Of a stretch of 64,000 bases of DNA, positions 1 to 64,000 are shown one piece after another. The notes beneath the pieces are model-generated. The model was given only the letters and a program-made list of their open reading frames with translations. It searched no databases and was not told the origin of the DNA. Position 1 is the stretch's first letter; each line of letters begins with the position of its first letter. A program made the position numbers and the translations under genes. The stretch comes from Scilla litardierei (taxonomy: Eukaryota; Streptophyta; Magnoliopsida; Asparagales; Asparagaceae), in the NCBI GenBank assembly GCA_030789695.1, contig CM061136.1, forward strand, positions 129,680,648 through 129,744,647. Reading direction: 5' to 3'.

Positions 1-120
1 GGGGCCTGTAGGAGTCGAGGCACCGCCCCCCCTGTCGAGGCACCGCCCTCCCTGTAGGGGGCCTGCCGAAGTAGGGGCACCACCCCCCCCCCCGTCGGGG
101 GGCCTGCCGTAGTCGGGGCG
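1..120. repeat. GC-rich degenerate tandem repeat
   Basis: A unit of roughly 35-45 bp built around GGGGGCCTGCCG, AGTCGGGGC and GCACCGCCCCCC recurs about three times with changes. It is cut by the window edge, so its full size is unknown. Nothing in it looks coding. GC-rich, C-run sequence next to AT-rich DNA also occurs in the transcribed part of the chromovirus LTRs at 22100-22430, so this may be part of an old gypsy LTR; that is inference. Confidence 0.5.
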
Positions 121-1177
121 CTGTTCCAGTCCCCCCTTACGTTCCAAGATGAACGGGAAAAAAATGGAGGGGGAGTGAGGGGGGTCTTTTCGTTTTCCCA
201 TGGCAGCTGCGCCCCTCCCCCGCTTATAGCCCTAATTAGGGTATAGGGGAGAAGATGCATGTGCCTCACATGATGGGCCAGAAACCCAGTATATAACAAA
301 ATAAAAATAAAAATATGGGTATATTTTGACTAACGGGCCAGCAGCTAGCAGCCAGCCTGCAGGCCTCTGGCCTGAGAGGCCTGCAGGCCAAATTAATTTT
401 AAAATTAATATAAAAACCCTATTTAACCCGTGAAAATTCCAGATAATTCTGGAAAAATCGTATAAAAATCTGAAAAAATTCTGGAAAAATCTAGAAAAAT
501 CAGGGAAAATCAGGGTGATGATATTGGGAATGAATAACTCATTTTGGGGCGAATTAATAAATTTGTTAATGAATTTGATGTGTAATTCATTATTTATCGC
601 CTTATTTTAAATTGGATTAAAATTAATATTGATTTACGTTTTAATAAATTACAACGATCCTGAGACCGCTCTGTCGTTAGGTTAGTTTTCTAACCTAATG
701 GGTAATGACGTTTCCCCGTGGTCCAAGTAATTATTAAACGTAATTTTAATATAAACTGTTTGTTGTGTTGAATTTACATCTTCTGCTTGTAGCATATATA
801 TAACTGCGTGGATGTTGTAAATAATTCAATCGTGTGGTTTGGGATCTGCCATTTTGAGATACACCTTTTTATATTCCTCGTTTTCTTTTTCAGTTTTGAG
901 AGATATTGTAGTGAGGTTATAATGTAAAATGCCAAAGACTGGAGCTCAGCAAAATTGAAGATGGAAATGAAATCTGCATTATGCTGGGACCCAAAATGGG
1001 TTTCCAAGTTGTATTTTTCATTTCTCTTTGTATTTCATTTTTGGACTGTATTCGGACATTTTTGGACATTTTGTTTCTATGGGTATCTGGCCGATCCCCA
1101 CATTACTGTTTATTTACTTTGTGTGAATTTATTTTTTTACATATATTAATTCATGCTTATTTAATTGCATAAATAAA
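121..1177. other. Unassigned AT-rich stretch, possible old gypsy LTR remnant
   Basis: No credible gene is visible. Short open frames at 774-1172 have no recognisable motif. The order of sequence types (GC-rich block, then a 'ccctaattagggtatagggg' block, then a long AT-rich block with repeated 'tctggaaaaatc' words near 430-515) resembles the minus-strand chromovirus LTRs of this window. A matching LTR end plus PPT-like sequence lies at about 53930, on the far side of Copia-1. I infer that Copia-1 may have inserted into such an LTR, but the join cannot be proven by eye. Confidence 0.3.
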
Positions 1178-2145
1178 TGGCAAAATTAGCGAGCGTTGAT
1201 TTTGATATGCTGGATGCCGCATGAAAGAACTATCTGAGCTGGCGGGTGAATCTGACGTTCCACCTGCGCTCAATGGCTCTTATGAGTATGATTCTGGCTC
1301 CTACTCATCTGGATAATCTGGAATGTGACGTGGCATAACTGTGCCTGCGGCCTCAGTAGTGGCATAGGCTACTTCAACAGCGACTCCTGAAGCGACGCAA
1401 TCATCTGTCTCTGATATAGATAAGGCAAAAGACATTATCTACATTAGGAGGCACATTGATTGGACTTTAAAAGCCGAATATCTAACAATAGAGGATCCAC
1501 TTGAGTTATGGACAGCACTGGAGGCACGTTTTAAACATCAGATTGATGTTATACTGTCCCGTGCTAGTTCTCAGTGGGACAACCTCCGACTTCAGGACTT
1601 CAATTCTGTGTCTGAGTATAACTCATCACTGCATAATATCACCTTACGCCTGAAGCTGTACGATGAAGAAGTCTTGGACCAATGCATGTTGACAAAGACT
1701 TTCATGTCTTTCCATGAAAAGGATGCAATCCTCATGCAATAGTACCGCGAAAGAAATTTCACGAAATTCTCTGACTTACTCTCCTGCCTCCTAAGGGCGG
1801 AGTAGAACAGAGTCATGTTACTAGCCACTCACAACCTTCGCCCTGCTGGGACTTCTCCACTCCCTGAAGCCCATCTTGTTTCTTCCCAGAAGATAAAGAA
1901 CAAGAAGAAGGCCAGAAATTACAAGGGTAAAGCTGTGATGAAACCGGCTGGATGACCTCTACAGAACAATTACTACAACCAGTGGAATAAAAAGAATACA
2001 TGGAAGAGTAACAACAATGGCCCACTGTCTATTCCCAAGAAGAACTGGGTGGACAAGTGCCATAGATGTGGCATGACTGGACATTGGTCCAGGAACTGCC
2101 TCACTCCATGTAATCTCCAGGATCTTTATCAGGCAAGCCTGCAGC
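1178..2145 (+). pseudogene. Copia-1 gag, N-terminal and nucleocapsid part (broken)
   Basis: Translation starts at an ATG at 1178 and shows copia gag of the UBN2 / gag-polypeptide type: a WTALEARFKHQ-like block near 1510-1550, a SEYNSSLHNI-like block near 1610-1640, and a CCHC knuckle (C-x2-C-x4-H-x4-C, CHRCGMTGHWSRNC) at about 2058-2100. In-frame stops and frameshifts occur at about 1226, 1335 and 1740. It would have encoded the RNA-binding structural protein of the particle. The frame is cut at 2145 by an Athila-type solo LTR. Confidence 0.8.
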
Positions 2146-2504
2146 TGATCGCTCCGGGATGTAACCCCAAAAGAACGGTTGTAGTTTTACCGCAAGTGCA
2201 CGGTGTAGCAGCGAGCGGGTTATCGAACACAGGGAGGACGAATGACCGTGCTTGTTCCGATCAACCTGGCTATTTAAGAAGAGAGATTTGCCTTTGGCGA
2301 TCCTGTCACAATCGTCAGACAAAGTATAGAAATATCAAATCAAATAAAGAACGTCTAGGGAATGGGGAATTCCCGCTACTCACCATATTTCGTAAAAGTG
2401 GTTTATCAGTATTAAAATCGCTAGAATAAGATTTCGGATGAACTAGTTGCAACTGAATGTAGAACCAAGCTCACGCTCTCGCGCTGTTGCCGGTCTATAG
2501 CTAT

Positions 2505-2803
2505 CCTAGGCTCGGGTCCAATCTCTTGCAAACCCTAGCCTAGGGAAGTTAGCATTAGGATCAACATCATCGTTCAATCGCGCACCGAGCCCAATCTCTT
2601 GCAAACTCGACTCACGACCTAGATTGGGATAGTTCCTACCCGTCCAATCTCTTGCAAACGGGTATTGGTGCAGAATTGGAACCGGAAACCCTAGTATCGG
2701 TCCAATCTCTTGCAAACCGATACTACGGAAATTCGATTCCAACCCAATTCGGATTTCTAGGGTTTCCTATCGAATTGGGATCCAATCTCTTGCAAATCCC
2801 AAT
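2505..2803 (-). repeat. Five-hairpin array with invariant 14-nt loop
   Basis: Five copies of CCAATCTCTTGCAA (plus-strand reading; UUGCAAGAGAUUGG in the sense RNA) start at 2518, 2591, 2644, 2702 and 2782. Each is bracketed by inverted-repeat arms. The clearest are TACCCGT/ACGGGTA (2637-2664), a 10-bp TAGTATCGGT/ACCGATACTA (2692-2725) and ATTGGGAT/ATCCCAAT (2774-2803). The first, 2505-2544, has a 12-pair arm with one mismatch; the second has only CGAG/CTCG. The arms differ in sequence but still pair, while the loop is constant. The array lies downstream of the TATA-like box, so it should be transcribed. Confidence 0.85.
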
Positions 2804-3285
2804 CGATGTGAATTCCTAGCCATCCGTAGTAAATTGATCCCAATCTAATCTCTAATAGCAATTCTAGCAAAATTCCTACCAATTCATCACAATTATGAAA
2901 TAGGGCTTGTAGGGTTCATCCCCACGCCCCAAGACGTGACGACTACTCACAATTCATAGCAAGATCACAAAAATAATCAATGAAATAAGCAATAGAATTC
3001 ATCACAATATTGAGATATGCAATAAAAATAGAATTTTTAGAGAAGAGAAAAGCAAACCAATGGAGTTCTTCAATTAATCCAACAAAAATCCAATTTTGTC
3101 TCCTCTTCAATCACAAGAATAAAACTAAAAAGCTAATCTAAAAAGCTGCAAAAAATCTAAGAGAGAGGCTCTCCAAACTAGGGTAAAAACAGGGGTTAAA
3201 TAGCCCCCAAAATCGTCCAAAAACTGTGACCAAAATACCCCTGCGCAGCCTGTTTTCCGCAATTTTCGCTACAGGCAGCGCGTCG

Positions 3286-3667
3286 CACTCGGCCGAGTGA
3301 CAAAAGTCGCTCGGCCGAGTGAAAACCCTGTAATTTTCCAGTAAGTATCGATCTTCAGGGGTCTTCACTTCGGGGGCGGCTCGGCCGAGTGAGTTGTCGT
3401 CACTCGGCCGACGGCTTCATGGTACTCGGGCGGACGGGATTATCCACTCGGCCGAGTGGGTCTTCTGAAGCTCAGGCAGCCGAAAAACAGTAACTTGGAG
3501 ATTTTTGAAGGGCTTCGTCTGGGCGCCACTCGGGCGGACGGGGGTCTCGTCACTTGGCCGATGTGGTCTCCGTCGCTCGGCCGAGTGCACATAGGAATCG
3601 TGTCTGATCAGGTCGGCCGAGCGGTGTCTCGCTGGTCGGCCGAGTGGCTCCTCCACTCGGCCGAGTG
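3286..3667 (-). repeat. CACTCGGCCGAGTG palindrome array (solo LTR U3)
   Basis: About ten full or partial copies of a 14-bp self-complementary word, CACTCGGCCGAGTG, occur with irregular spacing; perfect copies include 3286-3299 and 3654-3667. On the minus strand the array sits just upstream of the TATA-like box of this LTR. A perfect palindrome repeated in U3 suggests binding sites for a dimeric factor; this is inference. Confidence 0.8.
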
Positions 3668-3967
3668 GGACACAAAAAATGCCCAGATTGCTTATTTTGG
3701 CCTCCTCGTCGCTCCTGCGACGTCCGTTCTTCTTCCGCTCCTCTCCAGCAGCAAAATACCCCTCGGGGAGGTCATTGGTGACCGTCTGGAGTAAGCACAT
3801 CTCGAGATCACTCCAAATCGTGCCAAATCACCTGAAATGCGACAAAAACAACAAATCGTGAAAAGCATCGCAATATCGTCGATATATCGTGAAAAACATG
3901 ATTTGGGCGATCTAAATGGCATGCAAACATGCGGTAAAAAAGTGTAAAATAAGGAGTGATCAGCAGC

Positions 3968-5290
3968 CTCGTCCTGAAACAAATCTGGTTGAATCTCATC
4001 CTTCAACCAAGCTGAATGCAAAATACTTCTATCACGACGACTTGCTATATTGAGCCTTATCTTAGTTTGATTTTATCTTTGCATTTTATATTCTAGATTC
4101 CTTCATCTGTATTTCCTTTTTGGAGCTATTTGAATGCAGTTTTAGCTTTATTTTATAAAGTCTATTCATTCTGATATATAGATGAAGTGTGATATATTGT
4201 GGACAGTGCATCAATGCACTGGTGAAGCATTAAAATTGCTCACATATACAACGAGGCTAAAAGATGCATATTTCTCTCCTAAATCATAGAGTAATCTCCC
4301 TAGTTTCAAGGATATTTCGTTTAACGAACATAACTTGGAAACTATGGATAATAAATAGTGAATATCTTTATGTAACTCTCAAGAGGATGGCCAGAAGACC
4401 ATCTACGCATGATTCGTTGGACCCCCGTCGGGTCCCTATCATTACAGCCTATATAAAGCCAACTTGACTGAGCACCAGAAGTGCCTTTCACTGCCAGAGT
4501 TTTTCAACTCTGGCACAATAGACTTGGTCATCCTGGATCAGCGATGATGGATGCATCATCAAATGAATCCCTTGGAGAACCTGAAGATTCTTCAAAAGGT
4601 TGAGTTTCTTTGTCCCCCTTGTCATAAGGGAAAACTTATATAGAGTCCTTTCCTCCTGAAACTGGGATTAGAGTCTCCTGGCTTCATACATGGTGACCTT
4701 TGCGGGTCTATTCACCCTGCAAGTGGCCCATTTCGGTACTTCATTGTATTGATAGATGCATCTACTATATGGTCTTATATGTGCCTTTTTGTCCACCAAC
4801 AACCTAGCTTTCTCAAAAACTGATAATATGGGTGAATTCACTATAAATGTCTTTCAAGACTACTGCCAAGCATCTGGCATTGAAATTGAACATCCTATAT
4901 CATGTTCATACTTAGAATGGGTTATCAGAGTCTCTGATAAAGAGACTCCGATGGATTTCACGTCCATTGTTAAATCCCAGTTGCCTGTGTATGTTTAGGG
5001 ATACTCCATACTGCATTCTGCATCGTTTATCACGATACGACCCTCCTGTGGCCGTTACTTATTGCTGATGCCGCTTGCTTATGGTTCACCACCAAACATA
5101 TCTCGTTTGAGATTGTTTGGATGTGCTAATATATGTCCCAATAGCACCACCTTAGAGGACCAAAATGGGTACTCTTCAAAACTAGTTATCTTTATATGGT
5201 TTGATTCGCCTTGTATTATTAGATACCTAGAACCCCTGGCAAGCGATGCAATAAAGGCACGTCCTGATAACTGTGAATTTAATGAGCAAA
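3968..5290 (+). pseudogene. Copia-1 protease / pre-integrase / integrase remnant
   Basis: This continues Copia-1 after the solo LTR. The end of gag resumes at 3968. A SFKDISFNEHNLETMDN-like block lies near 4300-4350. The integrase core is recognisable at 4690-5290: a GPLxGSIHPASGPFRYFIVLIDA-like block, a DNMGEF block (second catalytic Asp region) near 4822-4840, a QDYCQASGIEIEHP-like block, and an IIRYLEPL-like block near 5215. Several frameshifts and stops are present. The frame is cut at 5290 by the Tekay-type solo LTR and resumes at 50927. Confidence 0.75.
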
Positions 5291-7371
5291 TGTAACGCCC
5301 CTTTCCCCTAGATACCCAGGAAGTACGAATCCGTCCCAGGTGATCCCCGAGTAGCGAGTGTTATGAAGAAAGGAAGAAAAGAAACACTATAATCAGCAGG
5401 TCCACTGCGCACTACTGGGATAGCACTTGTAATGTCCAAAATACAAACCAACACAACAAGAAAACACAGAGAGAATCAAAGAAACTACCCAATAACTCAG
5501 AGACAACGACTAAACCGAAGAGTAACCATAATCCTTATACATCACCAATGTCCATTATACATCCATTATAGGCAAAACATCCCTCTACCCAAGGTAAAAC
5601 CCCAAAAGTACAAGTCTCTCTCCTCTCTCCTCTCCACCCAAACCTACAATCAACACCTCGACCATTAGTCCCAAACTCCACCTCTGCCACCAACTCCAAG
5701 AGCCAACACCTGAAAAGTCAACGGGGGCACGTCAACGCGTGTCCCAGTAGGATATCCCAACTCCAACTAGTATGCCATTTCCTAAATGCAACTACTTTAC
5801 ATATGATGCATGTCATAATGAAGTGCAAGTACTACAAGGGAATATAGTAAAATAACTTGGTGCGTCATAAATAAAAGTGCGCATCATAAACATCAAGTAA
5901 GAGAGCTACCATGACTAAACAAAATAACAGTACAAGCCACAAGAGAGTCACAACATAATTAAAATGACACAAGCACCAAACTAAATAAATGGAATTAACC
6001 AAGTACTACAGAAGTAATGAGAATGATCAAGTAGTGATTTGGACCCTAAGTAGTGGGTAGACCCTCTTGGGACTGGAACTCACTCCCAGTTGGGGTGACA
6101 CAGGCAAACTCCCCAGCTAGCTGTGGCACTCGGCCCAGTGTGCAATGCTGTTAACAAAGGAGCTCTGTTTTCTCCTTATTTCCCCTTCCACTTCTTCAAT
6201 CCACCTCATTTCTGCCACTCCTTGCCACTCAGGCAAGAACATGAAGGCCACCAACCACCACAAACTGTCCAGCCCCTCATGTTTTCCCACAACTTAGTGT
6301 CCCCCAATCCCCATGTCACCCTCCTTTAGGAGGACTTAGTCATTTTCATGAATTTACAAAATGTAAAGAAGAGCACAAGGAAACATAAAGACACAATGCT
6401 TTCATGTAAAAGCTAATTCATATTTCCAACATCGTATCAAGGTGTCATGCACATCGTGCCATGCCCACCATACCACCATAAACCCAACCACATTACCACG
6501 CATGCCATGTCCACCACATCATTCCCACTATGTGTAGGCAACCATGACCAAAAACATGCTACAAAAGATAAAAGCTAAAATCCATGATTCATAAAAGAAA
6601 GATAAGTACTCCACTTCCACCTTCTCATCTTCCATATACCAACCAAACAACATCAAACCCCCAACAACGCCATGGAAAAATAACCACAAATAAAAAGTAA
6701 GATCAACATCCAATGATTCAGCTTGTTGGGAAAAGCAGAACAGTCAGAACAATTGGCACTATATCATCAGTTTTCGTTGAGAATTTGATAAAATTTCCTA
6801 AATGAAAGTCATAGATATGGTAGTTCTGGATTCACATATAAAATTTCATATCGAAATATGGACTAGGTGGTTTATGGTGAATTATTTGGTGCAACCTGTT
6901 CAGACTGTTTTTCAGACAGATTTCAGGGTCTGTATTGATAGCTAATTTTGGGCATGTTACAATTAGAATTTTGAAAAATATGCACTGAGATGAAATTGTA
7001 GAAAAACTTGTTAAATTTTCAACGAGACCAAGAATAGAAAACTTCATTGTGTGTGCAGGTACTGAGGTCCATTTTTCTAAACTGTGACCAGTCTGAAAGA
7101 AATTCAGACATGTTGTAAATATTCAATTTTTACTCCTACTTATTGAATTGCAACTATTTCAAATTTTAAATGATTTTGGGATAGGATTTCGTGAACTACA
7201 TGAATATTTTTTTTTCAACTTCTATTTCGATATGTTTTAGCAAAGGCTTAAACTGCCGGAAATTTCAGAACAGTCCCATGAGCACCAAAGCTAAGTTAAT
7301 TCACAAGAAAACATGCATGCAAATGAAATACAAGGTGGAGATGAGAATCCTACCTCTCTCCAAGATGATGG

Positions 7372-7515
7372 GAGCTTCTCTCCTCCTCCTTCTCCTTCCT
7401 CTCCTTTCCTTAGTTTTCCTATTGATCTCTCCTTCTCTTTCTCTTTCTCTTTCTCCTTTCTCCTTTCTCCTTTCTTTCTTCCTTTCTTCTTCTCTCTTTT
7501 TTCTCCTTTTTTCGG
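7372..7515. repeat. CT-rich low-complexity tract
   Basis: A polypyrimidine stretch of CTCCT, CTTTCT and CTTT words lies inside the Tekay-type solo LTR, followed at about 7565-7600 by a GAAAA-rich stretch and at about 7697-7710 by an AC dinucleotide run. Open frames through it encode only Ser/Leu/Phe or Lys/Glu runs and are not credible genes. Confidence 0.8.
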
Positions 7516-7839
7516 TGAGTGGCTGAATTCAGCCCAAAGGAAACCAATGAGAGAGAATTGCAATTGAAAAGAAAAGAAAAAGAAAAAGAAAAGAGTAGAA
7601 GAATGTGGAAGCATGAAGAAAAGAGAAGAAGGAAAAATATCTCTTAAGCCCCCCTTATTTACAAGTTTTCCATTAATACACATTTCATGTTGCTTTACAC
7701 ACACACACACACTTATTACAAGTTTGCCCTTTTACTATGCACACACCCCTACTAATTTACAAAAATGCCACTAACCCGAACCCTTTTCACACTAGCCTCC
7801 TTATATAACCCCCTTTCTATTACACATAGAAGGCAATGA

Positions 7840-8335
7840 TACTTGGAATCAACCAGTGGTACATACATATACACATATCTGAACACACATAGATACAATC
7901 TGTACATAGATATATAAGGATCTGTACACACATATACATTGCACTGTATATACATATATACTGCACTGGACACAGATATGAAATACACAGATATACAACC
8001 AGATGTACATACATACCTCAATATATGTCCATATATTTAGGAACAGATGTACACTCACATATTCATACATATGGGCATACATAACACTAACTAAACATAC
8101 ATACACACTCAGCTGGACAAACATAGAATACCATAGAAACATGTATATAATCCCGACTACACTGTGAACATACATACAATGGAATACGAACACACTTATA
8201 CTATAATAGGAACACACATGTATTATAATCTGAACACACATATAGTACACTACTTACTAGCATACACATGTAATACTGTATAGCATACTATACACACTAC
8301 ATAGATACACAGATATACACTCTATTTTCACAAAC
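7840..8335. repeat. Degenerate ACATA-type minisatellite
   Basis: About 500 bp of irregular repeats of ACATACATA, ACACATAT and AGATATACA words lie near the right end of the solo LTR. Minus-strand open frames here (133 and 89 residues, rich in Tyr, Cys, Val and Met) follow the repeat period and are not genes. Confidence 0.75.
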
Positions 8336-8974
8336 AAAATATAGACCCTACATATATGGCACTCTGGACCATTACTGTAGGATCGCCTATATACACAAAT
8401 ACATTAGAAGGGGGGTTGAATAGTGTATAATAAAAACTTGTTGCAAATAAAACGTTATTAAAATTTGGAAAGATGGAACAGAAAGTAAATGACAAGTATT
8501 GAAAATAAACCAATCGCAAACACAAAAATGTATCCTAGTTCGGATCCTTTTGATCCTACTTCAGGCCTCTACTCTCCGTAGAGATTTTCAATCCACTAAA
8601 ATCACTTGTCTCGCAAGCACGAACTTACAAAAATGGCGACACTCCCCGTGTCCCAAACTTTGTACAATCTCTACAACTAGAGATTCAAACTTTGTTGAAG
8701 AAATGAAATAGAAAACATATATAGCCTTGGTTTGAATATCAAGAATGAATTCAAAGGATAGTGTTTAAAAAGAGAGAACTTCAATGTTTCTAAATGTGAA
8801 ATTTACGAAACACCCTTGAAGTTCTTTAGTTCTCAAATGAAGAAAGAGATCAGAATTTCTTCTCACAAATGAGAACACAAACAACTTTTCCCAAGAGAAT
8901 AAAAAACCTTAATTTCTATAAAATGAAAACAAAGAAGAGAAAAAGTGGTGAATAAAAAGAGAGGGGGTACCCCT

Positions 8975-8983
8975 CCTTTTATA
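8975..8983 (-). promoter_or_regulatory. Sire-A LTR TATA box
   Basis: TATAAAAGG on the minus strand, about 95 bp downstream of the nearer LTR palindrome. The same box is in the other LTR at 50335-50343. This is the likely core promoter of the element; the start site was not determined. Confidence 0.6.
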
Positions 8984-9077
8984 GTGTTCAGAAACGGTTC
9001 TGAACGGTTCTGAAGGAAGTTACGAACGGCTAGAAACTGTCCAGAAAATTTCAGACTCAAACAGTCAAAACAACGGT

Positions 9078-9234
9078 TTAGCAGGCTACGAAAATTCGTA
9101 GTCGACTAATTTTAAAACGGTCACAAATGGACTGGTGACGTGGATCAGTCAACGGATAGATCCTTGCAGAAATTTTCAGGTCAAAAGTCAAATAAAATAT
9201 TTTTAGTAGGCTAGGAAAAATCCTAGTCGACTAA
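9078..9234 (-). repeat. Sire-A U3 palindrome pair
   Basis: Two interrupted palindromes share outer arms TTAG...CTAA and variable inner arms: CTACGAA/TTCGTAG at 9086-9101 and CTAGGA/TCCTAG at 9211-9226. The other LTR has them at 50428-50459 (inner CTACGAATATTCGTAG, fully self-complementary) and 50554-50585. Related copies lie outside the LTR at 12206-12237 and, degenerate, near 9685-9715. Confidence 0.75.
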
Positions 9235-9564
9235 ATATGAAAATTGGGAATATTTGACATATGATCAAATGGGTTGGAAGATGATGTAATTTGGAGCTTA
9301 GGGATATATGATATGTTATAACCAAGGTCCTGAAGCTATCTAAAAAGTAAAATTACATCATTCCGAAGATACATTATCCAAACGTAATATGAGTAGAGAA
9401 GCTGATACTGCAGAGAGTCCTTGTAATCTGAACATATGCATAATGTGAACGAAATAAGCTTTACGTATGCACATCTGCATAAATAGAGTTAGTAACAGAA
9501 AAATATATTGATTGTCACATCAAAACCATATGAAATAGAAGATGGAATATACCAAGTTCCAACA

Positions 9565-9590
9565 TTCTCCCCTTTTTTGATGATGACAAA
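9565..9590 (-). other. Sire-A polypurine tract and conserved upstream box
   Basis: On the minus strand the sequence next to the 3' LTR reads GTTTGTCATCATC followed by AAAAAAGGGGAGAA and then TGTTGG of the LTR. This is the plus-strand DNA synthesis primer site. Sire-B has the near-identical arrangement at 41846-41871. Extra PPT-like complements (CTCCCCC) occur at about 9616 and 9643, matching the multiple-PPT habit of Sire-type elements. Confidence 0.85.
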
Positions 9591-10232
9591 CAATTAAAGA
9601 ATATAATATGACAATTACTCCCCCTGAATATATGCCTTATGTTCTCCCCCTTTGTCATCCATAAAAAGTGGGAAAAAAACAAAATTAGCAGGCTACAATT
9701 TTTCGTAATCAGCTAATAACGAAATGGAGAGAAATGCGCATAAAAACCTAACATAAGAGAGTAACAACCAAATAGGTAATTAAACAGAGACTGATGGTAA
9801 TACAACATCAACTTAAGCACAAACATAACATACTACATGACAACAAACATTTAAACAAACTACAAAATGAACGAAACAGAGACGAACTAAACATAACTAA
9901 ACTTCCGATTACAGAGAGGCCAGTACACCAAGCGCCATAAGCAAAAAGAAACCAGATTCATGTAAACTGACGACAAATTGAAAAAGGTCATGATGTCCAG
10001 AAAACCCAAAAGAAAAACATCAAAACAACCATGAGTAACACCCCAAACTGAACTTGAAAGGATCAACTACATCAAGAGAGGAACGGGCAAAGGGACTGGT
10101 TAAAAGGAAAGGCGATCATGGAGCCGAAGGACGGTAAGATGAAGTTCCAGAAGAGGAAGGGCGGGGTCAGGTACGACGGGTGGGAATGACATGCTGGGCT
10201 TCTAGGGCAGAGACTAGCTGGGACTGGTTAGT
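9591..10232 (-). other. Sire-A 3' untranslated region
   Basis: AT-rich non-coding sequence between the extra ORF and the PPT. It contains a degenerate copy of the element palindrome (TTAGCAGGCTAC...CTAA, about 9685-9715) and no other recognisable feature. Confidence 0.6.
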
Positions 10233-11273
10233 CTAAATTTGGTCTAACACCTTTGAATGATGCTTCAGAGTAGCATCGTATGTACTGAATTGCATTTGAA
10301 TCCTTGCAAAGCCTTCAGTAACGGTCTCAGTAAGGCGACGAATAAGCACGACGTTTGTCTCGCGAGAGGGAGAGATGCCATCCTTCGAGGTAAGGAACTT
10401 CTTGCTTGACTTGGAACGGGAAGAGCCTGGAGCGATCATCGGTGTTGGAGATACCTGCGGCTGAGGCTGTGGGGACTGAGTGTGAGTCCCTTCGGACTCA
10501 TCGTCGTCGTCGTCGTCTGATTTGGCAGAGGAAGAGGGAGGATTTGACAGGTGCATGCTGTGGATGGTGAGTTCATCGATGTGGATATCATTATGAACAA
10601 GGTACTCTCCATCAGTGGGGACAGAAAATGCGCGAAGGATAAGGGTAATAAGACATGGCAAATAAAAATGGGAGGTGACGCGTTTTGCAAGGGTGAAGTA
10701 CAAGAGATGTCCCCAATGGATCAGAAATCCACCCAAAATGGCATAGTGGCAGTGCTCGATGGATGAACTGAGGTAGTTGAGGGATGTCGATTTTGGCATT
10801 AGGTTGTGGATGATAACCTTGTGGAGAAGGCGTGCGTCGGGATGAAGTTTAGTTGCGGGCATGTAAGAGTAAAATTTTGGAGCCAATTTTGCTAGAATGG
10901 TAGGATTGGTCATAGGAAATGAGAGAGTGCCATAAAAATCTGGAGGCTGGGCGATGACCTTGGTAATAGTCTTGCCAGACACGGTAAAAGAAACACCGCG
11001 AACCATGGTTGTGAAGTGCTTCTGACCACGGTAGACGGATGATTCAATGTTAGCATAGAATTCCTTGACCAAGGAAGGATAGTATGGGACCTTGTTGGCA
11101 AGAGACCAAATTTGGTGAAGGCCGACGACTTCTAGGATATCTTTGACGTTGATCATGGCGAGAGTCTCATAGTCGAGAAATTGCTCGGGGTGAAAGCGGG
11201 TTGCTTCGAAAGAGAGATAACGATCCTTGGTAGAGGAGGAACGGAAACGAGAAGATGGGTCGGTTTCGGCCAT
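10233..11273 (-). CDS. Sire-A post-pol ORF (ORF3), plant-transposon-protein family
   Basis: An uninterrupted 346-codon frame with an ATG start at 11273; the open frame extends 18 nt further upstream without an ATG. It lies between pol and the 3' LTR, where Sire-type elements carry an extra ORF. A core of about 200 residues contains YPSLVKEFYAN (about 65-76) and a C-terminal PCLITLILRAFSVP block. An Asp/Glu run (SDDDDDDESEG) and a C-terminal helix-like segment follow. Sire-B ORF3 aligns along the core, with matching Y-x-LVK-x-FYAN and PCL-x-TL-x-R-x-F-x-VP blocks. No signal peptide or membrane segment is evident, so I do not call it an envelope. It resembles what databases label 'putative plant transposon protein'; that is from memory. 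It is open although the other Sire-A genes are broken. Function unknown. Confidence 0.75.
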   Translation of the reverse strand: MAETDPSSRFRSSSTKDRYLSFEATRFHPEQFLDYETLAMINVKDILEVVGLHQIWSLANKVPYYPSLVKEFYANIESSVYRGQKHFTTMVRGVSFTVSGKTITKVIAQPPDFYGTLSFPMTNPTILAKLAPKFYSYMPATKLHPDARLLHKVIIHNLMPKSTSLNYLSSSIEHCHYAILGGFLIHWGHLLYFTLAKRVTSHFYLPCLITLILRAFSVPTDGEYLVHNDIHIDELTIHSMHLSNPPSSSAKSDDDDDDESEGTHTQSPQPQPQVSPTPMIAPGSSRSKSSKKFLTSKDGISPSRETNVVLIRRLTETVTEGFARIQMQFSTYDATLKHHSKVLDQI

Positions 11274-12299
11274 GGTGAGGAGTGGAAACAAAATGAAGAA
11301 GGAAGGAAGAAGATAAACAGGGGATAGAGAAAAAATAATAAAGGATTCGGATGAAATAAATAGAAATAAGAGAGGAACGCAAATACCGAACGGTTGCCAT
11401 GATCATTTTCAAGTTGAGGAAGTTGCTAAAACTGAATGGGTTACAAAAACTGAAAAGTTTCAAAATGAAACCCAACAGCCTTGTAGAAGAAGAGACGCAA
11501 CAAAAATAAATGAAGAGGTTAAAAAGAGATGGTTTGAATGTAACCGTTTTAAATAACCCCAAAAACAAATAAGTAAACAAGAGATGAAGTTAAAACAAAA
11601 TGAGAAGAGGACAAAACTTAAAGAGAGTAGGTGAAAGGTATCATGCAAAGCATTGAAAGGGTTGTGTGTCCCAAGGTCATTGAAAATAGGAGAGAAAAAA
11701 ATCAATGCCGAATTTAATAGTGTAGGATGTGTTGGTGGATGAGTGCAAATGGGAACGAGCCATTTGGCAAATTGAAATCCTCATTCCAAGACAAAGAGAT
11801 ATAATGCCATTTCACTTTCCAAGAGAGAAGAAGTTACTTCAACTGAAGAGAGAAGGACGGTTGGTGAGGGACAATGAAGATTGACCAATGAAAACAAGCC
11901 AAATGCAAAGAAAAGGACGGTTGAAGGTTAATCCCAAATCTCAAGCAAGAGAAAATGAAGTTCGACCAATGTCCAAGGTCCTTAGTCGTATGCAAGGATA
12001 GGAACGAGTTAAAGATAGTAGTAAGAGTTTTATAAAAATTTTGTTGTTATTTTAAAAAAAATCATTTCCCTAAGCCGCATAATAAATGGTATGAGACAAA
12101 AAAATCCGAACACATGGGTTAAAAAATTTAAAAAATAATAAAAAATAAAAGATAAAAAGATAAAAAGATATCCATCAAAAGTATAAGACAAAAGAGATTT
12201 ACAAATTAGTCGGCTACAAAAATTTGTAGTCAGCTAAAAATAAATAATGACGAAAAAAATTATAGAAAAATTCTCAAAAATCAAAACAAATTATCATAC
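11274..12299 (-). other. Sire-A pol-ORF3 intergenic region
   Basis: Purine-rich non-coding sequence between the pol stop codon (12302-12300) and ORF3. It holds one clear element palindrome at 12206-12237 (inner arms CTACAAA/TTTGTAG, outer TTAG/CTAA). Minus-strand open frames at 11167-11705 are Phe/Ser/Leu-rich readings of a pyrimidine-rich strand and look spurious. This region may contain a promoter or splice acceptor for ORF3; none can be identified by eye. Confidence 0.5.
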
Positions 12300-12354
12300 T
12301 TATACATCAAATTCGGATTCACTAAGAATGCCCAAATTTCTTCTAAGCTTAATG
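12300..12354 (-). pseudogene. Sire-A pol C-terminal end
   Basis: Minus-strand translation of this piece gives the last residues of a copia RNase H region, including KLRRNLGILSESE, followed by a TAA stop at 12302-12300. It aligns with the C-terminus of the Sire-B pol ([12 protein letters not shown]). The rest of the gene continues at 43623-43960, on the other side of Sire-B, in the same sense. Confidence 0.85.
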
Positions 12355-12783
12355 AAAGATGTTGAATATTGGACTCCCCGGATTTGGTTTTGGATGATGA
12401 GCAAACATAAATAATTCATGAACTAACAATTTGTGAGCGCAGTATTGGAGATCGTCGCCAAATTCACGAGAACAATCAAAGCGACATCTCAAGACTTCTC
12501 AAAGCTCGTATTCATTGCCTAAAGCTTCGTTGAAGCACTTGGACCGTTTTGGAAGTCATGAAGAATTGATCGAAGCTCTCGAAGACCGTTCATTAAGGTT
12601 TTATTTATAGTCTTTTAGCTTCGATCTATAGAATGGTAAGCCTTGAGTATATCTTACGATTCTATCTTCATAACGCTCATATTGTAGCTCTAGGATCTTA
12701 GTACAAGTCCACTCTAACTTCCTCGAAGCATCGCGCTTCGATTCGGACTGGTTTGTGCATATTAGTTGGTACAAGAAGAAGTA

Positions 12784-13302
12784 CTGACCGACTAGATGGT
12801 GATCTAGTCGGTCAGCAGAGCTTCTTGGACCGACTAGTGTGAGTTAATCTTTTCTTGTTCAGTACTGTTTACAGTTAGTCGGTCTACGTTGACTCACCGA
12901 CCGACTAGTTTATGAACTAGTCGGTCAGTGATGCTTCTTTGACCGACTAGTTGTGATTTACTGTACATGCCAAATTTCTCCTAAGCTACTGTTTATCGTT
13001 AGTCGGTCTAAGAACGTTTGGTGACCGACTAGTTGATAATCTAGTCGGTCAACATTTGTTCTTGGACCGACTAAGTCAATTTGTATTCAGACTACTTGTT
13101 TTTGCCTCTTAGTCGGTCTACGTTCACTGACTGACCGACTAGTTGTGAAACTAGTCGGTCAGAAAGTCTTCTTGGACCGACTAGATTTCTAGGTCTGAAT
13201 TTCTATCTCTTCTCTGTTCTTAACTTAGTCAGTCCATGTTGTTTGACTGACCGACTAGTTGATGAACTAGTCGGTCAGTGGTTGTTCTTTGACCGACTAG
13301 TT
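12784..13302 (+). repeat. Sire-B U3 palindrome array
   Basis: Repeated palindromes built on GACCGACTAG ... CTAGTCGGTC. The most perfect is 12784-12815, with 14-bp arms CTGACCGACTAGAT / ATCTAGTCGGTCAG around a 4-nt spacer. Four further full pairs follow at roughly 110-120 bp spacing, with single half-sites (TTAGTCGGTC or GACCGACTA) between them. The array ends about 50 bp before the TATA box. The 3' LTR has the same array at 42296-42814. Confidence 0.9.
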
Positions 13303-13354
13303 GCCTCAGATTTCTATCCGTTGGGACTTGACCTAACTTGTTTTTATGGGACCC

Positions 13355-13362
13355 TATAAATA
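13355..13362 (+). promoter_or_regulatory. Sire-B LTR TATA box
   Basis: TATAAATA in the context CCCTATAAATACG. It follows the palindrome array and precedes a pyrimidine-rich leader with CTCTCTAGG; the 3' LTR copy is 42866-42873. This is the likely core promoter; the start site was not mapped. Confidence 0.7.
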
Positions 13363-14113
13363 CGAACCTAGGTCATTTCTCTCTAGGTTAGAGCTGCCAT
13401 TAAGAGATTCATTGAGATAGAAAGAGATAGCCATTCTCACTCATTTCTAAAGCTCTCTTCCTCACAAGAAATCCATTCTCTCACATTCTAGATCTAGAAT
13501 CCATCTTGAGAGAAGTTTGTTCTTGGTGAGCCCTTCAAGCTCTAGCTTGATTCAAGTCTCCAAATCACTCCTAGGCACCCATTGCTGGTCATTTCTTTGG
13601 TGCTAGGTCTTGGTGACTTCATCTTCCTCAAATCCCTCCTTGCACCTATTTGGTAAGAAAACTCAAGGTATAGGATTTTGTGGTAAGATTGTTTATTTCA
13701 TTATAAACTTGTTTATATTGCTTATTGATTCTCTCGGTTGTGAGAGAAGGTTGTGATCCCGGGTTGTGGGATTCACTATTGCCATTGCATGTATGATTTG
13801 ATCTTGTGAAGGTTTTTCACAAGATATCATAGTGGAAATCTTGGGTTAGGGTGTCTAACCTAAGTATCCGGAGGGGATCCGGGTGGTTGGGACGTAGGAT
13901 CACCGGGAACAAGTCGGAGAGACTTGGGTGGATCCGAACCCAGTAACATCTTTTGTTAGCATTGTTATTTTTGTTGTTGTCATTCAATTTAAGCTTCCGC
14001 AAATTGATTTGGTAGTTGTTTGCACTATAATTAGGAATTATACTCCTTGTTATTTTTAAAGTACTATTCACCCCCCTCTAGTACTTGTGCTGTAGCTTGT
14101 AGGGCATTACATT

Positions 14114-14125
14114 TGGTATCAGAGC
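14114..14125 (+). other. Sire-B primer-binding site (initiator Met tRNA)
   Basis: TGGTATCAGAGC lies 2 nt after the 5' LTR. It is the usual copia primer site, complementary to the 3' end of the initiator methionine tRNA, and would start minus-strand DNA synthesis. Confidence 0.95.
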
Positions 14126-14138
14126 CAGATACTGAGCT

Positions 14139-16374
14139 ATGTCTGCCAACGACAACAAAACCGTGCGTCCACCTTCCGACTATGGCACCTTCAGGAACCG
14201 TGAAGGAGCGTCTTCGGTCATGGAAGGACATTCCTCGACTAGGCCTCCATTCTTCAACAGCGTCAATTATGGATATTGGAAATGCCGAATGGAAACGTTC
14301 CTCCGGAGCGCCTCCTTGTGGAGAATTACCATGTCGGAGTACAATGTGCCTACCGAAGAAGATTTCGACAAGTGGACTACCGCGGAGGTCGCCGCGGAGA
14401 TTGCAAATGCCAAAGCAATGAATGCTTTACAATGTGCATTGGAACCCGAAGATTTTAATAAGATATGCACATGTAAGAGTGCATATCAAATTTGGAATTC
14501 GCTCCTCATTTTGCATGAAGGAACGAGTCGGGTAAGAGATTCTAAACTCGTGGTAGTCAATAGAGATTACGAATTGTTTCATATGGAATAGGGAGAAAAG
14601 ATGAAGGAGTATTATGCTCGCTTCGTCGACATAATGAACGAGTTGGAAGCTCTCGGCAAAACCTACACCCAAAAGGAGAAGTGTTTGAAGCTTATCGAAG
14701 GACTTCCTTCTTCTTGGGAGAAACGTACCTTCGCCATCGAGGAAGGTAATGACATGAATAAGTATACCGTAGTTCAATTGATGGGTACTTTGATGTCATA
14801 CGAGGTACGCAAAGATAGCAAGGTGAAGTTACAAGAAAAAATGAAGTCCTATTTGAACCAAGACGTGCCTAAGAAAAAGGCGATTGCATTCAAAGCGGCT
14901 TCATCCACCTCTACCGATGATGAGGACTCGGAAGAATAAATGGACATGGAATCCATTGCACTCATGGAAAAGAAGTTCAATCGCTTCTTCCGAAAGGGTA
15001 ACTTCAAACAAAAATCTAATTTTACTTCTACTAACGCCTCTACACCTTTGTGCTTTAAATGCAATAAGCCAGGACACATCAAAACGGATTGTCCTCCAAA
15101 CAAGCAAAAGGAGAAGTGGAAGGCGCCGAAGTTCGACAAGTTCAAGAAGTACAAAAAGGGGTATAAAAAGGGACTTGTCGGAGCAACATTCACCGACTCC
15201 GAGGATTCCTCAAGCGGAGAGTCAGACGATGAGACAGTGGAGCAAGCGCACATGTGCTTCATGGCAAGAGAGGAGCATGATCAAGGATCTTCCTCCTCCG
15301 ATGATAGCGACAACGAAGGCGATGAGGTAACTATGGATGATCTTAGGAATGCTAACTCTCAACTATGGTCCAAATACACTAAATTAGTAAATAGATATAC
15401 TAAAGTAAAAGATGACCTAGCTAGCATTCAAACCTCGCCTAAGACTATCATCACCAACAACGACACCGTTGTTGAAGAGTTAAGAAATGAGATTGTGAAT
15501 CTCAAATCTAAACTTGAACATGTTAGCATTGAAGATCCAGAAGAACATATGATAGCGGATTTGACTTCTCAAAACTCGACTTTGAGTATTGAGAATGAGA
15601 ATCTTAAATCTCGTGTTTATGTGCTCACATCGCAAGTATCAAACTTGGATACTTCTATGCGTTCTCTCAAAGAGAAATATGAGAACACATTAGGCCGAAT
15701 TAATAAATTCAATAAGGGTAAGGACCATTTGGATAAAATTCTAAGTGACTTACTTCCGGCCAATCACCACATTGGCTTGGGGTATACGATGGGATGTCCA
15801 TCCAAAGCGGCCACTACTTTTTGTTAGGCCAACTTCCGGTGACTCTACGAGTGGTAGCAAACACTCTATTGGTAGTTCTTCTACCAATGGTGCTTCCACC
15901 TCGTCCACACCCTCTTTCGGAAAGAAACCCACTTTGGGTGGACCTCCAAAGAAGGGGCATGCTTATATGTACACCAATACCATGCCACATAGGAACACAC
16001 GTCCTACTCCACCGTCTCACACATATGATGATTTTTATGCAACACATTCTCGGGCACGTGCACACCATGTGAGACACCCTCACGCACGTGTTCCCACACA
16101 TGCATATGTTCACCCACCTCATCATATGAATAATTCTCGTCATGCACCATTCCATCATGTTCCGTATGCCTATCCACAACATGCATCACGTAGAAATCAA
16201 CGTCGCATGCATGCACCCAATAGGATGAGGGCTCCCAAGATTTTCACTATTTGGAGCCCAAAGGACACAAGCATGGATGAAAAACAAGTATATATGAATG
16301 CTTATTTTTCGGATGTTGTGCATAGTAGAAATTATGTGGGGAAGTCTAAGTCCAATTGGACTTGGCTTCCAAAG
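14139..16374 (+). pseudogene. Sire-B gag (two in-frame stops and one frameshift)
   Basis: The ATG at 14139 follows the primer site. The gag reads in one frame to about 15800 but is broken by TAG at 14589-14591 and TAA at 14937-14939. A frameshift near 15800 moves the reading into the pol frame, which stays open to 16377. Recognisable parts are a UBN2-type capsid domain (14180-14830), a CCHC knuckle CFKCNKPGHIKTDC at 15051-15092, a Lys-rich then acidic stretch, a long heptad-like region (about 15330-15760) likely to be coiled coil, and a His-rich tail (about 15955-16215). The C-terminal WTWLPK block precedes a 60-nt spacer before pol. The length fits the long gag of Sire-type elements. Confidence 0.85.
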
Positions 16375-16434
16375 GTCTAACCTTTGAGGACCCAATGACC
16401 TTGGGTACCATGATATGAAATTTTCTATCTTTAG
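16375..16434 (+). other. 60-nt intron-like spacer between Sire-B gag and pol
   Basis: Right after the conserved LPK codons the sequence is GTCTAAC...; it ends CTATCTTTAG before GTACTC. It contains several in-frame stops (TAA at 16378-16380 and others). Its length is a multiple of three, and removing it leaves gag and pol in the same open frame. Sire-A has a spacer of exactly 60 nt at the same place (47963-47904) ending TTTTCAG before GTACC. The 5' end is GT here but AT in Sire-A. An intron or a recoding signal would both explain it; unproven. Confidence 0.5.
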
Positions 16435-19400
16435 GTACTCAAGGAAAAGAAAAAGAAAAGGAGCAACAAATTTAAATTTAGCTCCAAAGGGAATTGGATA
16501 CTCGATAGCGGGTGTTCAAAACACATGACGGGTGACGCTCAATTGCTCTCCGGAGTAGTTCCCATTGCAAATGGAAACCGCGTCGTATTTGGAGGCAACG
16601 AGAGCGGAACCATCGTCGGTGTTGGTAAAGTGGGTAACCCGTCTAAACCCTTAATTAGTGATGTTTATCTAGTTAATGGTTTAAATCATAATCTTATTTC
16701 AATAAGCCAACTTTGTGACAAAGGTTACAAAGTTAGCTTTGCGAAAGGATTGTGTCATATTTCAAATGATAATAATAAGTTATTATTTTCCGGCACACGC
16801 CATAAAGATATTTATATTTTGGATCTTCCTAAGTCATATGAACAATGTCTCGTTGCCAACACAAGTGAACAACACTTATGGCATCGACGCTTTGGACATG
16901 TGAACTTTGGAACACTTTATAAGCTTTCAAAATTAAATTCCATTAAAGGTTTTCCGAAGCTCGTTTTTGAAAAGAAAAGTTTTTGTGATTCTTGTCAACG
17001 TGGCAAGCTTCCTAAATCTTCATTTAAACCTAAGAAAAGCATTTCTACTAAACGGCCACTAGAGCTATTACATTTAGATTTATTTGGGCCAACTAGAGTT
17101 GCTTCCTTAGGAAATGCAAGATATGGACTTGTCATCGTCGATGATTATTCTAGATTTACATGGGTATTTTTCTTATGTAATAAAAATGAAGCTTTTGAAA
17201 ACTTCACAATATTTGTGAAGAAAGTACAAAATCTCATCGGAACCACCATTGTCACTATTCGTAGTGATCATGTGGGTGAATTTGAGAATGAGTCTTTCTC
17301 AAATTTTTGTGATGATCTTGGAATTACTCACACGTTTTCTTTCCCTCGCGCACCTCCTCAAAATGGTGTTATTAAGAGGAAGAATAGAACGCTTGTGGAG
17401 TGTGCTCGCACTATGCTCGAAGATAGTCAACTTGGTTATCAATTTTGGGCGGAAGCGGTACACACCGCTTGCTATGTGTTTAATAGAATACTTTTGAGGC
17501 CCGGCACCAAACAAACTTGTTATGAATTGTTGTTTGGTAGATTGCCTCAAGTTAAACATTTTCGTGTTTTCGGCACAAAATGTTTTATTAAAAACACATA
17601 TGATAATTTGGACAAGTTTGATCCGAGATCGGATGAGGGGATATTTGTTGGGTATTCCTCACGTAGCAAAGCCTACCGGATATACAACAAAAGATCCTCT
17701 ATGATCGAGGAATCACTTCATGTCTCTTTTAATGAGAATTTTACTACTCCTAGAATTTCAAATGATGATGACTCTATGGATGTTTTATGTGATTCGTTTG
17801 AAAATTCTAAGTCTATTGATTCAATTGATTCTATTGATACTAACCCGACTAATGAAGTTGTTGAGAATGTGCCTAGTGATCAAGGTATTCCCAAGCGGCT
17901 TCATACCGTTCACGACCATCCCCATGAGCAAGTAATTGGCAATATTCATGATAGAGTTAAGACGAGATCGCAAGTCCACCACTTCGCCAATTGTGCCTTT
18001 GCCTCATCGATAGAGCCAAAGAATATAGTTGAAGCGTGCGAAGATAGTGCTTGGATACTTGCCATGGAGGAGGAACTCATTCAATTCGAGAGGAATGAGG
18101 TATGGGAGCTTGTTCCTTTGCCATCAAAGAACCACACCGTCATAGGGACAAAGTGGATCTTCAAGAACAAAACCGACGAAAACCAAGTCGTCGTCCGGAA
18201 CAAAGCTCGGTTAGTAGCTCAAGGCTATCGCCAAGAGGAAGGTATCGATTTCGAAGAATCCTTCGCTCTGGTAGCTAGATTAGAATCAATTAGACTATTA
18301 TTGTCTTATGCATGCCATAAAAATTTTAAATTATTTCAAATGGATGTTAAAAGTGCATTTTTGAACGGAGATGTCATTGAGGAAGTTTACGTTTCTCAAC
18401 CTCCGGGCTTCATAAATGAAAAATTTCCAAATCATGTTTTTAAACTAAAGAAAGCTCTTTATGGTTTGAGACTAGCTCCTCGAGCTTGGTATGATCGCCT
18501 AAAGAATTTTCTTTTGGATTTGAATTTTAAAATGGGCGAAGCCGATTCTACACTTTTTGTTAAGCATGCGAATAATGATATTTTATTAGTTCAAATTTAT
18601 GTTGATGATATCATTTTCGGTGCTACTAACTTCACTCTTTGCGAAGAGTTTTCTAATGTTATGAAGGAACAATTTGAGATGAGCCACATGGGTGAACTCA
18701 AATATTTCTTAGGTCTCCAAATTCGCCAATTGAACAATGCAATCTTCATCCACCAAACGAAATACACGGTGGAGTTGCTAAAGCGATTTGGAATGGAGAA
18801 TGCCTCCGGGAAAAAGACTCCTATGAGCACTACAACGCATCTTGATAAAGATACGGGCGGAAAAGATGTAGACATTCGTCTATATCGAGGTATGATAGGT
18901 AGTTTACTTTATCTTACCGCAAGTAGGCCCGATATTATGTTTGCCGTTTGTATTTGTGCTCGTTATCAGTCTCAACCTAAGGATTCTCACTTAGTAGCGG
19001 TTAAACGTATTTTTCGCTATCTAAGTTACACTTTAGATTTTGGATTACTTTATCCAAAGTCTAGCACATATGAGTTAGTCTCATATAGTGACGCTGATTA
19101 TGCGGGATGCAAATCCGACAGGAAGAGTACTAGTGGCACTTGCCATTTTCTAGGAAATTCCCTTGTCTCTTGGTTTTCCAAGAAGCAAAATTCGGTATCA
19201 CTTTCAACCACCGAGGCGGAATACATTGCCGCCGGTGCCGCTTGTGCCCAGGTTCTTTGGATGAGACACACACTGAAGGATTTTGGTATTCATTGTGATA
19301 CTAGCCCTATCATGGTGGATAACCAAAGTGCTATTTGTCTTTCAAAGAATCTGGTGCACCATTACCGATCTAAACACATAGATGTCCGACACCATTTTTT

Positions 19401-19548
19401 AGATGATCATGTTGCTAAAAAGGACATCATATTAGTGTACGTTGAAACCCAAAAGCAAATCGCCGATATTTTCACGAAACCCCTAAAGGAGGACTCCTTT
19501 GTGCGGTTGCGTCGAGAATTGGGGATTATGGGTGAATCCGAGATATAG
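16435..19548 (+). CDS. Sire-B pol polyprotein (open frame, integrase Glu lost)
   Basis: Open from the end of the spacer, with the first ATG at 16525; residue numbers count from that ATG. Protease: ILDSGCSKH just upstream of the ATG, with the catalytic Asp in DSG. The pre-integrase zinc region has the H-x-H/C-x2-C pattern near 115-160 (LWHRRFGH ... CDSCQRGK). Integrase core: Asp in HLDLFGP, Asp248 in RSDHVGEF, but position 284 is Lys (codon AAG, 17374-17376) where the D35E catalytic Glu belongs. [13 protein letters not shown] and YVDD near 691. RNase [15 protein letters not shown] near 854 and STTEAEY. It ends in a C-terminal [12 protein letters not shown]. The product would process, reverse-transcribe and integrate the element; with Lys284 integration should fail. 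Confidence 0.92.
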
Positions 19549-20077
19549 GATTCATATCTCATTCAATTATCTTGCATGCTATTATATTTCGCGATATTTC
19601 GTTCATGCTAGATCTATTGAATTTTTGGGGATTTTATGTGATATGTTTGAATTTTTGCTCGAATTCTATGTTGAATGTCGTATTTAAGATTTCGATGTTT
19701 TATGGGGTAGTTTAGATGACTAATGAGAGGGTTAAGATGTTTCATCCAAGTGGTTTTTGAAGAGAACTCATTTATCAACTTTTGGACTCTTCTAGTCGGT
19801 TTCAGTTCATCAGCCAACCGACTAGATGCTCATCTAGTCGGTCAGCTAGTGAACTCAGACCGACTAGTTCAAGCTTTAAACTGTATATTGTCATTAACTT
19901 CTTTTAGTCGGTCACAGTTCTCTTACCGACCGACTAGATTGAAAACTAGTTGGTCAGTGTTTATACTGTGACCGACTAACTCTAGCCCTAGAATTTTCTG
20001 TTTGCCTCTGTTTCGACTTAGTCGGTTTAAGCTCATTGACCGACCGACTAGATCGTCATCTAGTCGGTCAGTGCTTG
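19549..20077 (+). other. Sire-B post-pol region with palindrome array
   Basis: Non-coding sequence after the pol stop. From about 19792 to 20070 it carries the same palindrome family as the LTR: ACCGACTAGATGCTCATC / TAGTCGGTCAG-type units with half-sites between. The array is cut at 20077 by the chromovirus and resumes after 38825. It therefore lies upstream of ORF3 as well as in U3. Confidence 0.8.
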
Positions 20078-20082
20078 AACTG

Positions 20083-23000
20083 TGTCACGCCCCGCTTCCC
20101 AAAAACATGGAGGCGAAGCGTGAGAAGGTCCGCACGGACTTGAAGCTGCAAAGCCGCAAGTCCGTTAAGCGTCAAATAAAACGAAGTAGCAGGTCCCTGT
20201 AATGTGACTCAGAACAACAATAATAATAATAGCAAAAGAGGCGAATAATAAAGCATTCATCCAACTCATAGTCCAATAAAAGTCCACAACCAGAAATGCC
20301 ACCGGCAACAAAAGAGTCAAAAGTACAAGGCCCAGCATGGCCAAAGGAAACTAACAAAACGGTGCTACTCACCGACAACCACAGCTAACAAAAAAAAGTA
20401 CGGATGATCTCTAAGATTGATCACCTGTATCTTCGTACTCTACGTCACCAACGGGCTCAGGCACGAACTCCACGAACTCGTCACCCTCCGCAACTATCTC
20501 TGGCTCAGCAACTAACATGCGTCACCCAAAGAGAAGGGGCACATGTCAGCAAATCTAAAAAGACTTGTGCAAGAAACTATGAAAGAAAGGTAAAACAACC
20601 TAACAGTTCTAAAGTAAAGTATGACATGGATATAAAGTGACAAATGACATGGCATGGCAATTATACGAGTAAAAGACAAGTACTGGAATTGTAATCACGT
20701 CGTGCACAGAGATTCCGTCCTTTGGCTAGAGTGGCTGTACGGGCCAACTCTTACACTCAAGTGACCGTTTATCCCTACCCCTCCACGTGTGTCGAGCCAG
20801 GGCATTACCCCCGAACACGGAATGCTCGCTTCTGGATCACGAGCCAGGAAGTGTTTTTAACACGGATGGCGTAGGGTTATGCCCGCATAACGGGTGCCTA
20901 GCCGGTAACATGGAAACATGGAAAGTAGTGTAGCGTGTGCTACGATGCAAGTTTAACTAGGATGACATGTATGATGCAATGCAGGGCAGTTAACAATTCA
21001 AATGCGTACAGTTAAGGAATTTAAACATGACAGATATCAATGCATAAATGATATGGCAAGGTGTCGGATCTAGCTTCGTTGTCAAGCTAGATCACAAAGT
21101 TGCGCCTGGATCGCTATCATTTCACGATCTAGTCTCTTTCACGCTAGTACAAGGAATTGGCCTAAAGACATGGCCTAAAGAAAGTTGGCAAGTTTCACTT
21201 GCCTGATTTTGGTGATGTCGGATGACGTGGATTCGTCTCGACAAACGTTACGTTATGGGACGACTGGTGCTCTGTTTGATTAAAAATAAGGACTCTGAAT
21301 TAGTACTCCATCATAGCTAACTGATTAGTTATTTCATTTAGGTCCTCTAACCTAGGGAGATTCACTTCATATTATTAATGATACTAACCCACTAAAAATA
21401 ACATGTGTGTAATAACCTACTTCTTATCAATCTTGGGCATAAGGTATTTTAGTGTTCCAATAAAGTTACTGATCATGCAAGACTTCCAACATCAAAACAA
21501 AGCTTTAGGGGTCCTCAAGTACAAGAGTGGGGCTGCAATATGTATACTATCCTATATAGCATATAAGTTATCTATAAGAAGCCATGGCATCAAGTTTCAA
21601 ATAGCAACACTACTCTTTCATGTATACAGCAAGCTCTTTAAAACATTTCTTATCAAGTGTATAACAGAGGAGATAACTCGAGTTGGGTTCATATGCACAA
21701 AAACCTAAGCACATCATCTACCTACTTGATGATCCACAAACATCAAAAGTTTTCTTATAAAACCCTCACATCTAGCAACTAACCCATCTAAATATTAAAC
21801 TCACAGACAGGGAGTTAAACCCTAACCAATTTTTCTTTAACACTTATAAAACAACCAGCAGTTCACAGGTGAATCAACCCAATACAACAGATAAAGGTTT
21901 AATCTCTAACAACTTAACATCTTCATTATATATATAGCAATCTTCTAGCATTCCTTAAGATCTTCACAGAAGAGAAAACCAACAGCAGGAATCTAATCAT
22001 ACCATAAGCTAACAGCAATTAACCATTCTTAACTTAATCATTAACTAACATCTGAACTTATAAACCTAACCCTAACTAAATAAAATTCATCACTAACCTC
22101 TAACTCAAAGCTGCGGGTGCAGGTGGGCTCGAGGGTGGCTGCGGCGCTTGGGGTGTGCTCCGGCGATCCACAGGAACTCACGGCGGCGATGGGTGGCCGC
22201 GGCGGCGGCTGCAGCGGCGGCGGCGGCCTGCTGCAGCTGCTGCTGCGTTTACAGCGGATCGGGGCGGTTTTAGCGGCGGTTTCCGGTAACTTACGGCGGA
22301 GCAACGGAGGGAGGAAGGTCGGGGGATGGTCAGGGGCTCGCCGGCGTCGGGGTTTGGCCGGAGAAAGGGAAGAACGGCGGGTCTTGCGGTGGTTGCGTGA
22401 GTGAGGAAGAGAACTAGGGCCGGCGCATGGGGGTTTTATGTTTTAGGTTGCTGTGAAACCTAGCCTTAGGTTTATTATTAATAGGGGAGGGTGCACGTGA
22501 TGTAGGGTGAAGGCTAGGGTGTGGGCTTCTCAGTTGAGTTGAGGTTTAAGCTATATGAATTTGTTAAATAAGAATTAAACTGTTAAAAGCCCAAGCAAAA
22601 ACTTCACACTCTCTTTCTTGCGTGGGTTTGTGTGCCAATGGTTTAGAAGTGGGCCAAGTCACAAGTCAGATGTAATTATAATAATATTATTATTAAGGGA
22701 TATAACACCATGAAACCTAGGGCTTAAAATACAATAAGTTGGACCAAAAAGTGCACATAGATCAAACGGAGTCCAAAAATCGTAAGAAAAATACTGGGGT
22801 GACCGGAACGACGAGAGAAAGAAGATGGAAGAGACGGATCACAATTTCGATGACGAGAAACGAAATTAAAAATAAAAGCGTCTCCTGCCAAAAGTGATAA
22901 TCGCGACGTCTCCTCAACCAAGGTCGATTCGCGGACGAACGACCCGTGAAAAGACGTTGCAAATCAACACAAAATTCTAATACTCTCAGAGAGGGACACA

Positions 23001-23108
23001 ACGACATATCACACGATAGGGTTCGGATACAGACAACGTCAAAAATAAACACGTGCACGAACAAGACTACGTGCACGTCACAGCGTACAACAAAAACTGA
23101 TCGTTACA
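20083..23108 (-). repeat. Chromovirus LTR, left copy
   Basis: A 3026-bp LTR. On the minus strand it begins TGTAACGATCAG at 23108 and ends GGGGCGTGACA at 20083. Near its minus-strand start are ACGTGCACG and CACGTG-like words (about 23050-23078). A GC-rich block (22100-22400), in minus sense rich in CCGCC, probably belongs to the transcribed leader. Open frames of 87-101 residues inside it lack motifs and an ATG in good context, so none is called. As the 3'-most LTR in transcription sense, it is preceded by the PPT at 23109-23122. Confidence 0.95.
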
Positions 23109-23122
23109 TCCTCCCCACCTTA
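23109..23122 (-). other. Chromovirus polypurine tract, unit 1
   Basis: On the minus strand TAAGGTGGGGAGGA sits immediately before TGTAACG of the LTR. This is the usual gypsy/chromovirus plus-strand primer. The second copy is at 30965-30978. Confidence 0.85.
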
Positions 23123-23149
23123 GAAATGATTCCGCCCTCGGGATCAACA

Positions 23150-26100
23150 TCAAACACTGCTCGGAAAGAGATGCGGGAAGCGCTCTCTCATGTCATCCTC
23201 ACGCTCCCAGGTAGACTCTCCAGGGGAACCATGACGCCACTGCACTCGAACCAAGTCGACAGTCTTATTCCTCAGCTGCTTCTGACGTCGATCCAAAATC
23301 TCAACTGGCTGCTGGTCATAGGTAAGATCCGGACGAACCGTGATCTCCGAGAAATCCACAGCATGGGACGGATCACTGACGTATCGACGTAACTGAGATA
23401 CGTGAAACACGTCGTGAACTCCCTCCAGTGACGGTGGCAACGCCAAGCGATAAGCCACAGCTCCAACTCTCTCCAGGATGTCAAACGGCCCAATGTATCT
23501 CGGACTCAGCTTGCCTCTCTTTCCAAATCGGATAACTCCCCGATTCGGAGAGATCTTCAGAAAGACGTGATCCCCAGGCTGAAACTCCAAAGGCCTCCGT
23601 TTAGCATCTGCCCAATGCTTGAAACGGTCCTGCGCAATCCTCAGCTTCTCCCGGATGTTCCTCACAACACCCACAGCCTCCACGATCATCTCTGGTCCTA
23701 ACAGCTCCCTGTCTCCAATGTCATCCCAGCTCAGTGGCGATCGACATTTCTTCCCGTATAGCGCGGCGAATGGCGCCATGCCAATACTCGCCTGGTAGCT
23801 GTTATTGTAGGCAAACTCCACATGATGGAGATGATCCTCCCAAGACCCCTTGAAGCCTAACATGCACGCCCTTAGCATGTCCTCCAAGATCTGGATCGTC
23901 CTCTCGGACTGGCCATCTGTCTGCGGATGGTACGCCGTGCTGAAACTCAGACTCGTACCCAAGCTCTTCTGCAGACTCTGCCAGAACTGAGATGTGAATC
24001 TCGTGTCTCTGTCTGACACGATACTCACAGGGACTCCATGCAGTCGAACGATCTCCTGCACGAACACGTTACATCACTAACTATTCAAGGAAAAGGAAAT
24101 AAAAATGGAAAGTAAAAGGATTTACCTCCATATATCTCCTCGCCAGCGCCTCAGTGGACTGTCCTACTCGGAACGGAATAAAGTGCGCGGATTTGGTCAA
24201 TCGGTCTACGATCACCCAAATCGCGTCATTCTGCTTCGGACTCCGAGGTAGTCCAGTCACGAAGTCCATAGTGATGTGTTGCCACTTCCACTCCGGAATC
24301 GGAAGCGGTTGTAGCAACCCTGCCGTACGCTGATGCTCCGCCTTAACCTGCTGACAGACCAAACACTTGGCAACGCTCCGTGCCACACTTCGCTTCATGC
24401 CATGCCACCAATAGTTCAGACGAAGATCCTGATACATCTTGGTCCCACCAGGATGCACAGAATACGGCGAGCTATGTGCCTCAACTAATAACTCCTCTCT
24501 GATATCTCCAGCTGGCACACAAACTCTGGCTCCATACCTCAGCGAGCCATCCTCGTGAATCCGAAAGTCAGTCCGCAGACCGGCTTCTACCTGCTCACGG
24601 ATCCTCCTCAGCTTCGAATCTCCAGCCTGACCTGCCTTGATCCGATCCACGATCGTCGACTGTATCTGCATACACATCAACGACGAAGCCTCTCCAGGAA
24701 GTACAATCTCAATACCAGACTCACAGAAATCCTGCTGCAACCTCCACTGTGCAGTCAACATCATCACCGCCGGAAGCCTACTCAACGCATCAGGAACCAC
24801 ATTCACTTTTCCCGGGTGATACTGCAAATCAATCTCATAGTCTGCCATGAGCTCTAACCATCGACGCTGTCGCATGTTGAGCTCCTTCTGTGTAAAAATG
24901 TACTTCAAGCTTTTGTGATCGGTGAAGATTTTCACCTTCTCACTCAGCAGGAAGTGCCTCCAAATCTTGAGTGCAAACACGACTGCTGCTAACTCCAGGT
25001 CGTGCGTCGGGTAATTCTTCTCATGAGTCTTGAGCTGACGAGAAGCATACGCAACCACATGCCCATGCTGGTGCAACACACAACCGAGACCCTTGCCAGA
25101 AGCATCACAAAAGATCTCGAATCCTCCACTACGATCAGGCACTGCTAAAACCGGTGCAGTCGTCAATCTCTCCTTCAGAACAGAGAAGGCCTCCTCACAA
25201 GCATCAGACCAAACATACGGTATATCCTTCCTTGTCAGTTTAGTCATCGGTTCTGCAATCCGGGAGAAATCCTTAATGAAACGCCGATAATATCCTGCTA
25301 GCCCAAGAAAACTCCTGATCTCCGTCGCTGACTGTGGAACCGGCCACTCCCTGATGGCCTTGATCTTCTCGGGATCCACTGAAATCCCATCACCAGTCAC
25401 CACATGCCCCAGAAAAGCCACTCTATCTAGCCAGAACTCGCACTTCGAATACTTGGCATACAACCGATGCCTCCTCAGAATTTCCAATACCGTCCTCAAG
25501 TGCGACGCATGCTCCTCCTCTGACTTAGAATAGATCAGAATGTCGTCAATGAAAATAACGACAAACTTATCTAAATAGTCGTAGAAGATCAAATTCATCA
25601 GGTTCATAAATACTGCGGGCGCGTTGGTCACACCAAAAGGCATAACCACGAACTCGTAGTGACCATACTTCGTCCTGAACGCCGTCTTCGGAATGTCCTC
25701 CTTCCTCACCTTCAGCTGGTGATATCCACTCCTCAGATCCAATTTGGAGAATACCCTCGATCCTCCGAGCTGATCAAAAATATCATCAATCCGCGGCAAT
25801 GGGTACTTATTCTTTACAGTCACCGCATTCAGTCCTCGATAATCCACGCACATGCGACGCGAACCGTCCTTTTTCTTTACCAGCAGGACCGGTGCTCCCC
25901 ACGGAGACACACTGGGATTAATGTAACCCTTCTGCAAAAGCTCGTCCAGTTGCTTCCGTAACTCTTCCAATTCCGCTGGAGCCATACGATAAGGTGCCTT
26001 TGAAATGGGCTGCGCTCCTGAAATCAGGTCAATAGAAAATTCCAGAGCTCGATCGGGCGGCAGTCCAGACATCTCCTCGGGAAAAACGTCATCAAATTCA

Positions 26101-27789
26101 CGTACCACAGCAGATCTATCCTGCTCCATCAGCATAGCCACATCTTCCACCGGCTTGGCCCGAAACCTGACCGGACCCAGCGAACTGCTACCACGGCTGA
26201 ACTCAAACACTGGATGTCCAGGAATCTCGAACACTACCTTCTTCCTCCGACAGTCGATCGTAGCGTAGAAGCTCGCAAGCCAATCCATCCCAAGCACAGC
26301 ATCGTAGTTGATGATGTCGTGGACAATAAAGTCAGCATACAGCTCGTGTCCACAGACCACCAACGGGCAGGAACTGCACCCACGATGCACCGAAATCACA
26401 CCATTCCCTGTGATGATGTTCCAACTCCTGGGAAGAGAGGAAGTCGACAGGGAATGCCTCTCCACGAAGCTCCGAGAAATGATACACATGGATGCACCAG
26501 AGTCAAAGAGAACTCGTGCAGGAAAAGCGCAAACCAAGATCACACCTAACAGACAGTCTAACAATCAAATTCTATTCTAGCAGATAATCATGTGCAAACA
26601 ACTAATTATATCTAACAGCCAACTAACTAAGAAAGGAACAGCTAGTTAGAAAGTTACCTGCGATAACCTCGTCCAACGTCTCGGTCTCAGCAGCAGTCAT
26701 CAAAAACGCCTGTCGTCTCGGTCGGACAGCCTGCTGAAACGCCTGCCTCTGCGGAACGAGAGGCGCCCCACGACCAGCAGGAACAGGTGTCCTCTGCTGC
26801 AACGGCTGAGCTGCAACAGGTGCCTTCCACGGCTGCTTCGACCTCGGGCAATCCTTCATGGTGTGCGCAGGATCACCACAAACTAAACACTGCCCCAGCA
26901 TCTTCCGGCACTGATCCTTGATATGCCCCGTCTTGCCACAGAAGTTGCAAGTCTTCAGAGTAGAAGGTCCTCCAGGCCTCTTGAACTGCACAGGCTGGTT
27001 GGGCCCGTGCCCCGGTCTCACCACTGCTCTGGCCTGCTCCATAGGCCTCTTCCCAGTGCCAGAAATCTGTCCCCTCTTCTGATTCACAATCCTCTCCTGC
27101 CTCTTTGCCGCAATCAGAACCTTCTGGTAAGTCTCCGCATCAGAAGAAGTGACATAGCTCTGCAGATCCAACGAAAGCCCCTGCAGAAACCTCTGGGCTC
27201 TCTCCTCAGCATCCTGCACCATCTTCGGTGCAAAACGACTCAGCCTCGTAAATTCCTGGTGGTACTGATCCACCGTCAAATTCCCCTGCTTCAAGTCAAT
27301 GAAACGCTGAGCCATCTCTCTCCTTGCGGCCTTAGGAAAATATTCTTCATCAAACCTGGACTTGAAGGTAGTCCAAGAAATCGGCTCCTCCAGCAACTCC
27401 TCCTCGGCGTCCCACCAGTTCCGCGCGTTGTCCTTCAGCTGCCGCTTTGCCAGATCAACCCATCCAGTCGGGTCGACCTTCGACATCTTCAGATTGTCTT
27501 CCATGTTCCTGGTCCACTCATCTGCAACCAGGGGTCCCTCGGTCCCATCAAAGTAAGCAGGGCCCAGCTCCCGAAACTGCTTCGCTCCGGGCTCGAAGCG
27601 AGGGACATTCTGGACAGGCTGCGCTGCTCGAGCAGGCGGAACATTCTGGGCATTCTGGAGCATGCCCTGCTGCACCTGCATCATCTGATGCATCATCCGC
27701 ATGATCTCTCCGTTGGTGGGCTCCCGATCCGGCTCCTGGTCACGAGGGGGCACTCCACCACCAGCACGGGTATTCCGTCTCCCAGCCAT
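23150..27789 (-). CDS. Chromovirus gag-pol polyprotein, unit 1 (two introns)
   Basis: Exons on the minus strand are 27789-26658, 26545-24126 and 24055-23150, giving 4458 nt, 1485 codons plus stop, with an ATG at 27789. Rough positions in the joined frame: gag domain 75-240; CCHC knuckles at 281-294 and 301-314 ([28 protein letters not shown]); protease with DSGA near 391; RT with FIDD near 710; RNase H with CDASGKGLG near 860; integrase zinc region near 1065-1110; integrase core; chromodomain-like tail ([14 protein letters not shown]) near the C-terminus. Without splicing, stops end the frame after gag and again inside integrase. The first splice restores a split Gly codon before protease; the second gives the usual family spacing before EIVRLHG. 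All catalytic motifs seen are intact, so it may be functional. Confidence 0.9.
24056..24125 (-). other. Intron 2 in chromovirus integrase, unit 1
   Basis: A 70-nt minus-strand segment with donor GAG|GTAAAT, a T-rich body (TTTTTATTTCCTTTTCC), a TGTAAC branch-like word and acceptor GTGCAG|GAG. It is phase 0. It contains in-frame stops, and removal brings integrase to normal family spacing. A plain indel is unlikely because both ends match splice sites and the whole joined frame stays open. The length is at the short end for plant introns. Confidence 0.75.
26546..26657 (-). other. Intron 1 between gag and protease, unit 1
   Basis: A 112-nt minus-strand segment with donor GCAG|GTAACT and acceptor CTGTTAG|GTGT, T-rich, with CTAAC- and TTAGAC-type branch candidates. 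It splits a Gly codon (phase 1). Unspliced translation stops ten codons into it, giving a 388-residue gag; splicing would give gag-pol. This suggests splicing could set the gag to gag-pol ratio; inference. Confidence 0.82.
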
Positions 27790-27938
27790 CTATTGACACA
27801 GGAAAACGAAACAAATCAGACTCTTTGGTTATGACACGGTGTTGAATTTTGTTTATTGGACTTGCTATAATTCTTATTGTTATCCCGATTAAGTCACAGT
27901 TACAGAAAATTGGACCTGCATGGGCCACCAAAGAAACC

Positions 27939-30900
27939 TGTCACGCCCCGCTTCCCAAAAACATGGAGGCGAAGCGTGAGAAGGTCCGCACGGACTTGAA
28001 GCTGCAAAGCCGCAAGTCCGTTAAGCGTCAAATAAAACGAAGTAGCAGGTCCCTGTAATGTGACTCAGAACAACAATAATAATAATAGCAAAAGAGGCGA
28101 ATAATAAAGCATTCATCCAACTCATAGTCCAACAAAAGTCCACAACCAGAAATGCCACCGGCAACAAAAGAGTCAAAAGTACAAGGCCCAGCATGGCCAA
28201 AGGAAACTAACAAAACGGTGCTACTCACCGACAACCACAGCTAACAAAAAAAAGTACGGATGATCTCTAAGATTGATCACCTGTATCTTCGTACTCTACG
28301 TCACCAACGGGCTCAGGCACGAACTCCACGAACTCGTCACCCTCCGCAACTATCTCTGGCTCAGCAACTAACATGCGTCACCCAAAGAGAAGGGGCACAT
28401 GTCAGCAAATCTAAAAAGACTTGTGCAAGAAACTATGAAAGAAAGGTAAAACAACCTAACAGTTCTAAAGTAAAGTATGACATGGATATAAAGTGACAAA
28501 TGACATGGCATGGCAATTATACGAGTAAAAGACAAGTACTGGAATTGTAATCACGTCGTGCACAGAGATTCCGTCCTTTGGCTAGAGTGGCTGTACGGGC
28601 CAACTCTTACACTCAAGTGACCGTTTATCCCTACCCCTCCACGTGTGTCGAGCCAGGGCATTACCCCCGAACACGGAATGCTCGCTTCTGGATCACGAGC
28701 CAGGAAGTGTTTTTAACACGGATGGCGTAGGGTTATGCCCGCATAACGGGTGCCTAGCCGGTAACATGGAAACATGGAAAGTAGTGTAGCGTGTGCTACG
28801 ATGCAAGTTTAACTAGGATGACATGTATGATGCAATGCAGGGCAGTTAACAATTCAAATGCGTACAGTTAAGGAATTTAAACATGACAGATATCAATGCA
28901 TAAATGATATGGCAAGGTGTCGGATCTAGCTTCGTTGTCAAGCTAGATCACAAAGTTGCGCCTGGATCGCTATCATTTCACGATCTAGTCTCTTTCACGC
29001 TAGTACAAGGAATTGGCCTAAAGACATGGCCTAAAGAAAGTTGGCAAGTTTCACTTGCCTGATTTTGGTGATGTCGGATGACGTGGATTCGTCTCGACAA
29101 ACGTTACGTTATGGGACGACTGGTGCTCTGTTTGATTAAAAATAAGGACTCTGAATTAGTACTCCATCATAGCTAACTGATTAGTTATTTCATTTAGGTC
29201 CTCTAACCTAGGGAGATTCACTTCATATTATTAATGATACTAACCCACTAAAAATAACATGTGTGTAATAACCTACTTCTTATCAATCTTGGGCATAAGG
29301 TATTTTAGTGTTCCAATAAAGTTACTGATCATGCAAGACTTCCAACATCAAAACAAAGCTTTAGGGGTCCTCAAGTACAAGAGTGGGGCTGCAATATGTA
29401 TACTATCCTATATAGCATATAAGTTATCTATAAGAAGCCATGGCATCAAGTTTCAAATAGCAACACTACTCTTTCATGTATACAGCAAGCTCTTTAAAAC
29501 ATTTCTTATCAAGTGTATAACAGAGGAGATAACTCGAGTTGGGTTCATATGCACAAAAACCTAAGCACATCATCTACCTACTTGATGATCCACAAACATC
29601 AAAAGTTTTCTTATAAAACCCTCACATCTAGCAACTAACCCATCTAAATATTAAACTCACAGACAGGGAGTTAAACCCTAACCAATTTTTCTTTAACACT
29701 TATAAAACAACCAGCAGTTCACAGGTGAATCAACCCAATACAACAGATAAAGGTTTAATCTCTAACAACTTAACATCTTCATTATATATATAGCAATCTT
29801 CTAGCATTCCTTAAGATCTTCACAGAAGAGAAAACCAACAGCAGGAATCTAATCATACCATAAGCTAACAGCAATTAACCATTCTTAACTTAATCATTAA
29901 CTAACATCTGAACTTATAAACCTAACCCTAACTAAATAAAATTCATCACTAACCTCTAACTCAAAGCTGCGGGTGCAGGTGGGCTCGAGGGTGGCTGCGG
30001 CGCTTGGGGTGTGCTCCGGCGATCCACAGGAACTCACGGCGGCGATGGGTGGCCGCGGCGGCGGCTGCAGCGGCGGCGGCGGCCTGCTGCAGCTGCTGCT
30101 GCGTTTACAGCGGATCGGGGCGGTTTTAGCGGCGGTTTCCGGTAACTTACGGCGGAGCAACGGAGGGAGGAAGGTCGGGGGATGGTCAGGGGCTCGCCGG
30201 CGTCGGGGTTTGGCCGGAGAAAGGGAAGAACGGCGGGTCTTGCGGTGGTTGCGTGAGTGAGGAAGAGAACTAGGGCCGGCGCATGGGGGTTTTATGTTTT
30301 AGGTTGCTGTGAAACCTAGCCTTAGGTTTATTATTAATAGGGGAGGGTGCACGTGATGTAGGGTGAAGGCTAGGGTGTGGGCTTCTCAGTTGAGTTGAGG
30401 TTTAAGCTATATGAATTTGTTAAATAAGAATTAAACTGTTAAAAGCCCAAGCAAAAACTTCACACTCTCTTTCTTGCGTGGGTTTGTGTGCCAATGGTTT
30501 AGAAGTGGGCCAAGTCACAAGTCAGATGTAATTATAATAATATTATTATTAAGGGATATAACACCATGAAACCTAGGGCTTAAAATACAATAAGTTGGAC
30601 CAAAAAGTGCACATAGATCAAACGGAGTCCAAAAATCGTAAGAAAAATACTGGGGTGACCGGAACGACGAGAGAAAGAAGATGGAAGAGACGGATCACAA
30701 TTTCGATGACGAGAAACGAAATTAAAAATAAAAGCGTCTCCTGCCAAAAGTGATAATCGCGACGTCTCCTCAACCAAGGTCGATTCGCGGACGAACGACC
30801 CGTGAAAAGACGTTGCAAATCAACACAAAATTCTAATACTCTCAGAGAGGGACACAACGACATATCACACGATAGGGTTCGGATACAGACAACGTCAAAA

Positions 30901-30964
30901 ATAAACACGTGCACGAACAAGACTACGTGCACGTCACAGCGTACAACAAAAACTGATCGTTACA
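27939..30964 (-). repeat. Chromovirus LTR, middle (recombinant) copy
   Basis: The same 3026-bp LTR, shared by both units. At the two variable sites noticed it carries C at 28133 (as in the right LTR) and G at 28840 (as in the left LTR), the combination expected from crossing-over between a right and a left LTR somewhere between those sites. Confidence 0.95.
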
Positions 30965-30978
30965 TCCTCCCCACCTTA
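30965..30978 (-). other. Chromovirus polypurine tract, unit 2
   Basis: The same TAAGGTGGGGAGGA minus-strand sequence as 23109-23122, next to the middle LTR. Confidence 0.85.
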
Positions 30979-31005
30979 GAAATGATTCCGCCCTCGGGAT
31001 CAACA

Positions 31006-34000
31006 TCAAACACTGCTCGGAAAGAGATGCGGGAAGCGCTCTCTCATGTCATCCTCACGCTCCCAGGTAGACTCTCCAGGGGAACCATGACGCCACTGCA
31101 CTCGAACCAAGTCGACAGTCTTATTCCTCAGCTGCTTCTGACGTCGATCCAAAATCTCAACTGGCTGCTGGTCATAGGTAAGATCCGGACGAACCGTGAT
31201 CTCCGAGAAATCCACAGCATGGGACGGATCACTGACGTATCGACGTAACTGAGATACGTGAAACACGTCGTGAACTCCCTCCAGTGACGGTGGCAACGCC
31301 AAGCGATAAGCCACAGCTCCAACTCTCTCCAGGATGTCAAACGGCCCAATGTATCTCGGACTCAGCTTGCCTCTCTTTCCAAATCGGATAACTCCCCGAT
31401 TCGGAGAGATCTTCAGAAAGACGTGATCCCCAGGCTGAAACTCCAAAGGCCTCCGTTTAGCATCTGCCCAATGCTTGAAACGGTCCTGCGCAATCCTCAG
31501 CTTCTCCCGGATGTTCCTCACAACACCCACAGCCTCCACGATCATCTCTGGTCCTAACAGCTCCCTGTCTCCAATGTCATCCCAGCTCAGTGGCGATCGA
31601 CATTTCTTCCCGTATAGCGCGGCGAATGGCGCCATGCCAATACTCGCCTGGTAGCTGTTATTGTAGGCAAACTCCACATGATGGAGATGATCCTCCCAAG
31701 ACCCCTTGAAGCCTAACATGCACGCCCTTAGCATGTCCTCCAAGATCTGGATCGTCCTCTCGGACTGGCCATCTGTCTGCGGATGGTACGCCGTGCTGAA
31801 ACTCAGACTCGTACCCAAGCTCTTCTGCAGACTCTGCCAGAACTGAGATGTGAATCTCGTGTCTCTGTCTGACACGATACTCACAGGGACTCCATGCAGT
31901 CGAACGATCTCCTGCACGAACACGTTACATCACTAACTATTCAAGGAAAAGGAAATAAAAATGGAAAGTAAAAGGATTTACCTCCATATATCTCCTCGCC
32001 AGCGCCTCAGTGGACTGTCCTACTCGGAACGGAATAAAGTGCGCGGATTTGGTCAATCGGTCTACGATCACCCAAATCGCGTCATTCTGCTTCGGACTCC
32101 GAGGTAGTCCAGTCACGAAGTCCATAGTGATGTGTTGCCACTTCCACTCCGGAATCGGAAGCGGTTGTAGCAACCCTGCCGTACGCTGATGCTCCGCCTT
32201 AACCTGCTGACAGACCAAACACTTGGCAACGCTCCGTGCCACACTTCGCTTCATGCCATGCCACCAATAGTTCAGACGAAGATCCTGATACATCTTGGTC
32301 CCACCAGGATGCACAGAATACGGCGAGCTATGTGCCTCAACTAATAACTCCTCTCTGATATCTCCAGCTGGCACACAAACTCTGGCTCCATACCTCAGCG
32401 AGCCATCCTCGTGAATCCGAAAGTCAGTCCGCAGACCGGCTTCTACCTGCTCACGGATCCTCCTCAGCTTCGAATCTCCAGCCTGACCTGCCTTGATCCG
32501 ATCCACGATCGTCGACTGTATCTGCATACACATCAACGACGAAGCCTCTCCAGGAAGTACAATCTCAATACCAGACTCACAGAAATCCTGCTGCAACCTC
32601 CACTGTGCAGTCAACATCATCACCGCCGGAAGCCTACTCAACGCATCAGGAACCACATTCACTTTTCCCGGGTGATACTGCAAATCAATCTCATAGTCTG
32701 CCATGAGCTCTAACCATCGACGCTGTCGCATGTTGAGCTCCTTCTGTGTAAAAATGTACTTCAAGCTTTTGTGATCGGTGAAGATTTTCACCTTCTCACT
32801 CAGCAGGAAGTGCCTCCAAATCTTGAGTGCAAACACGACTGCTGCTAACTCCAGGTCGTGCGTCGGGTAATTCTTCTCATGAGTCTTGAGCTGACGAGAA
32901 GCATACGCAACCACATGCCCATGCTGGTGCAACACACAACCGAGACCCTTGCCAGAAGCATCACAAAAGATCTCGAATCCTCCACTACGATCAGGCACTG
33001 CTAAAACCGGTGCAGTCGTCAATCTCTCCTTCAGAACAGAGAAGGCCTCCTCACAAGCATCAGACCAAACATACGGTATATCCTTCCTTGTCAGTTTAGT
33101 CATCGGTTCTGCAATCCGGGAGAAATCCTTAATGAAACGCCGATAATATCCTGCTAGCCCAAGAAAACTCCTGATCTCCGTCGCTGACTGTGGAACCGGC
33201 CACTCCCTGATGGCCTTGATCTTCTCGGGATCCACTGAAATCCCATCACCAGTCACCACATGCCCCAGAAAAGCCACTCTATCTAGCCAGAACTCGCACT
33301 TCGAATACTTGGCATACAACCGATGCCTCCTCAGAATTTCCAATACCGTCCTCAAGTGCGACGCATGCTCCTCCTCTGACTTAGAATAGATCAGAATGTC
33401 GTCAATGAAAATAACGACAAACTTATCTAAATAGTCGTAGAAGATCAAATTCATCAGGTTCATAAATACTGCGGGCGCGTTGGTCACACCAAAAGGCATA
33501 ACCACGAACTCGTAGTGACCATACTTCGTCCTGAACGCCGTCTTCGGAATGTCCTCCTTCCTCACCTTCAGCTGGTGATATCCACTCCTCAGATCCAATT
33601 TGGAGAATACCCTCGATCCTCCGAGCTGATCAAAAATATCATCAATCCGCGGCAATGGGTACTTATTCTTTACAGTCACCGCATTCAGTCCTCGATAATC
33701 CACGCACATGCGACGCGAACCGTCCTTTTTCTTTACCAGCAGGACCGGTGCTCCCCACGGAGACACACTGGGATTAATGTAACCCTTCTGCAAAAGCTCG
33801 TCCAGTTGCTTCCGTAACTCTTCCAATTCCGCTGGAGCCATACGATAAGGTGCCTTTGAAATGGGCTGCGCTCCTGAAATCAGGTCAATAGAAAATTCCA
33901 GAGCTCGATCGGGCGGCAGTCCAGACATCTCCTCGGGAAAAACGTCATCAAATTCACGTACCACAGCAGATCTATCCTGCTCCATCAGCATAGCCACATC

Positions 34001-35645
34001 TTCCACCGGCTTGGCCCGAAACCTGACCGGACCCAGCGAACTGCTACCACGGCTGAACTCAAACACTGGATGTCCAGGAATCTCGAACACTACCTTCTTC
34101 CTCCGACAGTCGATCGTAGCGTAGAAGCTCGCAAGCCAATCCATCCCAAGCACAGCATCGTAGTTGATGATGTCGTGGACAATAAAGTCAGCATACAGCT
34201 CGTGTCCACAGACCACCAACGGGCAGGAACTGCACCCACGATGCACCGAAATCACACCATTCCCTGTGATGATGTTCCAACTCCTGGGAAGAGAGGAAGT
34301 CGACAGGGAATGCCTCTCCACGAAGCTCCGAGAAATGATACACATGGATGCACCAGAGTCAAAGAGAACTCGTGCAGGAAAAGCGCAAACCAAGATCACA
34401 CCTAACAGACAGTCTAACAATCAAATTCTATTCTAGCAGATAATCATGTGCAAACAACTAATTATATCTAACAGCCAACTAACTAAGAAAGGAACAGCTA
34501 GTTAGAAAGTTACCTGCGATAACCTCGTCCAACGTCTCGGTCTCAGCAGCAGTCATCAAAAACGCCTGTCGTCTCGGTCGGACAGCCTGCTGAAACGCCT
34601 GCCTCTGCGGAACGAGAGGCGCCCCACGACCAGCAGGAACAGGTGTCCTCTGCTGCAACGGCTGAGCTGCAACAGGTGCCTTCCACGGCTGCTTCGACCT
34701 CGGGCAATCCTTCATGGTGTGCGCAGGATCACCACAAACTAAACACTGCCCCAGCATCTTCCGGCACTGATCCTTGATATGCCCCGTCTTGCCACAGAAG
34801 TTGCAAGTCTTCAGAGTAGAAGGTCCTCCAGGCCTCTTGAACTGCACAGGCTGGTTGGGCCCGTGCCCCGGTCTCACCACTGCTCTGGCCTGCTCCATAG
34901 GCCTCTTCCCAGTGCCAGAAATCTGTCCCCTCTTCTGATTCACAATCCTCTCCTGCCTCTTTGCCGCAATCAGAACCTTCTGGTAAGTCTCCGCATCAGA
35001 AGAAGTGACATAGCTCTGCAGATCCAACGAAAGCCCCTGCAGAAACCTCTGGGCTCTCTCCTCAGCATCCTGCACCATCTTCGGTGCAAAACGACTCAGC
35101 CTCGTAAATTCCTGGTGGTACTGATCCACCGTCAAATTCCCCTGCTTCAAGTCAATGAAACGCTGAGCCATCTCTCTCCTTGCGGCCTTAGGAAAATATT
35201 CTTCATCAAACCTGGACTTGAAGGTAGTCCAAGAAATCGGCTCCTCCAGCAACTCCTCCTCGGCGTCCCACCAGTTCCGCGCGTTGTCCTTCAGCTGCCG
35301 CTTTGCCAGATCAACCCATCCAGTCGGGTCGACCTTCGACATCTTCAGATTGTCTTCCATGTTCCTGGTCCACTCATCTGCAACCAGGGGTCCCTCGGTC
35401 CCATCAAAGTAAGCAGGGCCCAGCTCCCGAAACTGCTTCGCTCCGGGCTCGAAGCGAGGGACATTCTGGACAGGCTGCGCTGCTCGAGCAGGCGGAACAT
35501 TCTGGGCATTCTGGAGCATGCCCTGCTGCACCTGCATCATCTGATGCATCATCCGCATGATCTCTCCGTTGGTGGGCTCCCGATCCGGCTCCTGGTCACG
35601 AGGGGGCACTCCACCACCAGCACGGGTATTCCGTCTCCCAGCCAT
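31006..35645 (-). CDS. Chromovirus gag-pol polyprotein, unit 2 (two introns)
   Basis: A copy of the gag-pol at 23150-27789, offset 7856 bp. Exons on the minus strand are 35645-34514, 34401-31982 and 31911-31006. All open frames in this unit translate identically to unit 1, including both introns, so the same 1485-codon joined frame results. Being part of a tandem array, this unit has its own LTR on each side and could in principle be transcribed from the right LTR, reading through into unit 1. Confidence 0.9.
31912..31981 (-). other. Intron 2 in chromovirus integrase, unit 2
   Basis: Same sequence as 24056-24125, with identical donor and acceptor. Confidence 0.75.
34402..34513 (-). other. 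Intron 1 between gag and protease, unit 2
   Basis: Same sequence as 26546-26657, with identical donor and acceptor. Confidence 0.82.
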
Positions 35646-35794
35646 CTATTGACACAGGAAAACGAAACAAATCAGACTCTTTGGTTATGACACGGTGTTG
35701 AATTTTGTTTATTGGACTTGCTATAATTCTTATTGTTATCCCGATTAAGTCACAGTTACAGAAAATTGGACCTGCATGGGCCACCAAAGAAACC

Positions 35795-38700
35795 TGTCAC
35801 GCCCCGCTTCCCAAAAACATGGAGGCGAAGCGTGAGAAGGTCCGCACGGACTTGAAGCTGCAAAGCCGCAAGTCCGTTAAGCGTCAAATAAAACGAAGTA
35901 GCAGGTCCCTGTAATGTGACTCAGAACAACAATAATAATAATAGCAAAAGAGGCGAATAATAAAGCATTCATCCAACTCATAGTCCAACAAAAGTCCACA
36001 ACCAGAAATGCCACCGGCAACAAAAGAGTCAAAAGTACAAGGCCCAGCATGGCCAAAGGAAACTAACAAAACGGTGCTACTCACCGACAACCACAGCTAA
36101 CAAAAAAAAGTACGGATGATCTCTAAGATTGATCACCTGTATCTTCGTACTCTACGTCACCAACGGGCTCAGGCACGAACTCCACGAACTCGTCACCCTC
36201 CGCAACTATCTCTGGCTCAGCAACTAACATGCGTCACCCAAAGAGAAGGGGCACATGTCAGCAAATCTAAAAAGACTTGTGCAAGAAACTATGAAAGAAA
36301 GGTAAAACAACCTAACAGTTCTAAAGTAAAGTATGACATGGATATAAAGTGACAAATGACATGGCATGGCAATTATACGAGTAAAAGACAAGTACTGGAA
36401 TTGTAATCACGTCGTGCACAGAGATTCCGTCCTTTGGCTAGAGTGGCTGTACGGGCCAACTCTTACACTCAAGTGACCGTTTATCCCTACCCCTCCACGT
36501 GTGTCGAGCCAGGGCATTACCCCCGAACACGGAATGCTCGCTTCTGGATCACGAGCCAGGAAGTGTTTTTAACACGGATGGCGTAGGGTTATGCCCGCAT
36601 AACGGGTGCCTAGCCGGTAACATGGAAACATGGAAAGTAGTGTAGCGTGTGCTACGATGCAAGTTTAACTAGGATGACATGTATGATGCAATGCATGGCA
36701 GTTAACAATTCAAATGCGTACAGTTAAGGAATTTAAACATGACAGATATCAATGCATAAATGATATGGCAAGGTGTCGGATCTAGCTTCGTTGTCAAGCT
36801 AGATCACAAAGTTGCGCCTGGATCGCTATCATTTCACGATCTAGTCTCTTTCACGCTAGTACAAGGAATTGGCCTAAAGACATGGCCTAAAGAAAGTTGG
36901 CAAGTTTCACTTGCCTGATTTTGGTGATGTCGGATGACGTGGATTCGTCTCGACAAACGTTACGTTATGGGACGACTGGTGCTCTGTTTGATTAAAAATA
37001 AGGACTCTGAATTAGTACTCCATCATAGCTAACTGATTAGTTATTTCATTTAGGTCCTCTAACCTAGGGAGATTCACTTCATATTATTAATGATACTAAC
37101 CCACTAAAAATAACATGTGTGTAATAACCTACTTCTTATCAATCTTGGGCATAAGGTATTTTAGTGTTCCAATAAAGTTACTGATCATGCAAGACTTCCA
37201 ACATCAAAACAAAGCTTTAGGGGTCCTCAAGTACAAGAGTGGGGCTGCAATATGTATACTATCCTATATAGCATATAAGTTATCTATAAGAAGCCATGGC
37301 ATCAAGTTTCAAATAGCAACACTACTCTTTCATGTATACAGCAAGCTCTTTAAAACATTTCTTATCAAGTGTATAACAGAGGAGATAACTCGAGTTGGGT
37401 TCATATGCACAAAAACCTAAGCACATCATCTACCTACTTGATGATCCACAAACATCAAAAGTTTTCTTATAAAACCCTCACATCTAGCAACTAACCCATC
37501 TAAATATTAAACTCACAGACAGGGAGTTAAACCCTAACCAATTTTTCTTTAACACTTATAAAACAACCAGCAGTTCACAGGTGAATCAACCCAATACAAC
37601 AGATAAAGGTTTAATCTCTAACAACTTAACATCTTCATTATATATATAGCAATCTTCTAGCATTCCTTAAGATCTTCACAGAAGAGAAAACCAACAGCAG
37701 GAATCTAATCATACCATAAGCTAACAGCAATTAACCATTCTTAACTTAATCATTAACTAACATCTGAACTTATAAACCTAACCCTAACTAAATAAAATTC
37801 ATCACTAACCTCTAACTCAAAGCTGCGGGTGCAGGTGGGCTCGAGGGTGGCTGCGGCGCTTGGGGTGTGCTCCGGCGATCCACAGGAACTCACGGCGGCG
37901 ATGGGTGGCCGCGGCGGCGGCTGCAGCGGCGGCGGCGGCCTGCTGCAGCTGCTGCTGCGTTTACAGCGGATCGGGGCGGTTTTAGCGGCGGTTTCCGGTA
38001 ACTTACGGCGGAGCAACGGAGGGAGGAAGGTCGGGGGATGGTCAGGGGCTCGCCGGCGTCGGGGTTTGGCCGGAGAAAGGGAAGAACGGCGGGTCTTGCG
38101 GTGGTTGCGTGAGTGAGGAAGAGAACTAGGGCCGGCGCATGGGGGTTTTATGTTTTAGGTTGCTGTGAAACCTAGCCTTAGGTTTATTATTAATAGGGGA
38201 GGGTGCACGTGATGTAGGGTGAAGGCTAGGGTGTGGGCTTCTCAGTTGAGTTGAGGTTTAAGCTATATGAATTTGTTAAATAAGAATTAAACTGTTAAAA
38301 GCCCAAGCAAAAACTTCACACTCTCTTTCTTGCGTGGGTTTGTGTGCCAATGGTTTAGAAGTGGGCCAAGTCACAAGTCAGATGTAATTATAATAATATT
38401 ATTATTAAGGGATATAACACCATGAAACCTAGGGCTTAAAATACAATAAGTTGGACCAAAAAGTGCACATAGATCAAACGGAGTCCAAAAATCGTAAGAA
38501 AAATACTGGGGTGACCGGAACGACGAGAGAAAGAAGATGGAAGAGACGGATCACAATTTCGATGACGAGAAACGAAATTAAAAATAAAAGCGTCTCCTGC
38601 CAAAAGTGATAATCGCGACGTCTCCTCAACCAAGGTCGATTCGCGGACGAACGACCCGTGAAAAGACGTTGCAAATCAACACAAAATTCTAATACTCTCA

Positions 38701-38820
38701 GAGAGGGACACAACGACATATCACACGATAGGGTTCGGATACAGACAACGTCAAAAATAAACACGTGCACGAACAAGACTACGTGCACGTCACAGCGTAC
38801 AACAAAAACTGATCGTTACA
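35795..38820 (-). repeat. Chromovirus LTR, right copy (promoter LTR)
   Basis: A 3026-bp LTR at the 5' end in transcription sense. It carries C at 35989 and T at 36696. The TSD AACTG follows at 38821-38825. No standard Met-tRNA primer site is seen after its minus-strand end (GTGACA then GGTTTCTTTGG); the primer used is not clear. Confidence 0.95.
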
Positions 38821-38825
38821 AACTG

Positions 38826-39217
38826 TGACCGACTAAGTGCTCTAGGGTAGTCGCGTCTTTTCGCATTCCCGACCGACTTAATCTAATTTTATCCGATCAA
38901 TTCTTCATTTAGTCGGTTTGTTTTCGTTCCCCAGCTCGAAAAACCCCTAAACCCGATCGAGACTCTTCACCTTCCGTCGTTTCTCCGGCCATCTTTCTGG
39001 CCATCCCCGCCGTCCGTCGCCGTCGACCACTCCCCTAGGTATCTCCCCCCTTCCTAGATCTCTTTTTTAATCCCCAGGGTTAGTTCTACATCGTGTTTTC
39101 ACTTCTAGGGTTCTAGGGTTTCGGATTCTCTATCTTAGGGCTTGTGTTGTATGTTCTAGGGTTTACGCTTAGAGTGCTTGATCTTCGTCGCTTGATTGTA
39201 CTCGTTGTGCTGTGATC
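38826..39217 (+). other. Sire-B pre-ORF3 region
   Basis: The palindrome array resumes here (GTGACCGACTAAG, CCCGACCGACTTAA and TTTAGTCGGTTTG half-sites to about 38925). A pyrimidine-rich, GC-richer stretch follows that reads like a 5' leader (CTTCACCTTCCGTCG, TCTCCGGCCATC), then TTCTAGGGTTT repeats up to the ORF3 ATG. No TATA box is obvious. It could hold an internal promoter or a splice acceptor for ORF3. Confidence 0.5.
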
Positions 39218-40915
39218 ATGGCAAGAACGAGACTCCCGATTACATCTTCTGGGGCATCCCCCATGTCCGTAGAGGCCGCGACCGTTTCGACCCCTCCTAA
39301 GCGTAGGGCCAAGACCACTCGACCCCCCTCTTCGTCTTCAACTCCGTTGAAGCGGAAGAGGACGTCCAAGCCTAAACCTACCGGCCAATCTTCCAAGCCT
39401 AAACCTAAACCCAAAAAGTTTCGTGCTCCCACTCCTCCCGGTGAGGGTTCAGGTAGTGATTCAGAGGATGATTCCGATGAAGAATACACTCCTGAACATC
39501 CCGAGAAGGCACCTACTCCACCCCCTCCTCCACCTCCTCCTAAGCCCCGTAAGGCTAAGGGTAAAGCTCCTATGCCAGTCGGCGGTGTCGATATATCGTT
39601 GTGCCGCGACGACCCTCAGTGTCTCGCAGCGTACAACCGTATAGAGCACTGCCCACTGCTGTTGGAGCATTACGTTCAGTTTTCTGATTTTCTTGGCCTT
39701 GCTGATCTGCTCTCCTATAGTGGCCTGTTGGACTACCTTCGATTTGACTCCAAGGCGAACCCTAGACCCTATCCTCGCCTGGTCAAATTATTCTATGCCA
39801 ATCGTGTCCGGGGCCAGTACGGTGATTCTCACTCCATCGAGACTTCTGTTTTGGGGACCCCTATAGTCCTCACGGCAGAAATCTTGGGGGAGTTGATATG
39901 TTGCTCGTCGTGTGGCCTCCTCCCGTCTGACATATCTGTCGACGATATCTCCTCCCTCGATCAGCGGACCCTAGGCAAAATCTTCCAGGTTATCCCCCCT
40001 GCCTTCATAGGAGTACCTTCGAAATCATTCAAGCCGAATGCTTGGGTGATTAACCTGATCTTGAAATCCTGCCTTCTTCCCAAGTATGGATCTTCTTCTC
40101 TTCCATCTCAGCCGTTTTTGAAATTGATTTACGCTCTGTTTATGGGTAGCGAGATTAATTGGGCTCGCATTATACTCGATAAGATGGATTCTTTCGAGTG
40201 TATTCGCAAGACCACTAAATCTGTGCATATCCCATATCCGTGTCTCCTGACCTTGTTTTTCCGTCGATTCGGTGTCCCCTTGCCCCCTGATGATGAGCGT
40301 CCCCTTGGTCCTCCTCTGAACGCGACGGCCGTCAAGAAATCTCTTGCGGCACTCCGTCACGTGCAGCGGTCGACACCTTCTGCATCTCAGGCCACCCCTT
40401 CAGCTGCTTCAGTCCCTCCTCCCTCCGCCACACTTGATGATGTCGTTCGGTTACTTCGTCGACACGAGTCGTGTTTGGCTCGTACCGAAGAGGTCGTCTG
40501 CCGTATGGCTAGTTTGATGGGCGTTCAGCTTCCTCCTCCTGTGTCTGAGGATGAGGAGATGGACGATGAGGATATTGATGAGCTTGTCACCTCCTTGGCT
40601 CGTGGCGATGAGGCCACTGCTGCTGCTGCTGCTGCTACCACATCTGCTCCTGTTGCTGGCACCTCTTCCGGTGCTCCTGAGACTTCGGCACCAGTGGATC
40701 AGCCTTCTGATGCTGCTACTGATCCTTCTGACGACCCTGCTCCAGATTTGCCTGCTGTTGTTCCTGTTGAGACCCCAGCCGTTGAGCCAGTCGTCGATGT
40801 CTCCACCCCTGCCCCGACGATCCCGTCTATTGACACGCCTCTCCTCCCTGCAGAGCCTGAGTCCACTCCTTCGACTGGACCCACGGAGACTGCAGATCCA
40901 GCCACTTTCTCATGA
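39218..40915 (+). CDS. Sire-B post-pol ORF (ORF3), plant-transposon-protein family
   Basis: A 565-codon open frame from the ATG at 39218 (upstream in-frame codons include no ATG). The N-terminus is basic and Pro/Ser/Thr-rich, with repeated KPKP and an acidic SDSEDDSDEE patch (about 80-90) and a Pro run (about 100-108). A core of about 150-355 contains YPRLVKLFYAN and PCLLTLFFRRFGVP, matching Sire-A ORF3 in order and spacing. A short helix-like segment (LLRRHESCLARTEE) and a long Ala/Pro/Thr-rich tail follow. No signal peptide or transmembrane segment is evident, so it is not envelope-like in structure. It is intact although gag is broken. Function unknown; RNA or chromatin binding by the basic N-terminus is only a guess. 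Confidence 0.8.
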   Translation: MARTRLPITSSGASPMSVEAATVSTPPKRRAKTTRPPSSSSTPLKRKRTSKPKPTGQSSKPKPKPKKFRAPTPPGEGSGSDSEDDSDEEYTPEHPEKAPTPPPPPPPPKPRKAKGKAPMPVGGVDISLCRDDPQCLAAYNRIEHCPLLLEHYVQFSDFLGLADLLSYSGLLDYLRFDSKANPRPYPRLVKLFYANRVRGQYGDSHSIETSVLGTPIVLTAEILGELICCSSCGLLPSDISVDDISSLDQRTLGKIFQVIPPAFIGVPSKSFKPNAWVINLILKSCLLPKYGSSSLPSQPFLKLIYALFMGSEINWARIILDKMDSFECIRKTTKSVHIPYPCLLTLFFRRFGVPLPPDDERPLGPPLNATAVKKSLAALRHVQRSTPSASQATPSAASVPPPSATLDDVVRLLRRHESCLARTEEVVCRMASLMGVQLPPPVSEDEEMDDEDIDELVTSLARGDEATAAAAAATTSAPVAGTSSGAPETSAPVDQPSDAATDPSDDPAPDLPAVVPVETPAVEPVVDVSTPAPTIPSIDTPLLPAEPESTPSTGPTETADPATFS

Positions 40916-41871
40916 CCGTCTGTTTCGAGGCCTCTCTTATGATCTTTGGATGATGCATCTTATTGAGAGTATTTTAGGTTAGGATGGAGTGTTGGGGTTG
41001 TCTTGATGTATTTTGGTTATATGGATGTCGGTGTTGTATTTTGATGTTTTTGGGTGTTGATGATGATGTATTGATGTATGATGTATTTTCCTTTTTGATG
41101 TTGATATACATGGTCTGTTGCATTTGATATGATGTAGTCGATATCTTTTTGGATGTACTCATGATGTTTTTATATATATACATCGATGTTCTCTTTGTTT
41201 TACTTCGTCGTGCACCTTTAATTTTCATTCATTGTCTATGATATGTGAAATCTTCGCTCGTCGCTTAAAAAAAACTTGGTTAAATAGATTATATTTCTAT
41301 GATTGTATAGAATTGTTTTCCATGCACAAATTTAACCAAGAATATTGAATATTGGAGAGTATGTTTCATTATTCAATAAATGAATAAATATTTGGTATTT
41401 TTGATGATTTTAATTATCGCTATTTGATAATGGACAATTTGGCACACCTTGACTTGTTTTCATCACTTTTCCCTTGGTGTCAATTAGGTTCATCGTCAAT
41501 ATCTAATACTCCCGATGTTGGATTTTCCTTTTCCTAGTTGTTGTCGTTGTATGCCCCTATTTTTGGGATAATGCCAAAGGGGTAGAGATAATGATAATAA
41601 ATAGGGCAAATGAAAATTTAACTCATTTTCCAAGAATCTAATTTAATGTGTTAGATTCAGGGGGAGTTAAAATATATATAAGGATTTTCAAAATCCGATA
41701 TTTCAAAAATCGATTCTCGTTATATATCTTACTCGTCTCATTGATGCAATTTATATATATTCATTTTGGAATTAACGTGTCATCAATGCAGGGGGAGTAA
41801 GTATTTTACATTTGAATCATTATTTTTGATTATTATTTATGTTGGTTTGTCATCACCAAAAAGGGGGAGAA
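40916..41871 (+). other. Sire-B 3' untranslated region and polypurine tracts
   Basis: An AT-rich trailer after ORF3. It contains CAGGGGGAG words near 41660 and 41790 and the final tract AAAAAGGGGGAGAA at 41858-41871, preceded by GGTTTGTCATCACC and followed directly by the 3' LTR. Several PPT-like tracts plus the GTTTGTCATCA box fit Sire-type elements and match Sire-A at 9565-9590. No gene is seen. Confidence 0.85.
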
Positions 41872-43622
41872 TGTTGAATATTGGACTCCCCGGATTTGGT
41901 TTTGGATGATGAGCAAACATAAATAATTCATGAACTAACAATTTGTGAGCGCGGTATTGGAGATTGTCGCCAAATTCATGAGAACAATCAAAGCGACATC
42001 TCAAGACTTCTCAAAGCTCGTATTCATTGCCTAAAGCTTCGTTGAAGCACTTGGACCGTTTGGAAGTCATGAAGAATTAATCGAAGCTCTCGAAGACCGT
42101 TCATTAAGGTTTTATTTATAGTCTTTTAGCTTCGATCTATAGAATGTTAAGCCTTGAGTATATCTTACGATTCTATCTTCATAACGCTCATATCGTAGCT
42201 CTAGGATCTTAGTACAAGTCCACTCTAACTTCCTTGAAGCATCGCGCTTCGATTCGGACTGGTTTGTGCATATTAGTTGGTACAAGAAGAAGTACTGACC
42301 GACTAGATGGTGATCTAGTCGGTCAGCAGAGCTTCTTGGACCGACTAGTGTGAGTTAATCTTTTCTTGTTCAGTACTGTTTACAGTTAGTCGGTCTACGT
42401 TGACTCACCGACCGACTAGTTTGTGAACTAGTCGGTCAGTGATGCTTCTTTGACCGACTAGTTGTGATTTACTGTACATGCCAAATTTCTCCTAAGCTAC
42501 TGTTTATCGTTAGTCGGTCTAAGAACATTTGGTGACCGACTAGTTGATAATCTAGTCGGTCAACATTTGTTCTTGGACCGACTAAGTCAATTTGTATTCA
42601 GACTACTTGTTTTTGCCTCTTAGTCGGTCTACGTTCACTGATTGACCGACTAGTTGTGAAACTAGTCGGTCAGAAAGTCTTCTTGGACCGACTAGATTTC
42701 TAGGTCTGAATTTCTATCTCTTCTTAGTTCTTAACTTAGTCGGTCCATGTTGTTTGACTGACCGACTAGTTGATGAACTAGTCGGTCAGTGGTTGTTCTT
42801 TGACCGACTAGTTGCCTCAGATTTCTATCCGTTGGGACTTGACCTAACTTGTTTTTATGGGACCCTATAAATACGAACCTAGGTCATTTCTCTCTAGGTT
42901 AGAGCTGCCATTAAGAGATTCATTGAGATAGAAAGAGATAGCCATTCTCACTCATTTCTAAAGCTCTCTTCCTCACAAGAAATCCATTCTCTCACATTCT
43001 AGATCTAGAATCCATCTTGAGAGAAGTTTGTTCTTGGTGAGCCCTTCAAGCTCTAGCTTGATTCAAGTCTCCAAATCACTCCTAGGCACCCATTGCTGGT
43101 CATTTCTTTGGTGCTAGGTCTTGGTGACTTCATCTTCCTCAAATCCCTCATTGCACCTATTTGGTAAGAAAACTCAAGGTATAGGATTTTGTGGTAAGAT
43201 TGTTTATTTCATTATAAACTTGTTTATATTGCTTATTGATTCTCTCGGTTGTGAGAGAAGGTTGTGATCCCGGGTTGTGGGATTCACTATTGCCATTGCA
43301 TGTATGATTTGATCTTGTGAAGGTTTTTCACAAGATATCATAGTGAAAATCTTGGGTTAGGGTGTCTAACCTAAGTATCCGGAGGGGATCCGGGTGGTTG
43401 GGACGTAGGATCACCGGGAACAAGTCGGAGAGACTTGGGTGGATCCGAACCCAGTAACATCTTTTGTTAGCATTGTTATTTTTGTTGTTGTCATTCAATT
43501 TAAGCTTCCGCAAATTGATTTGGTAGTTGTTTGCACTATAATTAGGAATTATACTCCTTGTTATTTTTAAAGTACTATTCACCCCCCTCTAGTACTTGTG
43601 CAGTAGCTTGTAGGGCATTACA
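41872..43622 (+). repeat. Sire-B 3' LTR
   Basis: A 1751-bp mate of 12360-14111 with the same ends, palindrome array (42296-42814), TATAAATA (42866-42873) and CTATTCACCCCCCTCTAG (43575-43592). Differences from the 5' LTR are scattered single bases, at least a dozen seen by eye. Confidence 0.95.
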
Positions 43623-43960
43623 AAAGATTCCTCCTTCAAAGGTTTAGTCAAAATATCGGCAATTTGATGTTCAGTGGAAATGAATTTTAATATGATATCA
43701 CCTTTCTGAACACGATCATCAAAAAATGATGATGTATGTCAATATGTTTAGTTCTTGAGTGGTGAACATGATTTTTAGATAAATTAATTGCACTAGTGTT
43801 GTCACACATAATAGGACATGTGGAACCGTGACTGCCATAATCTGATATAGTGTGTTTTATCCATAAAATTTGAGCACATGCTAAACCAATGACAATATAT
43901 TCTGCCTCTGTGGTAGATAATGAAACAGAGTTTTGCTTTTTGCTAAACCAAGAGACTAAG
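43623..43960 (-). pseudogene. Sire-A RNase H, C-terminal half
   Basis: Minus-strand reading starts [20 protein letters not shown] at about 43953 and continues through a KNHVHHSRTKHIDI-like block to TKPLKEE near 43640, then joins 12354. It is part of the copia RNase H that degrades the RNA strand during cDNA synthesis. The upstream half lies at 45240 and beyond, separated by the 1.28-kb insert. Confidence 0.85.
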
Positions 43961-45239
43961 TGTAGGGTTTTCCGGGACCCTTAGGGCACAAAAACTCTAT
44001 GCCCGTCCTAAGTCGGACGGAACATAGACAGAAATAGCAGCGGAAAATAATCATGTTAATCTAATTAACATTTAACCCTAAGATCCAAGACCCTAATCCA
44101 AGATCTATGCCGACTTGGGATGGGTCTGACCATCCCAAGAAGGATCTAGCCTACTGCGATTAAATTAAACTAATGCTTAATTAAACACATACCCGGAATC
44201 TCAACCCTGGGGCAGGCGAGATGTTCCGCACCGTCTTCCGAGCCGCTCCCTGTCCCACGCCGAGCTGCTCCTCGAACCGCTCCCCGAACTGCTCCGCATC
44301 CCGAGGCGATCAATCCCGTGTCACCGAGCCAACCACGCGCTGAAGAAAGTTTCACGCGAGTGAAACCTCCGCCTAGATTTCGGATCTGAATCCGAACTCC
44401 TTTACGGCTTTGCTAGAGCCCTCAGGAGCAAGGCAGAAATTTATAGGGAGAGGAGAAATATTAATTTAGTTTAGATCCGAGCGTGCTCCAACATTTACGA
44501 GAGTCGCTCAGATCTAGAGCCTGGGACGAGTTTTGAGGAGGGGAGCAGACCCCTATTTATATAGGCGGCAGACTCTCCCCTTTCCTCAAATTCCGATGTG
44601 GGATTAATTTAGAGTTTAATCAAATTCAATTTAGTTTGCCCTTCGCAAAGTGCAAACTTCCGTGAATTTTAACTTCCTCACCGTTGAACTTCAGGATTGA
44701 TACAACATATCAATTCGAAGGGCGTTCAACGGTGAACGCATAAGAAAAAACCGTTCGTCAATCGGAGTTCGTTTGACCCTCCAATTGATCGTCCAAAGAT
44801 CAGCCCATGGCTAGTTTTTCGTAAAAACTGAGCCGTCAAATTTCTGCATCAATCAGGGGTTTGAAACCCTAAAACTGGGGCCCACAGGTAGGCCCCACGC
44901 ATTCAGCGCGCGCAGAAAATTGCCTGGGCATAGCCCAGGCCTGTGCTTGGGCTTGGCCAGCAGACCAGACCTAGTCTGGCCTGATCTTACCCTTTGGGCT
45001 GTTTTGGGCATATCTTGAGAATCTGGCGTCCGATTTGGACGCCGTTCGAACCTGGGTCTAGATCGGGACATTCCCATCTTACCCGTGAACTTTTTCTTAC
45101 GTTTATATTATTAAAAATTATTTTAAACTATTTAAAACAAATTTAATCTCTTTTGCATCAAATGCAAAAATAGTCCCTATCTAAGCTTAAATTATCATTT
45201 GCATCAAATACAAATGATCCGAGGGCATATTACTCTACA
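43961..45239 (-). mobile_element. LTR-like insert in Sire-A RNase H (probable solo LTR)
   Basis: A 1279-bp sequence with TGTAGGG...CTCTACA ends interrupts RNase H exactly between the GHALV and SWFSK codons. Flanks read CTAAG on the left and CTAAT on the right, a 5-bp duplication with one mismatch. A TATATAAATAGGGG box lies on the minus strand near 44567-44554, so the transcription sense is probably minus. No protein motif is found inside. Short terminal inverted TGTAG/CTACA and the size fit a solo LTR of an unidentified element. Confidence 0.75.
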
Positions 45240-46387
45240 CTAATGCATGTCCAAGAAAATGACATGTCCCGGTAGTACTCTTTCGGTCTGATTTACAACC
45301 AGCAAAATCTGCGTCACTATATGATAATAAATCATATGTGCTAGTTTTATGATAGAATAAACCATAATCAGATGTATGTTTAATATATCTAATAATTATT
45401 TTCACCGCAGGTAAATGTGAAAGTTTTGGATTAGACTGAAAACGAGCACATAAACATACTGAAAACATAATATCTGGTCTACTTGCTGTAAGATAAAGTA
45501 GAGAACCAATCATATCTCTATATATACGTTGATCAACATCCTTACCATTTAAATCTTTGTCAAGAGATGTTGAAGTGCTTATATGAGTATGCTTATCTGA
45601 AGAATGTTCAATTCCAAAGCGTTTGATGAGTTCTTTTGAATACATGCTTTGGTGGATGAATATGCCTTTCTTCATTTGCTTGATTTGAAGACTAAGGAAG
45701 TAGGTGAGTTCACCCATATGACTCATTTCAAATTTTTTCTGCATAATGCTAGAAAAATCTTGGCAAAGAGATTCATTAGTAGAGTCAAATATAATATCAT
45801 CAACATATATTTGAATAATAATTATATCTGAACCTATATTTTTGATGAATAAAGTAGAATCAATTTTACCAATAGAATAACCAGAATTCAAAAGAAATTT
45901 TTTAAGTCTTTCATACCAAGCACGAGGTGCTTGCTTAAGACCATATAAAGCTTTTCTTAACTTGAAAACATGATTATCTAATTTTTCATGATGGAAACCA
46001 GGTGGTTGTTCAACATAGACTTCTTCTTTAAGAAATCCGTTGAGAAAAGCACTCTTGACATCCATCTGAAATAATTTAAAATTTCTAAAACATGCATAAG
46101 ATAATAACATTCTTATAGATTCAAGGCGAGCAACTGGTGTATAGGTTTCTTCGTAATCAATACCTTCTTCTTGATTATAGCCTTGTGCAACCAATCTTGC
46201 CTTGTTTCTTACTACCTATCCAGATTCATCCAACTTATTTTTGAATACCCACTTGGTACCAATAACTGGATGATCTGAAGGTCGATGAACTAATTCCTAA
46301 ATGTCATTCCTTTGGAATTGGTTGAGTTCTTCCTGCATAGCCATGATCCATGAACTGTCATTACAAGCTTCATTAATGTTCTTTGGT
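45240..46387 (-). pseudogene. Sire-A reverse transcriptase and RNase H N-terminal half
   Basis: An open minus-strand frame 46194-45235 holds the copia [36 protein letters not shown], then RNase H with [14 protein letters not shown] and GHALV. Upstream, 46218-46216 is an in-frame TAG where a sense codon is expected just before [12 protein letters not shown], and the 46219-46387 linker has frameshifts. RT active-site residues YVDD are kept. Confidence 0.88.
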
Positions 46388-47903
46388 TCAATGGATGATA
46401 GAAATGCACAATGTGCCATTTGTTCTATCTGTCGGGCGAGTTTTCACTCCATCTGTGATGTCTCCAAGGATTAAATCTGATGGATGATTTGGAACTTGTG
46501 CAAATGCTTTTGGAAGATCTGAAACAGACTTAACAGAAGGGTTTATAGCACCATCATCATTAAGTTTAGCATTATCAAAAGATTTAATTACAGGTAATAA
46601 ATTCTCTTCATCATCAATGATGGGAGAATTAGATGAGGGGGTCTCATCAAAAGTGACATGCAATGATTCTTCAACCGTTGAAGTTCTTTTATTGAAAACT
46701 CTGTAGGCTTTACTACATGTTGAGTATGCAACAAAAATTCCTTCATCAGATTTAGAATCAAATTTGTCAAGTGCATCTTTAGTGTTAAGAATGAAACATT
46801 TACATCCAAACACTTTAAAATAAGATACACGGGGATTACGATCAAAGAATAATTCAAAACCAGTTTTGTTTAGAAATGGTCTTATAAGAACTTTATTCAA
46901 GAGGTAACAAGTAGTAGCAACAGTTTCTGCCCAAAAATATTTTGGTAAGTTACTATCACAAAGCATTGTTCTGGCACATTCTTGAAGAGTTCTATTTTTC
47001 CTTTCTACAACACCATTTTGTGGTGCAGCACGTGGAAAAGAAAAATTGTGAGTAATACCATTTTCATTACAAAACTTAGTAAAAGATTCATTCTCAAATT
47101 CTCCCCCATGATCACTAGAATAGTAACAATGTTTGAGGATTTGATCTTTTGAATCTTTTTACTGAAGATGGAAAATTCTTCAAAGCACCATTCTTATTAT
47201 GTAAGAATAAAACCCAAGTGTATCGTGAATAATCATCAATAATAACAAATGCATATCTACTTTTATTCAAAGAGGCTACTCTTGAAGGACCAAATAAATC
47301 CAAGTGTAGGAGTTCTAAAGGTCTCTTTGTTGAGATGATGTCCTTTGATTTAAAAGAAGATTTGTGCATTTTTCCTTGTTGACAAGCATCACAAAATTGT
47401 TTGTGTTTGAATGAAATATTTGGCATTCCAATAACTAACTTGTGTTTTGAAATATGTGCAAGATTTTTGAAATTAGTATGTCCAAAACGTTTATGCCATA
47501 AAAGTGTATCGTCTGATGAAATCATCAAACAGTGATTGTGAGTGATAACTGACATGCATAAGATATAAATATTATTCTTACGCTTTCCACGAAATAAAAT
47601 AGAAGACATATCAGAATTATAAATGATGCAGTCATGTTGTTCAAAAATGATTTTAAAATCTTTATCACATAATTGACTAATGGAAAGCAAATTATGTTTC
47701 AAACCATCAACCAGGAGTACGTTCTCAATGATAGGCTGATCGGAGAGTCCAATTATTCCAATGCCTATAATTCTTCCTTTGTTGTTATCACCAAAGGTAA
47801 CTGAGCCTCCATCTTTATATTGAATGGTTGAAAGAAGGTTGATGTTTCCTGTCATATGTTTTGAACATCCACTATCTAAGATCCATCTTTCTTTTCTTGG
47901 TAC
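46388..47903 (-). pseudogene. Sire-A protease and integrase (frameshifted)
   Basis: The minus-strand frame starts at the end of the 60-nt spacer. [12 protein letters not shown] (protease) is near 47888-47850, the pre-integrase zinc region (LWHKRFGH ... CDACQQGK) near 47500-47365, and the integrase start [14 protein letters not shown] near 47310. A frameshift near 47130-47150 moves the second half ([12 protein letters not shown], then the catalytic-Glu block NGVVERKNRTL near 47020) into the frame of 46966-46388. Unlike Sire-B, the catalytic Glu is present. The gene is broken by the frameshift. Confidence 0.85.
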
Positions 47904-47963
47904 CTGAAAAGATAAAACATGAAATATTGGTACCCTTTTTCTTTAGGGTCCTTTGGATTAGAT
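47904..47963 (-). other. 60-nt intron-like spacer between Sire-A gag and pol
   Basis: On the minus strand it starts ATCTAATCC right after the LPK codons and ends ATCTTTTCAG before GTACCAAG. It is the same length and place as the Sire-B spacer at 16375-16434 and ends with an intron-like polypyrimidine-CAG. The first base is A where Sire-B has G, so a GT donor would be lost here. Confidence 0.45.
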
Positions 47964-49714
47964 CTTAGGAAGCCAAACCCAAGTAGAATTTGGCTTTCTT
48001 AAATAATTAACAAAATGTACAATAGATTGCATAAAATCAGAAATGTATGCTTTTCTATTATCTAAACATACATCCTTAGGAACCCATATACCAATTGTAT
48101 TAGGTTTCTCAGGAGATGCAATTGAACTGTTTGAAACATTTCTTTGTGAAGAAGATGTAGAAGTGTTTATTATCTTCGTGTAGATGAATGCATGATTTTT
48201 CTTTTGTGGGTTTACAAAAGTTTTCTTTCCAACAAATGAAGATGTGTTAGAAGGTTTGGATATATTCTTATTAGAATAACCCTATCCTTGCCTATGATTT
48301 GCAGGATATTGAAATTGAAGCAAATCATTGAGATTAGTCTTGCCTTTGTTAAATTTATTAACATTAGAAGACATCTCATCGTACTTCATCTTTAGTGATG
48401 AAATACTATTATCCATATTGGATATCTGTGCATGCAATTCTTGATTCTTAGTTTTGAGAAGTTCATTCTCTTTGCTATGATTCAAGATTTGAGAAGATGT
48501 ATTCTCAGTGTGTATTGCATCAAATGAAATGCATTTTGATGTTAATTCTTGATGTTCAAGAATAAGATCATCATTGCTTTTCAAAGACGTGTGATGTGCA
48601 TTTAGTCCTTTGAAATGAACAAAGAGATCATTAAATGCATCTATTAAATCTTCATTGTCAATAGTACTTACATCGCTTTCATCATTTTGTGCCATAAATC
48701 ACATGTTAGCATACTCTTCATCGTTGTTCATCTGACGAATCCCATGTTGCTGTGAATGCTTTCTTCATTCTATCAAACTTCCTTTCCTTCTTGGAATGAT
48801 CATTGTTGTAGTTGTTGGAAGTTTTGTATTTTGCTTTGAGAAGTGGACAATCCTTCTTTATATGTACTCCTGGCCTATTCAATTAAAACAAAGAGAAGAA
48901 TCAGAATTTTTAGATTTGAAATTGTTATACTTACTTTTCTTAAGAACTTCTTAAAGTTCCTTGTGAGGAAAGCAACAACATCATTATCCATTTCTGAATC
49001 ATCATCATCTGATGAGGCTTTAAAGGCAAGTACTTTCTTCTTCTGGTGTGTTTCTTCTTTCTCGTCTTCTAATTGAACTTCGAAAGCCATTAGATTACCA
49101 ACAAGACTTTCAACAGATAAAGTTGAGAGATCGTTGACTTCTTCAATTGCTGTGATCTTTGGCCGCCATTCTGGAGTTAAGGCTTTAAGAATCTTGCGAA
49201 CCTGTTCAAGTGAAGTATAAGTTTTTCCAAGAGCATTTCGAGAATTTATAATATTAGTAAACCTGGTATTCATTTCTCCAATTGTCTCTTTGTCCTTCAT
49301 CTTGAACAACTCAAATTTGTGAACCAAAACGGAAATCTTAGTTTCCTTCACTTTATTGATTCCTTCATGAGTTTCCTCGAGTATGTGGCAAATATATTTA
49401 GCAGTTTTGGCATGAGATACTCGATTAAACTCATTCTTATCCATGGCACAGAATAGGAAATTCATAGCCTTTGAGTCGGTTGCTACAGTTTTGTCGTTGG
49501 CAGTCCAATCAGAGAAGGGAGTTGTTGGCTTCTGATATCATGTCTCTATGATGTTCCATAACACATAATCCATACTTTGGAGATGAATCTCCATTCTAAC
49601 CTTCCAGTATGAATAATTGGAACCATCAAATAGAGGAGGACGAACTTGAGAGTTGCCTTCTGGATATTGCGATGAATAGTTGTGTGGAACTGCTATCATG
49701 TTCTCTTCTGCCAT
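47964..49714 (-). pseudogene. Sire-A gag (several stops and frameshifts)
   Basis: An ATG at 49714 follows the primer-site region. The first block reads a gag N-terminus (PPLFDGSNYSYWKVRM) and meets a TGA near 49550. The next open stretches are 49465-48875 (capsid, with a KTAKYICHILEETHEG-like block) and 48695-48282 (heptad-like, probable coiled coil). A CCHC knuckle near 48885-48840 is damaged (first Cys block then a stop, later HIKKDC-like remnants). It ends with a VWLPK block before the spacer. Order and length match Sire-B gag. Confidence 0.8.
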
Positions 49715-49720
49715 CTTAAT

Positions 49721-49737
49721 CCTGTTCTGATATTAAA
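49721..49737 (-). other. Sire-A primer-binding site (degenerate)
   Basis: The minus-strand sequence next to the 5' LTR reads TTTAATATCAGAACAGG, against TGGTATCAGAGC expected for the initiator Met tRNA. Base changes are consistent with age. Confidence 0.7.
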
Positions 49738-50915
49738 TGAAGGATCGCCTGTATACATAAATACACTAGAAGGGGGTTGAATAGTGTATTATAAAAACTT
49801 GTTGCAAATAAAAAATTACTAAAATTTGCAAAGATGGAACAGAAAGTAAATGACAAGTATTGAAAATAAACCAATCGCAAACACAAAGATGTATCCTGGT
49901 TCGGATCCTTTTGATCCTACTTCAGGCCTCTACTCTCCGTAGAGATTTTCAATCCACTAAAATCACTTGTCCCGCAAGTACGAACTTACAAAAATGGCGA
50001 CACTCCCCGTGTCCTAAACTTTGTACAATCTCTACAACTAGAGATTCAAACTTTGTCGAAGAAATGAAATAGAAAACACCTATAGCCTTGGTATGAATAT
50101 CAAGAATGAATTCAAAGGATGGTGTTTAAAAAGAGAGAACTTCAATGTTTCTAAATGTGAAATTTACGAAACACCCTTGAAGTTCTTTAGTTCTCAAATG
50201 AAGAAAGAGATCAGAATTTCTTCTCACAAATGAGAACACAAACAACTTTTCCCAAGAGAATAAAAAGCCTTAATTTCCATAAATGAAAACAAAGAAGAGG
50301 AAAAGTGGTGAATGAAAAGAGAGGGGGTACCCCTCCTTTTATAGTGTTCAGAAACGGTTCTGAAGGAAGTTACAAACGGCTAGAAACTGTCCAGAAAATT
50401 TCGGACTCAAACGGTCAAAACAACGGTTTAGCTGGCTACGAATATTCGTAGTCGACTAATTTTAAAACGGTCACAAACGGACTGGTGACGTGGATCATTC
50501 AACGGAGAGATCCTTGTCAGAAATTTTCAGGTCAAAAGTTAGAGAAAATATTTTTAGTAGGCTAGGAAAAATCCTAGTCGACTAAATATGAAAATTGGGA
50601 ATATTTGACATAGGATCAAATGGGTTGAAAGATGGTGTAATTTGAAGCTTAGGGATATATAATATGTTATAACCAAGGCCCTGAAGCTATCTAAAAAGTA
50701 AAATTACATCATTCCGAAGATACGTTATCCAAACGTAATATGAGTAGAGAAGCTGATACTGCGGAGAGTCCTTGTAATCTGAACATATGCATAATGTGAA
50801 TGAAATAAGCTTTATGTCTGCACATCTGCATAAATAGAGTTCGTAACAGAAAAATATATTGATTGTCACATCAAAATCATATGAAATAGAAGATGGAATA
50901 TACCAAGTTCCAACA
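49738..50915 (-). repeat. Sire-A 5' LTR
   Basis: A 1178-bp mate of 8376-9564. It begins TGTTGGAACTTGG at 50915 on the minus strand and carries the palindromes (50585-50554, 50459-50428) and TATAAAAGG at 50343-50335. It differs from the 3' LTR by scattered substitutions and small indels, clearly more than the Sire-B pair. Confidence 0.9.
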
Positions 50916-50926
50916 ATTATAGCAAA

Positions 50927-52820
50927 GTCTCATTAAAATAGGCACGCAGTCTAAAGAAGCCTGAAGCTTCTGAGACCATATCATGGGACACAAAAGTCCA
51001 AACCTCGTCATGATCCGCATACTTTTGTGTGTGTGAAGGTGAGATCCTGAAGATCCTTCACATTCAGACTAAAGTACATTAATTACCAGATAAATTCACA
51101 GACAATCCATAAGATTGTTCGTTCATACTTTCCTGCTGCCAACACGCCAGCTAGGATTGACTTCCCCAAATATGTATGCAATCCACAGGCAGCAGAATTG
51201 GCTGTACCTCAATTAAAAAGAGGATGCCCGACAGGTTCAAAAGATAAAGTTCCTCGAAAGCATAAGATTCCTGGAGATATTAAAATGATCCCTCCGCAGG
51301 ATGTTGAGCTCAGACCAGCGACCTCTCCCCTCCTGATTTCCCCTACAGAGGAAACAATAGGAGAAACATCATTATATTACGTATGGAGAGGTACTGGACA
51401 GATATAGCACAGTCGTCGATGATGATTTTGCTTTCGCTATTGACGTTCACCTCGCTGAATACGACGATGACGTCAACCCACTTTTCTATAGCATAAACAC
51501 ATAGATTGGCCAAAGTGGAACGAGGCAATAAGAGTAGAGCTGAACTCACTCTTGAAACGCAAAATATTTGGACCAGTAGTCCAAACACCCGAATGTGTAA
51601 AGCCTGTGGAATATAAGTTGGTTTTCATAACAAAAAGAAATAAAGGAAATGTGATCATTTTCCTATTTCATACTAAGCCAAACCGTCTCTGGAAAATCCA
51701 AGAAATGCAGCTCATGGACGTTGTGACTGCATATCTATACGGCAATATCGATATCTATATGAAACTTCCAGAAGGTTATACTTTACCTCTAGAGATTAAA
51801 GAGAGATGTAGGAATGTCTTCTCTATAAAGGCTTCAAAGATCATTACATGATCTTAAGCAATCAAGAAAAATGTGGTATAACAGATTTATCGAATTCCTT
51901 GTGGAACAAGGATTCACTAATAATAAAGTCTGCCCGTGTATCTTTATCATAAGAACAGTGACATGATTTGTAATAGTCGCCGAATATGTAGACGACTTAA
52001 ATCTAATAGGATCTCCTGTAGAGACCATTGAGATATCTAATAGCCTTAAGCATACCTTCGTAATGAAATACCTAGGCAAAACAAGGTATTGTCTCGGCTT
52101 ACAGATTAAACACCTTCGTGATTTAATCCTTTTATACCTATCATATTCTTCATACACCAGGAGTTTATGAAGAAAGATGTCCATTTGCAATCTATTAAAA
52201 ATGGATGCTTATTTATGATGCCTTCCAGTCGCTGGAAGAGGGGGAGGACATCCTAGGTCCTGAAGAGCCTAGCTCTAGTGTACTAGTTACACTCTTTTAT
52301 CTGGCCAACTGCACGTGTCTCTAATAGATCGTCTGCAGTAAAGCTGTTAGCCAGATACAGTGCTGCCCTGGAGAGCACCACTGGACCAAGGATAAGCTGC
52401 TTCTGCGTAACTTCCAAGGGTGAATGATCATCATCCAAGGAATATATATCGCATTTGCATGTTCACAGATCATTGCGATGACTAAACACAAATGTCCGGC
52501 CACCTCCTAAAGATCTACACATCATCTTCCAAAGTCTACATCTTATGAGAAGCTCATCATCCAAGAAGCAAGTCTAGAATACGCTCACCCAGTTCCAGCA
52601 GTACCTTGCAGACACAGTGAAGACCGAGTAAAAGAATACATACGTGGAGTAATCTACCAACTTCGAAGAGCGTACCACTCCAGAGCGCCACTGTTTTCCA
52701 GTAGCTGCTAGATATGAGAGAAACTTGTATAGATGAGTGATGATTGTATTTGCTTTCAGAACATGATGGATGTATAGACAAATAGCAAATGATTGTATAG
52801 AAACATAGAAGATCTGCAAG
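50927..52820 (+). pseudogene. Copia-1 integrase end, RT and RNase H remnant
   Basis: This continues the integrase frame left at 5290. Recognisable blocks are FPAANTPARIDFPKY near 51135-51175, RGCPTGSKDKVPRKHK near 51220-51265, WPKWNEAIRVELNSLLKRKIFGPV near 51500-51570, the RT block MDVVTAYLYGN near 51715-51745, and YVDDLNLIG near 51988-52015 followed by KYLGKTRYCLGLQIKHL. Later RNase H sequence survives only in fragments. Many stops and frameshifts are present. Confidence 0.8.
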
Positions 52821-53100
52821 CCAGAAGCTTGTACAGATCATGGGGAGTTGATAGTAGAGTTGTACTCTTTTCCCTTAGCTATGGGTTTTCCCACTGGGTT
52901 TTCCATAGCCAAAGGTTTTAATGAGGCAACCTCATTTATCTCTAGACCCTGAAGTGTCCACCCCCAATGAAAGCTGAAAGAGCTAGAAGCATAAGGCTTG
53001 TATGGATCAGGGGGAGTCACCAGTTGGTTGTACTTTTTTCCCTTAAAGCTGCTGGTTTTTCTACTGGGTTTTCCACAGCTAAGGTTTTAACTAGGCAACC
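52821..53100 (+). repeat. Copia-1 3' tail, two diverged direct repeats
   Basis: Two copies of about 110 bp (52821-52930 and 52983-53100) share ATCA(T/G)GGGGAG, TTGTACT(C/T)TTTTCCCTTA, TGGGTTTTCC and AAGGTTTTAA...GGCAACC. Each begins with a purine-rich GGGGAG tract. This repeated trailer is common in plant copia elements between pol and the 3' LTR. Confidence 0.75.
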
Positions 53101-53197
53101 ACAGTGGCTCTGGATCCAGAAGTATCTACATCATCAGCATATTGAATCCTGAAGTATTCATATGATTAACCCAAGGTAATGGAGAGATAATGGGGAG

Positions 53198-53370
53198 TGT
53201 TGTGAGTTGAGGGAGTCCTTTGGCCTCCCTCCCCTCATTATCTTCCATTACACCCCACTACTAAGTAGTGGGGGTCCCTTGGTCTTCTTACCCTTTGGTA
53301 TTCCATATTGTTGAATAAATAGAGGGACATGGCCTTGAGCCATGGTTACTCTTTCTTTTGAGTTCTAACA
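53198..53370 (+). repeat. Copia-1 3' LTR (short)
   Basis: A 173-bp LTR from TGTTGTGAGTTGAGG to GAGTTCTAACA with TGTT/AACA ends. GATAATGGGGAG (PPT) lies directly before it. A TTGAATAAATAGAGGG box near 53313-53328 could be its TATA region. No matching 5' LTR is found upstream of 1178. Confidence 0.75.
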
Positions 53371-54400
53371 GGTAAAAGTTAATTAGCAATTGTGAAAAGG
53401 TCATTAGTGTATGTAATTAGTGAAACCGGAGGAATACAACCCGGTTTTCGCATACGACTCCGAAAAATTATGAAAACATACCCACGAGATCATATCGTCG
53501 CGAGGATCGCGAATACGAGATCCATTTTGGGGTTTGATCTGCGGAGATACAAGTTTTAGGCCAAAATATTTAGGAAGTGGGTTTGCGAGTTCTAGGTTGA
53601 TTTGATATCAGAAAATTACGAAATTAATATGGGGAGTCCTAAATGATCATAGGATGATACTGTATAAGTTTGAAAACGTTTTGATGATGTTTGTATAAAA
53701 AATTAATTAATTCAGCCAAAAAAGGTAAAACTGAAAATGAATTTTTATCAAAATTGTTTAGAGGTATTTCATGAAACTCGAACTTACCGAAATACACTAT
53801 AACTAGTTTAATAAGAAATTTTTGAAATCATTTTTGATACAAAACTCCTGACTAATCATTATAAAGAAATTAAAATGTGTAAATACATGAAATACGTAAA
53901 TAGATGATTTGAAAAATACAGGCAGTTACGTCCTACCCGCCTTAAAATAATTCCGTCCTCGGAATTAAGAAGATTGATTGCTGACTAAGCAATTTAAACG
54001 ATCAAAGGGAAAACTTGATGAACGATCACGATATAGGAAAATAAGTTGAAATATAATGTGATATCACAGCATCAAGAAAACAAGAGATGATGTGAATGAA
54101 TACATACTATTGACATCACCATAGCTTCCGTAATTAGTCTTGAGACTAGTATCGTCATAATAATTAACTTGACTTTTCAAGTAGCCAAAAAAATTAATTT
54201 GAGCTAATGGCGTTACATGAAAATGATAGTTATTATGATGATGACATATGTTCGAACTTGGAACTTGTGGTGATAAGTCAGTAGCAAGCTATTTAAACCA
54301 CACAAAAAGGAAGATCATAAAGTTTATTCGTGCTACTGGTGACTTAAATGGGCCTAGCCAAGGATGTCGTTCATAATATAGCATGCAACGACTAATCCAC
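53371..54400 (-). mobile_element. Gypsy 3' end: LTR remnant, PPT and internal sequence
   Basis: At 53925-53975 the plus strand reads GCAGTTACGTCCTACCCGCC followed by TTAAAATAATTCCGTCCTCGGAA. This closely parallels the chromovirus LTR/PPT junction at 23100-23150 (GTTACATCCTCCCCACC, then ATGATTCCGCCCTCGGGA). So 53371-53932 is probably LTR in minus sense and 53933-54400 adjacent internal sequence. The LTR may continue at 1-1177 across Copia-1. No integrase frame is visible here. Confidence 0.5.
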
Positions 54401-55160
54401 GGTACTCGTGCTTTTACATCACCAATCAAGCACTAATGCCACCAATCTCCATACTGCCCAAAAGCTATCCAACACCCAAACTCTCATCCAAAGCCAGGCA
54501 CAAGGCACACATCCAACTTCAACATCCAAGGCCAAAATCATGCCAATAATCGACGACATCACTCCTTCAGTAGACCAAAACTTGACATTCGCAACACTCA
54601 ACATCACCCAACAAGTAAACATCCAAAAACTCACTTTCCAGCACACCCAAAGGAGTAGACGCAAGAAGAAGCTCAAACGGGATCTCATCATGGGCGAGAC
54701 CCGGGGCAATGAGCCCAAAAGGAGCCCAAGAACCGTAACTTCCCAAGTCCTCATCCACATAGCGGTAGCGAGGGTGGCGGTAAGGGTCGTCGCCAAGGCC
54801 AAAAATCCCAAAGCATATCGTCGGAGGGACATCGGCAGCTGTCGATCCATGGCGGCTGCGACTGCTCGACATGGCGGGTATCACCGGAATGGGGTGGAGT
54901 GGTGGAACTTCAGATGAGGCCGATGGAGCTCGAGGCAAGATGGGTTGGTCTCGCTAGGAAAGAGGTAGGGTAAGGGAGTGGGTGTCGTGGTGGCGGAGAG
55001 GAAGCCACAGGTTGGGTTTGGTGAGTGAGAGAGAGATGATGGGTTTAAAGGGGGCGCGAAAGTAGTCGATAAGGTAGGGTAGGGCAGGCTAGGTTAGGTG
55101 GGACCGGGGCTCGAGGAGAGGATGAGGACAAAAGGCAATAATGAGGGGGATGTGGTAAGT
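54401..55160. other. Unassigned stretch with a gene-like 5' region
   Basis: GC-richer than its surroundings. On the minus strand the order is a TTTAAACCC box, a CTCTCTCTC leader-like tract (about 55045-55020), a C-rich segment and then an ATG-initiated 101-codon frame (see 54567-54872). It could be the edge of an LTR leader, a captured gene fragment or nothing; I cannot decide. Confidence 0.3.
54567..54872 (-). CDS. Hypothetical short ORF
   Basis: A 101-codon frame from the ATG at 54872. It starts MSSSRSRHGSTAAD and continues with a Gly/Asp/Tyr-rich segment (GLGDDPYRHPRYRYVDEDLG). The frame is open upstream of the ATG too. A CTGGAAAGTGAG word inside could act as a splice donor. No known domain is recognised. 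An opposite-strand frame of similar length overlaps it, so coding status is doubtful. Confidence 0.2.
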   Translation of the reverse strand: MSSSRSRHGSTAADVPPTICFGIFGLGDDPYRHPRYRYVDEDLGSYGSWAPFGLIAPGLAHDEIPFELLLASTPLGVLESEFLDVYLLGDVECCECQVLVY

Positions 55161-55471
55161 GGGAGTGATCGCTCCATATTTTACACCCTTTTTCTGCATG
55201 TTTGCATGCCACTTTGATCGCTCATATCGCGCTTTTCACGATTATTCGACAATATTACGATGCTTTTCATGATTTCTTGTTTTTGTTGTGTTTCAGGAGA
55301 TATGGAGCGATTCGGAGTGATTTTGAGATCAAGAGGATTTGCACCCACTCCGGAGTGTCACCCAAGGCTCTTTTGAGGGCTATTCGGTGATGGAAGACAA
55401 GTGGAAGAAGAAGGAACTACGTAGGAGCGATGAGGAGGCGAAATGATGAAGATTGGGCATCTACAGCATGT

Positions 55472-55838
55472 CACTCGGCCGAGTGAAGCACTCACTCGGC
55501 CGAGCAAGAAGACCACTCGGCCGACCAGACCGGACACGCACCATAGAAGGAAATCAGCGTGCACTCGGCCAAGTGACGATAGTCCACTCGGTCGAGTATG
55601 GAGATCCCCTCGCCCGAGTGGCACGGGAAAATCCACCCACCGAAGGAACCGACTTACTGGAATCCGTCAGTCGATTTCAGAGTTGTCACTCGGCCGAGCA
55701 TGGAATGTCCCTCGGCCGAGTGAGTAAAGCCACTCGGCCGAGTCACCTCCGAAGACAGAACCCCGAAAATCCCCGACTTACTGGAAATGTACAGGGTTTG
55801 TCACTCGGCCAAGTGACATTTGTCACTCGGCCGAGTGA
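55472..55838 (+). repeat. CACTCGGCCGAGTG palindrome array (second Athila LTR, U3)
   Basis: About ten perfect or near copies of the 14-bp palindrome, the first perfect one at 55472-55485. The array ends about 85 bp before TATTTAAA. It has the same order and spacing style as in the solo LTR at 2146-3962. Confidence 0.85.
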
Positions 55839-55921
55839 GCCGCTCCGCCTGCTGCGTAAAGTGCGATTTTTGGGCTGCGCAGGGGCATTTTTGTCACGAT
55901 TTTTTGGGCGATTTTGAGGGG

Positions 55922-55929
55922 TATTTAAA
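55922..55929 (+). promoter_or_regulatory. Athila LTR TATA-like box
   Basis: TATTTAAA in GGGGTATTTAAACCC, following the palindrome array. The solo LTR on the other side has CTATTTAACCCC at the same relative place. Confidence 0.6.
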
Positions 55930-56314
55930 CCCAGTTTTTGCCCTAGTTGAGGAGGATTTTTTGATACTTTTTGGCAGCCTTTTTGAGAGTTTTTTAGATC
56001 ATTAGATTTAGCTTTTCTCTTGGAGATTAAAAGGTTATTTTTGTTGGATGCTATTGGATTCTCATTGGTTTGTCTCTCTTCTTATCAAAAACTCTATTTT
56101 TGGTGATAATTTCTCTATTGCAATGAATTATGCTGATTTTGTTATTGATTTTCTCATGAATTGCATGATGATTAGTGAGTAGTTTTATCGTCTTAGGGCA
56201 TAGGGATGAACCATATGGACCCTATTTCTAAATTGTGATGAATTGGTGAAATTCTTGCTAGAATTGATTAGGGTTAGGTTGGGATTGATTAATTACGGAT
56301 AGCTAGGGATTCAT

Positions 56315-56616
56315 ATTGATTGGGATTTGCAAGAGATTGAGTCCCAATTGATAGGAAGCCCTAGAAATTCGATTTAGATTTACGATTGGGCTTCTCTAGA
56401 ATTGGTTTGCAAGAGATTGGGCCAAAGCTAGGATTTTTAATCGTGTTTCTATACCAATATCCATTTGCAAGAGATTGGACGGGTAGGAACTATCTCAACC
56501 TAGGTCGTAGCTCGAGTTTGCACGAGAGTGGGCTCGAGGTACGGTTGAACGATGATGTCATTCTTTACGCTAGCGGCTTAGGTTAGGGTTTGCAAGAGAT
56601 TGGGCCCTACCCTAGG
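56315..56616 (+). repeat. Five-hairpin array with invariant 14-nt loop (second Athila LTR)
   Basis: Loop TTGCAAGAGATTGG (variants TTGCAAGAGATTGA and TTGCACGAGAGTGG) starts at 56327, 56407, 56465, 56518 and 56590. Arms: ATTGGGAT/GTCCCAAT (56319-56348), TTGGT/GCCAA (56402-56425), ATCCAT/ACGGGT with one mismatch (56459-56484), CTCGAGT/GCTCGAG (56511-56538), TAGGGT/GCCCTA with outer CTTAGG/CCTAGG (56577-56616). Arm sequences differ between hairpins and from the matching hairpins at 2505-2803, while pairing is kept, often with G-T wobbles. Confidence 0.85.
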
Positions 56617-56983
56617 TTCGCTATAGACCGGCAATAGCGCGAGAGCGTGATCTTGGTTCTACATTTAGTTGCGACTAGTTCACCTAAAATTCAAGTCTAG
56701 CAATGATGTAACCTACGAATCACAACGATGAGATACGGTCCGTAGCGGGGATTCCCTATCCCTATGCGCTTTATTTTATTGATATTTCTATCGACATTCG
56801 AACGATTGTGACAATTTTACACCAAATTATTCTCGACCATTTTGATAGCTAGGTGATTGGAAGGAGACACTATCATTGTTCCTCCCTGAGTTCGATACCC
56901 GCTCGCCGCTACACCGTGTGCTTGCGGTAAGACTACGAGTTGCTTGTCCCGGGTGTGTGTACTCCCACGGCGCGATCAGGGAG

Positions 56984-57117
56984 AAGGATTCAAACCCATG
57001 GAAAATTGTGCACAAGATGAAAGTAGGGCTTACAAGTTCAGGAAAAATGAAGAAGTAGTTGCATCAGCTTACACGTCTTGGTTTGGTTCGTCTCAATACG
57101 TCTCGCACCGTCCTTAA
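56984..57117. other. Short unassigned spacer
   Basis: Sequence between the solo LTR and the Athila pol remnant. No gene or signal is recognised. It presumably belongs to the element or DNA into which the solo LTR inserted. Confidence 0.4.
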
Positions 57118-59994
57118 ATGCTTCTAAGCGTCCTTCGATCTGCTTCTGTACCGTATCGTCGGTTATGTCGACGTGTCAAAAAGAAGTCGGGATTCAAAGG
57201 GGACATCATGGATGTCAACGAAATGGGTGCCAGGAGGCAACATGTAGCTAATGAGATAGATAAAGTAAGGATGGTCTACCAACTACCTACCATGCAAGAG
57301 TTATGTCGAAACCAACTACCTACCATACAATTTGCCATTTTTGTGATGGATCAAATCTCCCTGGAAGGGACTATAGAGGGCAACATCAGAGTTGATGTGA
57401 GGGACGACAAGTTATATTTTGAAAATGGCGGAACATGCATCGAAGAGTACTACTCTTCAGAGGAATCCATTGGTCAAGCCGAGATTCAGGGAAGTACAAT
57501 CTATGACCCTTACTCTTATATTTGTGAACTCACTGACGCATCTCTTGATCTCAGGCTTGGACCGGAGCACAATGGTGATCCCATCGATGCCCACACAGAG
57601 TCATGCAGCGTCTATTTCGATGCACCGTCCTCACCGATAAGTGAATCCGAGTCGGCGTGGAGGAGCCCACTCAAGGAGAAAGAACTAAACCTAGATGTTA
57701 CAGGAGAAATCAAGCTTACACAAGGAGAGGAAGTAGAGGGTACAGTGCCACCTGAGGTAGAGCTTAAACAATTACCACCAAATCTAAGGTACGCTTTCTT
57801 GGGTAATAAATTGACCTACCCGGTTATTGTTAATGCCCACCTCAACCATGATCAACTAGAAAGACTCTTAGATGTCCTTAGGAGTCACAAAGATGTGCTT
57901 GGCTACACCATCTCTGACCTTAAAGGAATAAGCCCTAGGCTTTGCACGCATAGAATCCACTTGGAAAAAACTGAAGCCACCTCGATAGAGCCTCAAAGGT
58001 GGTTGAACCCTAACATGAAGGAGGTGGTTAAGAAAGAGATTCTTAAGTTACTCGAAGCTGGCATTATTTACCCTATCTCTGATAGCCGGTGGGTTAGCCC
58101 CGTTCACGTCGTTCCTAAAAAAGGGGGAATGACCGTTGTAAAAAACGAAAAGGGAGAACCCATTTCTACACGCACTGTCACGGGATGGAGAATGTGCATT
58201 GACTATAGGAAGTTAAATAAAGCCACAAGGAAAGACCATTACCCATTACCCTTCATTGATCAAATGCTTGAACGCCTTGCTAAACATAAATACTTTTGTT
58301 ATTTGGATGGGTATTCGGGGTTCTGTCAAATTCCCTTGCATGAAGACGACCAAGAAAAGACCACTTTCACATGTCCTTATGGTACATATGCCTATCGTAG
58401 AATGCCCTTTGGACTTTGCAATGCTCCCGCCACTTTTCAAAGGTGTATGACATCGATCTTTTCTGATTACTTTGAAAATATTATGGAAGTCTTCATGGAT
58501 GATTTTTATGTGTATGGAGGTGAGTTTGATTCCTCAAATGATGCCAACAAAACAATCTCACTCTTAATTGGGAAAAATGTCATTTTATGGTCACCGAGGG
58601 GATAGTGCTTGGGCATCTTGTGTCCTCTAGAGGGATTGAGGTTGATAAGGCGAAAGTTGAGGTAATCGAAAAACCTCCTCCTATTAATGTAAAGGGCATT
58701 AGAGGCTTCCTTGGTCATGCGGGGTTTTACCGTCGCTTTATCAAGGACTTTGCCCTAATTGCCCGACCACTTACTTCCTTACTTTCTAAAGATGCCCCCT
58801 TTGTCTTTTCAGGAGAGTGCTTGCAAGCATTTAATACGTTGAAAGGAGCGCTCATTTCCGCCCCCATCATACAACCACCGGATTGGAACCTTCCCTTCGA
58901 GCTTATGTGTGATGCAAGTGACCAAGCCATTGGAGCGGTGCTAGGACAAAGGAAAGACAAAAAGCTTCATGCTATATTCTATGCTAGCAAAACATTGGAC
59001 GATGCACAGAAAAATTATACTACCACGAGAAAGAGCTTTTAGCGGTTGTTTACTCCATCGAGAAGTTTCGTTCCTACCTCCTTGGATCCAAAGTTATTGT
59101 CCACACCGACCACGTGACATTGAAGTATCTTCTAAGCAAAAAAGAGGCAAAACCAAGACTGTAAGATGGATACTTTTGTTGCAAGAATTTGACTTGGAGA
59201 TTAGAGACAAGAAGGGAACGGACAACGTTGTGGCGGACCACTTATCTAGACTCGTTCGCGACAAGGAGGATGAGAGCTTGCCAATCGATGACACCTTTGT
59301 CGGCGAGAGGCTATTCGCCGTAAGATCCGGAGAGGTGCCTTGGTATGCGGATTTCGTCAATTATTTGGCTTGTGGGATAAAACCATGCGGAATGCCCACG
59401 CAACAAAAGAGGAGGTTTATGCACGAAGTCCGAAATTATTTTTGGGAAGATCCGTATCTCTTCAAGATTTGCAAGGATGGTGTTATTCAGAGATGTGTTT
59501 CCAAGAAGGAGGCCACGTCAATCATCTTGTATTGCCATAGTATGCCATGCGGGGGACATCACGCCTCATCTAAGACCACCGCTAAGATATTGCAATGCGG
59601 ATTCTTTTGGCCGACCATGTTCAAGGATACGCATGACTTCGTCAAGGGATGCGAACGATGCCAACGGACCGGGAATATATCAAGGCGAAACGAGATGCCG
59701 ATGAGGCCCATTCTAGAAATTGAGCTATTCGATTGTTGGGGAGTGGACTTCATGGGACCTTTTTCGTCAAGCAAGGGAAACAAGTATATCTTATTAGCCG
59801 TGGACTACGTCTCTAAATGGGTGGAGGCCATTGCGACCCCTACTAATGATGCGAGGGTGGTATCCAAGTTTTTCAAGCAAAACATCTTCCCACGCTTTGG
59901 AGTGCCTCGTACTTTGATAAGCAATGGGGGAGGCCACTTTATAGAGAACAAATTTGAAGCCATGTTGAAAAGATATGGGGTGAATCATAGAGTT
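57118..59994 (+). pseudogene. Athila-type gypsy pol (RT, RNase H, integrase N-part), frameshifted
   Basis: No gag or 5' LTR is attached. The first frame (57118-58605) has an uncertain N-terminal part, then RT: a PISDSRWVSPVHVVPKKGG block, CIDYRKLNKATRKDHYPLPF, MPFGLCNAPATFQRCM and FMDD near 58494-58505. A deletion/frameshift near 58520-58565 switches to 58566-59042 (RT thumb and RNase H with [16 protein letters not shown]). Another shift near 59035-59160 leads to the frame ending at 60018, with VADHLSRL, an integrase zinc region (H...[10 protein letters not shown]) and the core ([11 protein letters not shown], first Asp). The second catalytic position reads SNGGGHF, Asn (AAT, 59923-59925) for Asp. 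The frame is cut at 59994 by a solo LTR. Confidence 0.85.
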
Positions 59995-62347
59995 TGTTGG
60001 ATCTGGATCCTAGCCTAGAGGGGGGTGAATAGGCTTATAAAAATAATTCGTGCAACCCACGAATAATCACACGCAGTTATAGTACAACCAGAGTAACTAA
60101 AATGCAGACACAGAGTACACAGCAGATTTACCCTGGTTCGGTCGTCCCAACGACCTACTCCAGCCCCCAAAGCAAATACTAGATTGAATAGTGCAATAGG
60201 TACAAAGTCACAAGTTAGAGCACGCTCAGAGCACCCTCTACGTCTCTACACTCGCCAGACTCTCAGTACCCCACACACAGTGTTTCCTCTCACTATCAAT
60301 CCTAGCAAAGCTTTCTACCGGCTAGTCCCAAACTAGCTGGGTCCCACTTGTCTAGTCCCAACTAGACAAGTCCCAAAATAGTCCACAAAAATAGGTAAAA
60401 GTTTCCCCTACAGAGAACGTTACACTAAGACACAAATAAAGGAGTTTAGGGTTTAGAAATGCTCAGTTTGTGTCTGTGTAGGCGTCTCTGTCAATCAGCA
60501 CATCGTCAGCTCCAATCTGACGCAAGCGATGTCTCAATCCGACTCCTGGATGTCAAGATATGCACTGGTCTGTGCACAAAGCAATTTCAGTTCAATCCCT
60601 TATAAATCTTCAGTCTGTGCGCTCAGCAATAAAGCGGTCAGTGCGTGGAGCAATTCAGTTCAGCTCTTTTAAATTACGGCCTGTGCGCAAAGCAACTCCC
60701 TTTTAATTATCCAAGCCACGTCAGCACGCGGTTGCTTTCCACCTCCGTTCGATTCTTTAGCAAACGTCAATCCCGGCCGTTGATGCGTGATCCGCTGATG
60801 TTCGTTCCTCTCACACATCAGCCGTTAGATCTAGTTCCTTTTAATCTCACCCGTTGATTTTGTTTCATGCGCAGCTCGCATACGTCAGCTCTCGTTCCGG
60901 TGTTTGCAACCCTAGGGCATGCAGGCGAATGGCGGAGTTCGTGTTATTCATCGGCGACGGTGGTCTTCAACGGTGGCGACTTCGTCACGGCGACTCGGAG
61001 CAGCGACGAGATTTCGATGGCGACGAGGGTTGCAGCAACGGCGACTCCGAGCTCCACTTCGACAGCGGCGAGGAAGTCACGGCGGCAACTTCTCTCGATG
61101 GCGATGGCAGCGGCAACTCCGAGGGTTGACTTCGTCTTCTTCGGGAGCGGTGATCTTCTTCGAGTTTTTGCACAGCGATCTTCGGTGATCAGGCTTCTTC
61201 TCCGACTCCCAGCGGCAATGGCGAATCCACCGAGCGGTGGGATGAGCACCTCCGATGAAACGACGCCGACAGCGTTGTCGACTACATCGGGAAGTTTTAG
61301 CTGCGGATGTCTACTTCTGCGGTGACTTCTCCGTTCACGTTCTCCGACGCTCGCTTGGGCAGCGTGGCTTCGACGTCGACTCCTCTCGACGACGGTAAGT
61401 CTCCAGCGCTTCTCGGTGATGGCGGTGGTGGGTTCTCCTTGGCAGCGGCAACGGTTCTCTCAGTCAACGGTAATCTCTCCTTCTCGACGGTGTACGGCGT
61501 CATAGATGTTCAAGCAGCGGAGGACGACGGCCCTTTGATGATTGGCGTTGGCTCCATGTGAGGTTGTGAAGATGGCGGAGATGACAGCTTCGGCCTTGGA
61601 GATGTTGGCTTTGATGCGGAGACGAGCTTGGTGAAAGGCTGAGGTTTGTTGATGACCTCCTTGGATGGCCTCCTCCTTTGTTGATGCGTGAGCAATGAAG
61701 ATGGGCTTTGAGGATTGCGGCACTAGAGATGTTCAAGGGGATTCTTTTGGCTTTGGATGCTTTGATTGCTGCTAGGAGATGTTAGTAGGTTTTTTTTGTT
61801 TATATGAATTTGGTCGTAAAAAAAATTGTAGCCCCCTTCTTTTGATTGCAGCACACCACCCATTTTGTAGCCCCTCACAATGATATTTATATTGTAGTGT
61901 TAGGGTTTGCAAGATGGAAAGGGATAGGGAATTTGAATGTGATAGAGTTTGGCTAGGATGAGGACACAACCAACTAGGAATTTTGAAATTGGCTAGTGAT
62001 AGGGTTGAGTCAATCAATTTGGGATTCTTATTTGATCTTATAGCAATACTAATGGGATTAGGAAGAATTCAAATATTTATAAATCTTACTAAAAGATTTG
62101 ATCAAGTCCATCTCATCCCCATCTCATCCCATATTGGACCAAGTCCAAATTTTGCTCTTCATTGACCAAGTCAAACTTCTTTGTGCACACACGCTTCATC
62201 TCCCCCAATATGCTATACGAATAGCAATTTCACCAAATACTGAGAATACATTATTTCGCCAAGCCTGAAACACACTGAGCACACACATTAGATATACCGA
62301 CACGTTTGTCATCATCAAACCAAGTTCCTAGATCGTTGCTTCCAACA
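59995..62347 (-). mobile_element. Sire-type solo LTR in Athila integrase
   Basis: 2353 bp with TGTTGGATC...TTCCAACA ends. It interrupts the integrase between the NHRV and AYHPQ-type blocks, which rejoin on removal. In minus sense it begins TGTTGGAAGCAACG, has a GTTTGATGATGACAAACG word nearby, and ends with CTATTCACCCCCCTCTAG (60032-60015), identical to the Sire-B U5 motif. Flanks share only GTT (59992-59994 and 62348-62350), so a clean 5-bp duplication is not visible. A GC-rich block at 60900-61500 contains open frames without motifs. Two small palindromes with CCCA loops lie at 60321-60371. Confidence 0.8.
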
Positions 62348-63247
62348 GTTGGCATGGCATACCATCCCCAAACGAGTGGCCAAGTCGAGGTGTCAAACCG
62401 AGAAATCAGGCAAATTCTAGAAAAGACCGTAGATAGATATTGAAAAGATTGGTCAATGAAATTGAACGATGCACTATGGGCTTATCGTACGGCCTTTCGC
62501 ACTCCTATTGGCACCACACCGTACCGACTTGTTTATGGGAAAGCTTGTCACTTGCCGGTAGAGTTGGAGCACCGCGCATATTGGGCTATTAAGACATTCA
62601 ACTATGACTACAAGAGTGCGACGGTGAGGCAACTCTTAGACATTAATGAGCTTGATGAGATTAGACGTGATGCTTATGAGAGCTCAAGGATTTATAAGGA
62701 AAGGACTAAAATCCTCCACGACGCACGCATCACCGTCACAGACTTCAAGGTCGGAGATAAAGTTCTCCTATTCAATTCCCGGCTCCGACTCTTTCCCAGA
62801 AAAGTAAGATCGCGATGGTCCAGACCATTCACCATTAAGCACATACAACCGGGGGGAGCTTTTGAATTGGAAGGTAAAGACGGAGCCACATTCAAGGTGA
62901 ATGGACAACGGCTCAAGCATTATTCCGAAGGAGTCCCCTCCGGTGAAGTGAATTGCGTATATCTACTCAAGGGACGCCCCCACGATCTTTCGTATCTCCT
63001 CGACGAGGTGATTGAAGAAGCAATCACCCACTCTATTAGCGCTCTCCATGACGATGGCTTCGAAGAAGGCCAAGCTTCGGGTGAAGAAGAGAAGTTGGAG
63101 GACCCTCCAGATAGCTCCATGGATGGTGATGAAGGCGACGCTGATGTCGCAAGAATACGAGAGCTTTGCAAGCTCTCAAAGGCCAAGAATCCGAAGAAAG
63201 CTCCACCGAATGGAATATCGGTGTCACCGGCCAAGAAGAAGATATGA
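62348..63247 (+). pseudogene. Athila integrase C-terminal part
   Basis: Resumes the integrase core with [17 protein letters not shown]. There is an in-frame TGA at 62441-62443 where Trp would fit; the frame is then open to 63247: [38 protein letters not shown], then a C-terminal region with [13 protein letters not shown] and a Ser/Glu/Asp-rich tail ending SPAKKKI. The catalytic Glu region ([10 protein letters not shown]) is kept. It belongs with 57118-59994. Confidence 0.88.
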
Positions 63248-63728
63248 ACGAGCTCTAGCTTGGGGGACTTATCCCCCAACATTACCCATGATGAGGGGGC
63301 GTCAAGGAAGACCGATGATCATCACGACCCAAATCCAAGCGGCCTTCCCGATAAGTTCGACGGGCGTATCTCGTATGCGCCCAACATCACAAGCTAAACG
63401 AATATCTAAAGGGGTCGAGCTCATAACCTTAAACGAGCGCTTATCGGGAGGCAACCCGACGGTTTTTGTATTGTTTTTATTTGATTTTCATTTTTGGTTT
63501 AGCCTTTTATTAGTGTTTAGAGTCTTATGTCCATGAAAATCGTGACAACGGGTCCTAATTTTCATGACAGGAGAAGGAGAAAGGGAGATCTCTCATATGG
63601 AGGATGACCGAGGCAAGGAAGAGCGCTCCAGGGACGTGCTCAGGCCTTAGGAGGAGGAAGAAACAGACTGGAGGAAGAAAAACAGAGACTGGAGTGAAAA
63701 CAAAGAGCTGATGCAGAAAACAGCACTT
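63248..63728 (+). other. Athila post-integrase region
   Basis: Contains the GAGCGCTTATCGGGAGGCAACCC box (63434-63456) that typically follows pol in Athila/Tat elements, then a T-rich stretch. No envelope-like ORF begins before the window ends. Confidence 0.6.
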
Positions 63729-63992
63729 CACTCGGCCGAGTAGCTTCTGCCACTCGGCCGAGCAAAGACTCCACTCGGCCGAGTGGAGCACCAAACAGGG
63801 AAGTTTCTGCAGACCAACTCTCTGTCACTTTCTGTAACTTTTAGTCTTAATTACCACTCGGCCAAGTACCTTATCGCTCGGCCGAGTGAAACAGATACCC
63901 TCCTATCTCAAGAAATGCTGAGTGGCCGAGCCACTCGGCCGAGTGGAGTTTCTCCCTTCGGCCGAGTGTATCAAAGCCGCTCGGCCGAGTCG
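63729..63992 (+). repeat. CACTCGGCCGAGTG palindrome array downstream of Athila pol
   Basis: Eight or so copies, perfect or near-perfect (TTCACTCGGCCGAGTAG, CCACTCGGCCGAGTGG and CGCTCGGCCGAGTCG types), continuing to the window edge. It is the same word as in the two Athila-type LTRs, but no LTR start (TGATC...) precedes it, so it belongs to internal sequence after pol. Confidence 0.8.
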
Positions 63993-64000
63993 TAAGTGGC

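Follow-up and report, generated by a model that had tools for sequence, protein, structure and literature searches.

A covarying array of near-identical hairpin apexes in the predicted leader RNA of an abundant Athila-lineage retrotransposon

Background

The tetraloop signals known from retroviruses comprise only one to a few hairpins. The CTE of Mason-Pfizer monkey virus, a retroelement RNA that serves the export of unspliced RNA, carries one motif on more than one stem; this motif is an internal loop, present in two copies near the 3' end, and in this the apexes described below differ. To our knowledge, no cis-acting packaging or export RNA has been mapped in the Athila lineage.

Among retroviruses, GACG tetraloops are described as acting in packaging and dimerisation, where they link the dimers (PMC516450). 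In HIV-1 the zinc knuckles contact tetraloop guanosines; even so, exchanging the GGAG loop had no significant effect there, and the infectivity of Rous sarcoma virus fell when it was given a GAGA loop (PMC7599994). A tetraloop is therefore, by itself, no mark of packaging.

Here we analysed a 64-kb stretch of Scilla litardierei DNA (the window), for which an array of five hairpins with a constant 14-nt loop and covarying stems had been predicted in an Athila-type LTR.

Results

Two solo LTRs with five-apex arrays

The window contains two solo LTRs, which share 72% identity and each carry an array:

2146-3962, minus strand (RNA sense): solo LTR copy A, 1817 bp, ends TGATCAC...GCGATCA in RNA sense
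3196-3202, minus strand: TATA-like box TATTTAA of copy A, a putative promoter element 407 nt upstream of the first apex
55166-56978, plus strand: solo LTR copy B, 1813 bp
56327-56603, plus strand: five-apex array of copy B, apexes at 56327, 56407, 56465, 56518 and 56590

Both LTRs start with TG, end with CA and are flanked by 5-bp target duplications (GCAGC at 2141-2145 and 3963-3967 for copy A, GGGAG at 55161-55165 and 56979-56983 for copy B), as expected of the Athila lineage. The 14-mer CCAATCTCTTGCAA occurs five times in exact form on the plus strand of copy A (2518, 2591, 2644, 2702, 2782). On the minus strand of copy B it is found five times between 56327 and 56603: three copies are exact, one has one mismatch and one has two. 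With up to two mismatches allowed, the window holds ten occurrences, against a mean of 0.67 and a maximum of 3 in window shuffles. The hairpins were named a to e in the RNA reading direction.

The first ten flanking positions of the motifs form 9, 5, 7, 10 and 8 Watson-Crick pairs in copy A and 8, 8, 5, 7 and 7 in copy B. Arms taken from different hairpins give 0-6 pairs per ten positions, and seven or more flanking pairs are reached at 0.7% of positions drawn at random from LTR A. Both arrays gave RNA folds that were better than all 100 shuffles (z -4.55 for A, -4.71 for B). The original prediction of five 14-mer copies on unrelated, self-complementary stems that pair beyond chance is thus borne out in both LTRs. 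The second hairpin, at 2591, is weak on the plus strand, and the C..A beside its motif becomes U.G in the RNA sense.

Palindromic ACTCGGCCGAGT boxes are repeated in U3 upstream of the TATA-like box (3286-3660 and 55471-55850). They appear again at 63725-63990, seemingly internal to another element and before an apparent second ORF. This 63.7-64 kb region was considered as a third LTR copy and rejected, as it holds no array and is followed by the apparent ORF. Other retroelements are also present in the window. The stretch 20083-38820 reads as a doubled Ty3/gypsy element in tandem, its three 3-kb LTRs being near-identical to one another and its two internal regions likewise, with 10.9 kb repeated at 99.98% (20083-30964 and 27939-38820). 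It is flanked by a 1.75-kb pair with 99.0% identity and diverged internal repeats of 200-400 bp (12359-14111 and 41871-43622), likely the LTRs of a nest. Frames matching PF20167 (Transposase_32, Putative plant transposon protein) lie in other retroelement remains at 10233-11402 (minus strand) and 39182-40915 (plus strand).

Abundance of the arrays

Exact matches to the 14-mer number 83,374 + 84,400 = 167,774 in the 3.68-Gb genome, whereas the reversed 14-mer, used as a control, gave 4 + 1 = 5. The sampled arrays described below (93) hold 303 exact motifs, about 3.3 each in a sample partly picked by another motif form. At this rate the genomic matches correspond to very roughly 50,000 arrays, so that by estimate the arrays number tens of thousands. 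In a search with array A, 40 of 1533 candidates were scored, and all were 98-100% identical over 331 nt. Viral contigs scanned with the single 14-mer gave at least 120 stretches, with one match each among the 80 matches listed, which we read as chance; a two-loop pattern had no match in the viral contigs or genome contigs searched.

Stem covariation

The sample of 93 arrays was taken mainly from one contig (C1), where arrays were listed by two patterns, together with five arrays on other contigs and both window arrays. In 89 of them the full set of five apexes could be located, at spacings of 79-80, 57-59, 53-54 and 71-74 nt; the remaining four (L142+, L142-, L143- and L181+) were left out of the pair counts. 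The spacing script searched within 4 nt of the expected place, and free clustering agreed with it except at L142 and L143. At locus L143 an inserted run of about 50 G separates hairpins d and e, where the spacing is 117 against about 72.

Stem lengths were fixed beforehand from the window copies, giving 37 stem pairs. In the 89 arrays, 93.9% of 3293 stem cells were paired, compared with 16-49% after sliding by 1-3 columns and 50-63% after swapping arms between hairpins; as the copies are related, such counts overstate independence. The 32 arrays not chosen by the C-G apex form (see below), window included, gave 94.3% of 1184 cells. Common standard pairs differing on both sides were found at 7 stem pairs, against 0-3 in slid and 1-2 in swapped controls.

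A tree was built from the spacers (non-stem sequence), and changes were placed by Fitch reconstruction, in which some inner states are arbitrary. Changes leaving the paired state broke pairing in 5 of 29 deep cases (clades of at least three copies) and kept it in 24, while among tip changes 71 of 144 broke it and 73 kept it (Fisher P 0.0018); 12 deep and 16 tip changes out of the unpaired state were excluded from this comparison. Eight both-sided deep changes keep pairing, three of them at the apex closing pair. Rare alleles, seen in no more than two copies, disrupt their pair in 45 of 65 cells; for common minor alleles the figure is 50 of 420. The thousands of dead copies offer an unusual internal control, in which the neutral decay of old copies can be compared with selection acting between subfamilies. 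It is very probable, judging from these patterns of change, that the stems and the apex closing pair are kept paired by selection and that the RNA corresponds to the minus strand of copy A.

Structure of the apex

The motif had been described as an open loop of 14 nt, and this description has to be replaced: it reads as a bulged mini-hairpin. In the RNA sense, the apex of copy A, and partly that of copy B, is predicted to fold with U1.G14, a U2-G3 bulge, the pairs C4-G13, A5-U12 and A6-U11, and a GAGA tetraloop. GAGA belongs to the GNRA tetraloops. The modelled consensus reads as 5'-U, bulged UG, C-A-(A or C), GAGA, (U or G)-U-G, (G or A)-3'. The two-mismatch motif of copy B is a paired swap from A6-U11 to C6-G11, and its one-mismatch motif replaces U1.G14 by U1-A14.

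Genome-wide, positions 6 and 11 are A-U in 167,774 apexes, C-G in 32,129 and U.G in 2,588, with the mismatches C-U in 247 and A-G in 304. The U.G apexes are possibly plain decay, since C6 stands in a CpG. The 445 apexes of the 89 arrays comprise 339 A-U, 101 C-G, 3 U.G, 1 A-C and 1 G.U; because 54 of the fetched regions had been picked by the C-G form, frequencies are taken from the 34 arrays not so chosen. In these, the closing pair of hairpin d is C-G in 29, A-U in 4 and U.G in 1, and that of hairpin e is A-U in 24, C-G in 9 and U.G in 1, while position 6 is A in 34 of 34 hairpins a, b and c. The closing pair of hairpin e switches twice on the tree.

Over five hairpins in 89 arrays, no deep change falls on apex positions 1, 2, 3, 5, 7-10 or 12-14; position 4 has one, and positions 6 and 11 have three each. 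The GAGA loop and the UG bulge are thus fixed beyond generic GNRA needs, which suggests a partner that reads the letters. In single-sequence folds ViennaRNA typically assigns the mini-stem a probability of about 0.56 when the closing pair is A-U and 0.23 when it is C-G, and in some copies the value is close to 0. Whole-leader folds form it at four of five apexes in copy A and two of five in copy B.

A larger RNA domain

The array had been delimited to 2505-2803. The predicted structure extends further, over about 2418-2870, and comprises the following parts, all on the minus strand:

2418-2870, minus strand: predicted structured RNA domain, hairpins a-e and a sixth GAGA hairpin (RNAalifold, 88 distinct copies)
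2620-2847, minus strand: long-range helix P1, 2831-2847 with 2620-2635, enclosing a, b and c (RNAalifold)
2750-2826, minus strand: hairpin a with outer stem, apex 2782-2795 (folds, stem covariation, RNAalifold)
2671-2746, minus strand: hairpin b with outer stem, apex 2702-2715 (folds, stem covariation, RNAalifold)
2637-2664, minus strand: hairpin c, apex 2644-2657, two stem pairs switching from C-G to U-A (stem covariation, RNAalifold)
2576-2619, minus strand: hairpin d with outer stem, apex 2591-2604, closing pair A-U in copy A (covariation, RNAalifold)
2498-2551, minus strand: hairpin e, apex 2518-2531, its closing pair being A-U or C-G depending on the subfamily (covariation, RNAalifold)
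2463-2495, minus strand: sixth, looser hairpin, GCGC-GAGA-GCGU at 2473-2484 (whole-leader folds, RNAalifold)

For 88 distinct copies in the sense orientation (485 columns), RNAalifold gave 154 pairs, 25 of them with double changes, at an energy of -220.4; eight conservation-matched column shuffles reached -106.9 to -131.5 with 3-12 double-change pairs. The predicted domain also has outer stems and further closing helices besides P1. Two pairs of P1 have changed on both sides, one being paired in 85 and the other in 53 of the 88 copies. In the 14 arrays with enough flank, the array region is 84% identical, against 58-69% in four other LTR parts, and is the best conserved of the five parts compared. 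As double changes are frequent in other LTR parts as well, affecting 9 of 42 pairs in the part around the TATA box and 8 of 39 in the part that follows the array, such counts alone are no proof; it is the contrast in energy and identity that stands out. A search of Rfam with window positions 2100-4000, up to E 1, gave one microRNA match at chance level (E 0.71, 21.5 bits against a cut-off of 75). The array appears to form the arms of a branched domain of about 450 nt, predicted in the R/U5 part of the LTR.

Identity of the element and place of the array

Of 26 arrays, 18 have an exact TATTTAA at a distance of 361-408 nt upstream of their first apex. Downstream, 14 of the 26 have a TGGCGCCGTTGCC-like site (up to two mismatches), in 13 cases 370-418 nt past the last apex and in one farther. 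These primer-site-like motifs come after CGATCAAGTTTT-like LTR ends and may fit a tRNA-Asp primer. A tRNA-Asp primer site about 5 nt after the LTR is described for Calypso/Diaspora. Downstream of the array LTR, one locus (L138) has a gag frame (PF03732) and a protease, and another (L136) has RT and PF03078 (Athila ORF-1, E 4.6e-8), so that these frames are spread over two loci and not all within one element. PF03078 is reported in 16% of Athila elements (PMC6317226). Together with the LTR ends, the frames support the predicted assignment of the array-bearing LTR to an Athila-lineage (OTA) Ty3/gypsy element.

The order is TATA-like box, array, LTR end and primer site, with gag further downstream in L138. 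As the array follows the TATA-like box and precedes the primer site, it would be part of the RNA leader, as originally proposed, if transcription begins at that box. RNA sense and leader position are settled as far as sequence can settle them, with the start of transcription presumed. A structured leader RNA upstream of gag, as predicted here, is also the arrangement of retroviral-type packaging signals.

Primer-site-like places in the 10-kb loci and the window have an array upstream in 15 of 19 cases (two share one LTR) and none in 4, in loci that had been picked for carrying arrays. Upstream of the 4 array-less places, a search for analogous arrays without the motif gave no candidates. The primer site at L133:4290 is preceded by an LTR that is a relative, by eye, and has no array; it is either a derivative or a sign that some kin manage without the array. 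This LTR-like stretch (L133 3090-4310) has similar ends and boxes, and a TATATA box that, by eye, is close to a U5-like tail.

Strand of the RNA

Within the stems, G.U outnumbers A.C by 303 to 56 (5.4 fold), and mispaired controls also favour G.U, by about 1 to 3.5 fold. Deep one-sided events divide 11:3 between G.U and A.C, and tip events 46:29, a weak signal when taken alone. In the antisense orientation, RNAalifold gave 132 pairs, 20 with double changes, at -157.3 (sense, -220.4), and in the 14-copy set the energy per 100 nt was -51.0 for sense and -35.8 for antisense. Double-change counts in the latter set (13 and 14) show no difference between strands. For array A alone, the plus strand had z -6.83 and energy -116.4, the minus strand z -4.55 and energy -127.3. 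The main support for the proposed strand assignment comes from the primer site, the gag frame and the folds of aligned copies.

Discussion

Based on these observations, we suggest that the leader RNA contains a domain of about 450 nt whose five arms, with a looser sixth, would present one apex although their stems are unrelated in sequence. Such identical knobs in fixed places might let several molecules of a single RNA-binding protein dock, the element's own Gag being the most likely candidate. The domain would then mark full-length RNA for packaging into virus-like particles, perhaps coupled with the pairing of two genomes. We give this reading, a multivalent platform most likely serving Gag in packaging, a probability of roughly 0.4, the partner being inferred. 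A set of five near-identical knobs, each on its own stem and at fixed distances from the others, is well suited to multivalent binding. Gag is the simplest partner: this RNA is what it would package, HIV-1 zinc knuckles contact tetraloop guanosines, and GACG hairpins act in the packaging and dimerisation of retroviruses. Counting against it are the replaceable HIV-1 loop and the harm done by a GAGA loop in Rous sarcoma virus, the array-less kin LTR before a primer site at L133, the moderate formation of the mini-stem in single-sequence folds, the more extreme z of the plus strand for array A alone and the similar double-change counts of the two strands in the 14-copy set.

Export and translation are serious rivals to Gag packaging. 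The domain might instead be a platform for host factors on full-length RNA, acting in nuclear export of unspliced RNA or in cap-independent translation start. The env-like frame of Athila has predicted splice acceptors (PMC2829016), and unspliced RNA may thus need export. Moreover, the leader measures about 1 kb from the TATA-like box to the LTR end and contains 9 (copy A) or 15 (copy B) upstream ATGs, which is unfriendly to scanning. Export or translation elements rarely need five identical knobs, however, and the Rfam search returned nothing above chance; we consider a host-factor platform less probable than Gag packaging. Dimerisation of two genomes through the apexes, proposed at the outset, could proceed by kissing of UUGCAA or by docking of the GNRA loop into a helix of the partner. 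UUGCAA is palindromic, its position 6 is A throughout hairpins a, b and c of the 34 arrays, and retroviral dimers are linked by GACG tetraloops (PMC516450). Yet an exposed, conserved loop palindrome is not what the apexes offer: 30 of the 34 hairpins d and 10 of the 34 hairpins e no longer have it, and part of it falls within the mini-stem. The GAGA loop, for its part, shows no deep change to another GNRA, which seems more than tertiary docking alone would ask. Kissing through the palindrome is disfavoured, and we regard dimerisation through the apexes as improbable.

An interplay with RNA silencing, in which the hairpins are decoys or sources of small RNAs, finds a precedent in an Athila6 small RNA first predicted from a stem-loop (PMC3276544). 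That RNA differs in sequence, the stems here are short and interrupted, and the sole microRNA match in Rfam is at chance level; we regard such a role as very improbable. The least probable reading is that there is no RNA function, the palindromes acting at the DNA level as protein sites or recombination hot spots and the covariation stemming from shared descent. The copies are indeed related, many pair switches track the same main clades, the antisense folds well too, and the G.U excess has its counterpart in mispaired controls. On the other hand, that excess is largest in the true stems, the aligned copies give better folds in the sense orientation, pairing mostly survives deep changes and survives about half of the tip changes, the closing pair of hairpin e switches more than once, and long-range helices covary.

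The domain might represent a cis-acting RNA of a new class, branched and situated in the leader, which displays one protein-binding knob five to six times in a fixed geometry, serves a plant endogenous-retrovirus lineage for packaging (or export) and is present in tens of thousands of LTRs. This broader proposal is tentative, and we give it less confidence than the platform itself. A text search of 5.39 million papers for the letters of the 14-mer gave no match. Literature on Athila, leaders, hairpins, tetraloops and packaging, searched by title, start of abstract or passages, a scope outside which most subscription papers fall, contained no such array. The matched stem changes appear to point to a working RNA part in a very abundant retrotransposon of one genome. 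A covarying domain with several knobs offers a defined RNA for probing and for testing whether Gag or a host factor is its partner; its structure also provides a marker that can be looked for in other plants.

Besides the CTE, three described systems are close enough for comparison. Conserved, repeated and symmetric motifs in plant LTRs are described for Sireviruses (PMC2829016); these are CGG-CCG palindromes at the DNA level, upstream of the TATA box, and are much like the U3 ACTCGGCCGAGT boxes, not the hairpin array. The siRNA854 of Athila6 (PMC3276544) is likewise a non-coding RNA feature of Athila, once predicted as a stem-loop, but it has another sequence and is a small RNA rather than a leader domain. 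The retroviral packaging and dimer signals, i.e. the GACG hairpins of gamma- and alpharetroviruses and the GGAG hairpin of HIV-1, are also tetraloop hairpins in the untranslated leader of a retroelement. Unlike them, the array, known here from sequence, has five to six near-identical bulged apexes, predicted to lie on a branched domain inside the LTR of a plant Ty3/gypsy element.
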